From Desulfocurvibacter africanus subsp. africanus DSM 2603 (GTDB lineage Bacteria; Desulfobacterota; Desulfovibrionia; Desulfovibrionales; Desulfovibrionaceae): 39,914 bases of DNA. Position numbers and translations under genes: made by a program. The stretch is from contig NZ_AULZ01000031.1 of NCBI RefSeq assembly GCF_000422545.1, positions 1 to 39,914 on the forward strand, given 5' to 3'. Positions within the stretch are counted from its first letter, which is position 1. Every line of letters begins with the position of its first letter. Positions 1 to 39,914 of the stretch are shown one piece after another. Under the pieces are notes generated by a model, which saw only the letters and a program-made list of their open reading frames with translations, did not search any database and was not told the DNA's origin.

Positions 1-1
1 C

Positions 2-199
2 GAGGCGCGCTTCCAGTCTCTGGTGCTGGCGCAGGATACTGGTGGAGCCATCAAGGGCACACGTTTCGACCTGTTTTGCGGCTCGGGCGAACAGGCTGAA
101 TTCCTGGCAGGCCATCTTCAGAACGAAGCCCGCATGTACGTGCTCGTGAGCAAGGCCGCCCTGCGCTCCTGGGAATACCGCGCAGCCGTGTCCCGTTAG
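2..199 (+). CDS. mltA: MltA-type lytic transglycosylase, C-terminal fragment
   Basis: Only the last 65 codons are in the window; the gene begins before base 1. The frame starting at base 2 reads LAQDTGGAIKGTRFDLFCGS and then GEQAEFLAG, ending in a TAG at 197-199. The QDTGGAIKG signature followed by a D-x-F-x-G-x-G segment is the 3D-domain end of membrane-bound lytic murein transglycosylase A. That enzyme cleaves peptidoglycan glycan strands to 1,6-anhydro ends from the outer membrane. The last codon is Arg and the stop codon falls on the left edge of a family A repeat (TTAGAGC), so the repeat seems to supply the stop. The family is clear from the motif, but the N-terminus cannot be judged. 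Confidence 0.8.
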   Translation, partial: EARFQSLVLAQDTGGAIKGTRFDLFCGSGEQAEFLAGHLQNEARMYVLVSKAALRSWEYRAAVSR

Positions 200-326
200 A
201 GCATTTTGCTTTTGAAAATGCTCTGCAAGCCATGCGTCGGCATGGCTTGCCGCCGCGCAGGCGTAGGCGCAATTCACTTGCGCCGTCAACGCCGAAGCGG
301 GCGTCTTAAAAGCAATCCGCTCTAGA
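198..326 (+). repeat. Family A palindromic repeat, copy 1
   Basis: First of five copies of an approximately 130-bp element. It opens with a hairpin with a 10-bp stem (AGAGCATTTT / AAAATGCTCT, 7-nt loop). A second hairpin follows with an 11-bp stem (GCAAGCCATGC / GCATGGCTTGC, loop gtcg), then a GGCGCAA / TTGCGCC stem. The right end (AAAAGCAATCCGCTCTA) is an imperfect inverted copy of the left end (TAGAGCATTTTGCTTTT). This copy differs from copies 2 and 3 in the middle, reading gccgccgcgcaggcgtag before the third stem. It overlaps the mltA stop codon. Confidence 0.9.
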
Positions 327-489
327 GTGTTACCGCCTTCACAACCGCTTGCGGGCACGGGACAAGTCTGCTAGCACTCGGACCGAACTGAACACTGCTG
401 CAGGCTCATGCTTTCTCCTGCTCGGGGAATTGCTGTGCATGTGCATGCCGGCGGCGTGTTCCATCGACACCGATGCGGAGGATTGCGCC
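327..489 (+). other. Leader region of the ABC transporter operon
   Basis: This non-coding stretch lies between the family A repeat and the start of the binding-protein gene. It should hold the operon promoter. I see only a weak candidate (TTGCGG at 349, then TAGCAC at 372 with 17-bp spacing), which I do not count as established. The GGAGGA ribosome-binding site at 477-482 decides the downstream start. Confidence 0.4.
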
Positions 490-1287
490 ATGAGAAAACT
501 GCTCACGCTCGCCTGCTCGCTTGCTGCCCTGCTTCTGGTCGCCTGTGGCGAGGCACCTCAGGAAAAGAAGGCCGAGGAGGCTGCTCCGGCCGCCCCTGCA
601 CAGGCCGAAGCCAAGTCCTACATCAACGGCATCGACGCCAACTTCCCGCCCTTCGCCTTCGTGGATGAGAGCGGCAAGCCCAGCGGCTTCGACGTTGAGT
701 CCGTCAACTGGATCGCCGAAAAGATGGGCTTCAAGGTCACCCACCAGCCCATCGACTGGGACGGCATCATCCCGGCCCTGCTTTCCAACAAGATCGACTT
801 TATCGCTTCGGGCATGTCCATCACCGAGGAGCGCGCCAAGAAGGTCAATTTCTCCATGCCCTACTGGATCATCAAGCAGGTCTTCGTGACCAAGGCCGAC
901 GCGGCTCTGAGCCTGGATGACATGCTCAAGGGCAAGAAGACCCTGGGCGTGCAGCGCGGCACCTCCGAGGCCGAGTGGCTCAAGGAGAAGGCCGCTGCCG
1001 AGGGCTGGAACTTCGAGCTGCGTTACTACGATTCCGCGCCCCTGGCCGTGGAGGACGTGGTCAACGGCCGCATCGACGCCGCCGCCATGGATGACGCTCC
1101 GGCCAAGGACGCCACGGCTAAGAAGCCGGTGAAGATCCTGGGCACCTTCGGCATGAAGGAGGAGGAGTTCGGCTACGCTACCCGCAAGGAAGACGCCGAG
1201 CTGCTCACCAAGCTCAACGAGGGCCTCAAGCTGCTCATGGCCGATCCCTACTGGGAAGAGCTGCAAGTCAAGTACGGCCTGAAGTAG
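490..1287 (+). CDS. ABC transporter substrate-binding lipoprotein (amino-acid type)
   Basis: This 265-residue protein belongs to the periplasmic binding protein family 3 (SBP_bac_3), which captures polar amino acids or similar small solutes for an ABC importer. The N-terminus is a lipoprotein signal with lipobox LVAC and Cys19 as the predicted lipidated residue. An Ala/Pro/Glu-rich tether follows, then the family core, with the motifs NFPPFAF, GFDVE and IDWDGIIPALL and an ASGMSITEERA segment. I chose ATG 490 because GGAGGA sits 7 nt upstream and the signal peptide begins there. The same frame is open back to 349 but adds a sequence with no signal character. The gene heads an operon with two permeases and an ATPase. 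The substrate cannot be read from sequence; the downstream aminotransferase and oxidase suggest an amino acid or 2-hydroxy/keto acid. Confidence 0.92.
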   Translation: MRKLLTLACSLAALLLVACGEAPQEKKAEEAAPAAPAQAEAKSYINGIDANFPPFAFVDESGKPSGFDVESVNWIAEKMGFKVTHQPIDWDGIIPALLSNKIDFIASGMSITEERAKKVNFSMPYWIIKQVFVTKADAALSLDDMLKGKKTLGVQRGTSEAEWLKEKAAAEGWNFELRYYDSAPLAVEDVVNGRIDAAAMDDAPAKDATAKKPVKILGTFGMKEEEFGYATRKEDAELLTKLNEGLKLLMADPYWEELQVKYGLK

Positions 1288-1311
1288 CCTTTCCGGTCGC
1301 AATGCAAGTCG

Positions 1312-1344
1312 CCCGGAAGGTGCTCTGGCGCCTTCCGGGTTTTT
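1312..1344 (+). terminator. Intra-operon Rho-independent terminator/attenuator
   Basis: A perfect 9-bp stem (CCCGGAAGG at 1312-1320, CCTTCCGGG at 1331-1339, 10-nt loop) is followed directly by five T. It lies between the binding-protein stop and the first permease. Partial termination here would give more binding protein than membrane components, as is common in ABC importers. Confidence 0.8.
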
Positions 1345-1383
1345 CATCCACGCGCCGGCTTTCGGCCGTTCCCAAGAGTGACA

Positions 1384-2061
1384 ATGCCCGACAGCATAGA
1401 AGCCATCATCCAGGCACTGCCCTACCTGCTCGAAGGTTCCCTGACCACGGCCGGCATCGTTATCGGCGCCATGATCCTGGGCCTCTCCTTCGGCGTGCCA
1501 TTGGCAGTTGCCCAGGCCTACGGCGGCTCCGTGACGCGTCGCCTCGCCAACATCTATGTCTGGTTCTTTCGCGGCGTGCCTGTCCTCGTGCTGCTGTTCC
1601 TGTTCTATTTCGGCCTGTTCAATCTCATTGGCCTCAATCTGAGCGCCTTCACCTCGGCCATCATCGTCCTGGGACTTACCAGCGCGGCCTATCAGTCACA
1701 AATTTTTCGCGGCGCCATCCAATCCCTGCCCCACGGCCAACTAAAGGCGGCCAAGGCCCTGGGCATGAATGAGTTCACGGCCATCACCAGCATCATCCTG
1801 CCCCAGGCCCTGCGCCTGTCCATCCCCGGCTGGTCCAACGAATACTCCATTATTCTGAAGGACTCAGCCGTGGCTTTCGTGCTGGGAACGGCCGAGATCA
1901 TGGCCCGTACGCATTTCGTGGCCTCGCGTACCTACGAGCACTTGCCGCTGTATATGACCGCCGCGGTGCTCTACTTCATTCTGACCTGGTTCGGCGTGCG
2001 TGCCCTGCTCCACCTGGAGCGCAAGGTGCGCATACCGGGCTATGCCGTGCATCAAGGATAG
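1384..2061 (+). CDS. Amino-acid ABC transporter permease (HisM/GlnP type)
   Basis: This 225-residue integral membrane protein has several hydrophobic spans and the BPD_transp_1 cytoplasmic loop that contacts the ATPase. The coupling segment HGQLKAAKALGMNEFTAI, then ILPQALRLSIPG, is the EAA motif of polar amino acid permeases. I chose ATG 1384 (MPDSIEAII); a GTG two codons upstream at 1378 is possible. The gene follows the attenuator hairpin and ends 3 nt before the ATPase gene. It should pair with the second permease at 2875 to form a heterodimeric channel in the inner membrane. Confidence 0.92.
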   Translation: MPDSIEAIIQALPYLLEGSLTTAGIVIGAMILGLSFGVPLAVAQAYGGSVTRRLANIYVWFFRGVPVLVLLFLFYFGLFNLIGLNLSAFTSAIIVLGLTSAAYQSQIFRGAIQSLPHGQLKAAKALGMNEFTAITSIILPQALRLSIPGWSNEYSIILKDSAVAFVLGTAEIMARTHFVASRTYEHLPLYMTAAVLYFILTWFGVRALLHLERKVRIPGYAVHQG

Positions 2062-2064
2062 CCA

Positions 2065-2874
2065 ATGCCAGACACGACCCAACCAGTGCTGCGCATCGAG
2101 GGAATCAGCAAAAGCCTTGGCGGCAAGCAGATCCTCGACTCCGTCTCCCTGACGCTTCACAAGGGCGAACTCAAGGTGCTCATCGGGCCCTCGGGTGGAG
2201 GCAAAAGCACGCTTCTGCAATGCATCAACCTGCTCATTCAGCCTGATCAGGGCCGTATCTGGCTCGACAGCGAGGAAGTGCACGTCTCGCGCAAGCGCGA
2301 CCTGTACTCCTTCCGCCAGCAGGTGGGCATGATCTTCCAGGATTTCAACCTGTTTGATCACCTGCGCGCGGCCGACAACGTGGCCATTGCCCTGCGCAAG
2401 GTGCGCGGCTGGAGCCGCCGCCAGGCCACGGAACGGGCCATGGCCGAACTGGAGCGCGTGGGTCTGGCCGACAAGGCCGAGCTGTATCCCGCAGAACTTT
2501 CGGGCGGCCAGAAGCAACGTGTGTCCATCGCCCGCGCCTTGGCCATGGACCCCAAGGTGCTTTTGCTGGATGAGCCGACTTCGGCTCTTGACCCCGAGTT
2601 GGTGGGCGAAGTGCTGGAAGTCATCCGCAACTTGGCCGCCGGGGGCATGACCATGCTCATGGCCACACACCAGATGAGCTTCGCCCGCGCCCTGGCCAAG
2701 GAAATCCTGTTCATGGAAGGCGGGCGCCTCATCGAGCAGGGCTCGCCGGCAATGCTGCTCGCCCCAGGCGCGGGCACGCGCACGCAATCCTTCTGCACCC
2801 GGCTGTGGGACGTCAGCGAGCGCGAGCATCCCGCCGCACCCGCGGGAGCGACCGGACCGGCGGGGACCTGTTAG
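2065..2874 (+). CDS. Amino-acid ABC transporter ATP-binding protein
   Basis: This 269-residue ATPase energises the importer from the cytoplasmic face. Visible motifs are Walker A (GPSGGGKST, near residue 42), the Q-loop region, the ABC signature LSGGQKQR, Walker B plus D-loop (LLLDEPTSALDPE) and the switch histidine (MATHQMSF). The order and spacing fit the GlnQ/HisP group. The start ATG lies 3 nt after the first permease stop, with AAGGA upstream. The C-terminus carries an Ala/Gly/Pro-rich tail of about 25 residues that looks non-conserved. The stop codon directly abuts the next gene's ATG, so translational coupling is likely. Confidence 0.95.
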   Translation: MPDTTQPVLRIEGISKSLGGKQILDSVSLTLHKGELKVLIGPSGGGKSTLLQCINLLIQPDQGRIWLDSEEVHVSRKRDLYSFRQQVGMIFQDFNLFDHLRAADNVAIALRKVRGWSRRQATERAMAELERVGLADKAELYPAELSGGQKQRVSIARALAMDPKVLLLDEPTSALDPELVGEVLEVIRNLAAGGMTMLMATHQMSFARALAKEILFMEGGRLIEQGSPAMLLAPGAGTRTQSFCTRLWDVSEREHPAAPAGATGPAGTC

Positions 2875-3543
2875 ATGGAGTTCGCGCCGTTCCTGACCGA
2901 GCAGATCATACCAGCCTTCAATCGCGGGCTGGGCAACAGCATGCTGCTCATCGTGCCGTCCGCCATCATGGGAGTGGTCCTGGGCATACTCGCGGGCACT
3001 GCGCGAGCCTTCGGCGGACCGGTACTCAGCCGGCTGGCCGCCTGGTACGCGGCCCTGTTTCGCGGCACGCCGCTGGTGGCCCAGCTGTTCATCTGGTATT
3101 TCGGCCTGCCCAATCTGGGCATCTACCTCTCGGCCTACTGGGCCTCGGTAATCGGCTTCGGCATGTGCAGCGGGGCCTACCACTCGGAGTACATCCGAGG
3201 CGGGCTGCTCTCCATACGCCGGGGCCAACTCCTGGCCGCGCAGTCCCTGGGCTTCTCCACCGCATCCACCCTGCGCTCGATCATCATCCCCCAGGCCTTC
3301 CGCCGCGCCTTGCCCGGCTGCGGCAACGAGATCATCTACCTGATCAAGTACTCGTCCCTGGCTTATATCATCACCTTCATCGAACTGACCGGCGAAGCCA
3401 AGATCCTGGCCACGCGCTACTTCGAATTCACCGAGGTATTCCTCGTGGTGGGCGCCTACTACCTGGCCCTGGTCAGCCTGGCCACCTGGGGCCTGCGCGT
3501 TCTGGAGCGCCGCCTGCATATCCCGGGCTTCGGCCGCACCTAA
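2875..3543 (+). CDS. Second amino-acid ABC transporter permease
   Basis: This 222-residue membrane protein has the same fold as the permease at 1384. Its EAA-type loop reads RRGQLLAAQSLGFSTAST, then IIPQAFRRALPG. The ATG immediately follows the TAG of the ATPase gene with no gap. Two different permeases in one operon is the usual arrangement for HisQM-type importers, so this is likely the partner subunit rather than a duplicate. Hydrophobic segments at both ends and the late FIELTGEAK segment fit the family. Confidence 0.92.
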   Translation: MEFAPFLTEQIIPAFNRGLGNSMLLIVPSAIMGVVLGILAGTARAFGGPVLSRLAAWYAALFRGTPLVAQLFIWYFGLPNLGIYLSAYWASVIGFGMCSGAYHSEYIRGGLLSIRRGQLLAAQSLGFSTASTLRSIIIPQAFRRALPGCGNEIIYLIKYSSLAYIITFIELTGEAKILATRYFEFTEVFLVVGAYYLALVSLATWGLRVLERRLHIPGFGRT

Positions 3544-3569
3544 CCGCGCTCCCCCACTCTGGTGCACAC

Positions 3570-4954
<1,385 letters not shown>

Positions 4955-4958
<4 letters not shown>

Positions 4959-6154
4959 GCAAACACATGGCAGGACAGGCGCCCAAGACTCGCGGAAGCC
5001 GGCGTGTGAACCTGGTGGAGGTCTCGGCCACCAAGCTCATGCCCATCATAGCCGCCCGCGTGGGCGGCTGCGTGTCCCTGGGCCAGGGTGTGCCCTCCTT
5101 CGCCACGCCGCCGCATATCGTCGAGGCAGTGACCCGCACCCTGCGTGAGGACCCGGCCAGCGGCAAGTACTCCCTGCAGCCTGGCATGCCGGCCCTGCGC
5201 AAAGCCATCGCCAGCGTCTTGGACCGCGAAAAGGGGTTGCGCTACTCCCCCGAATCCGAAATCGCCGTGACTGTCGGGGCCATGGAAGCCCTGCTCTGCG
5301 CCATCTTGGCCTTCGTCGATCGCGGCGACGAAGTCATTCTGCCCGCGCCCTGCTACGCTTCGCACATCGAGCAAGTGCAACTGGCCGAGGGCGTGCCGGT
5401 ATTCGCCCCTCTGCGTCGGGCCGACTGGAGCCTGGACGCCGAGGCCGTGCGACGGGCCATAACCCCGCGCACCAAGGCCATCGTGCTCTGCTCGCCGGGA
5501 AATCCCACGGGTACGGTCTTCGACGAGGCGGACATGGCCGCTGTCTGCGAGCTGGCCATTACCCACGACCTGCTCGTGATCTCGGACGAGACCTACGACT
5601 ACGTGACCTACGGCCGCCCCATGCCCACGAGCCCGGCCACGTATCCGGGCATGCGCGAGCGCACTGTGGTCATCAACTCCTTCTCCAAGAAGTACGCCCT
5701 GACGGGCTGGCGCGTGGGCTACATGGCCGCTGCCGAGCCGCTCATGGCCGACCTGCTCAAGATACACGACGCTTCGGCCATCTGCGCGCCCACACCCGCG
5801 CAACACGCGGCGCTGGCTGCGCTATCCGGCCCGCAGGATGTCGTGGACGATATGCGCCAGGCCCTCGAACGCCGCCGCGACCTGTGCTGCCGCCGCCTGG
5901 ATGAGTTGAGCGATTATTTCGACTACGTCGCTCCCGGTGGAGCCTTCTACATCATGGCCCGCTACAAATTCACCGACGCGCCGTCCATGGAAGTCGCCAC
6001 CCGGCTCATCGAGGAGGCGCGCGTCATCACCATTCCCGGCGGCTCCTTCGGGCCAGGCGGTGAAGGTCACTTGCGGTTGTCTTTCGGTGGAGAAGAGAGC
6101 GAAATCGAGGAAGCCTTCGCGCGCATAGGGCGTTGGGTGAAAGCAAAAACATAA
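4955..6154 (+). CDS. Class I/II PLP-dependent aminotransferase
   Basis: This 399-residue fold-type-I aminotransferase carries the expected residues: CSPGNPTGT with the PLP-contacting Asn, SDETYDYVTY with Asp and Tyr, the Schiff-base Lys in NSFSKKYALTGWRVGY, and the substrate-binding Arg in HLRLSFGG near the C-terminus. It resembles the aspartate/aromatic aminotransferase group (AspC/PatA-like). The start overlaps the preceding stop as ATGA. Placement behind a polar amino acid importer and a 2-hydroxyacid dehydrogenase suggests that imported material is interconverted between hydroxy, keto and amino forms. Donor and acceptor cannot be assigned from sequence. The gene is followed by a good terminator, which ends the operon. 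Confidence 0.9.
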
Positions 6155-6218
6155 AGTCATCTCTGGAAAGGGCACCATCCAAAACGAGGGATGCTGCCGG
6201 TACCCACGCAATATTACG

Positions 6219-6259
6219 ACGGCCGATCAGGCGCAGATGCCTGACCGGCCGTTTCGTTT
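6219..6259 (+). terminator. Rho-independent terminator of the transporter operon
   Basis: A 14-bp stem with one mismatch (6219-6232 against 6239-6252, loop gcagat) is followed by a T-rich tail (ttcgttt). It lies 65 nt after the aminotransferase stop and just before a family B repeat. Confidence 0.82.
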
Positions 6260-6264
6260 ACATT

Positions 6265-6374
6265 AGAGTGTTTTGCACAAGAACTGGCAGAAACTGGGAA
6301 GGGCTTTGCCCTCCCAGACCCTCCCACCAGGGAAATGATTCCCCTGGACCCCCCATTTCAAATGCAATCAGCTT
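6265..6374 (+). repeat. Family B palindromic repeat, copy 1
   Basis: A 110-bp element, identical to a second copy at 32891 except for two bases (positions 5 and 18 of the element), in the same orientation. Internal hairpins include GGGAAGGGC / GCCCTCCC and CCAGGGAA / TTCCCCTGG. The left end TTAGAGTGTTTTGCA and the inverted right end (complement of TGCAATCAGCTT) resemble the ends of family A. It is non-coding. Confidence 0.88.
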
Positions 6375-6569
6375 AATTCAAGCGCAAGGACTACATGCTG
6401 CGCAGCCTTGAAAAGGGCAACGCTCATTACCGGCATGAATGAGTTTTTAAAAATTGCTTTGGCGATCCGCTCATGAACTATGCGGAGCCAGGGAACGCGT
6501 CCTCTTCGGGAATGGCTCCGGCGGGAGCCAGGGAGTGCAAAGACCTTCCCAGCTCATATGCACCATGCT
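6375..6569. other. Non-coding stretch between repeat and PagL-like gene
   Basis: I see no gene here. An inverted repeat CGGAGCCA (6483-6490) / TGGCTCCG (6513-6520) lies downstream of the minus-strand PagL-like gene and might end its transcript, but no T-run follows. Bases 6461-6494 resemble 35136-35169 (26 of 34 matches by eye). Confidence 0.4.
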
Positions 6570-7211
6570 TCAGAAATAGGTCCCGAACATGAGCAACAAC
6601 GAATTGATGCCCGTGTTGTCATCGTCCAAGCCGGCATTGGAGATATGATGGGCCCGCAGGCCGATGAACAGGTCAGGTCCGTTGTCGCGCAGGATGTCCG
6701 TGCCGATGCCTGCCTGGGGATTGAAATTGAAGCGCAACCCCTGTCCTTCCACGCGAAAGTCCGTGTAGATGGCGTGTATGCCGGCCTCGGCATATGGGCG
6801 CAGGCTGTCGCTGGCCAGAGAATCCAGATAATATTGGGCCATGATGCCGGCCGAAGCCACGGCGCGGCGGTAAGGCCAGGTCGTCAGTCCGGCCGAGGCT
6901 TCGACCTTGAAACGCAGCGGGTCGGGCGCACGGTGCGGCCAGACCGCGTCGTAGTCGAACTGCGCGAAGCCGTAGATGAGCGCCAGGCCGATGTCCGAAT
7001 TGGGCGTATAGTCATTGCCTGCGGCCAGGGCCGCGCCATAGCGCGTGGGCACGTGGGCGGCATCCTGACCTTGGGCCATGGACGCGGTAGCCGTCACGGC
7101 CCATAGGGAGATAAACGCAACCAGGATAATGCGGCGGCAACACTCGGCGGAGGCCAGGCTCCACCGCGTGATTTCAGAGGGCTGCCGGATGGCCATGTCC
7201 AGCTGGTGCAT
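6570..7211 (-). CDS. pagL: PagL-like lipid A deacylase (acyloxyacyl hydrolase family)
   Basis: This 213-residue predicted outer-membrane protein should fold as a small beta-barrel. The C-terminal signature AHHISNAGLDDDNTGINS, ending in an aromatic-terminated strand (FGTYF), matches the PagL family. In that family the His and Ser of HxSN are catalytic in removing the 3-O acyl chain from lipid A. The third, acidic catalytic residue is not obvious here. I chose ATG 7211 because GGAGG lies 9 nt upstream; ATG 7196 is an alternative. The signal peptide (IILVAFISLWAVTATASMAQ) sits after an unusually long N-terminal stretch of about 27 residues. The gene stands alone between repeats and points away from the chain-length-factor gene. 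The family call is fairly sure; activity is inferred. Confidence 0.78.
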   Translation of the reverse strand: MHQLDMAIRQPSEITRWSLASAECCRRIILVAFISLWAVTATASMAQGQDAAHVPTRYGAALAAGNDYTPNSDIGLALIYGFAQFDYDAVWPHRAPDPLRFKVEASAGLTTWPYRRAVASAGIMAQYYLDSLASDSLRPYAEAGIHAIYTDFRVEGQGLRFNFNPQAGIGTDILRDNGPDLFIGLRAHHISNAGLDDDNTGINSLLLMFGTYF

Positions 7212-7290
7212 AGCTGATCGCCTCCACGGCGTATTCCCAGATCCAGAAGCGACACTGTTCCACTCAAACTCGCCCGATGTCTGCAACACC

Positions 7291-7320
7291 CAGGCGCACC
7301 CAGGCGCACCCAGGCTCACC
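7291..7320. repeat. Three tandem copies of a 10-bp unit
   Basis: The unit CAGGCGCACC occurs three times in a row; the third copy has one change (CAGGCTCACC). It lies upstream of the PagL-like gene, in its probable leader or promoter region. Confidence 0.85.
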
Positions 7321-7364
7321 GAAGGGATGCGCTGGACGACCTGTCGGACACTCTACGGCCGCTT

Positions 7365-7494
7365 AGAGCATTTTGCTTTTGAAAATGCTCTGCAAGCCAT
7401 GCGTCGGCATGGCTTGCCGCTAGCTACGGCGCAGGCGCAATTCACTTGCGCCGTCTACGCCGGAGCGGGCGTCTTAAAAGCAATCTGCTCTAGA
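7365..7494 (+). repeat. Family A palindromic repeat, copy 2
   Basis: A full 130-bp copy with all three hairpins and the inverted ends (TTAGAGCATTTTGC at the left, GCAATCTGCTCTA at the right). It ends 12 bp beyond the stop codon of the minus-strand chain-length-factor gene. With copy 3 it brackets that gene, and both copies face the same way. Confidence 0.92.
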
Positions 7495-7506
7495 CGCGCA
7501 TCGTCC

Positions 7507-8580
7507 TCATGCCTGGCTACGGCCCACGGTCAGCAGGCCATAACTCTCGGCCTCACCTAGGGTCAGGCAGGTCACGGGCCGGCCCTCAAGGCTGGTGGAG
7601 CGCATTCCTCCGCCCTTGTCCGGACCCGCTTGGAAAGTGTCCGAAGCCACGCTCACGGCCGCCACGGCCATATCCAGGGCCGCGGCCGAGGGCAGGCTGC
7701 CGTGCAGCGGCGCATAGGCCGCCACATCGCCCCCATGATCGTGCAGCACGTCCGCATAGGCTTGCCCGCAGGCCACATGGCCGTCGGCGCCCAGGATGAG
7801 CGGGCCGTCCGGCAGCGCAAGGCGCTCCTGCTCTCCCATGGTCCCAAGACGTACATCCAGGAGCGAACCGTAAGGGCCTTCGGGGGTGGACTCCGGCTCC
7901 AGGAGGAAAAAGGCCGCGCCTTCACCTGCCAGGGCCGAATGCGTTTCAAAATCCCACGGCCGAACCTCGCCGGCCTCGGAGCCGAAATATCGCTCGCGGC
8001 AATAGCCCAGCACGTCGCACCACTCGTCCACGGCGCCGAACAGCACCCGCTCGGCGCGGCCCGCGGCGAGCATGGCTGCAGCGCTGATCAAAGCCGACTG
8101 GGCTGACAGCCCGAACTGGCTCACGGTCAGGCTGGGACCCGTCGCGCCGAGCATGATGGCGATGTTGGCCGCTGCCGCGTTATGCACGGAGTTTGAAAAG
8201 TGCGTGGGCGAGGCATGTTTGTCTTCCTCGGCCACTGAATCCAGAAAGGAGAACGTCGTGCGCAGCGCGCCCCAGCCCGACGCAACCATGACGGAAAGAC
8301 CAGCGTTGACGCTCTTGTCGAACGGTTCCAGGCCAGCGTCTTCCAGGGCCAGACAGGCGCACAGCAGCGCCAGACGCGAGAAATGGTCCATGCGCCTGAG
8401 CAGACGCTTGGGCGCGAATCGCTCCAGTTCATCCGTGGAAGCCCGATAATACGCCCATTCAGGCCCGCCTTGCGACCTTGCCTCTAAAACGGGCGTGCAA
8501 ATGCCTCCGGCAAGGACGCTCTCCAAGGCCGACCTGCCTGCACCAAAACCGCCCACTGCTCCAACGCCCCTTATTCTCAT
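7507..8580 (-). CDS. Ketosynthase-like chain-length factor, no active-site Cys (CLF1)
   Basis: This 357-residue protein has the thiolase-like fold of beta-ketoacyl synthases but lacks their catalytic Cys. Lining up GPSLTVSQFGLSAQ (residues 149-162) with the FabF active-site segment puts Gly157 where Cys should be, with Gln155 close by. The downstream GRAERVLFGAVDE keeps correct register. C-terminal His motifs of the NAHGT and KGxxGH kind are also absent. Such proteins act as non-catalytic partners (chain-length factors) of a KS. ATG 8580 begins MRIRGVGAVGG; GTG 8586 has a slightly better spaced AAGGA. The open frame continues to 8829, but that part is a translated family A repeat. It is the only cluster-type gene on the minus strand and is enclosed by two repeat copies. 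Its KS partner is unknown. Confidence 0.75.
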   Translation of the reverse strand: MRIRGVGAVGGFGAGRSALESVLAGGICTPVLEARSQGGPEWAYYRASTDELERFAPKRLLRRMDHFSRLALLCACLALEDAGLEPFDKSVNAGLSVMVASGWGALRTTFSFLDSVAEEDKHASPTHFSNSVHNAAAANIAIMLGATGPSLTVSQFGLSAQSALISAAAMLAAGRAERVLFGAVDEWCDVLGYCRERYFGSEAGEVRPWDFETHSALAGEGAAFFLLEPESTPEGPYGSLLDVRLGTMGEQERLALPDGPLILGADGHVACGQAYADVLHDHGGDVAAYAPLHGSLPSAAALDMAVAAVSVASDTFQAGPDKGGGMRSTSLEGRPVTCLTLGEAESYGLLTVGRSQA

Positions 8581-8634
8581 GCGCACGCGAGTTGTCCTTG
8601 CATTCTCTGCTAGTCGAAAAGGCCATGCACTATT

Positions 8635-8762
8635 AGAGCATTTTGCTTTTGAAAATGCTCTGCAAGCCATGCGTCGGCATGGCTTGCCGCTAGCTTCGGC
8701 GCAGGCGCAATTCACTTGCGCCGTCAACGCCGGAGCGGGCGTCCTAAAAGCAATCTGCTCTA
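8635..8762 (+). repeat. Family A palindromic repeat, copy 3
   Basis: A 128-bp copy with the same three stems and TA-flanked inverted ends (TTAGAGCATTTTGC and GCAATCTGCTCTAA). It sits 54 bp upstream of the CLF1 start and about 300 bp before the first gene of the plus-strand cluster, in the divergent regulatory region. Confidence 0.92.
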
Positions 8763-9067
8763 ATGACCTGCATGCCGAGCCGAAGCGAGCATCCGCATCG
8801 ATGATGCGAACTGTGTTTGTTCGTACCATGATTCGGGAGGCTGCGACTCGTTACGGCTTGGATGCACCGTTATTCGCCAGACCGGTTTCAGCATATTACG
8901 TGTTTCAGCCACATAGGGAAACAGGGAAATAGTTGTCTTGCAAACCATTGAGCCAAACACAGTTTGCGCTAAGCCGGTTGTTGTGTTTTGACTTGTGGCG
9001 TGTTAAGCCCTCAACGTTCTCAATCCATACCACGTACTTATTGATCACCATCTACGAGGAGAGGCGT
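8763..9067. other. Promoter-bearing intergenic region ahead of the cluster
   Basis: This 305-bp stretch is visibly more AT-rich than its surroundings and holds no convincing gene. It must carry the promoter of the lipoprotein gene at 9068 and probably of the cluster. TTGACT at 8988 resembles a -35 box, but no good -10 sits 16-18 bp after it. A small hairpin CGCATC/GATGCG lies near 8794-8808. A GAGGAGAGG ribosome-binding site ends the region. Confidence 0.4.
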
Positions 9068-9643
9068 ATGAAGCCGTTAAACCTGCTTAGAATGGTTGCT
9101 GTGATCTTGGCTTTGTTGGTTGTCGGCTGTGGCGGCAAGAACGTCGCCTCCAGTCTGCCCAATGGCGGCATTGTGTACAACAAGTATAACGTACACAGTT
9201 TCATGGACCGCAAGAGCATCAAGGCCAGTTATGCCAACTGGGTAGATGTCCGCACCGGACAGACGGTTTTCCCGCCCAACACCAAGTTCCAGGTAGGCAA
9301 ATGGAGGGGCGGCTTCGTACTCACCAAGGTGGACGGCGGCCAGACCATCCACTACGAGTACAAAGCCAAGCACATGGGCATGAGCGTGGACGACTACATC
9401 AAGCTCATCACCTCCCCCACGCCCGTCAAACTGTCCGGCCTGTCCAAGCTCGACCAGCAGGGAGTCCGCGAGGGCAAGGCCCTCAAGGGCATGAGCAAGG
9501 AAGGCGTTAAGACCGCCCTGGGCTACCCGGCGGTCCACAAAACGCCCTCCCTGAGCGACAACACGTGGGTGTACTGGCGCGACCGTTACAGAACGCTGGT
9601 CGTGAACTTCGACGCTTCCGGCAAAGTCGTGAGCGTGAAATAG
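9068..9643 (+). CDS. Lipoprotein with BamE/SmpA-like C-terminal domain
   Basis: This 191-residue predicted outer-membrane lipoprotein has a signal peptide with lipobox LVVGCG (Cys near residue 20). The C-terminal approximately 50 residues follow the SmpA/OmlA (BamE-like) pattern: GMSKEGVKTALGYP, then NTWVYWRDR, then LVVNFDASGKVVSV. The middle part (YNVHSFMDRKSIKAS and on) is not recognised. ATG 9068 is supported by GAGGAGAGG upstream and by the signal peptide. BamE itself is an accessory factor of outer-membrane protein assembly; this larger protein may only share the fold. The gene leads the plus-strand cluster and is separated from FabG by a hairpin. Its part in the cluster, perhaps an envelope anchor for export, is inference. 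Confidence 0.75.
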   Translation: MKPLNLLRMVAVILALLVVGCGGKNVASSLPNGGIVYNKYNVHSFMDRKSIKASYANWVDVRTGQTVFPPNTKFQVGKWRGGFVLTKVDGGQTIHYEYKAKHMGMSVDDYIKLITSPTPVKLSGLSKLDQQGVREGKALKGMSKEGVKTALGYPAVHKTPSLSDNTWVYWRDRYRTLVVNFDASGKVVSVK

Positions 9644-9660
9644 CTGATCCAAGCATAACC

Positions 9661-9690
9661 GGGCCGGGAGCGCTCAGGCAATCCCGGCCC
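9661..9690 (+). terminator. Hairpin after the lipoprotein gene
   Basis: A perfect 9-bp stem, GGGCCGGGA (9661-9669) / TCCCGGCCC (9682-9690), with a 12-nt loop and only a weak T-tract (tgactttcc). Only 22 bp separate it from the FabG start, leaving no room for a promoter. It is probably a partial terminator or an mRNA-stabilising element inside one transcript. Confidence 0.6.
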
Positions 9691-9712
9691 TGACTTTCCG
9701 AGATATCCAGTA

Positions 9713-10441
9713 ATGACCGAACGAAACATCGCCTTAGTCACTGGCGCCAGCAAGGGCATTGGCGCGGCCATAGCCTTGGCCCTGGCCGAAGACGGCTTCG
9801 ACATCTGGCTCAATTACAGAAACGACCATGCCGCCGCCGAGGCGGTCCGTGATGCAATCCAAGCCAAGGGCGCGGCCTGCACCCTGCTCTCCTTCGACGT
9901 TGCCGATGGAGACAAGGTCAAGGCGGCCCTGGACCCGCTCCTCGCGCAGGCGGTGCCTTTCGCGGTGGTCAACAACGCCGGCTTCACCAAGGACGGCCTG
10001 CTGCCGCTCATGCCTCCCGAGGCCTGGAAAAGCGTGCTCTCCGTGCATCTGGACGGATTCTACAACGTGACCCGAGCGATCTTGCCGCTCATGCTGCGCA
10101 AGCGCAAGGGCCGTGTGGTCAACATCGTCTCCACTTCGGGTCAAAGCGGCATGCCTGGCCAGACCAACTACTCGGCCGCCAAGGCCGGCCTCATCGGCGC
10201 AACCAAGGCCCTCGCAGCCGAGGTGGCCAAGCGCAATATTCTGGTCAATGCCGTGGCTCCCGGCTTCATCGAGACAGAGATGATCAAGAATCTGCCCAAG
10301 GAGCACATCCTGCCGCGCATTCCCTTGGGCAGGGTGGGCAGCGCACAGGAAGTCGCCGATGCAGTCAGCTTCCTGTGCTCCGACAAGGCCACCTACATCA
10401 CTGGACAAGTCCTCGCCGTGAACGGCGGGATCTACATGTAG
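9713..10441 (+). CDS. fabG: 3-oxoacyl-ACP reductase (FabG-like ketoreductase)
   Basis: This 242-residue classical short-chain dehydrogenase has the NADPH-binding TGASKGIG (residues 10-17), NNAG (87-90) and the catalytic triad Ser140, Tyr153 and Lys157 in the YSAAK motif. The segment PGFIETEM and the C-terminus YITGQVLAVNGGIYM are typical of FabG. It should reduce the 3-keto group of ACP-bound chains made by the ketosynthases downstream and is the only ketoreductase in the cluster. The equivalent in aryl-polyene clusters is ApeQ. It starts a run of 23 plus-strand genes with gaps of at most 79 bp. The reaction is secure at family level; the chain it acts on is not known. Confidence 0.9.
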   Translation: MTERNIALVTGASKGIGAAIALALAEDGFDIWLNYRNDHAAAEAVRDAIQAKGAACTLLSFDVADGDKVKAALDPLLAQAVPFAVVNNAGFTKDGLLPLMPPEAWKSVLSVHLDGFYNVTRAILPLMLRKRKGRVVNIVSTSGQSGMPGQTNYSAAKAGLIGATKALAAEVAKRNILVNAVAPGFIETEMIKNLPKEHILPRIPLGRVGSAQEVADAVSFLCSDKATYITGQVLAVNGGIYM

Positions 10442-10486
10442 CCAACGTTTTTCGCCTCCTGCGTTTTCCATTTCACGAGATCAAGC

Positions 10487-11704
10487 ATGTACAAGGTAGC
10501 AATCACGGGCATAGGCATTGTCTCCTGCCTTGGCCACGAACCCGAGTCAGTGGCCCAGGCCTTGTACAGCGGCGCCTCGGGCATAGCCATCGACGAGGAG
10601 CGGATAAAGCTGGGCTTCCGCAGTCCGCTCACCGGCCGCATCCGGGATTTCGATCCTGCGGCGCGGCTGTCCCGCAAGCAACTCAAGAGCATGACCGATT
10701 TCGCCATCTGGGCCCATGCGGCGGCCATGGACGCCGTGGAGATGTCCGGCATCGCGCCCGAGGATCTGCGCAATGCCGAGAGCGGGCTGATATTCGGCAA
10801 CGATTCGACATGCGTCTCGGCCGTTGAACAGGTGGAACAGCTGCGGGCCGGCGGTGATACCGCACGCATCGGCAGTGGGAACATCTTCCGCATCATGAAC
10901 TCCACGGTGACCATGAACCTGAACGTGCTCCTGGGCACGCGCGGGGCCTGCTGGACCATCAGTTCGGCCTGCTCCAGCGGTGGCCATGCCGTGGGCCAGG
11001 CCGCGGACCTCATCGCCCTGGGCCGTCAGGATCGCGTCATCTGCGGCGGAGCCCAGGAGATCACCTGGCAGTCCATCTGCAGCTTCGACGGTCTTGGAGC
11101 CTTCTCCACGCGCGTGGACGCACCCGGCAAGGCCAGCCGTCCCTTTGACGCCAAGCGGGATGGCTTGGTGCCGGGCGGCGGAGCGGCAGCCATCATGCTC
11201 GAACGCTGGGACCTGGCCGAAAAACGAGGAGCGCGCATCCTGGGCGAAGTTTTGTCCTACGGATTCTCCTCCGACGGCGAGCATCTGTCCAAGCCAAGCG
11301 TCCACGGCCTGGGCACGTCCATGGCCAAAGCCCTCGGAAGCGCCGGCCTCATGGCCAAGGACATCGACTACATCTGCGCCCACGCCACATCGACTCCGGC
11401 AGGTGACGCGGTGGAGGCGCAGGCCATCGCAGCTCTGTTCGGCGAGCGCACGCCGCCGATTTCCTCACTCAAGTCCATGACTGGCCACGAATTGTGGATG
11501 TCCGGTGCCTCGCAGGTGGTCTACACGACCATCATGGCCATGAAGGGCTTCTTGGCAGCCAACGTGAATTTCGAATGCGGCGACGAGCACAGCTCCAAGT
11601 TGAACATCATCACCGCCCCCCTGGAGCGTGGGCCACACACGGCCTTGTTAAACTCCGCCGGTTTCGGCGGCACCAACTCAAGCCTCGTGCTGCGTTTCGC
11701 CTAA
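10487..11704 (+). CDS. Beta-ketoacyl-ACP synthase, complete (KS1)
   Basis: This 405-residue condensing enzyme has the full catalytic set: Cys162 in SSACSSGGHA, His299 in CAHATSTPAGD and His334 in KSMTGHELWMSG. The FabB/FabF type of decarboxylative condensation with malonyl-ACP is therefore expected. The C-terminal GFGGTNSSLVLR is typical. It lies 45 bp after FabG and 12 bp before the FAD oxidoreductase. Of the four complete KSs in the cluster it is closest by eye to FabB-like proteins (ISSACSSGGHA, MTGHELWMSGA). In ApeR-like roles such a KS extends the first unit; that assignment here is a guess. Confidence 0.88.
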   Translation: MYKVAITGIGIVSCLGHEPESVAQALYSGASGIAIDEERIKLGFRSPLTGRIRDFDPAARLSRKQLKSMTDFAIWAHAAAMDAVEMSGIAPEDLRNAESGLIFGNDSTCVSAVEQVEQLRAGGDTARIGSGNIFRIMNSTVTMNLNVLLGTRGACWTISSACSSGGHAVGQAADLIALGRQDRVICGGAQEITWQSICSFDGLGAFSTRVDAPGKASRPFDAKRDGLVPGGGAAAIMLERWDLAEKRGARILGEVLSYGFSSDGEHLSKPSVHGLGTSMAKALGSAGLMAKDIDYICAHATSTPAGDAVEAQAIAALFGERTPPISSLKSMTGHELWMSGASQVVYTTIMAMKGFLAANVNFECGDEHSSKLNIITAPLERGPHTALLNSAGFGGTNSSLVLRFA

Positions 11705-11716
11705 GCAGGTTTTTTC

Positions 11717-13204
11717 ATGCATACGGATTTCACGGTAATCGGCTCGGGCATGTCCGGACTCACGGCGGCGCTGGTGCTTGCCAAGCACGGACGCTCGGTG
11801 ACGCTCGTGGAACGGCACCCACATCCCGCGCCCGTGCTGCGCGGATTCACCCGTCAGGGCATCTATTTCGATACGGGCTTTCATTATGCCGGCAGCCTCG
11901 GCGACGGCGAAATCCTGGACAGGTACTTGCGCTACCTTGGTTTGGCGCCGCACCTGCGCAAGATTCCGCTGAATCCGGAAGGCTTCGACATCATGCGTTA
12001 CCCGCAATCCGGGTTCGAATTCAGTTTTCCATATGGAGTCGAGCGGATCAGGCAGGCCTTACTACAGGCCTTCCCGTCCGAGCTCCAGGGAATCGACGCC
12101 TTTCTGAACAAGGTCCAGCAATCCTTTGCCAGCTCGCCGTTCCTCAATCCCGGAGCCCGCTACACTGCCGAGCACGCTTTCCCGGAGATGGACAGCGAGA
12201 GCCTTGGAGAGGCCCTGGCGCGACTTTTGCCCAACGAACTATGCCGGAGCCTGCTCGGGGTGCACTGTCTGCTGCATGGAACGGCTCCGGAGGAGGTCCC
12301 CTTTCTCCTGCATGCGCGGATTGTCGGCTCCTATTTCGAGACCGTCTGCGCCCTGGAGGGAGGCGGCCGGTCATTGGTGAACGCCTTCCTGCAGGAGTTG
12401 AAGCGCCTGGGCGTGACAGTGCTCTGCGGAAGGGAAGCCACGGGCTTCGAGCATTCCGGTGATATCCTCACGGGCGTGCGCCTGGCCCACGGCGAGGTCA
12501 TCAACTGCTCCGGCTGCGTGGCGACGTTGCACCCGGCCAAGCTCGCGGCCATGCTTCCCCAGAGCGTGTTCCGCCAAACCTACCTGCGCCGACTGCAGGC
12601 GCTGGAGGAAACCCCCTCGGCGTACATGATCTTCGGCAAACTGGACAATCCTCCTCCGACGTTGCTCGACCGCAATTATTTCGTCCTGCCGCGCACGGAT
12701 ATCGACAGTTACTTTCGGCCGGATACACCTTTTGACGAACTGCCCATTTACATATCCGCCTCGCACGGGAGCGAGTCAGGCACGAGCAAAACCGGAGTGA
12801 TCCTCCTGGCCGCCGCCCCGCCCAACCAAGTCGCGCGATGGACGGACTCGCGACTGGGAGCCCGCCCGCCGGAGTATGTCGAATTCAAGCGCGACATCCT
12901 GGCGCGCCTGCAAGAGCGGGCCGAACGTCACTGCCCCGAGTTGCGCGGCATGGCTTTGCTGGAGGGCGCCACTCCGTTGACCTTCCGTGACTATGCGAAT
13001 AGTCAGCTTGGCGGTCTTTACGGCGCAAGTCACAAGATCACCCAAAGCAGCCCAATGCCCCGAACCAAGCTCAAAGGCTTGTATCTGGCCGGACAATCGA
13101 TCATCGCCCCCGGCGTGCTGGGCACGCTCATCTCCGCGATGGTGACCTGCGCCAACATCCTGGGAGCCGAGAACATCCTGCAAGGACTGCACGAATGTCC
13201 CTAA
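11717..13204 (+). CDS. FAD-dependent oxidoreductase, RetSat/phytoene desaturase-like
   Basis: This 495-residue flavoprotein starts with a Rossmann dinucleotide fold (VIGSGMSGLTAALVLAKHG, then a Glu at the end of strand 2) and continues with DTGFHYAG. The C-terminus is a second FAD contact, GLYLAGQSIIAPGVLGT. The DTGFHYxG and C-terminal patterns fit the CrtI/CrtISO/RetSat group, which desaturate, isomerise or saturate polyene chains. In this setting it may desaturate or reduce a polyunsaturated acyl chain. Desaturation by FAD alone is compatible with anaerobic life. It overlaps KS2 by 10 bp. A CrtI-like gene also figures in published proposals for ladderane clusters. The substrate is not known. 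Confidence 0.82.
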   Translation: MHTDFTVIGSGMSGLTAALVLAKHGRSVTLVERHPHPAPVLRGFTRQGIYFDTGFHYAGSLGDGEILDRYLRYLGLAPHLRKIPLNPEGFDIMRYPQSGFEFSFPYGVERIRQALLQAFPSELQGIDAFLNKVQQSFASSPFLNPGARYTAEHAFPEMDSESLGEALARLLPNELCRSLLGVHCLLHGTAPEEVPFLLHARIVGSYFETVCALEGGGRSLVNAFLQELKRLGVTVLCGREATGFEHSGDILTGVRLAHGEVINCSGCVATLHPAKLAAMLPQSVFRQTYLRRLQALEETPSAYMIFGKLDNPPPTLLDRNYFVLPRTDIDSYFRPDTPFDELPIYISASHGSESGTSKTGVILLAAAPPNQVARWTDSRLGARPPEYVEFKRDILARLQERAERHCPELRGMALLEGATPLTFRDYANSQLGGLYGASHKITQSSPMPRTKLKGLYLAGQSIIAPGVLGTLISAMVTCANILGAENILQGLHECP

Positions 13205-14427
13205 AACGAGTCGTCGTCACAGGCGTGGGCGCCATGAGCCCTCTGGGCCACGGTGCAAGTGAGCTCATGGCAGGTCTGCTCCAAGACCGCAGCGGCATCT
13301 CCCGCGTGGAGGAGCTGCGCAAGGTTCAAGGCCTGCGCAGCTTGGTGGCGGGCCTTGTTCCGCCCGTGGACCCCAAGCTCATCGACCGCAAATTCCGCCG
13401 CTCCATGTCGCCCATGTCGATCTACGCGACATTGGCCAGCCACGAAGCCCTGGCTCAAGCCGGCGTGCCGGAGGAAACCATTTCCGGCGGCCGTCTTGGT
13501 TTGTGCATCGGCTCCACCATCGGCAGCCCCTTCACCTATGAGGAGTTTTTCTCCGATTATCTGAAGGACTTCTCCCTGGAGCGGATCAAGTCCACCATGT
13601 TCTTCAAGATCATGAGCCACAGCTGCGCGTCCAACGTCGCTCAGGCCCTGGGCGTCAAAGGCCGCATCATGGCTCCCGCCGCGGCCTGCGCCACGGGCGT
13701 GCAGACCGTGGGCCTGGGTTTCGAGGCCATCGCCCTGGGCAAGCAGGACATGATGCTCTGCGGCGGTGCCGATGAACTGCACCCGCTCACCGTGGCCACC
13801 TTCGACATCATCAGTGCGGCCTCCTTTCGCTACAACGACCAGCCGGCCAGCACGCCCAGGCCGTTCGACAAGGACCGCGACGGCACGGTCTGTTCCGAAG
13901 GCTGCGGCATACTGCTCCTGGAATCACTGGACTCGGCCCTGGCTCGCGGGGCGCGCATATTGGGCGAAATCGTCGGCTTCGCCACGACCTCGGACCCGAC
14001 CAACATTTCCAATCCCGATCCGGCGGCCATCGCGGCATGCATGCGCACAGCCCTGGAGGACGCCGGCTTGAGGCCCGAGCAGGTAGACTACATCAATGCC
14101 CACGCCACAGCCACGGAACTTGGCGATATCGCCGAGAGCGTGGCCATCCATGATCTGTTCGGGCCGCGTGTCCCGGTGAGCAGCCTCAAGGGCTTCCTCG
14201 GGCATGCCCTGGCGGCCAGCGGCGCTATCGAACTCATCGCCACCCTGGGCATGCTGGAACGCAACTTGCTTCTGCCAACTCGAAATCTAGAAACAATCGA
14301 TCCACGCTGCGCTCCGGTCAATTTCCTGCGCGAGCGGACCGAAGTCGCGGCGGATGTAGCGGTCAAGAACAACTTCGCCCTTGGGGGCGTCAACGCATCG
14401 CTTATAGTGAGGAGATTCCATGACTGA
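13195..14427 (+). CDS. Beta-ketoacyl-ACP synthase, complete (KS2)
   Basis: This 410-residue ketosynthase has Cys165 (AAACATGVQT), His303 (NAHATATELGD) and His337 (KGFLGHALAASG). The FabF-like gatekeeper region RPFDKDRDGTVCSEG and the C-terminal NNFALGGVNASLIV are intact, so it should be active. It starts inside the end of the FAD-enzyme gene (10-bp overlap) and overlaps ACP1 by 8 bp. The FAD enzyme, KS2 and ACP1 are therefore probably translated together and may form a working unit. It differs clearly from KS1, KS3 and KS4, so the four KSs do not look like recent duplicates. Confidence 0.9.
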   Translation: MSLKRVVVTGVGAMSPLGHGASELMAGLLQDRSGISRVEELRKVQGLRSLVAGLVPPVDPKLIDRKFRRSMSPMSIYATLASHEALAQAGVPEETISGGRLGLCIGSTIGSPFTYEEFFSDYLKDFSLERIKSTMFFKIMSHSCASNVAQALGVKGRIMAPAAACATGVQTVGLGFEAIALGKQDMMLCGGADELHPLTVATFDIISAASFRYNDQPASTPRPFDKDRDGTVCSEGCGILLLESLDSALARGARILGEIVGFATTSDPTNISNPDPAAIAACMRTALEDAGLRPEQVDYINAHATATELGDIAESVAIHDLFGPRVPVSSLKGFLGHALAASGAIELIATLGMLERNLLLPTRNLETIDPRCAPVNFLRERTEVAADVAVKNNFALGGVNASLIVRRFHD

Positions 14428-14677
14428 TCAGGAAGTCATAGCCATCGTCAACAAGGCCCTGGCTGAGGAGTTCGAGTTGGACGAGGCCGTCATGGTGCCC
14501 GAGGCCAACCTGTACCAGGATCTGGAATTGGACAGCCTGGACGCCGTGGATATGGTCATCGTCCTGGAGAACGCATTCGGCTGCAAGCTGCGCGACGAAG
14601 AGGCCATCCGCTCCATTCGCACCTTGAGCGACCTGTACAAGTTCATCCTGAAAAAGAAAGAAGGCGTGACGGCTTGA
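14420..14677 (+). CDS. Acyl carrier protein (ACP1)
   Basis: This 85-residue acidic four-helix carrier protein has the phosphopantetheine attachment motif LELDSLDAVD with Ser39. The tail of helix IV is lysine-rich (KFILKKKEGV), which is less usual. It overlaps KS2 by 8 bp and is followed by a 79-bp gap, the largest in the unit from FabG onward. It should carry the growing chain as a thioester in the cytoplasm. A second ACP lies at 31126. Two ACPs are also typical of aryl-polyene clusters (ApeE/ApeF). Confidence 0.9.
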   Translation: MTDQEVIAIVNKALAEEFELDEAVMVPEANLYQDLELDSLDAVDMVIVLENAFGCKLRDEEAIRSIRTLSDLYKFILKKKEGVTA

Positions 14678-14756
14678 TCCGTACCCGTCGCCAGCGAATC
14701 CGAAGCATTTCGGATAATGGCGGGCGGAACGAACTGGTCCGTTTATCGTAAACAAA

Positions 14757-15551
14757 ATGCGCCGTCCCCTCACACTCCGCATAGTGATCATGAACATCTG
14801 GATGTACTCCGGTCTGGTTCTACTGACCGGGCTCTCCATGCTGGTATTCATGGTCCTGCATCCGCTCAACCGTCTGTTCAGGGGCCTGAGCCGCGGCGAG
14901 AGCGCACGGTTGGCCATCTGGCTCTATGGCAAGGCCTGGATGCTCCTCATCCGGCCCTTCGCGAGTTTCACGCGCGAAGGATTGGGGCATATCCCCACCG
15001 GGAGTCCGGCGATCGTGGTGGTCAACCATTTGTCCTTCTTCGACACGTACTGCATGGGCGGGCTGCCGCACTCCAATGTGGTCTTCACCGTACGCGCCTG
15101 GCCATTCCGCATGCCCTGGTATGCTCCATTCATGCGCATGGCCGGGTACGTGGACATGGAAACCGACGGAATGCAAGCCGGCCTCGAGCGCTGCAAGGCG
15201 CAATTGGCCAAGGGCGCCACGGTGCTCTTCTTTCCCGAGGGACACCGCAGCCGCGATGGCCAGTTGCAGCGTTTCTATTCGGGAGCCTTCCGGCTCTCGC
15301 AGGAAACAGGCGTGCCCATTACGCCTTTATGCCTGAGCGGCACGGACAGGCTTCTGCCGCCAGGAACGTTCTACATGGCCCCGGCGCGCATCAGAATGCG
15401 TGCCTTGCCTCCCGTACGTCCGGAATGCTTTCCAGGCGAATCTGGGCACATAGCCATGCGCAAGGCAGTCAAGCAGCTCATGGCCGCGGAGCTGGAGATC
15501 ATGCGCGAGAGCGCACCCGGCGCGGCATCGGAGGAACTGGCATGTTCGTGA
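14757..15551 (+). CDS. PlsC-type 1-acyl-glycerol-3-phosphate acyltransferase-like protein
   Basis: This 264-residue membrane-bound acyltransferase has an N-terminal hydrophobic span (about residues 11-35), the catalytic NHLSFFD motif (His91, Asp96) and the FPEGHRSRDG substrate-binding motif (near residue 160). It should transfer an acyl group from ACP or CoA to a hydroxyl on a glycerol-like acceptor at the inner membrane. Start ATG 14757 has no clear ribosome-binding site; ATG 14790 (MNIWMYSG) is an alternative. It overlaps the ligase gene by 10 bp. In this setting it may place the specialised chain on a lipid. The true acceptor is not visible. Confidence 0.85.
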   Translation: MRRPLTLRIVIMNIWMYSGLVLLTGLSMLVFMVLHPLNRLFRGLSRGESARLAIWLYGKAWMLLIRPFASFTREGLGHIPTGSPAIVVVNHLSFFDTYCMGGLPHSNVVFTVRAWPFRMPWYAPFMRMAGYVDMETDGMQAGLERCKAQLAKGATVLFFPEGHRSRDGQLQRFYSGAFRLSQETGVPITPLCLSGTDRLLPPGTFYMAPARIRMRALPPVRPECFPGESGHIAMRKAVKQLMAAELEIMRESAPGAASEELACS

Positions 15552-16855
15552 CCCCTCCCAGTTTGAATATCGAGTACGGCAGTTGGACGAGCATGGAAGC
15601 GATCAGGGACGACTTGATCCGCAGGCATGTGGCCTATGCGGCCGAGCGCTCGCCATTCTACCGCCGCCTGTTCGCGGAGCACGGCATAGCTCCACGGGAT
15701 GTGCGCACGGCTGCGGACCTTGCCATGCTGCCCTTCACGCGCAAGGAGGACTTGGCCGCCCACGGCCCCGAGTTCCTGTGCGTGGAGCGCTCCAAGGTGG
15801 TGGATCTGTGCCTGACCTCGGGCACCACGTCCAAGCCCGTGGTGCTCATGCAGACCGCCGCGGATCTGGACCGGCTGGGCTATAACGAGGAGATATCGTT
15901 CCGCGCCACGGGCCTGACGGAGAACGACACAGTGCTCAACGCCGCGGCCATGGATCGCTGTTTCATGGCCGGACTGGCCTATTTCCTGGGCCTGGTACGG
16001 TTGGGCGCCACGGTCATCCGCGCCGGGTCCAGCAGCGTTCCCGTGGTGGCAGAGCTGGTGCGCAATTATGCGCCCACGGCCATAGTGGGCGTGCCTACCC
16101 TGCTTTTGGCCATAGCCGAACGGTTGCGGCAGGACGGCTTCGACCCGGCAAGGAGCGGCGTCAAGCGGCTCGTGTGCATCGGCGAGCCTCTTCGCCTATC
16201 CGATTTCACCATTGCGCCTCTAGGAAAACGACTCCAGGACATCTGGCAGGCCCGGCTCTACTCCACCTACGCCAGCACCGAGTTGGCCACGGCCTTCTGC
16301 GACTGCGACGCCGGTCAGGGCGGCCATGCCCACCCGGACCTGGTGCACGTGGAGATCCTGGACGAAGAAGGCAAACCTGTGCCTCCGGGCCAGCCTGGCG
16401 AAGTGGTGGTCACGCCGCTGCAGGTCGAGGGCATGCCGCTCGTGCGCTACCGCACCGGCGACATCGCCGCGCTGCACGACGATCCCTGCCCCTGCGGCCG
16501 CAACTCCCCACGCCTGGGACCAATCCTTGGCCGCAAGAGCCAGGTGCTCAAATACAAGGGCACCACGGTCTACCCGCCAGCCATCTTCTCCGTGCTGCAG
16601 GAGATGCGAGGGGTGCGCGGCTACTACATCGAGGTCACGGACCGCTTCCAGCTTTCGGACAACATCAAGGTCGTGGTGGGAGTGGAGGGCGACGAGCTGA
16701 CCCCGCGCATGGTGGCCGAGAAAATCGCCTCCAGCGTGCGGGTCAAGCCCGAGGTGGTCTTCGACACGCCCGACAACGTGGCCAATAAGGTTGCCCAGCC
16801 GGGCAAACGCAAGCCTGTAACTTTTTTTGACCTTCGGGAGGGCTCCAGTGACTGA
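15542..16855 (+). CDS. Adenylate-forming ligase, phenylacetate-CoA ligase (PaaK)-like
   Basis: This 437-residue member of the ANL family shows the PaaK pattern: LTSGTTSKPVVL (ATP-binding P-loop), YASTELATAF (motif around the acyl-adenylate), VRYRTGDIA, a Cys-containing CPCGRNSPRLGPILGR segment, and a C-terminal AMP-binding_C_2 domain with VANKVAQPGKRK. It should activate a carboxylic acid as the adenylate and transfer it to CoA or an ACP. It is a candidate for loading the starter unit of the pathway, like ApeH-type ligases. The start overlaps the acyltransferase stop by 10 bp, which fixes ATG 15542. Whether the acid is aromatic or aliphatic cannot be read from sequence. Confidence 0.85.
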   Translation: MFVTPPSLNIEYGSWTSMEAIRDDLIRRHVAYAAERSPFYRRLFAEHGIAPRDVRTAADLAMLPFTRKEDLAAHGPEFLCVERSKVVDLCLTSGTTSKPVVLMQTAADLDRLGYNEEISFRATGLTENDTVLNAAAMDRCFMAGLAYFLGLVRLGATVIRAGSSSVPVVAELVRNYAPTAIVGVPTLLLAIAERLRQDGFDPARSGVKRLVCIGEPLRLSDFTIAPLGKRLQDIWQARLYSTYASTELATAFCDCDAGQGGHAHPDLVHVEILDEEGKPVPPGQPGEVVVTPLQVEGMPLVRYRTGDIAALHDDPCPCGRNSPRLGPILGRKSQVLKYKGTTVYPPAIFSVLQEMRGVRGYYIEVTDRFQLSDNIKVVVGVEGDELTPRMVAEKIASSVRVKPEVVFDTPDNVANKVAQPGKRKPVTFFDLREGSSD

Positions 16856-17906
16856 GTGTCTTTGCGAAACCAAACGCGCCTGGGGCTCCAACTTCAGTCT
16901 CGAGGAGATAGCCGAGGCCCGCGACCGCTGCGGATTGCTGACCATGGAGCTGGAGCTGAGCCGGGAGTGCAACCTGCGCTGCATCTATTGCTACTCCGAG
17001 GCGGGCACGCCCCTGGATAACGAGCTGAGCAGCGAGGAGATCTACTCCGTCGTTGATCAGGCCATCGCCCTGGGCGCCCGGCGCATCATCGTGCTGGGCG
17101 GCGGCGAGCCCCTGGTCTATCCGGGCGTCATGGACATCATGCGCTACCTGCACAAGCGCGGCGTGGGCATCGACCTGTTCACCAACGGCACGCTCATCAC
17201 CGAGGACATGGCCCGCGAATTCCGCGACATGGGCGTGCATCCCGTCATCAAGATGAACAGTCTGAACGATGACGTGCAGGACCTGCTGGCCGGCCATAAG
17301 GGTGCCGCGCGGGATATCCGCCAGGGCTTCAAGAACCTGGTCAAGGCCGGCTACCCGGCCGAAGGGCTGCCCATGGGCGTGCAGAGCGTCATCTGCCGCC
17401 AGAATCTGGCCGAGTTGCCCGCCATGTGGAGTTGGATCCGCGAGCGCGGCATGACCCCATACTTCGAGATGATCACCCTGCAAGGCCGGGCCCGCAAGCA
17501 CCCGGACCTGGAAGTCACGCCCGGCGAGCTTCGCGCCGCCTTCGAAGAGCTGTCGCGCCTGGACCGCGAGCGTTTCGGCTTCGACTGGGAACCGCATCCG
17601 CCCGTAGCCGGCCTGCGCTGCAACCGTCACAGCTACACGTGCACCGTGACCGTGCATGGCGATGTCATTCCCTGCCCCGGCGTGGATATTCCCGTGGGCA
17701 ACATCCGCACGCAGCCCCTGGCCGACATTCTCAAGGGCAGCGAGGTCATCCACAAGCTGCGCAACATCCGCAAATACATCAAGGGCGCCTGCGCCGAATG
17801 CCCGCAAAACGACAGCTGCTACGGCTGCCGGGGCATGGCCTACCAGCTCACGGGCGACTATCTTGCCGCCGATCCTCTTTGCTGGCACGTGAATCAAGGA
17901 AAGTAG
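16848..17906 (+). CDS. Radical SAM protein with SPASM-like C-terminal domain
   Basis: This 352-residue protein has the radical SAM cluster motif CNLRCIYC (Cys41, Cys45, Cys48) and the GGGEPLVYPG SAM-binding segment. A Cys-rich C-terminus follows (CTVTVHGDVIPCPGVD; then Cys315, 318, 324, 327 and 345), typical of SPASM/twitch auxiliary Fe-S domains. SPASM proteins usually modify peptides or proteins, but no precursor peptide is encoded nearby. The start is GTG 16848, with GGGAGG 7 nt upstream and an 8-bp overlap with the ligase; a TTG at 16827 is less likely. Its position between the ligase and the first dehydratase ties it to chain assembly. The reaction is unknown; it could act on an enzyme or directly on a lipid intermediate. 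Confidence 0.88.
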   Translation: MTECLCETKRAWGSNFSLEEIAEARDRCGLLTMELELSRECNLRCIYCYSEAGTPLDNELSSEEIYSVVDQAIALGARRIIVLGGGEPLVYPGVMDIMRYLHKRGVGIDLFTNGTLITEDMAREFRDMGVHPVIKMNSLNDDVQDLLAGHKGAARDIRQGFKNLVKAGYPAEGLPMGVQSVICRQNLAELPAMWSWIRERGMTPYFEMITLQGRARKHPDLEVTPGELRAAFEELSRLDRERFGFDWEPHPPVAGLRCNRHSYTCTVTVHGDVIPCPGVDIPVGNIRTQPLADILKGSEVIHKLRNIRKYIKGACAECPQNDSCYGCRGMAYQLTGDYLAADPLCWHVNQGK

Positions 17907-17910
17907 CCTC

Positions 17911-18381
17911 ATGACATTGCTTCCGGCATCGAAACCGCTTGCCCTGCCCATGGACTGCCAAGCCCTGGTGCCCCATCGGGGTCCCATGCTGCTCATCGAC
18001 CGGCTGCTCTCTTGCCAAGACAAGGGCGGCTGCGTGGAAGCACGCGTGGTCGAAAGCAACCCCTTCGTGGATGCGAATGGAGAACTGGAACCCCTGGTCA
18101 CCGTCGAACTCATGGCCCAGGCCTTTGCCGCGCTCAAGGGCTATGCGGATCTGGCCTCGGGAGCCGAGCCCAGCAAGGGGCTGCTGGTGAGCGTGCGCAA
18201 AGTGGCGGTCACGGGCCGCGCCCGCGTAGGCGACGTACTGACCATCAATCTCGCCGTTAAGGGAGAATTCGACGGCTTCACCGTCGTCGAGGGCGAAGTG
18301 CGCAAGAATGACAACTTGCTGGCCGCAGGCAGCCTAAAATTATGGATACCGGGCCGCGAGTCCGCCGAGGAGAAGCCTTAG
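17911..18381 (+). CDS. Hotdog-fold 3-hydroxyacyl-ACP dehydratase subunit, ApeP-like (DH1)
   Basis: This 156-residue hotdog protein has the FabZ-like opening LVPHRGPMLLIDRLL (residues 19-33) and the helix VELMAQAFAA, carrying an acidic residue (Glu66) where FabZ has its catalytic Glu. The FabZ GHFP histidine motif is missing; the segment reads NPFVDANGELEPLV. This matches the ApeP/COG4706 type. DH2 at 22082 shows the reverse, with the His motif and no acid, so the two may form one active site as a heterodimer. The gene starts 4 bp after the radical SAM gene and directly abuts the LolA-like gene. Confidence 0.8.
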   Translation: MTLLPASKPLALPMDCQALVPHRGPMLLIDRLLSCQDKGGCVEARVVESNPFVDANGELEPLVTVELMAQAFAALKGYADLASGAEPSKGLLVSVRKVAVTGRARVGDVLTINLAVKGEFDGFTVVEGEVRKNDNLLAAGSLKLWIPGRESAEEKP

Positions 18382-18996
18382 ATGCGAGCCCGCATTCTGT
18401 TCACGCTGGCCTTTCTGCTGCTCTGGGTGGCGCCGGTATCGCCGTCGGACAATGAAGCCGTGCTGGACGGCCTGCGCAAAGCCGCCAAGGACATCCACTC
18501 GGTGTCGGCCGATTTCGTGCAGCGCAAGAAGCTGGAGATGTTCGACGAAGTCATGATCTCCAAGGGCCGGTTGGCCCTGGTCAAGCCCGACCGCCTGCGC
18601 TGGGAGTACCTGGAGCCCGTGGCCTCTGGCTTCGCCCTCAAGGGCGGCAAGGGCCGGCGCTGGAACGAAATGATCGGTCGCATGGACGACTTCGACATCC
18701 GCCAGGATCCGGTCATGCAGGTTATCGTGGATCAACTCCTGGCCTGGACCAATGCCGATCTGGAACGCATGAGCCGCGACTTCACCCTGGAGGTGGCCGG
18801 ATCCGAGCCGGTGCAGCTCGTGCTGCGTCCGCGCGTGCCGGCCGTGGGCGGCTTTATCGAGCGGATCGCAATCCGCTACGCCGCCGACAAGCGCTCTATC
18901 CAGCGCGTGGAGGTCATGGAGCCGGGAGGAGACTCCACCCAGCTCGATTTCCAGAATGTGCGCATCAACACGCCTTTAGCCGAGGATTTGTTCTGA
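18382..18996 (+). CDS. LolA-like outer-membrane lipoprotein carrier protein
   Basis: This 204-residue predicted periplasmic protein has an N-terminal signal peptide (LFTLAFLLLWVAPVSPS). The LolA-like pattern VSADFVQRKKLEMFDEVMIS, then GRLALVKPDRLRWEY, follows. LolA carries lipoproteins across the periplasm in a hydrophobic cavity. Versions encoded in aryl-polyene clusters, next to an MMPL exporter, are thought to carry the polyene lipid instead. The ATG directly follows the TAG of the DH1 gene. Its position before the MMPL exporter and a DUF3261-type lipoprotein supports a dedicated export role. Cargo is inferred from context only. Confidence 0.85.
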   Translation: MRARILFTLAFLLLWVAPVSPSDNEAVLDGLRKAAKDIHSVSADFVQRKKLEMFDEVMISKGRLALVKPDRLRWEYLEPVASGFALKGGKGRRWNEMIGRMDDFDIRQDPVMQVIVDQLLAWTNADLERMSRDFTLEVAGSEPVQLVLRPRVPAVGGFIERIAIRYAADKRSIQRVEVMEPGGDSTQLDFQNVRINTPLAEDLF

Positions 18997-19003
18997 TCAT
19001 CCC

Positions 19004-21427
19004 ATGGCCAGCATATCCCGCACGCCAAGCAGGTCCAGCATGACCAGCACGCCGATTCTGGCCAGGCTCTACAGAGTCTTGGAGCCCAGACGCACGCTGC
19101 TGTTCATTGCGACGCTGGGGCTGTTCCTGCTGCTCGGCGCAGGCATGCTGCGCATGCGCGTTTCCGAAAACATCATGGCCATGCTCCCGGACCAAGCCGA
19201 GAGCCTGTTCGCGGATTTCGAACTCCTGCATCGGGCGCCCTTTCTGCACAAAGCCCTGGTGACCGTAAGCGCCAAGGATGATACCGCCGCATCGGGCTTG
19301 ACTACAGCGGCACGCAACCTGGCCGAGGCCCTGGCAACCAGCCAGGCCCACGACCTGTTCACGCGGGTGGAGTACGGTCCGCCGGCCGAAGCCGGGCCGG
19401 GAACGCTCACGGCCATCCTGGCCAACCAGCCCAACTACGCCACGCCTGAGTCCCTGCGCGCCCTGGAGACCAAATTGGCTCCCGAGGCAGTACGCGAGGG
19501 TCTGCGCGCGGACTGGGCGCTCATGAACGGTCCCGAGGGCTGGGCCATGAAGGACCTTGTACGCCTGGACCCGCTCAATTTTCGCGCCACGGCTCTAAAG
19601 GGCATCGCCGCGGCCAACCTGCTGCCCGGCATCCGTCTGCGCGATGGAGTGTTCGTGAGCGGCGACGGCAGGCACGCGCTGCTCGTGGCCGAGACGCCCA
19701 TCGACATCACCGACTCGTCGGGATCGGAGCGGCTGCTGCGAGCATTCGATACCATTGCGGCGAATGTCCTGCCCGAAGGCATCACGGCCAGCATCGTCTC
19801 CGGCCATCTGTACGCGCAGGCCAACGCCACTGCCATCAAGGCCGACATGCGCCTCATCATGGTCGTGTCGTGCGTGGCCTTGCTGGCCATTTTCCTGCTC
19901 TTCCTGCGCAGCCTGCAGGCCGGCTGGGTGCTGCTCATTCCGCTGGGCGCGCTGTGCGCCGGCGGCGTGGCCGTGTCCTTGGCCTTCTCCGACGTGTCGG
20001 GCATCACGCTCGGCTTTGGCGGCGTGCTGCTGGGCATCAGCGTGGACTACGGCCTGCACGCCTTCATAGCCCTCAAGCAGGGCGGCGAAGGACAAGCCAC
20101 GCTGCTGGCCAGGGTGGCCCGGCCGGTGCTGCTGGGCGCGGCCACGACCATGGCAGCCTTCGGCGTGCTGCTCCTGTCCGATCTGCCGGCTCAGCGCCAG
20201 TTGGCCGTGTTCTCCATAGCCGGTCTGGCCATGGCCCTGCTGTTGTCGCTGGTAGTACTGCCGCAGCTCATCACCCCTTCGCCTCTCAAGCGTTTCCCGC
20301 TGCCGGATTTCACGAGACTGGCCCAAGGGCGCCGTCCGCTCATCGTGGCCCTCGGCCTGTGCCTGCTGGCCCTGGCGGGCTGGCAAGGGCGCGCCATACA
20401 TTTTGACGGCAACCTGCGCGCCCTGGGGCTGACCTCCAAGGCCATCGATGCGGCCGAGACACAGGTGCGCGAGACCTGGGGCGATGTGCGCGGCAAGGCC
20501 ATGGTGCTCGTGCAGGGCGACAGCCTGGAGCAGGCCCTGGAGGCCAATGATCGCCTGTATGCCGGCCTGCGTGGCGGGCTGCCCTCCGGCGAAGTAGTCA
20601 GTCTTGCGGCCCTGCTGCCGGCTGAATCGACCCAGGCCGCCAGTCGCGAGCGCTGGAACGCCTTCTGGGAAGACCGCGCTCCCGCCCTGCTGAAAGTCCT
20701 GCACGAGGAAGGCCGAGCCTTGGGATTCTCGAAGCAAGCCTTCGAACCCTTTCGCAACCTCATCACACAGGACGTCGCGCCCCTTTCGGCCGAGGGACTG
20801 CATGCGCTCGGCCTGGAGCGCATGTACGAGGGACTGCTCTTGCCGCCGCAGGATACCGGCAAGCCTTGGGGAGTGCTGACCCTGGCTCCGGACACAGCCG
20901 AAGCCGCTCGTTTGACGGCCGAGGCCTCGCAAGGCCAAGCCCGCTTCGTATCCCAAAGCCGTTTCGGCCGCGACCTGGGTCAAGCCCTGCGCGACGACTT
21001 CGTGCGCTTCCTTCTGCTGGCCTGCCTGAGCGTGAGCCTGATCCTGCTCATCGCCCTGCGCAGCCCGCGCCGGGTCCTGCTGGCCATGACGCCCGTGTTT
21101 GCAGGCGTGGCCGGTCTGCTGACCGTTATGGGCCTGGGCGGCATGTCCTTCAATCTCTACAACATGGCCGCGGCTATCCTGGTCATCGGCCTGGGCGTGG
21201 ATTACGGCGTGTTCATGCTCGAACGTCTGGAGCGGCGCACGGATCTGGGCACGGAGCACGCGGTGCTCCTGTCGGGCCTGACCACCTTGGCCGGCTTCGG
21301 CTCCCTGGCTCTGGCCAGCCATCCGGCCTTGAACTCCATCGGCCTCACGGTGCTCGTGGGCATGGCCGGGACGCTTCCCGGCGCCCTCCTGCTCCTGCCG
21401 GCCCTGGCGAGGAGTCAGCATGATTAG
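19004..21427 (+). CDS. MMPL/RND-family lipid exporter
   Basis: This approximately 807-residue inner-membrane transporter has the two-fold MMPL architecture. A first transmembrane span is followed by a periplasmic loop (about residues 50-280) and a five-helix bundle that includes GISVDYGLHAFIALK. A second span and loop follow, then a second bundle with GLGVDYGVFMLERLE. The paired DY motifs are the proton-relay signature. MMPL proteins in aryl-polyene and similar clusters are believed to extract lipid products from the inner membrane. The start is uncertain: ATG 19004 has no clear ribosome-binding site, and ATG 19040 (MTSTPILARLYR) has a weak AGG before it and gives a cleaner N-terminus. It overlaps the next lipoprotein gene by 8 bp. 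Confidence 0.88.
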   Translation: MASISRTPSRSSMTSTPILARLYRVLEPRRTLLFIATLGLFLLLGAGMLRMRVSENIMAMLPDQAESLFADFELLHRAPFLHKALVTVSAKDDTAASGLTTAARNLAEALATSQAHDLFTRVEYGPPAEAGPGTLTAILANQPNYATPESLRALETKLAPEAVREGLRADWALMNGPEGWAMKDLVRLDPLNFRATALKGIAAANLLPGIRLRDGVFVSGDGRHALLVAETPIDITDSSGSERLLRAFDTIAANVLPEGITASIVSGHLYAQANATAIKADMRLIMVVSCVALLAIFLLFLRSLQAGWVLLIPLGALCAGGVAVSLAFSDVSGITLGFGGVLLGISVDYGLHAFIALKQGGEGQATLLARVARPVLLGAATTMAAFGVLLLSDLPAQRQLAVFSIAGLAMALLLSLVVLPQLITPSPLKRFPLPDFTRLAQGRRPLIVALGLCLLALAGWQGRAIHFDGNLRALGLTSKAIDAAETQVRETWGDVRGKAMVLVQGDSLEQALEANDRLYAGLRGGLPSGEVVSLAALLPAESTQAASRERWNAFWEDRAPALLKVLHEEGRALGFSKQAFEPFRNLITQDVAPLSAEGLHALGLERMYEGLLLPPQDTGKPWGVLTLAPDTAEAARLTAEASQGQARFVSQSRFGRDLGQALRDDFVRFLLLACLSVSLILLIALRSPRRVLLAMTPVFAGVAGLLTVMGLGGMSFNLYNMAAAILVIGLGVDYGVFMLERLERRTDLGTEHAVLLSGLTTLAGFGSLALASHPALNSIGLTVLVGMAGTLPGALLLLPALARSQHD

Positions 21428-22085
21428 AAAGCTTGTCTTCTGCCTGTGCGCACTGGCACTGCTCGCTCTGACAGGCTGCGGTTCTTTCCGCATCGATCCC
21501 ACCTGGGAACGCCTGTCCGAGAATCAGGTCCAGGCGCTGGCGGCCAGACAATGGAATGAAGCTCCCGGCAACTGGCATATCCAACAGACCGTGCTTCTGG
21601 AATCACGCGGCCACGAACTGCTCATGTCCGGCTTCGTACGCCTGGATATGGCGGCGCGCACGGCACGCGTTGTGGCCATGAACTCGCTGGGCGTCAAATT
21701 CTTCGACCTGGAAGTCTCGGAGCAGGGCCAGACCGAACATTTCGTAGCCCCCGACCTGCGGCGCTTCCCCGAGGTCGCAACCATGCTCGCCGAGAGCGTG
21801 CGAAATATCTACCTCGTGCCGCGCCTGTCGGCCGACACGCCCGTATGGCTTGCGCCCTACGGCCCCGTGGCCAAAGCCAGTTGGCAGGAGGACCCGGTCT
21901 TCGTCTTCCTGGACCCGGCCACGGCCGAGCCCGTGCGCAAGATGAGCCCGGAACGCTTCTGGACCGTGGACTACAAGGACTACGCGCAGGCCGGCGACAG
22001 GTTGTTCCCGTCCACCGTGGTCTACACGCATACACGAGCGGGCTTGAGGCTGACGCTCAAGACCAATAAGGCAACTCTTCAATGA
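21420..22085 (+). CDS. DUF3261-type lipoprotein
   Basis: This 221-residue predicted lipoprotein has a signal peptide and lipobox LTGCG (Cys20). The body (WHIQQTVLLESRGHELLMSG, then ARVVAMNSLGVKFFDLEV) fits the DUF3261 family, which recurs in aryl-polyene clusters beside the LolA and MMPL genes. The fold may resemble LolB, the outer-membrane receptor of LolA, which would place it as the acceptor for exported lipid. That role is inference. ATG 21420 overlaps the MMPL stop, and the gene overlaps DH2 by 4 bp. Confidence 0.75.
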   Translation: MIRKLVFCLCALALLALTGCGSFRIDPTWERLSENQVQALAARQWNEAPGNWHIQQTVLLESRGHELLMSGFVRLDMAARTARVVAMNSLGVKFFDLEVSEQGQTEHFVAPDLRRFPEVATMLAESVRNIYLVPRLSADTPVWLAPYGPVAKASWQEDPVFVFLDPATAEPVRKMSPERFWTVDYKDYAQAGDRLFPSTVVYTHTRAGLRLTLKTNKATLQ

Positions 22086-22471
22086 ACAGGATGCGACAGG
22101 AAATACTCGCGGCCAGATTGGGACAATTCGGCCCTCTGGGTGAAGCCTACGTAGGCCGCTTCCGCTTCGGACATGACTTTGCTGGCTTTGCGGGCCACTT
22201 TCCCGGCTATCCGCTGCTGCCGGCAGTGGTGCAAATCCTTGTGGGTCAAATCGTGGCCGAGGATCTGGCGCAGAATGAAACCGGCGCACCCCTGGTCGCG
22301 GCAGCCGTGGAGAAAGCCAAGTTCGTGCGCGAGGTGCGGCCGGGCGAAGAAGTGCTGGCCGAATGCCGGCGCGTGATGCTCAAGGGCTGCGCGGGATTCG
22401 AGGTGCGCCTGAGCGTGAATGGCGAGGCCGCCTCGTCCTTCGTGCTCACGGCACCCCAGGACGCGGCATGA
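22082..22471 (+). CDS. Hotdog-fold dehydratase subunit, ApeI/FabZ-like (DH2)
   Basis: This 129-residue hotdog protein has the FabZ/FabA signature GHFPGYPLLP with the catalytic-type His39. The following helix reads AVVQILVGQ, where FabZ would have VxxVEALAQ, so the acidic partner residue is missing. ApeI-type proteins of aryl-polyene clusters share the LLPxVVQ pattern. DH1 at 17911 has the complementary acidic helix without GHFP. A heterodimer DH1-DH2 would rebuild a complete dehydratase for removing water from 3-hydroxyacyl-ACP. The gene overlaps its neighbours by 4 bp on both sides (ATGA junctions). Confidence 0.8.
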   Translation: MNRMRQEILAARLGQFGPLGEAYVGRFRFGHDFAGFAGHFPGYPLLPAVVQILVGQIVAEDLAQNETGAPLVAAAVEKAKFVREVRPGEEVLAECRRVMLKGCAGFEVRLSVNGEAASSFVLTAPQDAA

Positions 22472-22932
22472 GCAGAAAGGCCTATTTCCGTAACGAGCCC
22501 GGCACTCCGGCACCGTTGCGCATCAGCGTGCAGCGGCGGGTGCGCTTCGAGGAAGTGGACGTGATGGGCATAGTCTGGCACGGCCGCTATCCGAGCTTTT
22601 GCGAGGACGCCCGGGTGGCCCTGGGCGACCGTTACGGCATCGGCTACCTGGACTTCCACGGCCAGGGCATCCTCACGCCCATCAAGCAGATGCACATAGA
22701 CTACCAGCGGCCCCTGCGCTTCAAGGAAGAGTTCAGCATCGAGGCCCTGCTGCACTGGACCGAGGCCGCGCGCATCAACTACGAATTCATCCTGCGCAAC
22801 GCCGAGGGCGTGGTGACCACCACGGGCTACAGCGTGCAGCTCATGCTCGACAAGGACTTGGACCTGCTCATCGCACCGCCGCCGTTCTATCAGGATTTCT
22901 GCGCGCGCTGGAAAGCCGGGGAGCTGGCATGA
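22468..22932 (+). CDS. 4-hydroxybenzoyl-CoA thioesterase-family protein
   Basis: This 154-residue single-hotdog protein has the 4HBT active-site region VDVMGIVWHGRYPSFCEDAR (Asp31, His38, Tyr41, Glu46). This resembles YbgC/FadM-type acyl-CoA or acyl-ACP thioesterases and ApeL-like cluster proteins. It may release finished or stalled chains from ACP or edit wrong starters. The start is fixed by an ATGA overlap with DH2, and the end overlaps KS3 in the same way. The family call is good; the physiological thioester is not known. Confidence 0.85.
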   Translation: MSRKAYFRNEPGTPAPLRISVQRRVRFEEVDVMGIVWHGRYPSFCEDARVALGDRYGIGYLDFHGQGILTPIKQMHIDYQRPLRFKEEFSIEALLHWTEAARINYEFILRNAEGVVTTTGYSVQLMLDKDLDLLIAPPPFYQDFCARWKAGELA

Positions 22933-24134
22933 ACAGGGTGGCCGTGGTCGAGGCCCGGGCCGTGACGGCTCTGGGCGATCTGGACGCGACCTGGCGGGGG
23001 CTGCTGGCCGGCCGCTCGGGCATCGCTCCGGTCGCGCGCTTCGATGCCACGGGCTGCATCAGCCGCTGGGCGGCCTGCGTGCCGGGCCTGGAAAGGGATT
23101 CGACCAGCCGCAGCCTGCTTCTCTCCTTGCTGGACCGATTGCTGGACGGCGCTCCGTCCCTTGCGGCGGATACGCCTCTTTTGGCGGCCACGACCAAGGC
23201 CGGCATTGACGTGCTGGAGTCGATCGCGCGCCACGGCCACGGCCGCAAGGAAGACGTGCCGCCGTCCCTGCTGGCCGAAGAGACATCCCGCCGTCTTGGG
23301 CTGTGCGGCCGATGCGAAACCGTAAGCGGAGCGTGCGCCTCGGCCACCATCGCCCTGGCCCGTGCGGGGGCGCTCATTGCTCACGGCAAGGCCGATTCCG
23401 TGCTGGTCGTCTGCGCCGACCTGGTCAGCGAATTCGTGTTCACGGGCTTCTCATCCCTGCGCGCCCTGTCGCCCGAGCCGGCGAAACCCTTTGACGCCAA
23501 ACGCGACGGCCTGACCCTGGGTGAAGGCGCGGCGTTCCTGCTGCTCATGTCCGAGGAACGCGCCAAAGCCGAAAAACGGCCCATCCTGACCCGCCTGGCG
23601 GGATGGGGCGTGGCCAACGACGCCACGCACATCACAGCCCCGGCGCGCAACGGCTGCGGACTCATCGCGACGGTCAACCGCTGCCTGGCCGTGGCCGGAG
23701 CGAACCCGGACGATGTGGCCGCCATTTGCGCCCACGGCACGGGCACGGTCTACAACGACGCCATGGAACTGACCGCCTTCCGAAGCGTGTTCGGCGAGCG
23801 GAAGGTTCCCGTGCATGGAGTCAAGGGCGCCCTGGGCCACGCCATGGGAGCATCCGGCGGCATCGAGGCGGCCTTGTGCTGCCGCATGCTGGCCGACTGC
23901 ATGCTGCCGCCGACCATCGGCATGAGCGAGCCCGACCCGGCCGCCGCAGGCCTTGTGCGCAGCGAGCCCACTCCCCTGCCCGCAGGCCTGCTCCTGACCA
24001 CCAACTCGGGCTTTGGCGGCATCAACGCAGCCCTGCTCTTTTCTTCTCCTGGAAACATCGCGGGGGTCCGGGGGGGATCATCCTCCCCGGCCGCCGGAGG
24101 CACTCTTAGCTCACTCTCCGGAGGCCAGCCATGA
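22929..24134 (+). CDS. Beta-ketoacyl-ACP synthase, complete (KS3)
   Basis: This 401-residue ketosynthase has Cys136 (SGACASATIAL), His269 (CAHGTGTVYND) and His304 (KGALGHAMGASG). The N-terminal domain is short compared with FabF, so Cys lies about 25 residues earlier than usual. After the normal C-terminal GGINAALLFSS there is an extra Gly/Ser/Pro-rich tail of about 26 residues, encoded partly by a G-run and a palindrome at 24068-24090. It overlaps the thioesterase and the CLF2 gene by ATGA junctions. Direct coupling to a chain-length factor with Gln at the Cys position strongly suggests a KS:CLF heterodimer, as ApeO:ApeC in aryl-polyene systems. Confidence 0.88.
   Translation: MNRVAVVEARAVTALGDLDATWRGLLAGRSGIAPVARFDATGCISRWAACVPGLERDSTSRSLLLSLLDRLLDGAPSLAADTPLLAATTKAGIDVLESIARHGHGRKEDVPPSLLAEETSRRLGLCGRCETVSGACASATIALARAGALIAHGKADSVLVVCADLVSEFVFTGFSSLRALSPEPAKPFDAKRDGLTLGEGAAFLLLMSEERAKAEKRPILTRLAGWGVANDATHITAPARNGCGLIATVNRCLAVAGANPDDVAAICAHGTGTVYNDAMELTAFRSVFGERKVPVHGVKGALGHAMGASGGIEAALCCRMLADCMLPPTIGMSEPDPAAAGLVRSEPTPLPAGLLLTTNSGFGGINAALLFSSPGNIAGVRGGSSSPAAGGTLSSLSGGQP
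24068..24090. other. G-rich near-palindrome in the 3' end of the KS3 gene
   Basis: The 23-bp stretch begins CCGGGGGGGATC and ends CCTCCCCGG; it is self-complementary apart from its central base and one off-centre pair of positions. It includes a run of seven G (24070-24076). It lies in codons for the atypical C-terminal tail of KS3, 41 bp before the CLF2 start, and could fold in mRNA or mark a slippage-prone site. Confidence 0.6.
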
Positions 24135-24871
24135 GCGCGCTCGTCACGGGCATGGGCTGGCTCACTGCCGCCGGGCTGGGTCAGGGCAGGCGAGACGCCT
24201 TCGCGCTCGCCTGCGGCACTTTGCCCGAGGTGCGCCGCCAGGATCTCTTCGCCGAGCACCCCCGCTTCGGGCGCATGGATGCCTACTGCAAGGCCGGCCT
24301 GGCCGGCGTGGTCATGGCCCTGCGCGATGCCGGACTGGAAGGCCCGCTGGGCGAGTCCGCCGGACTGGCGGCGACCACCTGCGTGGGCTGCCTGCGAACC
24401 GACCTGGACTATTTCGCCACGGCCATGCAGGGCCCCATCCTGGCCAGTCCCAACCTGTTCGCCTTCACCTTGCCTACATCCATCGTAGCCGAGGCGGCCA
24501 TCTGCTTCGGACTGCGCGGCCCGACCTGCATGCTTCACGAGCCGCAAGCCTTCGGGTTGACCGGCGTGCGTGCTGGCCTGGAAGCCCTGGAGTTCGGCGA
24601 GGCGGAGCTCATGCTTGCCGGCGCCTGCGATGTCCCGGCTCTGGATTGGCCTTGCGGTCAAGGCCCGGCCGGCTCCATTTTTCTGGTCCTGGAATCCGAA
24701 CGCCGCGCCCAAGGCCGCCAGGCATACGGACGCCTGTTGCTGGACGGTGACACCGTGGCCTTGGACGCCGAATCGTCGCGCGAACCGCAGGACAGCCTGC
24801 CGGACCTCGTCCGGAGGCTGCTAACTCTTTCGATCTCAAGCGCCCCGAGGCGCAAACCCGTGGGGGAATAA
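24131..24871 (+). CDS. Chain-length-factor-type ketosynthase homologue with Gln at the Cys site (CLF2)
   Basis: This 246-residue protein corresponds to the N-terminal half of a ketosynthase (Ketosynth_N-like, as ApeC). Alignment of GPTCMLHEPQAFGLTG with the KS active site puts Gln139 exactly at the catalytic Cys position. That is the substitution known for chain-length factors of type II polyketide synthases. The downstream FGEAELMLAGACD keeps the register. The His motifs of the C-terminal half are absent because the protein stops early, so it cannot condense by itself. The ATGA overlap with KS3 suggests that they are made together and form a heterodimer controlling chain length. The ending (SAPRRKPVGE) shows no sign of recent truncation. 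Confidence 0.8.
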   Translation: MSALVTGMGWLTAAGLGQGRRDAFALACGTLPEVRRQDLFAEHPRFGRMDAYCKAGLAGVVMALRDAGLEGPLGESAGLAATTCVGCLRTDLDYFATAMQGPILASPNLFAFTLPTSIVAEAAICFGLRGPTCMLHEPQAFGLTGVRAGLEALEFGEAELMLAGACDVPALDWPCGQGPAGSIFLVLESERRAQGRQAYGRLLLDGDTVALDAESSREPQDSLPDLVRRLLTLSISSAPRRKPVGE

Positions 24872-24874
24872 TCC

Positions 24875-26140
24875 ATGCGCATGAAGCTCATCTATCCGTC
24901 CTGGCCCAAGTTGGAGCGCCAGACCGAATTTCATCTTCCGCCTCATGGCCCGGTGGTCTTCGCGGCCACGGTGCCCGAAGAGGTGGACCTGACCTTCACG
25001 GACGAAAACCGCGAGCCCGTGGACTTCGACGAGCAGGTGGACCTGGTGGGGCTGTCGGTCATGCTCACCTGCCAGATGCCGCGGGCCTTCGCCATCGCCG
25101 ATGCCTATCGGGCCAAGGGCGTCAAGGTCATCTTCGGCGGCATAGCCACCATGCTGCACGCCGAGGAAGCGGCCCTGCACGCTGATTCCGTATTTTTGGG
25201 CGAGGCCGAGGGACGCTTCGGGCAGGTCATCGAAGACTTCAAGGCCGGCAAGCTCAAACCGCTGTACGACTACCTGCGCGTGCACCCGGACATCAACCTG
25301 GTCGGCACGGCGCGGCGCGACATTCTCAAGCGCGACTTGTACAACTACCGGGGCGTGCAGATGGTCGATCTGGTGCACGCCTCGCGCGGCTGCAAGTTCA
25401 ACTGCTTTCCCTGTTGCACGAGCTACCTGGGCGGTCGCGTGTTCCGGCCCAGACCTATCGACAAGGTCGTGGAGGAGCTGGAGTCCATTCCCAACAACCG
25501 GCTGTTCATCGTGGACAACTCCCTGGCCCAGGACAAGGAGTGGCTCAAGGACCTGTTCAAGGCCATGATCCCGCTCAAGAAGAAATGGGTCTCGCACCCG
25601 GTCATGTATGATGACGAAGTGCTGGATTTGGCGGCCCAGGCCGGCTGCTGGTACGTGTACCAGGCGGTCTTCGACACTTCCGACGTCATCCGCGAGCGCA
25701 TCAAGCAGCTCAAGGCCCACGGCATTGGCATCGAGGGCACCATCCTGCTCGGCACAGATGATCAGGACGAGAACTACGTCAAGCGGCTGGTCCACTTCCT
25801 CATGGAGAACGAGCTGAACATCGCCGAGTTCACGGTGCTCACGCCTTTCCCGCACACCCCCATCCGCGAGAAGTTCGAGAAGCAGGGTCGCATCCTGTCC
25901 AATGACTGGAGCAAGTACACCTGCGACAAGGTCGTGTTCCAGCCCAAGCAGATGACGCCCGAAAAACTCCAGGAGCTCTACTACTGGGCCTGGGACGAGT
26001 TCTACGCCGAAGGCGGCTATCAGCTCAAAATGGGCAACCTGTTCAAGCAGGTCATCCGGCGCGAGATGGACGACGGAACCTACCGCCGCTACAACCCGCG
26101 CCAGGGCCGGGTCTTCAAGCGGGAGAAGCCCGCCGTTTAG
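24875..26140 (+). CDS. B12-binding-domain radical SAM protein (rSAM-B12 a)
   Basis: This 421-residue protein has an N-terminal Rossmann-like cobalamin-binding region (about residues 50-130: VDLVGLSVMLTCQMPRAFAI, then VIFGGIAT and FLGEAEG). A radical SAM domain follows with RGCKFNCFPC (Cys173, Cys177, Cys180). The classical DxHxxG motif is absent, as in BchE-like members. Such enzymes methylate unreactive carbons or form C-C bonds or rings. It starts 3 bp after CLF2 with GGGGGA upstream (MRMKLIYPS). It is the first of three tandem B12-type radical SAM genes, which suggests successive changes on one acyl chain. The reaction is unknown. Confidence 0.88.
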   Translation: MRMKLIYPSWPKLERQTEFHLPPHGPVVFAATVPEEVDLTFTDENREPVDFDEQVDLVGLSVMLTCQMPRAFAIADAYRAKGVKVIFGGIATMLHAEEAALHADSVFLGEAEGRFGQVIEDFKAGKLKPLYDYLRVHPDINLVGTARRDILKRDLYNYRGVQMVDLVHASRGCKFNCFPCCTSYLGGRVFRPRPIDKVVEELESIPNNRLFIVDNSLAQDKEWLKDLFKAMIPLKKKWVSHPVMYDDEVLDLAAQAGCWYVYQAVFDTSDVIRERIKQLKAHGIGIEGTILLGTDDQDENYVKRLVHFLMENELNIAEFTVLTPFPHTPIREKFEKQGRILSNDWSKYTCDKVVFQPKQMTPEKLQELYYWAWDEFYAEGGYQLKMGNLFKQVIRREMDDGTYRRYNPRQGRVFKREKPAV

Positions 26141-26152
26141 GCGGAGGACGCC

Positions 26153-27526
26153 ATGAGCAAGGTCTTCCTGCTGGCCACCAACACCACCACGGACCCCTAT
26201 CCGGTTTACCCGCTGGGCATGGCCGTGGTTGCCCGCGCCCTGACTGACGCAGGCCATGAGGTGCGCCAGTTCGACTTCCTCGTTTCGGGCCGCGACACGG
26301 CCGGGCTGGCAAGCGCCATCAAGCGGTTCGCGCCTGATTGCGTGGGCCTGTCCCTGCGCAACATCGACAACGTGGACTCCTTCAGCGGCGAGAGCGGCTG
26401 GTATCTGACCCAGGCCAGGGAGTTGACGCAGCTGTGCCGCGAGGCCTCGGGCGCGCCGGTGATCATCGGCGGACCGGCTTTCTCCATCATGCCCGAGGAG
26501 ATCCTGGACTACCTGGGAGCGGACTTCGGCATCGTGGGCGAAGGCGAGAAGGCCTTTCCGGAGCTGCTGGCGCGGCTCGCGCGCGGGGAGCAGCCCGAGC
26601 GCATCACGCGCTCGTCCGGGCCGGGGCTCACTGGCAGCGACATGGCCCAACCGCTGCTGGTGCGCGAGCTGGTGGATTTCTACGTAGGCGGCAGCGGCAT
26701 GGTCAATCTGCAGACCAAACGCGGCTGCCCTTTCAAGTGCGTGTACTGCACCTATCCGTGCATCGAGGGCCGCGTGCTGCGGCTGCGCGAGCCCGAAGCG
26801 GTGGTGGAGGATCTCGCGCGCATGAACGCGGAGTTCGCCATCGACCACGTGTTCTTCACGGACTCGGTGTTCAACGATCCGGGCGGCCACTACCTGGAAG
26901 TCGCCGAGGCTCTGATCAAAAGCGGGCTGAACATCAAGTGGTCGGCTTTCTTCAAGCCCATGCCCATCACGGCCGGAGAGCTGGCCCTGCTCAAGCGCTC
27001 GGGTCTGTACGCCGTGGAGCTGGGCACGGACGCTTCCTGCGACGCGACGCTGGCAGGCCTGGACAAGAGCTTCAGCTTCGCCGAGGCCCTGGCCTTCAAC
27101 CAGGCCTGCGTGGCCCAGGAAATCCCGGTGGCGCACTTCGTCATGTTCGCCGGACCGGGAGAGACCATGGACACGGTGCGCGAGGGGCTGGCCAACCTGG
27201 AGCGCCTGGAGCAGTGCGTGGTTTTCGCCTTCTCTGGCATCCGCATCCTGCCCGGCACGCGCCTGCTGGACATCGCCCGCGCCCAGGGAGTGCTGGCGGA
27301 TGATACGCCCCTGCTCAAGCCGGCCTACTACTTCTCGCCGCACGTGGACGTGCAGGCCATGCACGAAGCCATGCTGACCTCATTCGCCGGCCGCCGCGAG
27401 CGCATCTTTCCGCCCTCGGAAGGCCAGGCGCGCATGGAGGTCATGCAGCGCTTCGGCTATCGCGGCCTCATGTGGGATAAGCTGATCTCCTTCCGCAAGG
27501 ACAAGCCCAGGAGGGTCAAGACATGA
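26153..27526 (+). CDS. B12-binding-domain radical SAM protein, lipid-biosynthesis type (rSAM-B12 b)
   Basis: This 457-residue protein has a B12-binding-like N-terminal domain (GLSLRNIDNVDSF near residue 65; VIIGGPAFSIMPEE; GIVGEGE). A radical SAM core follows with RGCPFKCVYC (Cys192, Cys196, Cys199). From memory, the GLSLRNIDN pattern is characteristic of the group named lipid biosynthesis B12-binding/radical SAM proteins, reported in gene clusters proposed for ladderane lipids. It starts 12 bp after the first B12 radical SAM gene and overlaps the third by 4 bp. Role in C-methylation or ring formation on a fatty chain is inference. Confidence 0.88.
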   Translation: MSKVFLLATNTTTDPYPVYPLGMAVVARALTDAGHEVRQFDFLVSGRDTAGLASAIKRFAPDCVGLSLRNIDNVDSFSGESGWYLTQARELTQLCREASGAPVIIGGPAFSIMPEEILDYLGADFGIVGEGEKAFPELLARLARGEQPERITRSSGPGLTGSDMAQPLLVRELVDFYVGGSGMVNLQTKRGCPFKCVYCTYPCIEGRVLRLREPEAVVEDLARMNAEFAIDHVFFTDSVFNDPGGHYLEVAEALIKSGLNIKWSAFFKPMPITAGELALLKRSGLYAVELGTDASCDATLAGLDKSFSFAEALAFNQACVAQEIPVAHFVMFAGPGETMDTVREGLANLERLEQCVVFAFSGIRILPGTRLLDIARAQGVLADDTPLLKPAYYFSPHVDVQAMHEAMLTSFAGRRERIFPPSEGQARMEVMQRFGYRGLMWDKLISFRKDKPRRVKT

Positions 27527-28995
27527 GCGCGCTTCAGCCTCTCGACCGCAGGAAGATCCTGCTCGTGCACCCGCTGGGCTACTCCGCGGGCTCGGCCGGC
27601 AACGACATCTCGCGCAAGGCCAACGTCATGCCGCCGCTCGGGCTGGCCAGCATTTCGGCCTGGCTGGACTCCAAGGGCTTCAGCACGACAATTGCCGACT
27701 ATTTCGCCCGGCCGGGCTCGGACAAGACCGTGCAGGACTACCTGCGCACGGAGCGGCCGGCGTTCATCGGCTTCAGTTGCACGACCTCGTCCTTCCTGGA
27801 CGGCGCGCGCATAGCGGCCATGGCCAAGGCCGAGCTGCCCGGCGTGACCACGATCTTCGGCGGCGCGCACGTCTCGGCCCTGCGCGAGCGCGTGCTGGCC
27901 GAATTCCCGGCCGTGGACATGGTCGTGGTGGGCGAGGGCGAAGAGACCATGCGCGAGATCATGGAACGCGGCCTGGATGATCCGGCCTCGATTCCCGGCC
28001 TCGTCTGGCGGGACACCTCCGGCACGCCGACCTTCAACGGCCGCCGCGAGCACCTGCTCGACCTGGATGCCTTGCCCTTCCCGGCCTACGAGAAGCTCGA
28101 CGGATTTCCGCACGACTACACGCTGCCCATCTTCAACTATCCGCGCGCGCCCAATACGAGCTGCTCCTCCAGCCGCGGTTGCCCGTACGCGTGCAGCTAC
28201 TGCGACCGTTCGGTCTTCGGCCGCAGCTACCGTTTCAATTCCGCGCAGTACCTCTACGAGCACCTGCGCCATCTGCGCGACCGCTTCGGCATCCGCCACG
28301 TGAATTTCTACGACGACCAGTTCACCTTCCACAAAAAACGCGTGGAAGAGTTCACGGATATGCTCGTGGCAAAACCCCTGGGCATGACTTTCAACTGCGC
28401 GGTGCGGGCCAACCACATCGACGAAGACTTGATACGCCGGCTCAAGGCCGCGGGGTGCTGGATGACCAGCCTGGGCATCGAGACCGGCGACCAGGCGCTG
28501 CTGGAACGCCAGAACCGCAAGATCGACCTGGGCGACCTGGGCGAAAAGATCAAGCTGGTCAAGCGCCACGGCATCCGGGTCAAGGGCCTGCTCATGATGG
28601 GCCTGCCGGGCGAGACTGAGGAGACCATCGCCAAGACCAAGCGCTATGTGTTCTCCCTGCCCGTTGACGATCTGAACATGACCAAATTCACGCCCTTCCC
28701 CGGCTCGCCCATCTACGACGAGATCAAGGCCGCGAACGGCCAGCTCGGCGAGTTCGACGAGGATTGGCAGCGCATGGACTGCATGCACTTCCTGTTCGTG
28801 GCCAAGGGCATGACCCGCGAGCGATTGGACGAACTGCACCGGGACTTCTACAAATCGCACTTCACGCGGCCCAAGGTGCTCTGGGACTATGTGACCATGC
28901 TCTGGCGCTCGCCGCAAAGCTGGATGAGATTCCTGGCCAACCTGCGCTCGTTCTGGTCCTTCGCGCACAGCAGCAACCGCTATGGAAAGGCTTAG
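27523..28995 (+). CDS. B12-binding-domain radical SAM protein, BchE-like (rSAM-B12 c)
   Basis: This 490-residue protein has a B12-binding region (residues about 12-145: LLVHPLGY, MPPLGLASISAWL, FIGFSCTTSS, IFGGAHVSAL, VVGEGEET) and the radical SAM motif RGCPYACSYC (Cys220, Cys224, Cys227). The C-terminal part includes FTPFPGSPIYDEI. The arrangement resembles BchE/HpnJ-type enzymes. The start overlaps the previous gene by ATGA, and the stop directly abuts the glycosyltransferase gene. It completes a three-gene B12 radical SAM block. The product and reaction cannot be told from sequence. Confidence 0.88.
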   Translation: MSALQPLDRRKILLVHPLGYSAGSAGNDISRKANVMPPLGLASISAWLDSKGFSTTIADYFARPGSDKTVQDYLRTERPAFIGFSCTTSSFLDGARIAAMAKAELPGVTTIFGGAHVSALRERVLAEFPAVDMVVVGEGEETMREIMERGLDDPASIPGLVWRDTSGTPTFNGRREHLLDLDALPFPAYEKLDGFPHDYTLPIFNYPRAPNTSCSSSRGCPYACSYCDRSVFGRSYRFNSAQYLYEHLRHLRDRFGIRHVNFYDDQFTFHKKRVEEFTDMLVAKPLGMTFNCAVRANHIDEDLIRRLKAAGCWMTSLGIETGDQALLERQNRKIDLGDLGEKIKLVKRHGIRVKGLLMMGLPGETEETIAKTKRYVFSLPVDDLNMTKFTPFPGSPIYDEIKAANGQLGEFDEDWQRMDCMHFLFVAKGMTRERLDELHRDFYKSHFTRPKVLWDYVTMLWRSPQSWMRFLANLRSFWSFAHSSNRYGKA

Positions 28996-30174
28996 ATGAC
29001 TGAAGTCGCGCGCCATCTGATCGTCATTCCGGTCTACAACCACGCGGCCACCCTGCGTTCCGTGGCGGAACGCGCCATGGCCTTCGGTCCGCTGCTCGTG
29101 GTCGACGACGGCTCCAGCGACGGGGGCGCCGACGTGCTGGAAGGGCTCGGAGTCGAGGTCATCCGCCACCCGGTGAACCAGGGCAAGGGCGCGGCCATTC
29201 TTACCGCCGCGGCGCGGGCCGAGGAGTTGGGCTTTACGCATATCGTGACCCTGGATGCGGACGCCCAGCACGATCCGGCGGACATCCCCAAGTTCCTGCA
29301 GGTTCTGGCCGAGGAGCCCATGTCCATCGTGGTTGGCGCACGAGACTTCAACACGGCCAATGTGCCAGGCTCCTCGCGCTTCGGCCGCGAATTCTCCAAC
29401 TTCTGGCTGCGCGTGCAAACCGGGCAAAGATTGTCCGACACCCAGAGCGGCTTCCGGGCCTATCCCGTGAACGTTCTGCGGCGACTGAAGTTTTCCGAGA
29501 CGCACTACTCCTTCGAGGTTGAGGTGCTCGTGCGCGCGGTCTGGGCCGGCCTGAGCCTGCGCGACGTGGCCATCAGCGTGCACTACCCGCCGGCCGAGGA
29601 GCGCGTGTCGCATTTCCGGGGTTTCGTGGACAACCTGCGCCTCTCGCTGCTCAACACGCGGCTGACAGTGCGTTCCATGCTGCCCTGGCCCCATGACAAG
29701 CTCCTGCAAAGCGGCAAGACGGAAAAGGCCGTGTCCCTGCGCCATCCCGTGCGCTCGTTCAGGAACCTCCTGGAAGGCAGCGCCACGCCCATGGACATCG
29801 CCCTGTCGGTGGCCTTGGGAATATTCCTGGGCACCCTGCCGCTGCTGGGCGTGCATTCGGTGTCCATCCTTTTGGCCGCGGGCTACCTGCGCCTGAACCG
29901 GCTCGTGGCCCTGGCCGCCAGCCAATTGTGCATGCCGCCCCTGGTGCCGGCCCTGGCCGTGGAGGCGGGCCATTTCCTGCGCCACGGGCAGTTCCTTACC
30001 GAGTTGTCCATGCAGACCCTGGGCACCCAGTTCCTGGATCGGGCCTGGGAATGGGTCATCGGCTCCGTGGCCTTGGCCCCCCTGCTGGCCCTGGCCATGG
30101 GCTTCACAGCCTGGAGCGCGGCCGTGTCCATCAGGCTCCAGATGAAGGCGGTGCGGCGCTATGTCGGAAAATAG
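28996..30174 (+). CDS. GT2 glycosyltransferase fused to DUF2062 membrane domain
   Basis: This 392-residue protein has two parts. Residues 1-235 form a GT-A domain like dolichyl-phosphate mannose synthase (VIPVYNHAATL, VVDDGSSDGG, TLDADAQHDP with the metal-binding DAD, and DTQSGFRAYP). Residues about 255-390 are a DUF2062 domain with hydrophobic segments (IALSVALGIFLGTLPLLG). This fusion is known from aryl-polyene and related clusters. It likely transfers a sugar to a lipid at the cytoplasmic face of the inner membrane, perhaps building the head group. It abuts the previous stop and overlaps the acyltransferase by 14 bp. Sugar donor and acceptor are unknown. Confidence 0.87.
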   Translation: MTEVARHLIVIPVYNHAATLRSVAERAMAFGPLLVVDDGSSDGGADVLEGLGVEVIRHPVNQGKGAAILTAAARAEELGFTHIVTLDADAQHDPADIPKFLQVLAEEPMSIVVGARDFNTANVPGSSRFGREFSNFWLRVQTGQRLSDTQSGFRAYPVNVLRRLKFSETHYSFEVEVLVRAVWAGLSLRDVAISVHYPPAEERVSHFRGFVDNLRLSLLNTRLTVRSMLPWPHDKLLQSGKTEKAVSLRHPVRSFRNLLEGSATPMDIALSVALGIFLGTLPLLGVHSVSILLAAGYLRLNRLVALAASQLCMPPLVPALAVEAGHFLRHGQFLTELSMQTLGTQFLDRAWEWVIGSVALAPLLALAMGFTAWSAAVSIRLQMKAVRRYVGK

Positions 30175-31129
30175 ACAACGCCGCTGGTCCAGCCGCAGCG
30201 TTGGCGCCCGCTGGCAGCATCAGTTCTTCTATCTGCTCATCCGCCTGGGCGGGCGCTGGTCTGCGTACCTCTTCGCCCGGCTGGTGGTGGGCTGGTACAT
30301 GCTCCTGCGGCCCGACCTGCGCGAGCGCTGCCGGCCATACCTCGTGCGCCGCTTCCCCGGCGAGGGCGCGAACTTCCGCCAGAGCTTCAAGCTGAGCTAT
30401 GCCTTGGCCCAGGCAATCATCGACCGGGCCATGGTCGGCATCCTTGGTCCCGGCCGGCTGAAAGTGGAATTTCGCGGCCGCGAGAAGCTCACGCCACTGA
30501 TGGAGGCCCGCCAGGGCTTCATCCTCATGGGCGCGCACGTGGGCTGCTGGCAGGCGGCCATGTCGGCCATCGACTTCCTGGGCATGCCCGTGAACATGCT
30601 CATCACCCGCGAGGCCGGCGATGTCGACCGCCACTGGTTCGAGCACCGCAAGGGTGACATGCCCTTCAAGATCATCGACCCTTCGGGCTACCTGGGCGGC
30701 ACCCTGGACATGATCGCCGCGCTTAAAAACGGCGAGGTGGTCTGTGTCATGGGCGACCGGACCTTTGGCAGCGAAGGCAGCGCCCTGGCCCTGCCCTTCC
30801 TGGGCGAGCCGGCCCAGTTCCCGGTCAGCGCCTACAAGCTGGCCTCGGCCACGGGCGCGCCCGTGGTGGTCATGCTCTCGCACAAGAGCGGCCCGGATTC
30901 CTACGTGCTGGAGATCGCACGGATTATCAATGTTCCCGAGCGCCTGCCTCGCGGCCGGGCGGGCGTGGCCCCTTACGCCCGCCAGTTCGTACAGGCCCTG
31001 GAGGCCTTTGTGGGCGAGCATCCATACCAATTCTTCAACTTCTTCGACATGTGGGCCGGCGGTCCGGCGGAACGCACGGATGCGGCCGAACCCACGGCCA
31101 GAGCCTACGCACAAGGAGAAAAACCATGA
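30161..31129 (+). CDS. LpxL/HtrB-type lysophospholipid acyltransferase
   Basis: This 322-residue inner-membrane protein belongs to the LpxL_LpxP_like acyltransferases: an N-terminal hydrophobic region (FYLLIRLGGRWSAYLFA), GFILMGAHVGCWQAAM around residue 126, and a later VVCVMGDRTFGSEGSAL segment. Family members usually show HxxxxE or HxxxxD as the catalytic dyad. Here the residue five after His126 is Gln131, not an acid. Either this subfamily uses Gln or the alignment is off by a residue. It should acylate a lipid or glycolipid made by the GT2 partner, using ACP-bound chains from ACP2, which overlaps by 4 bp. The target is inferred from context. Confidence 0.82.
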   Translation: MSENRQRRWSSRSVGARWQHQFFYLLIRLGGRWSAYLFARLVVGWYMLLRPDLRERCRPYLVRRFPGEGANFRQSFKLSYALAQAIIDRAMVGILGPGRLKVEFRGREKLTPLMEARQGFILMGAHVGCWQAAMSAIDFLGMPVNMLITREAGDVDRHWFEHRKGDMPFKIIDPSGYLGGTLDMIAALKNGEVVCVMGDRTFGSEGSALALPFLGEPAQFPVSAYKLASATGAPVVVMLSHKSGPDSYVLEIARIINVPERLPRGRAGVAPYARQFVQALEAFVGEHPYQFFNFFDMWAGGPAERTDAAEPTARAYAQGEKP

Positions 31130-31380
31130 CGACCAGCGCCAAACTGCGCGACATTCTCGTGAACGAACTCAACCTGGAGGACGTGACTCCAGAGGAACTG
31201 ACCGACGACACTGCCCTGTTCGGCGAGGGCCTTGGTCTCGACTCCTTGGACGCCGTGGAGATCGTCGTGCTCGTTCAGAAGCACTTCGGCGTCGAGATCA
31301 AGGACATGGAGGAGGGCAAGACCGCCTTCCAGAATATCGGCAGCCTGGCCAGCTTCATCGACGCGCGGAAGGCCCAATGA
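31126..31380 (+). CDS. Acyl carrier protein (ACP2)
   Basis: This 84-residue carrier protein has the phosphopantetheine site GLGLDSLDAVEIVVLVQ with Ser40 and an acidic helix II. A strong ribosome-binding site (AAGGAGAA) lies upstream, and the ATG overlaps the acyltransferase stop (ATGA). It also overlaps KS4 by 4 bp. ACP2 is closer to aryl-polyene-type ACPs with a full FGEGLGLDSLD motif than ACP1, so the two may serve different KSs. It acts in the cytoplasm. Confidence 0.92.
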   Translation: MTTSAKLRDILVNELNLEDVTPEELTDDTALFGEGLGLDSLDAVEIVVLVQKHFGVEIKDMEEGKTAFQNIGSLASFIDARKAQ

Positions 31381-32582
31381 GCATTCGCGGCCGAGGCGTG
31401 GCCGTGGCCGGCCTGGGCTGCCTGTGCGCGGCCGGATTGAGCGTGGACGAGTGCGTCCGCGCTCTGTTCCGGGGCGAACGCGATCCCAGGCCGCCCGCGC
31501 GGCTCTCGACGAATTTGCCGACACGCAACCCCGTCTTCGAGCTGCCGGAGAGTTTCATCGCAGTCGAGCCCCTGGCCCGGCGCGAGGACACCACGCTCAC
31601 GGCCGCCATGGCCGTGGCCACTGCCCGCGAGGCCTTGACCATGGCCGGACTTACGCCGGCTGCTTTGTCCGGGCTGCGCGTGGGCGCGCTCGTGGGGACC
31701 ACCGTGGGCAGCGCCATGAACAATGAGGAATTCTATCGCGAGTACCGCACAGGCGGCCGGCCGAGCATGAAGCCCATCACGCGCTTCCTGCACAGCAATC
31801 CGGCCTCGGTGCTGGCGCGGGAGTTCGATCTGCGCGGCCCGGTGCAGACCGTGGTCAATGCCTGCTCCTCAGGCACCGACGCCGTGGGGCTGGCCGCCGA
31901 GTGGATCGCGGCCGGGTTGTGCGACGCGGTGCTGGCGGGCGGCAGCGACGAATTATGCCGCGTGACCTACCTCGGCTTCAATTCGCTCATGATCTTCGAC
32001 TCCGAGCCGTGCAAGCCCTTTGACGCGAACCGCAAGGGCCTCAACCTGGGCGAAGGCGCGGCCATGCTCCTGCTCCTGTCCGACGCGGCCGCCGTCAAGC
32101 TGGGTTGCAAGCCTCGCTTCCGTGTGCTGGGCTACGGCTCGGCCTGCGACGCTTATCATCCCACCGCGCCCAAGCCGGACGGCGCAGGCCTGCGCGCGGC
32201 CCTCTCCGATGCGTTGCGCACATCGAACCTCGCACCTTCGGATATCGCCTTTGTCAACGCCCACGGCACGGGAACCCCCGACAACGACCGCGTGGAAAGC
32301 CTGGTCCTGCCCGAGGCCTTGCCTGGAGTGCCCTATCTGTCCACCAAGGGCATGACCGGCCACACCCTGGGCGCGGCCGGAGCCATCGAGGCGGTCTTTA
32401 CCGCTGCCTGCCTGGAGCTGGGCAAAATCCCGGCCAGCCTGGGCCTTACCCAAGTGGACCCGAGTTTCCCGTCCTCCCCCGTGACGGAGCGTACACAGAT
32501 TAAGGGCAAAGCAGGTCTGTCCCAGTCCCTGGCTTTCGGCGGCAACAACAGCGCCGTGGTCATCGCTCTTGAAGATACGTAG
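31377..32582 (+). CDS. Beta-ketoacyl-ACP synthase, complete (KS4)
   Basis: This 401-residue condensing enzyme has Cys163 (VNACSSGTDAVG), His296 (NAHGTGTPDND) and His329 (KGMTGHTLGAAG), plus the FabF-like KPFDANRKGLNLGEGAA loop and GGNNSAVVI at the end. It is the last gene of the cluster and overlaps ACP2 (ATGA), so the two are likely a working pair. Its active-site flank (NACSSGTDA) differs from those of KS1 to KS3, which supports a separate step in chain building. A weak hairpin at 32600-32620 and then repeats follow. Confidence 0.9.
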   Translation: MSIRGRGVAVAGLGCLCAAGLSVDECVRALFRGERDPRPPARLSTNLPTRNPVFELPESFIAVEPLARREDTTLTAAMAVATAREALTMAGLTPAALSGLRVGALVGTTVGSAMNNEEFYREYRTGGRPSMKPITRFLHSNPASVLAREFDLRGPVQTVVNACSSGTDAVGLAAEWIAAGLCDAVLAGGSDELCRVTYLGFNSLMIFDSEPCKPFDANRKGLNLGEGAAMLLLLSDAAAVKLGCKPRFRVLGYGSACDAYHPTAPKPDGAGLRAALSDALRTSNLAPSDIAFVNAHGTGTPDNDRVESLVLPEALPGVPYLSTKGMTGHTLGAAGAIEAVFTAACLELGKIPASLGLTQVDPSFPSSPVTERTQIKGKAGLSQSLAFGGNNSAVVIALEDT

Positions 32583-32747
32583 GTAAGGCATTTGAAGGTC
32601 GAGAGGGCTACACCTTCTCGTGATCCCTGTCGAAGTCAATCTCGAAACGCCTGTGATCGCGCAAGAGTCTGGAGAGGCTTGCCCTCCCCGCTTGCCCTGC
32701 TCACCAAGGCGGACGCCCCCCGGGCTCGCGCAGTTCAATCGGTCTTC
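32583..32747. other. Non-coding region after the cluster
   Basis: This stretch between KS4 and the repeats contains no gene that I can support. An 8-bp stem CGAGAGGG / CCTTCTCG (32600-32620, one G-T pair) lies 17 bp after the KS4 stop. It lacks a T-run, so it is at best a weak or Rho-assisted terminator. Confidence 0.4.
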
Positions 32748-32876
32748 AGAGCAGATTGCTTTTAAGACGCCCGCTCCGGCGCAGACGGCGCAAGTGAATT
32801 GCGCCTGCGCCGAAGCTAGCGGCAAGCCATGCCGCCGCATGGCTTGCAGAGCATTTTCAAAAGCAAAATGCTCTAG
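32748..32876 (-). repeat. Family A palindromic repeat, copy 4 (inverted)
   Basis: A full copy on the opposite strand relative to copies 1-3. The 11-bp hairpin is intact, but its loop differs (ggcg in place of gtcg in element orientation), so the stem is kept while the loop varies. Its outer right edge reads TGCTCTAGAG; the left edge is preceded by TTC rather than TA. A 14-15 bp solo end (GAGCCGATTGCTTTT) separates it from family B copy 2. Confidence 0.92.
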
Positions 32877-32890
32877 AGCCGATTGCTTTT

Positions 32891-33001
32891 AGAGCGTTTT
32901 GCACAAGAGCTGGCAGAAACTGGGAAGGGCTTTGCCCTCCCAGACCCTCCCACCAGGGAAATGATTCCCCTGGACCCCCCATTTCAAATGCAATCAGCTT
33001 T
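32891..33001 (+). repeat. Family B palindromic repeat, copy 2
   Basis: The second copy of the 110-bp element, matching the one at 6265 except at two bases and in the same orientation. It directly follows the family A copy 4 plus a solo end fragment. Its right edge overlaps the stop codon of the minus-strand esterase gene. Confidence 0.88.
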
Positions 33002-34148
33002 AAAAGGACTGGCTCTCATCCGCTGCAACACAAGCCAGACCTTCCACGGGCCGAGCTGCCTCGTGACCGGCCGCTGAAACCTGCTCGGGCTTGCGGGCGT
33101 TGCGCTTAAAGAACTCCCAAATGACCGAGGCGGCGTCCAGCCCCTGGAAGGCCTCCAAATCGCCATCCGGGACCTTGTTGGGCCAGTAGTGGCCCCAGCC
33201 CGCCAGCTCGTAGAACACCACCTCGCTGCCCTGTGCGCACTCGGTCCAGGCCTTGCGCCTGACCTTGGCGTCGCACTGAAAGCTCACCTCGGGCATGCCC
33301 TCGCACCTGTTGCGCTTGACCCAGAAGTGCGCGCTCTCGTCGGCGGACAGGAACCAGGCGCTGCTATGCCGCACGCTCTGGCCGCCGTAGAAGGGCACGG
33401 TTTCATCGGCGTTGCCGTGAAACATGAGCACGGACACCGGCGGTGTGTCTTCGGTTGCAGCAGGGGATGGCGCAGGCGAAGACGGCGGCAGAGTCGGAGA
33501 AGCCATGGCCAGGTTTACCGGTGATTCGCCCACGAAGTGGTCCTGGGACTCGAAGATGAGCCTGCCGCCGACGCTGGCCGCCATCGTGGCCACGGCGGCC
33601 ACCTGTTCGGGGTGGAGCGCGGCGTAATGAAAGGCCAGCATGCCGCCGTTGGAAGTGCCCACCAGGAAGACCTGCGCCGGATCGATATCCAGGCGTTCCG
33701 AAACCTCGCCAATGGCCTCGTAAAGAAAACCGATGTCGTCCACACCGGTCTGCTGGGCCATGGCGCAGCAGAAGCCTGCGTTCCAGTGCTGCAGGAGGCC
33801 GAACAGGCCCACTCCTTCCGGGTACAGGACCACGAAGCCGTCACGCTCTGCCAACTCGTTGAAGCCGCTGAAGCGGGCCGTGGCCTCGCCCGTGGAGAAC
33901 GCGCCATGGAGCACGACCACCAAGGGCGCGGGACGGCCAGAAACATAGCTCTTGGGTACATGCAGCAGATACTCGCGCCGAAAACCCATGTCACCACGCT
34001 CCATGGTGCGCAGGTAGGTGCCGGGGCCTGGCTCACGGCCCTCGGGCAGCCTGGCGGCGCACCCCACGGCCAGCCATGTCAGGATCAAGGTTAGGGCAAG
34101 CGGCCAGCATATTGCGCGAACCCAGGCAAGCGTTACCTCCCAGCTCAC
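33000..34148 (-). CDS. Esterase of the PHB depolymerase/LpqC family, lipoprotein
   Basis: This 382-residue alpha/beta-hydrolase has the nucleophile elbow GTSNGG, an early LVVVLHGAF oxyanion segment, WNAGFCCAMAQQTGVDD typical of COG3509 members, an acidic site in NADETVPFYGG, and His in GWGHYWP. The N-terminal hydrophobic stretch ends in LAVGC, a lipobox, so it is probably membrane-anchored outside the cytoplasm. I chose GTG 34148 because GGAAGG sits 8 nt upstream and it forms a GTGA overlap with the SGNH gene; GTG 34172 is possible. An Ala/Pro/Ser-rich insertion (ASPTLPPSSPAPSPAA) lies before the acid motif. The TAA stop falls at the edge of a family B repeat. The natural ester is unknown. 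Confidence 0.82.
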   Translation of the reverse strand: MSWEVTLAWVRAICWPLALTLILTWLAVGCAARLPEGREPGPGTYLRTMERGDMGFRREYLLHVPKSYVSGRPAPLVVVLHGAFSTGEATARFSGFNELAERDGFVVLYPEGVGLFGLLQHWNAGFCCAMAQQTGVDDIGFLYEAIGEVSERLDIDPAQVFLVGTSNGGMLAFHYAALHPEQVAAVATMAASVGGRLIFESQDHFVGESPVNLAMASPTLPPSSPAPSPAATEDTPPVSVLMFHGNADETVPFYGGQSVRHSSAWFLSADESAHFWVKRNRCEGMPEVSFQCDAKVRRKAWTECAQGSEVVFYELAGWGHYWPNKVPDGDLEAFQGLDAASVIWEFFKRNARKPEQVSAAGHEAARPVEGLACVAADESQSF

Positions 34149-34984
34149 GCCGCATGCCTTCCGCTCAAGCACATGGGGGAGTAGGTCACCGCGGCACGCT
34201 CGGCCACCAGCTCGTCGGGGCTGAGCCGCGCCATGGTAGCCAGGGCATGGGCCAATACCCAGGCCCAGCCGCTGTAGCCGGCTGGGCTCGGATGAAATCC
34301 ATCCTCGGCAAGCTGATCCGGCCGTGGCAAGGGAGTCTGGCAGTGGCTTAAGCCCGGCAGGCGCGAAACAAGCTGCCGGGCCTCACGGTCAAGGACCCGT
34401 GCCCGCCGGCCAAGGCAATCCCTTAGGGGCTGCGGCAGGGCCGTGAAACGCTCCACCGGCGGCACACCAGCCAGCAGCACCGGAATATTGCCGCTACGCT
34501 CGCGCAGCGCCAGGACGAGCGAAGCGAGATCCTGGGCCCATTTGGCGGGCGCACGGAACGCGACCACGTCATTGACGCCCAAGACAACCAGCGCGAAATC
34601 CGCCTCCACACGCTCCATGGCGCGCATGCGCACCAAGAGGCTTCTGGCATTGCCGCCGCTCAGCCCCACGGCCTTCCAGCACACGGCCCGTCCTGTGAGA
34701 TCTCGCAGCCACCGGGCGCATTGGCAAGTCAGGGCTTGGTCCTGGGTGGCCGCACCCACTCCGGCCACGGTCGATTCGCCTAAAGCCAGGAAACGCAGAG
34801 CGGGATATCGACCAGGAATTTCGCCTTCATCCGGACCGGCCGCTACGGGCAGGCGTGGAGTTGTCAGCCTTGTGTACGTGGCTTGCGCCACAAGTACAGG
34901 CAGGAGCAGTGCAAGCCATCCGGCATGCATCCCTCTGCCCAAGCCGTTTCTGTCCGCCGATCGGAAACGCTTATTGGCATTCAT
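34145..34984 (-). CDS. SGNH/GDSL-family hydrolase
   Basis: This 279-residue protein has the four SGNH blocks: FLALGEST (GDS replaced by GES, with the nucleophile Ser), GLSGGNAR, VLGVNDVV and DGFHPSPAG with the catalytic Asp and His. An N-terminal hydrophobic stretch (WLALLLPVLVAQA) suggests export or a membrane anchor. ATG 34984 follows AGGAGG; ATG 34999 is an alternative. It is coupled to the downstream esterase gene by a 4-bp overlap, so two hydrolases are made together. Substrates may be acylated carbohydrates or lipids, but nothing in the sequence decides this. Confidence 0.82.
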   Translation of the reverse strand: MNANKRFRSADRNGLGRGMHAGWLALLLPVLVAQATYTRLTTPRLPVAAGPDEGEIPGRYPALRFLALGESTVAGVGAATQDQALTCQCARWLRDLTGRAVCWKAVGLSGGNARSLLVRMRAMERVEADFALVVLGVNDVVAFRAPAKWAQDLASLVLALRERSGNIPVLLAGVPPVERFTALPQPLRDCLGRRARVLDREARQLVSRLPGLSHCQTPLPRPDQLAEDGFHPSPAGYSGWAWVLAHALATMARLSPDELVAERAAVTYSPMCLSGRHAA

Positions 34985-35210
34985 GGAGCCTCCTGACACG
35001 AATATCCCACTCTGCCACCCTAGCAGATGCGCGAGAAAACGGGCAATTCTTTTCCTTTCGCATGGACTTCCGAATCAGGTGGGATCACTGCGCCCGGGCA
35101 AGGCTGGACAGGTATCGGAGAGACTCCGCGACCATGGCAATCCGCCAATGAATTACGCGGAGCCTGGAGGGCTCATATCAAAAAAATGTCCCTGGCGGGT
35201 GGAATGCTCC

Positions 35211-35245
35211 TTGCGGCCGCCTCTGAAATGCCGAGGCGGCCGCAA
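35211..35245 (-). terminator. Strong hairpin after pyruvate kinase gene
   Basis: A perfect 13-bp inverted repeat (TTGCGGCCGCCTC / GAGGCGGCCGCAA, 9-nt loop) lies 9 bp after the pyruvate kinase stop. On the minus strand a run of seven T follows about 25 nt later, so it is a likely but not textbook terminator. Confidence 0.65.
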
Positions 35246-35254
35246 GGTGAAAGG

Positions 35255-36676
35255 CTACTTGTAGTAAATCTTGAGGGCGTTGGTGTGCCGTTCGCCCTGG
35301 CCAGGCGTGGGTTGGCCCGAAGTGAGCACCACGTTGTCCCCCGGCGCGAAGGCGGGGTTATCCTGGACGAAGCGTTCCACGCGCGCCATGTGCCGCTCGA
35401 TGGACGTGTCGGCCTTGCGCGGGTTCACGCCCCAGAAGAAGTTCATGTAGCGCATGACCCGCTCGTCCGGCGTCAGGCAGTAGATGGGCGTGGCCGGTCG
35501 GCGACTGGACAGGAAACGCGCGGTGCTGCCGCTGTCCGAATGGCTGATGATCGCCTTGCTCTCGGCGTTCTCGGCCAACAGCGCCGCGGCATAGGCCAGG
35601 TACTTGACCGGATTCTTCTCCTTCTTGGGCATGTAGGGCCCTTGGATGCGTTCCAGGAAGTACGCCTCGGCGCTCATGGAGATTTCATTGATGAAGCGCA
35701 CCACGCGCTCGGGGTACTTGCCCACGGCCGTCTCCTCCGAGAGCATCACGCAGTCCGCGCCGTCCATGATCGCATTGGCCACATCCGTGGCTTCGGCCCG
35801 CGTGGGCACAGGGTTCTGGACCATGGACAGGAGCATCTGCGTGGCCACGATGCTGCCCTTGTGGGCGTGGCGGCAGGCGCGCAGCACGCGCTTCTGGATG
35901 ACCGGCAGCTCGGCCATGGAGCACTCCAGGCCCAGGTCGCCGCGCGCAACCATGACCGCATCGGTGAGCTCCAGGATAGGCTCCAGGCGATCCAGGGCGT
36001 TCTTGCGTTCCAGTTTGGCGATGACCGGAATCCAGGTGCCGTGCTTGCGGATCTCTTCCTTGATGTCGATGATATCCTGCTCATGCTGCACGAAGGACAA
36101 GGCCACGGCGTCCAGGCCGATCTCCAGGCCCTCGTGAAGGTCCTTGCGGTCCTTGGTGGTCAATGCCGGCATGGGATGGAACTTGCCGGGAAAGGCAATG
36201 CCCTTGTGCGAGGTCAGGATGCCGTCGTTCAAGGCCTCCATTACATAGAGCTTGTTGTGCACCGCGGTCTGCGTGATGGTGAACTGCAGCATGCCGTCGG
36301 ACAGGGACACGGGCATGCCCGACTCCAGGCCAACCAGCAGCTCGGGAATATCCAGGCTGATGAAGGCGCAGCCCTCGGCCTTGCCTTCCATTTCAGGCAG
36401 GCCAAGGTAAACCATGCATCCGCGCTCCACGCTCAGAGGGGAGCCCTGCACGTCGCCGATGCGCACCTTGGGGCCGCACAAATCGCCCAGGGCCGTGAGC
36501 GGAATGCCCAGCTCGCTCTCCAGCCGGCGGATATTGCGCACGATAGGCTCGAAAAAGGCCGCGTCGGAATGGGAGAAATTCAGGCGGAAAACTCTTACGC
36601 CGTTCTGGGCCAGGACCTTCATGACCTCGTAGTCCATGGATGCCGGCCCGAGGGTGGCGATGATTTTTGTGCGCAT
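35255..36676 (-). CDS. pyk: Pyruvate kinase
   Basis: This 473-residue enzyme converts phosphoenolpyruvate and ADP to pyruvate and ATP, the last step of glycolysis, in the cytoplasm. Motifs seen are TKIIATLGPAS at the N-terminus, VFRLNFSHSD, GDLCGPKVRIG, the active-site region PVIAKLERKNALD and MVARGDLGLE, and the SEETAVGKYPERVV segment. The length is normal for bacterial Pyk. ATG 36676 has AAGGA 9 nt upstream, whereas the open frame extends 64 codons further without homology. A hairpin follows the gene. It seems to be a single-gene unit with no link to its neighbours. Confidence 0.95.
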   Translation of the reverse strand: MRTKIIATLGPASMDYEVMKVLAQNGVRVFRLNFSHSDAAFFEPIVRNIRRLESELGIPLTALGDLCGPKVRIGDVQGSPLSVERGCMVYLGLPEMEGKAEGCAFISLDIPELLVGLESGMPVSLSDGMLQFTITQTAVHNKLYVMEALNDGILTSHKGIAFPGKFHPMPALTTKDRKDLHEGLEIGLDAVALSFVQHEQDIIDIKEEIRKHGTWIPVIAKLERKNALDRLEPILELTDAVMVARGDLGLECSMAELPVIQKRVLRACRHAHKGSIVATQMLLSMVQNPVPTRAEATDVANAIMDGADCVMLSEETAVGKYPERVVRFINEISMSAEAYFLERIQGPYMPKKEKNPVKYLAYAAALLAENAESKAIISHSDSGSTARFLSSRRPATPIYCLTPDERVMRYMNFFWGVNPRKADTSIERHMARVERFVQDNPAFAPGDNVVLTSGQPTPGQGERHTNALKIYYK

Positions 36677-36806
36677 GGTCTGACGTCCTTGTTGCGGGTT
36701 AGCTTTCCAATCTGCCCCATGCTCTAGCACAAGCCCAGGCGCTGCCCAAGCCCCTGCTTCTCGATGCTGACTGCCGGGCCGGCGGCCGAGCGCTCCAAAA
36801 TATTTC

Positions 36807-37673
36807 CTACCCCCCGCGCATATACAAGTAGTCAGCATCCTTGGGGGTAATCCGGCCGGGCTCGACACCCGATTCGGCCGGTAGCACGCTCAGGCTGGAC
36901 AATTCGGGATGGAGCTTGCGCAGCTGTGCCGGCACGGCCGGCTTCCATGCGTGCACGGATCCAGTGAGCACAACCAGGGTCCGCTCAGGATCGCTGACAT
37001 GGTACTCCCCTGCGTAATAGGCCATGGCCGTGTCCCACACGAGTTGGGCCTCGCAGAATTTATTGAACTCGCCGTCACCGGCGTGCGTGCCCAGAACCCT
37101 GCGCAAGAAGGCTTCGTAGGCCGGGTCAACGATGCACACCACGGGCGGAAGCTGGCCCATTTGCTCGCGGCTCAGGGAAGAGAACCCCTGTCTGGCTACT
37201 TGCCGGGTAATTTCGCGCGGCACGTTGAGCCCGATCATGGGAATCCGCTCTTGGCGACAGTACTCGAAGATGGGGCGGTAAAGCGGCCAGCTCGCATCCC
37301 AGTTGCGGGCAAAGGCCTTGGCCATGTCGCTCTCGGAGAGATTGCCTACCACCCAATCGTCCAGGATCTGCTGCTCGCGGTGCTGGAACATTTCCAGGCC
37401 CACGGCCACGGGGTATCCCGACAGGCGCAGGCTGTTGATTATCTGGAGTTGAGCCGCATGGTGGTCCGGATCGTCGTGCGATTCGCCCACCAGCACCACA
37501 TTGGCCTCGGCCAGCCGATGCGCGGCCTTTGCCAGCGGCACGTCACGACCGCGAAGCACATCGCGCAGGGTCAGGTCGAGGGCATCTGCTTCCCGGGCCT
37601 GGGCGCGGATATCGGCGGGGATGCAAAGAAACAGAGCCAACGCGATCAGGGCAAGGCATCTCACGCAAGCCAT
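36807..37673 (-). CDS. ChaN-family (DUF399) haem-binding-like protein
   Basis: This 288-residue predicted exported protein has a signal peptide (CLALIALALFLCIPADIRAQ). The ChaN signature VLVGESHDDPDHHAAQLQ is at residues 60-77, followed by GLEMFQHREQQILDDW. ChaN/PhuW-type proteins bind haem and sit in the periplasm or outer membrane; distant relatives are TraB/EreA-like. ATG 37673 shares its A with the TGA of the M1 peptidase gene (TGATG), and AGGAGG precedes it, so translation is coupled. The pairing with a peptidase is unusual for ChaN of Enterobacteria. Haem binding is inferred from the family and not shown by the sequence. Confidence 0.82.
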   Translation of the reverse strand: MACVRCLALIALALFLCIPADIRAQAREADALDLTLRDVLRGRDVPLAKAAHRLAEANVVLVGESHDDPDHHAAQLQIINSLRLSGYPVAVGLEMFQHREQQILDDWVVGNLSESDMAKAFARNWDASWPLYRPIFEYCRQERIPMIGLNVPREITRQVARQGFSSLSREQMGQLPPVVCIVDPAYEAFLRRVLGTHAGDGEFNKFCEAQLVWDTAMAYYAGEYHVSDPERTLVVLTGSVHAWKPAVPAQLRKLHPELSSLSVLPAESGVEPGRITPKDADYLYMRGG

Positions 37674-39826
37674 CACTCCTCCTCGAAGTCCACGGACAAA
37701 GGCGAGTCTTGAGGCTCCCAAATACCCTTGACCGTGTTAACACCCTTCTCGAAGCCGAGATAGCTGTACTTGCCATAATGCGTGATCTTCCGTGCGGCCT
37801 CCTCGGTGGCCTGCATGTCAATCGATGGGCGCGGGACGAAGAAAGCCACGACCCGGCCCGGCCGCTCGGGGTCGGCATACGCCAAGAGCTGCGCATCGCT
37901 CCTGGCCAAGGCCAAGGTCTCCTGCTGGGAGAGCTGCTCCAGCACCTGCCAATTATTGCGCTGCACCGAGGCCACAGCCTCCCGACCCTTGTCCGTAATG
38001 GGAAAGCCCAGGAAAAGCACGTCGCGGCGGGCAAGAGCGGCTGCACCGACTTCCTTTTCGCGTATGATCTCGGCCCCGCCCTGCCCCAGGCTTTCCAGAA
38101 GCAGCCGGAGCACCGGCAGGTAGGCCTCATCCATGGAGCCGCCAAGCACCGCCACTAACGCCTTGGCCGACTTGATGCTGTTGACAGTGACGGGAATCTC
38201 CTCGGGCGCAAGCTGCCGAAAGACATGCGCTTCGGGGTCCACGTCCAGGCCCACGGGCTGATCGAGCGAGGAAAAACTGAACGCGGCTCGCGGGCCGCTC
38301 AGATGCACCAACTGGTTTTCGCCAAAAGTCGTGGTTTGAAGCCGCACGGGCACATGCAGGTCATAATACGGCTCGGTTTGCAGCAGTTCGCCCCGTACGG
38401 TCCAACGCGCGCCCATGCGCTCAACCCCGACCTTGCCCAGGCGCAGCCGTGGCGCGCCCGTTCGCTCCAGCCACTGCTTGAAAAAGTCGTTAGCTTCGGC
38501 CGCATCCCAACCTCCAGCCACGAAGGCGTCACGGAAGTGCTCCCAGGAAGTAGGCTTGAACAGTCGCTTGGCATAGACGTCACGCAAGGCCTGCCAGAAA
38601 GCCCGGTTCTCCACCCTGCGCCTGGCCATGTGGAAGACGAACATGGCCTTGCCGTAACCCACGGCGCGCGATGCCGGACTGATGCGGGAGCTGAACCGGC
38701 GCAAGGGGAAATCTTCCTGTCCCGCCGCCAACAGGGCGTAGTCTCGCAGGATCTGGCGGCGGTACTCGACGGATTCCTCGGTCGAGACTTGCTCCTTGGC
38801 CAGATAGTCGGCCACATAGGTGGTCAGCCCCTCGCTCCAGTTGCCGCCGGTTGAGTCCACGAGCACTCCATTGCCCCACCAGCAATGGGCGACTTCGTGG
38901 CGCAAGCTGGTTTCGGGAATGAACGGCAGTTGGAGCACCTGCGAGCCAAGCAGAGTAAATGAAGGAAAACCGTAGCCCGTGGGGAAAAAGTTTTCCACCA
39001 CTGCGAATTTGGGAAAGGCATAGGCGCCGTGCAGCCTGGAGAAGAACTGCAGATGTCGCGCCGCGGCCTCCAGGTAAACCGGCGAAAACTGCACGCTGTC
39101 TGGATAGAAATAGGTGTAGACGGGAATCTGCCCGATCCGGCGCATGTCCTGTATAAAGGGGCCGGCAAAAAGTGCGAGTTCTTCGGGCGTGGAAGCGCAA
39201 ATCCACTTGGACACGCTCTCGCCCTCTGGATCGCCATGGCCGATGAGCGTGCCCGAGGTCACGGCGTAGATGCCGCGCGGAGCGCGCACCGTGACGAGGA
39301 AACTGCGTTCCCGAGCATCCAGGCGCGGATACCAGCCGCTGCCGGCAAGGAAAAAGGCGCCGTCCGAAGTGATGGTTGCGCCCACGCCATAGCCGGGATT
39401 GTCGAATACATGGGGGTTCTCGGGCCACGGATCATCGAACCGGCCCACGTACTCCACGGCGAGACGCACGTCGCCGGTGCGCGCGTTCGCCGGAAGGGGC
39501 ACGCGCAGCACACCATCCTCGGCTTTATAGGATGCCGGCCTGCCGCCGAGATCCAGCTTGGTTACGCTGACTTGGGAGCCAAGATGCAGGACGATTTCGG
39601 CCGCATCGCGAATCTGGGCCGTCACGACATCCCTGCCACGCAGAGTTTTTGTCGCCAAGTCCAGGCGCACATCGATTTCGTGGCGGACGCTGAGCACTTG
39701 GGCCAGCACGGGGCAGGGCCGGCTCAACATAACGGCCATCACCAGAAGGCAGGCAAGGAGCAACTTGCCTGGAATGAAAGCTGTGTGCATGGTCTGCTGC
39801 TTATCGCATTTCATTTCGCGAGCCAA
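37673..39826 (-). CDS. M1-family zinc metallopeptidase with extra C-terminal domain
   Basis: This 717-residue protein starts at TTG 39826, with AGGA 8 nt upstream; ATG 39814 and ATG 39790 are alternatives. An export signal follows (LLLACLLVMAVMLSRPCPVLAQ). The zinc site HEVAH (residues 310-314) and Glu332 in WSEGL form the HExxH-18-E pattern of M1 aminopeptidases. The usual GAMEN motif is replaced by FFPTGYGFPS, so exopeptidase specificity is doubtful. The last approximately 190 residues (starting near PVTVNSIKSAKALVAVLGG) are not part of the M1 core and I do not recognise them. The gene is coupled to the ChaN-type gene. It is likely a periplasmic peptidase. Confidence 0.85.
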   Translation of the reverse strand: MAREMKCDKQQTMHTAFIPGKLLLACLLVMAVMLSRPCPVLAQVLSVRHEIDVRLDLATKTLRGRDVVTAQIRDAAEIVLHLGSQVSVTKLDLGGRPASYKAEDGVLRVPLPANARTGDVRLAVEYVGRFDDPWPENPHVFDNPGYGVGATITSDGAFFLAGSGWYPRLDARERSFLVTVRAPRGIYAVTSGTLIGHGDPEGESVSKWICASTPEELALFAGPFIQDMRRIGQIPVYTYFYPDSVQFSPVYLEAAARHLQFFSRLHGAYAFPKFAVVENFFPTGYGFPSFTLLGSQVLQLPFIPETSLRHEVAHCWWGNGVLVDSTGGNWSEGLTTYVADYLAKEQVSTEESVEYRRQILRDYALLAAGQEDFPLRRFSSRISPASRAVGYGKAMFVFHMARRRVENRAFWQALRDVYAKRLFKPTSWEHFRDAFVAGGWDAAEANDFFKQWLERTGAPRLRLGKVGVERMGARWTVRGELLQTEPYYDLHVPVRLQTTTFGENQLVHLSGPRAAFSFSSLDQPVGLDVDPEAHVFRQLAPEEIPVTVNSIKSAKALVAVLGGSMDEAYLPVLRLLLESLGQGGAEIIREKEVGAAALARRDVLFLGFPITDKGREAVASVQRNNWQVLEQLSQQETLALARSDAQLLAYADPERPGRVVAFFVPRPSIDMQATEEAARKITHYGKYSYLGFEKGVNTVKGIWEPQDSPLSVDFEEE

Positions 39827-39838
39827 CAGGCTTGTCCT

Positions 39839-39914
39839 AGAGCAGATTGCTTTTAAGACGCCCGCTCCGGCGTTGACGGCGCAAGTGAATTGCGCCTACG
39901 CCTACGCGCGGCGG
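39839..39914 (-). repeat. Family A palindromic repeat, copy 5 (cut by window end)
   Basis: The first 76 bp of an inverted copy, starting TAGAGCAGATTGCTTTT. Its middle resembles copy 1 (cctacgcctacgcgcggcgg) rather than copies 2-4. It lies only 12 bp upstream of the M1 peptidase start, so the peptidase's leader or promoter must run through it. Confidence 0.88.

Follow-up and report, generated by a model that had tools for sequence, protein, structure and literature searches.

What do three dissimilar B12-type radical SAM proteins, encoded in tandem just downstream of a ketosynthase:chain-length-factor (KS:CLF) pair, contribute to the making of a lipid, and does the 'ladder' in the family name of one of them say anything about it? 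The question is posed by a 39,914-nucleotide stretch of DNA from Desulfocurvibacter africanus subsp. africanus DSM 2603 (contig NZ_AULZ01000031.1, positions 1 to 39,914; referred to below as the window). The host is presumably an anaerobe. The three proteins are designated rA, rB and rC in gene order. Our answer, which we hold to be probable, is that the operon at 9713-32582 encodes a type II synthase of the aryl-polyene (APE) type, whose product would be an exported polyene lipid tailored by rB, rA and rC.

Three divergent B12-type radical SAM proteins

The rA, rB and rC genes are complete, lie on the + strand, start with ATG and follow KS3 and its half-size CLF (Table 1). The original prediction of three tandem genes of this type beside a KS:CLF pair therefore holds, and the CxxxCxxC motif is intact in each, as it had said, at residue 173 of rA (CKFNCFPCC), 192 of rB (CPFKCVYC) and 220 of rC (CPYACSYC). 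The N-terminal domains, taken to be cobalamin-like, are indeed so in all three: matches to the Pfam B12-binding profile (PF02310, gathering threshold 32.1) are 35.2 bits for rA, 78.1 for rB and 80.5 for rC, a domain that makes cobalamin use likely but does not by itself prove it. The Radical_SAM profile (PF04055, cut-off 29.5) is passed by rB (46.8 bits) and rC (85.8) but not by rA (23.7). The rA motif is nevertheless kept in all 33 rows with an rA-profile score of at least 450 (the window row counted), and rA identity is 63-75% across 29 rows from fetched loci. The strong divergence of the three from one another that had been remarked upon is real (22.5-31.5% pairwise identity, with partial alignments that cover 146-351 residues). 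Modelling rA from the window's own three paralogs gave a structure too poor to use (pLDDT 47.2), which was discarded.

The middle protein, rB, contains the GLSLRNIDN pattern that had been associated with the lipid-biosynthesis B12/radical SAM group, and it is a full-length member of TIGR04072 (rSAM_ladder_B12; 688.1 bits, cut-off 360). Against the same model rA (44.2 bits) and rC (96.1 bits) fall far short. The best NCBIfam score of rA is 50.3 bits, with no model above its cut-off; for rC the best models are HpnJ (183.0 bits, cut-off 577.6) and BchE (170.2 bits, cut-off 481.35), and none is passed. HpnJ, BchE, HpnR and TsrM were rejected as identities of rA or rC on such scores. Among solved structures rB is closest to TsrM (6wte, E=7.7e-26), the strongest stretch being the B12 domain, and rC is closest to AprD4 (6fd2, E=2.8e-25). 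In a phylogeny, which had been proposed as a check, rB, rA and rC lie in three separate deep groups. Placement of rC on one side of the tree with the HpnJ rows came out (support 90/71, a branch that is not firm, with a strict rC+HpnJ clade borderline at p-AU 0.058), but neither rA nor rC is HpnJ, BchE or a TIGR04072 member.

Layout of the operon and its likeness to aryl-polyene clusters

The operon has 23 genes, and 20 of its 22 intergenic gaps fall in the range from -14 to +12 nt; two are longer, at 45 and 79 nt. Rfam gave no match, and a promoter/terminator scan of 22000-33100 found 1 and 4 sites against 1.1 and 7.4 in shuffles, which is no excess. The ligase start at 15542 was chosen from the sequence.

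Table 1. Genes of the operon, and the displaced partner of KS4, with positions in the window
Feature	Position	Strand	Basis
KSx: CLF partner of KS4, displaced, opposite strand	7507..8580	-	Pfam; no active-site Cys
Ketoreductase, ApeQ-like	9713..10441	+	SDR Pfam; profile vs ApeQ 282 bits
KS1: extra ketosynthase	10487..11704	+	Pfam, profile (ApeR 278 bits), active-site alignment
FAD-dependent oxidoreductase, amine-oxidase/CrtI type	11717..13204	+	Pfam DAO/Amino_oxidase
KS2: ketosynthase, ApeR-like	13195..14427	+	Pfam, profile (446 bits), active-site alignment
ACP1, ApeF-like	14420..14677	+	Pfam; 81 bits vs ApeF
PlsC-type acyltransferase, ApeD-like	14757..15551	+	Pfam; 73 bits
AMP-binding ligase near flexirubin FlxY and PaaK	15542..16855	+	NF053551; AMP-binding Pfam on longer ORF
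Radical-SAM/SPASM protein	16848..17906	+	Pfam
ApeP-like dehydratase	17911..18381	+	67 bits vs ApeP; Pfam 20.4, below gathering 27
LolA-like carrier, ApeL-like	18382..18996	+	Pfam; 59 bits
MMPL exporter (predicted), ApeM-like	19004..21427	+	Pfam; 177 bits
Lipoprotein-like protein, ApeN position	21420..22085	+	Weak: 14 bits vs ApeN; no Pfam match
FabA-like dehydratase, ApeI-like	22082..22471	+	45 bits vs ApeI by profile; missed by single-sequence search
4HBT thioesterase, ApeK-like	22468..22932	+	Pfam; 89 bits
KS3: ketosynthase with Cys-His-His	22929..24134	+	Pfam, active-site alignment
CLF: half-size chain-length-factor-like protein, 246 aa, without active-site Cys	24131..24871	+	Pfam, active-site alignment
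rA: 421-aa protein of the B12-binding/radical-SAM kind, above the cut-off of no curated family	24875..26140	+	Pfam, NCBIfam
rB: TIGR04072 rSAM_ladder_B12 member, 457 aa	26153..27526	+	NCBIfam
rC: B12-binding/radical-SAM protein, HpnJ/BchE side, 490 aa	27523..28995	+	NCBIfam, tree
GT2 glycosyltransferase with DUF2062 (part of ApeJ)	28996..30174	+	Pfam; 183 bits vs ApeJ
LpxL-type acyltransferase (part of ApeJ)	30161..31129	+	Pfam; 98 bits vs ApeJ
ACP2, ApeE-like	31126..31380	+	NF006617 78.7 bits (cut-off 70)
KS4: ApeO-like ketosynthase	31377..32582	+	Pfam, profile vs ApeO, active-site alignment

As judged from sequence comparison, the operon is built like an APE cluster. E. coli APE counterparts are found for 13 of its 23 genes, with profile matches of 45-446 bits for the SDR, KS2, ACP1, PlsC, ApeP-like, LolA, MMPL, FabA-like, 4HBT, GT2, LpxL and ACP2 proteins; single-sequence searches also recover 12 of the 13, the exception being the FabA/ApeI pair (ACP2, for example, matches ApeE at 91 bits by profile and at 59 by single sequence). 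KS4 matches ApeO at 301 bits with a profile of 14 single-KS rows and at 358 bits when the profile includes five fused KS-CLF proteins; it is the latter profile that underlies KS4 scores in the phylum and anammox locus surveys. Its partner KSx resembles E. coli ApeC weakly (19-21 bits), follows KS4 in all seven type I loci, and in five relatives is represented by a KSx/ApeC-like half fused behind KS4 in one protein. In the second pair, KS3 matches 6qsp (the X. doucetiae ApeO-ApeC entry) at 129.5 bits, the Pfam ketoacyl-synt match of CLF is restricted to its N-terminal part, and profile comparison detected no homology between CLF and E. coli ApeC. Of the APE transport set, ApeL and ApeM are matched and ApeN weakly so.

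The FAD oxidoreductase stays under the crtI_fam cut-off (80.9 bits, cut-off 238.1), and profile comparison with the E. coli APE genes found no counterpart for it; among the 25 matches listed for the radical-SAM/SPASM protein there is no NCBIfam model above cut-off. ApeH, the ApeB methyltransferase and ApeG have no match among window ORFs (E<=1e-3). ACP1 matches PDB entry 7auf, which we take to be an anammox ACP, at 30.2 bits. The APE-like build of the whole operon had not figured in the original prediction. No description of this module or of its APE framework was found in the literature, judged by titles and the starts of abstracts.

The FAD oxidoreductase, the ligase, the MMPL protein and the TIGR04072 enzyme could also be accommodated in an anaerobic PUFA/polyunsaturated-hydrocarbon pathway, in which the cluster would desaturate or build chains feeding hydrocarbons such as C31:9. 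Such a role was proposed by Rattray et al. 2009 for the similar clusters of Desulfotalea psychrophila (radical SAM, phytoene-dehydrogenase-like enzyme, acyl ligase, membrane protein), an organism that makes C31:8/C31:9 hydrocarbons and, in the available part of that paper, is said to lack known PUFA synthases. The MMPL, LolA, acyltransferase and GT genes of the window point instead to an exported lipid, and C31:9 is also made by G. bemidjiensis, whose tandem pfa and ole genes are another possible source (PMC4882568, available part); a hydrocarbon product seems rather unlikely to us.

Recurrence in the phylum and in anammox genomes

The KS3-CLF-rA-rB block is not a chance arrangement, since the same block recurs across other genomes. 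At the best 19 rA loci outside the window genome (of 54 genomes), rB or part of it adjoins rA in 18; 18 of the 19 also have a contig that extends far enough upstream, and CLF lies there in 17 of them. Among 34 fetched loci, rC (at least 500 bits) is found in 12, all of them with rA and rB, and seven are rB-only clusters without KS3, CLF, rA and rC. Among 395 phylum genomes, rA is present in 22 of the 24 that have high-scoring rC and in 21 of the 23 that have high-scoring rB, counts that ignore phylogeny and use thresholds set after the score gaps had been seen. A highly conserved uncharacterised enzyme, rA scores at least 650 bits in 48 of 54 phylum genomes; high-scoring rB is missing in 33 of these 54, six of the 54 have no TIGR04072 match at 1e-85, and rA is missing in 5 of the 20 genomes with medium rC scores.

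Conserved adjacency and co-occurrence suggest that the three enzymes serve one pathway, much as had been supposed. The individual steps proposed along with it, C-methylation, ring closure or C-C coupling, go beyond what the sequence shows. Adjacent or overlapping genes and nested co-occurrence favour one linked route over a reading that we consider unlikely, namely that rB, rA and rC have separate targets (head group, starter acid, lipid anchor) in a glycolipid that an APE-derived synthase makes for secretion. What argues for separate targets is the depth at which the three groups part in the tree, the existence of clusters with rB alone or with rA in neighbourhoods that lack the KS3-CLF-rA-rB block (L074, L075, L077, L078 and L082), and the position of rC on another contig than the cluster in G423 and G439.

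The family name of rB implied a link to anammox bacteria. That link fails in 12 of the 13 anammox genomes searched, with rB above the TIGR04072 cut-off in the remaining one; high-scoring rA and rC are absent from all 13 (best 226 and 350 bits, respectively), and a 51% match to the window SPASM protein turns up in only one. KS-KS-FADox loci, fetched from at least 7 of the 13, carry another B12-radical-SAM protein, present in at least 11 genomes and lying on the rA side of the tree, where rA joins the proteins of these loci with 100/100 support. A clade of rA, X1 (the conserved anammox protein) and X2 is compatible with the data (p-AU 0.206); the corresponding clade with rB is rejected (p-AU 2e-51). 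Within this relationship rA forms its own clade apart from X1, which the rA profile matches at 175-188 bits. The wider 21-row clade of rA and anammox proteins, whose inner order is not firm, also takes in a paralog from the window genome, L002, around which (16.5 kb) there is no other match to 24 window-gene profiles.

On these genome counts and the rejected clade, rB was dismissed as a candidate ladderane enzyme: a ladderane role for it is, from sequence, unsupported, and the label 'ladderane' suits rA, rB and rC poorly. Enzymes that had been lumped under a 'ladderane cluster' label are thereby separated, and attention shifts from the 'ladder'-named family to a different B12-radical-SAM clade. 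Ring formation of the ladderane type, with the three enzymes closing carbocyclic rings, cyclobutane or another kind, along a polyene, would draw on the TIGR04072 name and score of rB, on the grouping of rA with the anammox proteins and on a 2026 preprint that repeats the proposal that Cbl-dependent radical SAM enzymes form ladderane rings (PMC13142503, available part). It is made very improbable by the lack of high-scoring rA and rC in anammox genomes, by D. psychrophila, which has a related cluster and no ladderanes according to the available text of Rattray et al. 2009, and by the inclusion in the rA clade of L002, which has no other window-gene match within 16.5 kb. A related reading, a long shot in our estimation, is that rA and the anammox KS-KS-FADox proteins are two branches of one clade forming carbon rings on ACP-bound polyenes; the polyene lipids of phylum members with KS3-CLF-rA-rB-rC would then be carbocyclic, whether ladderane-like or macrocyclic, and it is the clade of rA, rather than TIGR04072, that would deserve the 'ladder' label.

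A proposed route and the known systems

We return to the APE-type synthase as the favoured reading. It tells which chemistry to look for, and builds on the observed gene content, motifs, homology, gene order and co-occurrence; substrate, order of action and every reaction are conjectural. The FlxY/PaaK-like ligase would load a carboxylic, perhaps aryl, starter onto ACP ('perhaps' stays because ApeH, ApeB and ApeG are absent from the window and the FlxY cut-off is not reached). Elongation would be carried out by KS4:KSx (ApeO:ApeC-like), by KS1/KS2 (ApeR-like) and by the second pair, KS3:CLF; the SDR and the ApeP-like and FabA-like enzymes would reduce and dehydrate the growing chain, and unsaturation may be added or shifted by the FAD oxidoreductase. 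The acyltransferases and GT2 would join the chain to a lipid, and LolA and MMPL would serve in its export. rB, rA and rC would act in turn on the ACP-bound chain or on the head group. Since rB is TsrM-like and there is no APE methyltransferase, our guess for rB is that it methylates an sp2 carbon; the HpnJ/BchE side of the tree on which rC lies suggests a ring-forming or oxidative step, and rA might catalyse a step linked to whatever KS3:CLF makes.

Known systems resemble the window in different parts. TsrM, a tryptophan C2-methyltransferase, is the best solved relative of rB, but rB reaches only 120.2 bits against TIGR04428 (cut-off 500). HpnJ and BchE provide the top NCBIfam models for rC and share its side of the tree, yet rC lies far below both curated cut-offs. 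In the anammox KS-KS-FADox loci the conserved X1 is not an ortholog of rA. With the general cluster type reported by Rattray et al. 2009 (the Kuenenia/Desulfotalea 'ladderane' FASII type, taken together here with the antiSMASH 'ladderane' class) the window shares, on the available part of that description, radical SAM proteins, a phytoene-dehydrogenase-like FAD enzyme, an acyl ligase, a GT, a membrane protein and several fabF paralogs; a further likeness is locus L192 of B. carolinensis, which reads ligase-SPASM-rB-SDR-ACP2. The ligase matches flexirubin FlxY (NF053551) at 470.3 bits over nearly the whole model, missing the cut-off of 520, and this match slightly raises support for an APE-type reading. 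The E. coli CFT073 ape cluster has in common with the window an ApeO-type KS with CLF, a second, ApeR-type KS, a KR, two dehydratases, two ACPs, a thioesterase, LPLAT, LolA and MMPL. The GT2/acyltransferase that is one gene in E. coli is two in the window operon, which goes beyond the E. coli cluster in KS1, the FAD oxidoreductase, the FlxY-like ligase, the SPASM radical SAM protein, KS3:CLF and rA, rB and rC.

An aryl-polyene-like framework in the operon

Judged from sequence, the 23 close-packed genes of the operon would specify an aryl polyene (APE)-like chain builder and exporter to which three B12-radical enzymes, rA, rB and rC, have been added in nested fashion: rB is the most widespread, rA comes next and rC mostly accompanies rA. 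One profile per window gene was made from relatives and searched against the ape region of E. coli CFT073 (18 proteins). Thirteen window genes have counterparts by this measure, 12 of them confirmed by single-sequence search, in which LolA scores weakly (15.6 bits) and FabA is the one unconfirmed. The ketosynthases KS1 and KS3 match ApeR/ApeO as well, as ketosynthases; LP/ApeN (14 bits) and KSx/ApeC (19-21 bits) are weak profile matches, and the sole match of the half-size chain-length factor, CLF, is ApeR (21 bits). The profiles of FADox, AMPlig, SPASM, rA, rB and rC find no counterpart among the 18 proteins; conversely, ApeH, ApeG and the methyltransferase ApeB of E. coli are without a match in the window. 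The window's ligase scores 470.3 bits against the flexirubin ligase FlxY, below the cut-off of 520 (PaaK models follow at 162-192), and FADox scores 80.9 bits against the CrtI family, below the cut-off of 238.1.

Features of the window (genes named by domain) and their profile counterparts in the E. coli ape region
Feature	Position (strand)	Counterpart	Bits
~130-bp repeat, five full/partial copies	195-324, 7363-7492, 8633-8768, 32741-32875, 39837-39908
112-nt second repeat, copies 98% identical	6263-6374, 32889-33000
KSx	7507-8580 (-)
Small protein just 5' of SDR, weak BamE-domain match	9068-9643
Operon	9713-32582
SDR		ApeQ	282
KS2		ApeR	446
ACP1		ApeF	81
PlsC		ApeD	73
ApeP-like dehydratase		ApeP	67
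LolA		ApeL	59
MMPL		ApeM	177
FabA		ApeI	45
4HBT		ApeK	89
CLF	24131-24871 (+)
rA	24875-26140 (+)
rB	26153-27526 (+)
rC	27523-28995 (+)
GT2		ApeJ	183
LpxL		ApeJ	98
ACP2		ApeE	91
KS4		ApeO	301
Esterase and GDSL lipase/acylhydrolase genes, directly downstream, opposite strand	33000-34999 (-)

Cys-His-His is kept in KS1-KS4, and the Cys is missing from KSx and CLF. KSx lies behind KS4 on the same strand in all seven type I loci, and in five loci (L074, L075, L078, L082, L090) a single protein of 719-820 aa has a KS4-like (ApeO-like) first part and a CLF-like second part (KSx 51-60 bits, ApeC 15-29 bits), which together argue that KSx belongs to KS4. In L073, L076 and L081 KS4 is present and no KSx match reaches 60 bits, with the end of the stretch a possible cause. 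Since KSx is apart from KS4 in the window, unlike in the seven type I relatives, the operon looks to have been inverted between ~130-bp repeats or, alternatively, the contig to have been misassembled. Copies of that repeat stand near each contig end, on both sides of KSx and beyond the operon end, the last inverted and 96% complementary to 8634-8768.

Three B12-radical-SAM enzymes

As originally predicted, rA, rB and rC are complete tandem genes (CLF to rA, 3 nt; rA to rB, 12 nt; rB/rC overlap, 4 nt; rC to GT2, 0 nt), all pass the Pfam B12-binding cut-off, and they diverge strongly (22.5-31.5% pairwise identity over partial alignments). The Radical_SAM profile bears out rB and rC; rA falls under its cut-off (23.7 vs 29.5 bits), despite having the CxxxCxxC motif as CKFNCFPCC. 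The placing of rB in the lipid-biosynthesis B12/rSAM group is upheld by TIGR04072 (rSAM_ladder_B12; 688.1 bits, cut-off 360). The best NCBIfam models for rC, HpnJ (183.0 bits) and BchE (170.2), are both far under cut-off, and the top score for rA is 50.3 bits. The closest solved structures are TsrM for rB (6wte, E 7.7e-26) and AprD4 for rC (6fd2, E 2.8e-25); rA matches no solved structure at 1e-3.

A tree of 37 rows, four of them HpnJ and the others entered by matching rA, rB or rC profiles, so that other families are missing from it, places the three enzymes in three deep groups. rB groups with TIGR04072-like anammox rows (100/100); rA groups with the anammox B12-rSAMs X1 and X2, with X3 and with a paralog from the window's genome, L002 (100/100, inner order unsettled). 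L002 has no further match to window-gene profiles within 16.5 kb. A clade of rA, X1 and X2 is not rejected (p-AU 0.206); one of rB, X1 and X2 is (p-AU 2e-51). In the suggested comparison with HpnJ, rC falls together with the HpnJ rows and with anammox rows that are HpnJ/BchE-like, not firmly (90/71), and an rC+HpnJ clade is borderline (p-AU 0.058).

Distribution and co-occurrence in the phylum

TIGR04072 is over cut-off in 26/199 class and 84/395 phylum genomes, and the corresponding figures for rA at E<=1e-80 are 5/199 and 55/395 (own genome included). rB or a fragment adjoins rA in 18 of the 19 best-scoring non-own phylum loci (exception L050), and CLF is upstream of rA in 17 of the 18 among them with a contig reaching there (exception L040). 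The 34 loci fetched were picked for holding rA or rB; 31 are 20 kb long and the others 13.5, 15.5 and 5.8 kb. Two architectures are prominent among them: L083-L089 have the order 4HBT-rB-GT2, lacking KS3, CLF, rA and rC, and L064-L066, L068-L072 and L080 have 4HBT-KS3-CLF-rA-rB-rC-GT2. rC (500 bits or more) occurs in 12 of the 34, always with rA and rB; nine of these have KS3 and CLF, L076 has CLF only, and L063 and L079 have neither. A fixed block is argued against by the varied surroundings of rA, which in L074, L075, L077, L078, L082 and L090-L092 has different neighbours, with ketosynthase or APE-like genes among them, and by L067, L073 and L081, with rA and rB and no rC nearby; rC is on a separate contig in the genomes of L067 (G423) and L073 (G439).

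Co-occurrence was scored in the 395 phylum genomes, own genome left out, with high-scoring thresholds chosen along score gaps (rC at least 640 bits, rB at least 480). Phylogeny being ignored in the Fisher tests, rA accompanies high-scoring rC in 22 of 24 genomes (p 2.8e-19) and high-scoring rB in 21 of 23 (p 2.9e-18), and 19 of those 23 have high-scoring rC (p 3.1e-24). rA is present in 15/20 genomes with medium rC scores (499-572 bits) and in 1/20 with lower ones, that one (G518) having rC split across two contigs. High-scoring rB is missing from 33 of the 54 rA genomes, and a TIGR04072 match at 1e-85 from six.

The simplest reading is that rA, rB and rC tailor one product successively. An excerpt of a preprint (PMC13142503) describes Cbl-dependent rSAMs as predominantly methylases, with a few (BchE, OxsB, HpnJ, PbsB, 'ladderane synthase') forming or rearranging rings; framed by that split, our guess is that rB might be a methylase and rC might perform ring or oxidation chemistry.

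Anammox loci and published clusters

Thirteen anammox genomes were compared, K. stuttgartiensis not among them; several are draft, so that single absences weigh little. The rA profile reaches at most 226 bits, against at least 650 for 48 of the 54 phylum genomes, and the rC profile at most 350. TIGR04072 is over cut-off in one genome, B. carolinensis (437 bits); seven others score 249-340 bits and five have no match at 1e-50. SPASM is 51% identical in B. carolinensis and 27-38% in the others. The B. carolinensis locus (L192) runs ligase (split into two ORFs)-SPASM-rB-SDR-ACP2, which fits the published adjacency of Kuste3341 (FabG) to the radical-SAM genes Kuste3342/3343 (Rattray et al. 2009, in excerpt); we infer that Kuste3342 is rB and Kuste3343 SPASM.

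X1 (485-492 aa) is 79-100% identical among 11 loci in 11 of the 13 genomes and adjoins KS, KS and an FAD oxidoreductase in all seven fetched loci (L195, L196, L201, L203, L205, L207, L208); weak matches there to ACP and dehydratase score 18-47 bits. X2, 53-55% identical to X1, adjoins two KS in 4/4 fetched loci. On sequence grounds the X1 locus is a strong ladderane candidate.

Searches of an open-access library, screened by title and the opening of each abstract, turned up no account of either the KS3-CLF-rA-rB-rC module or the APE framework of such clusters, and 'aryl polyene' is absent from the text of Rattray et al. 2009. The Cariaco study, as excerpted, reports 'ladderane' clusters in several phyla, their product not known. 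Such clusters were described, in the excerpted part of Rattray et al. 2009, from K. stuttgartiensis, D. psychrophila, Geobacter and Pelobacter, with PUFA synthesis proposed.
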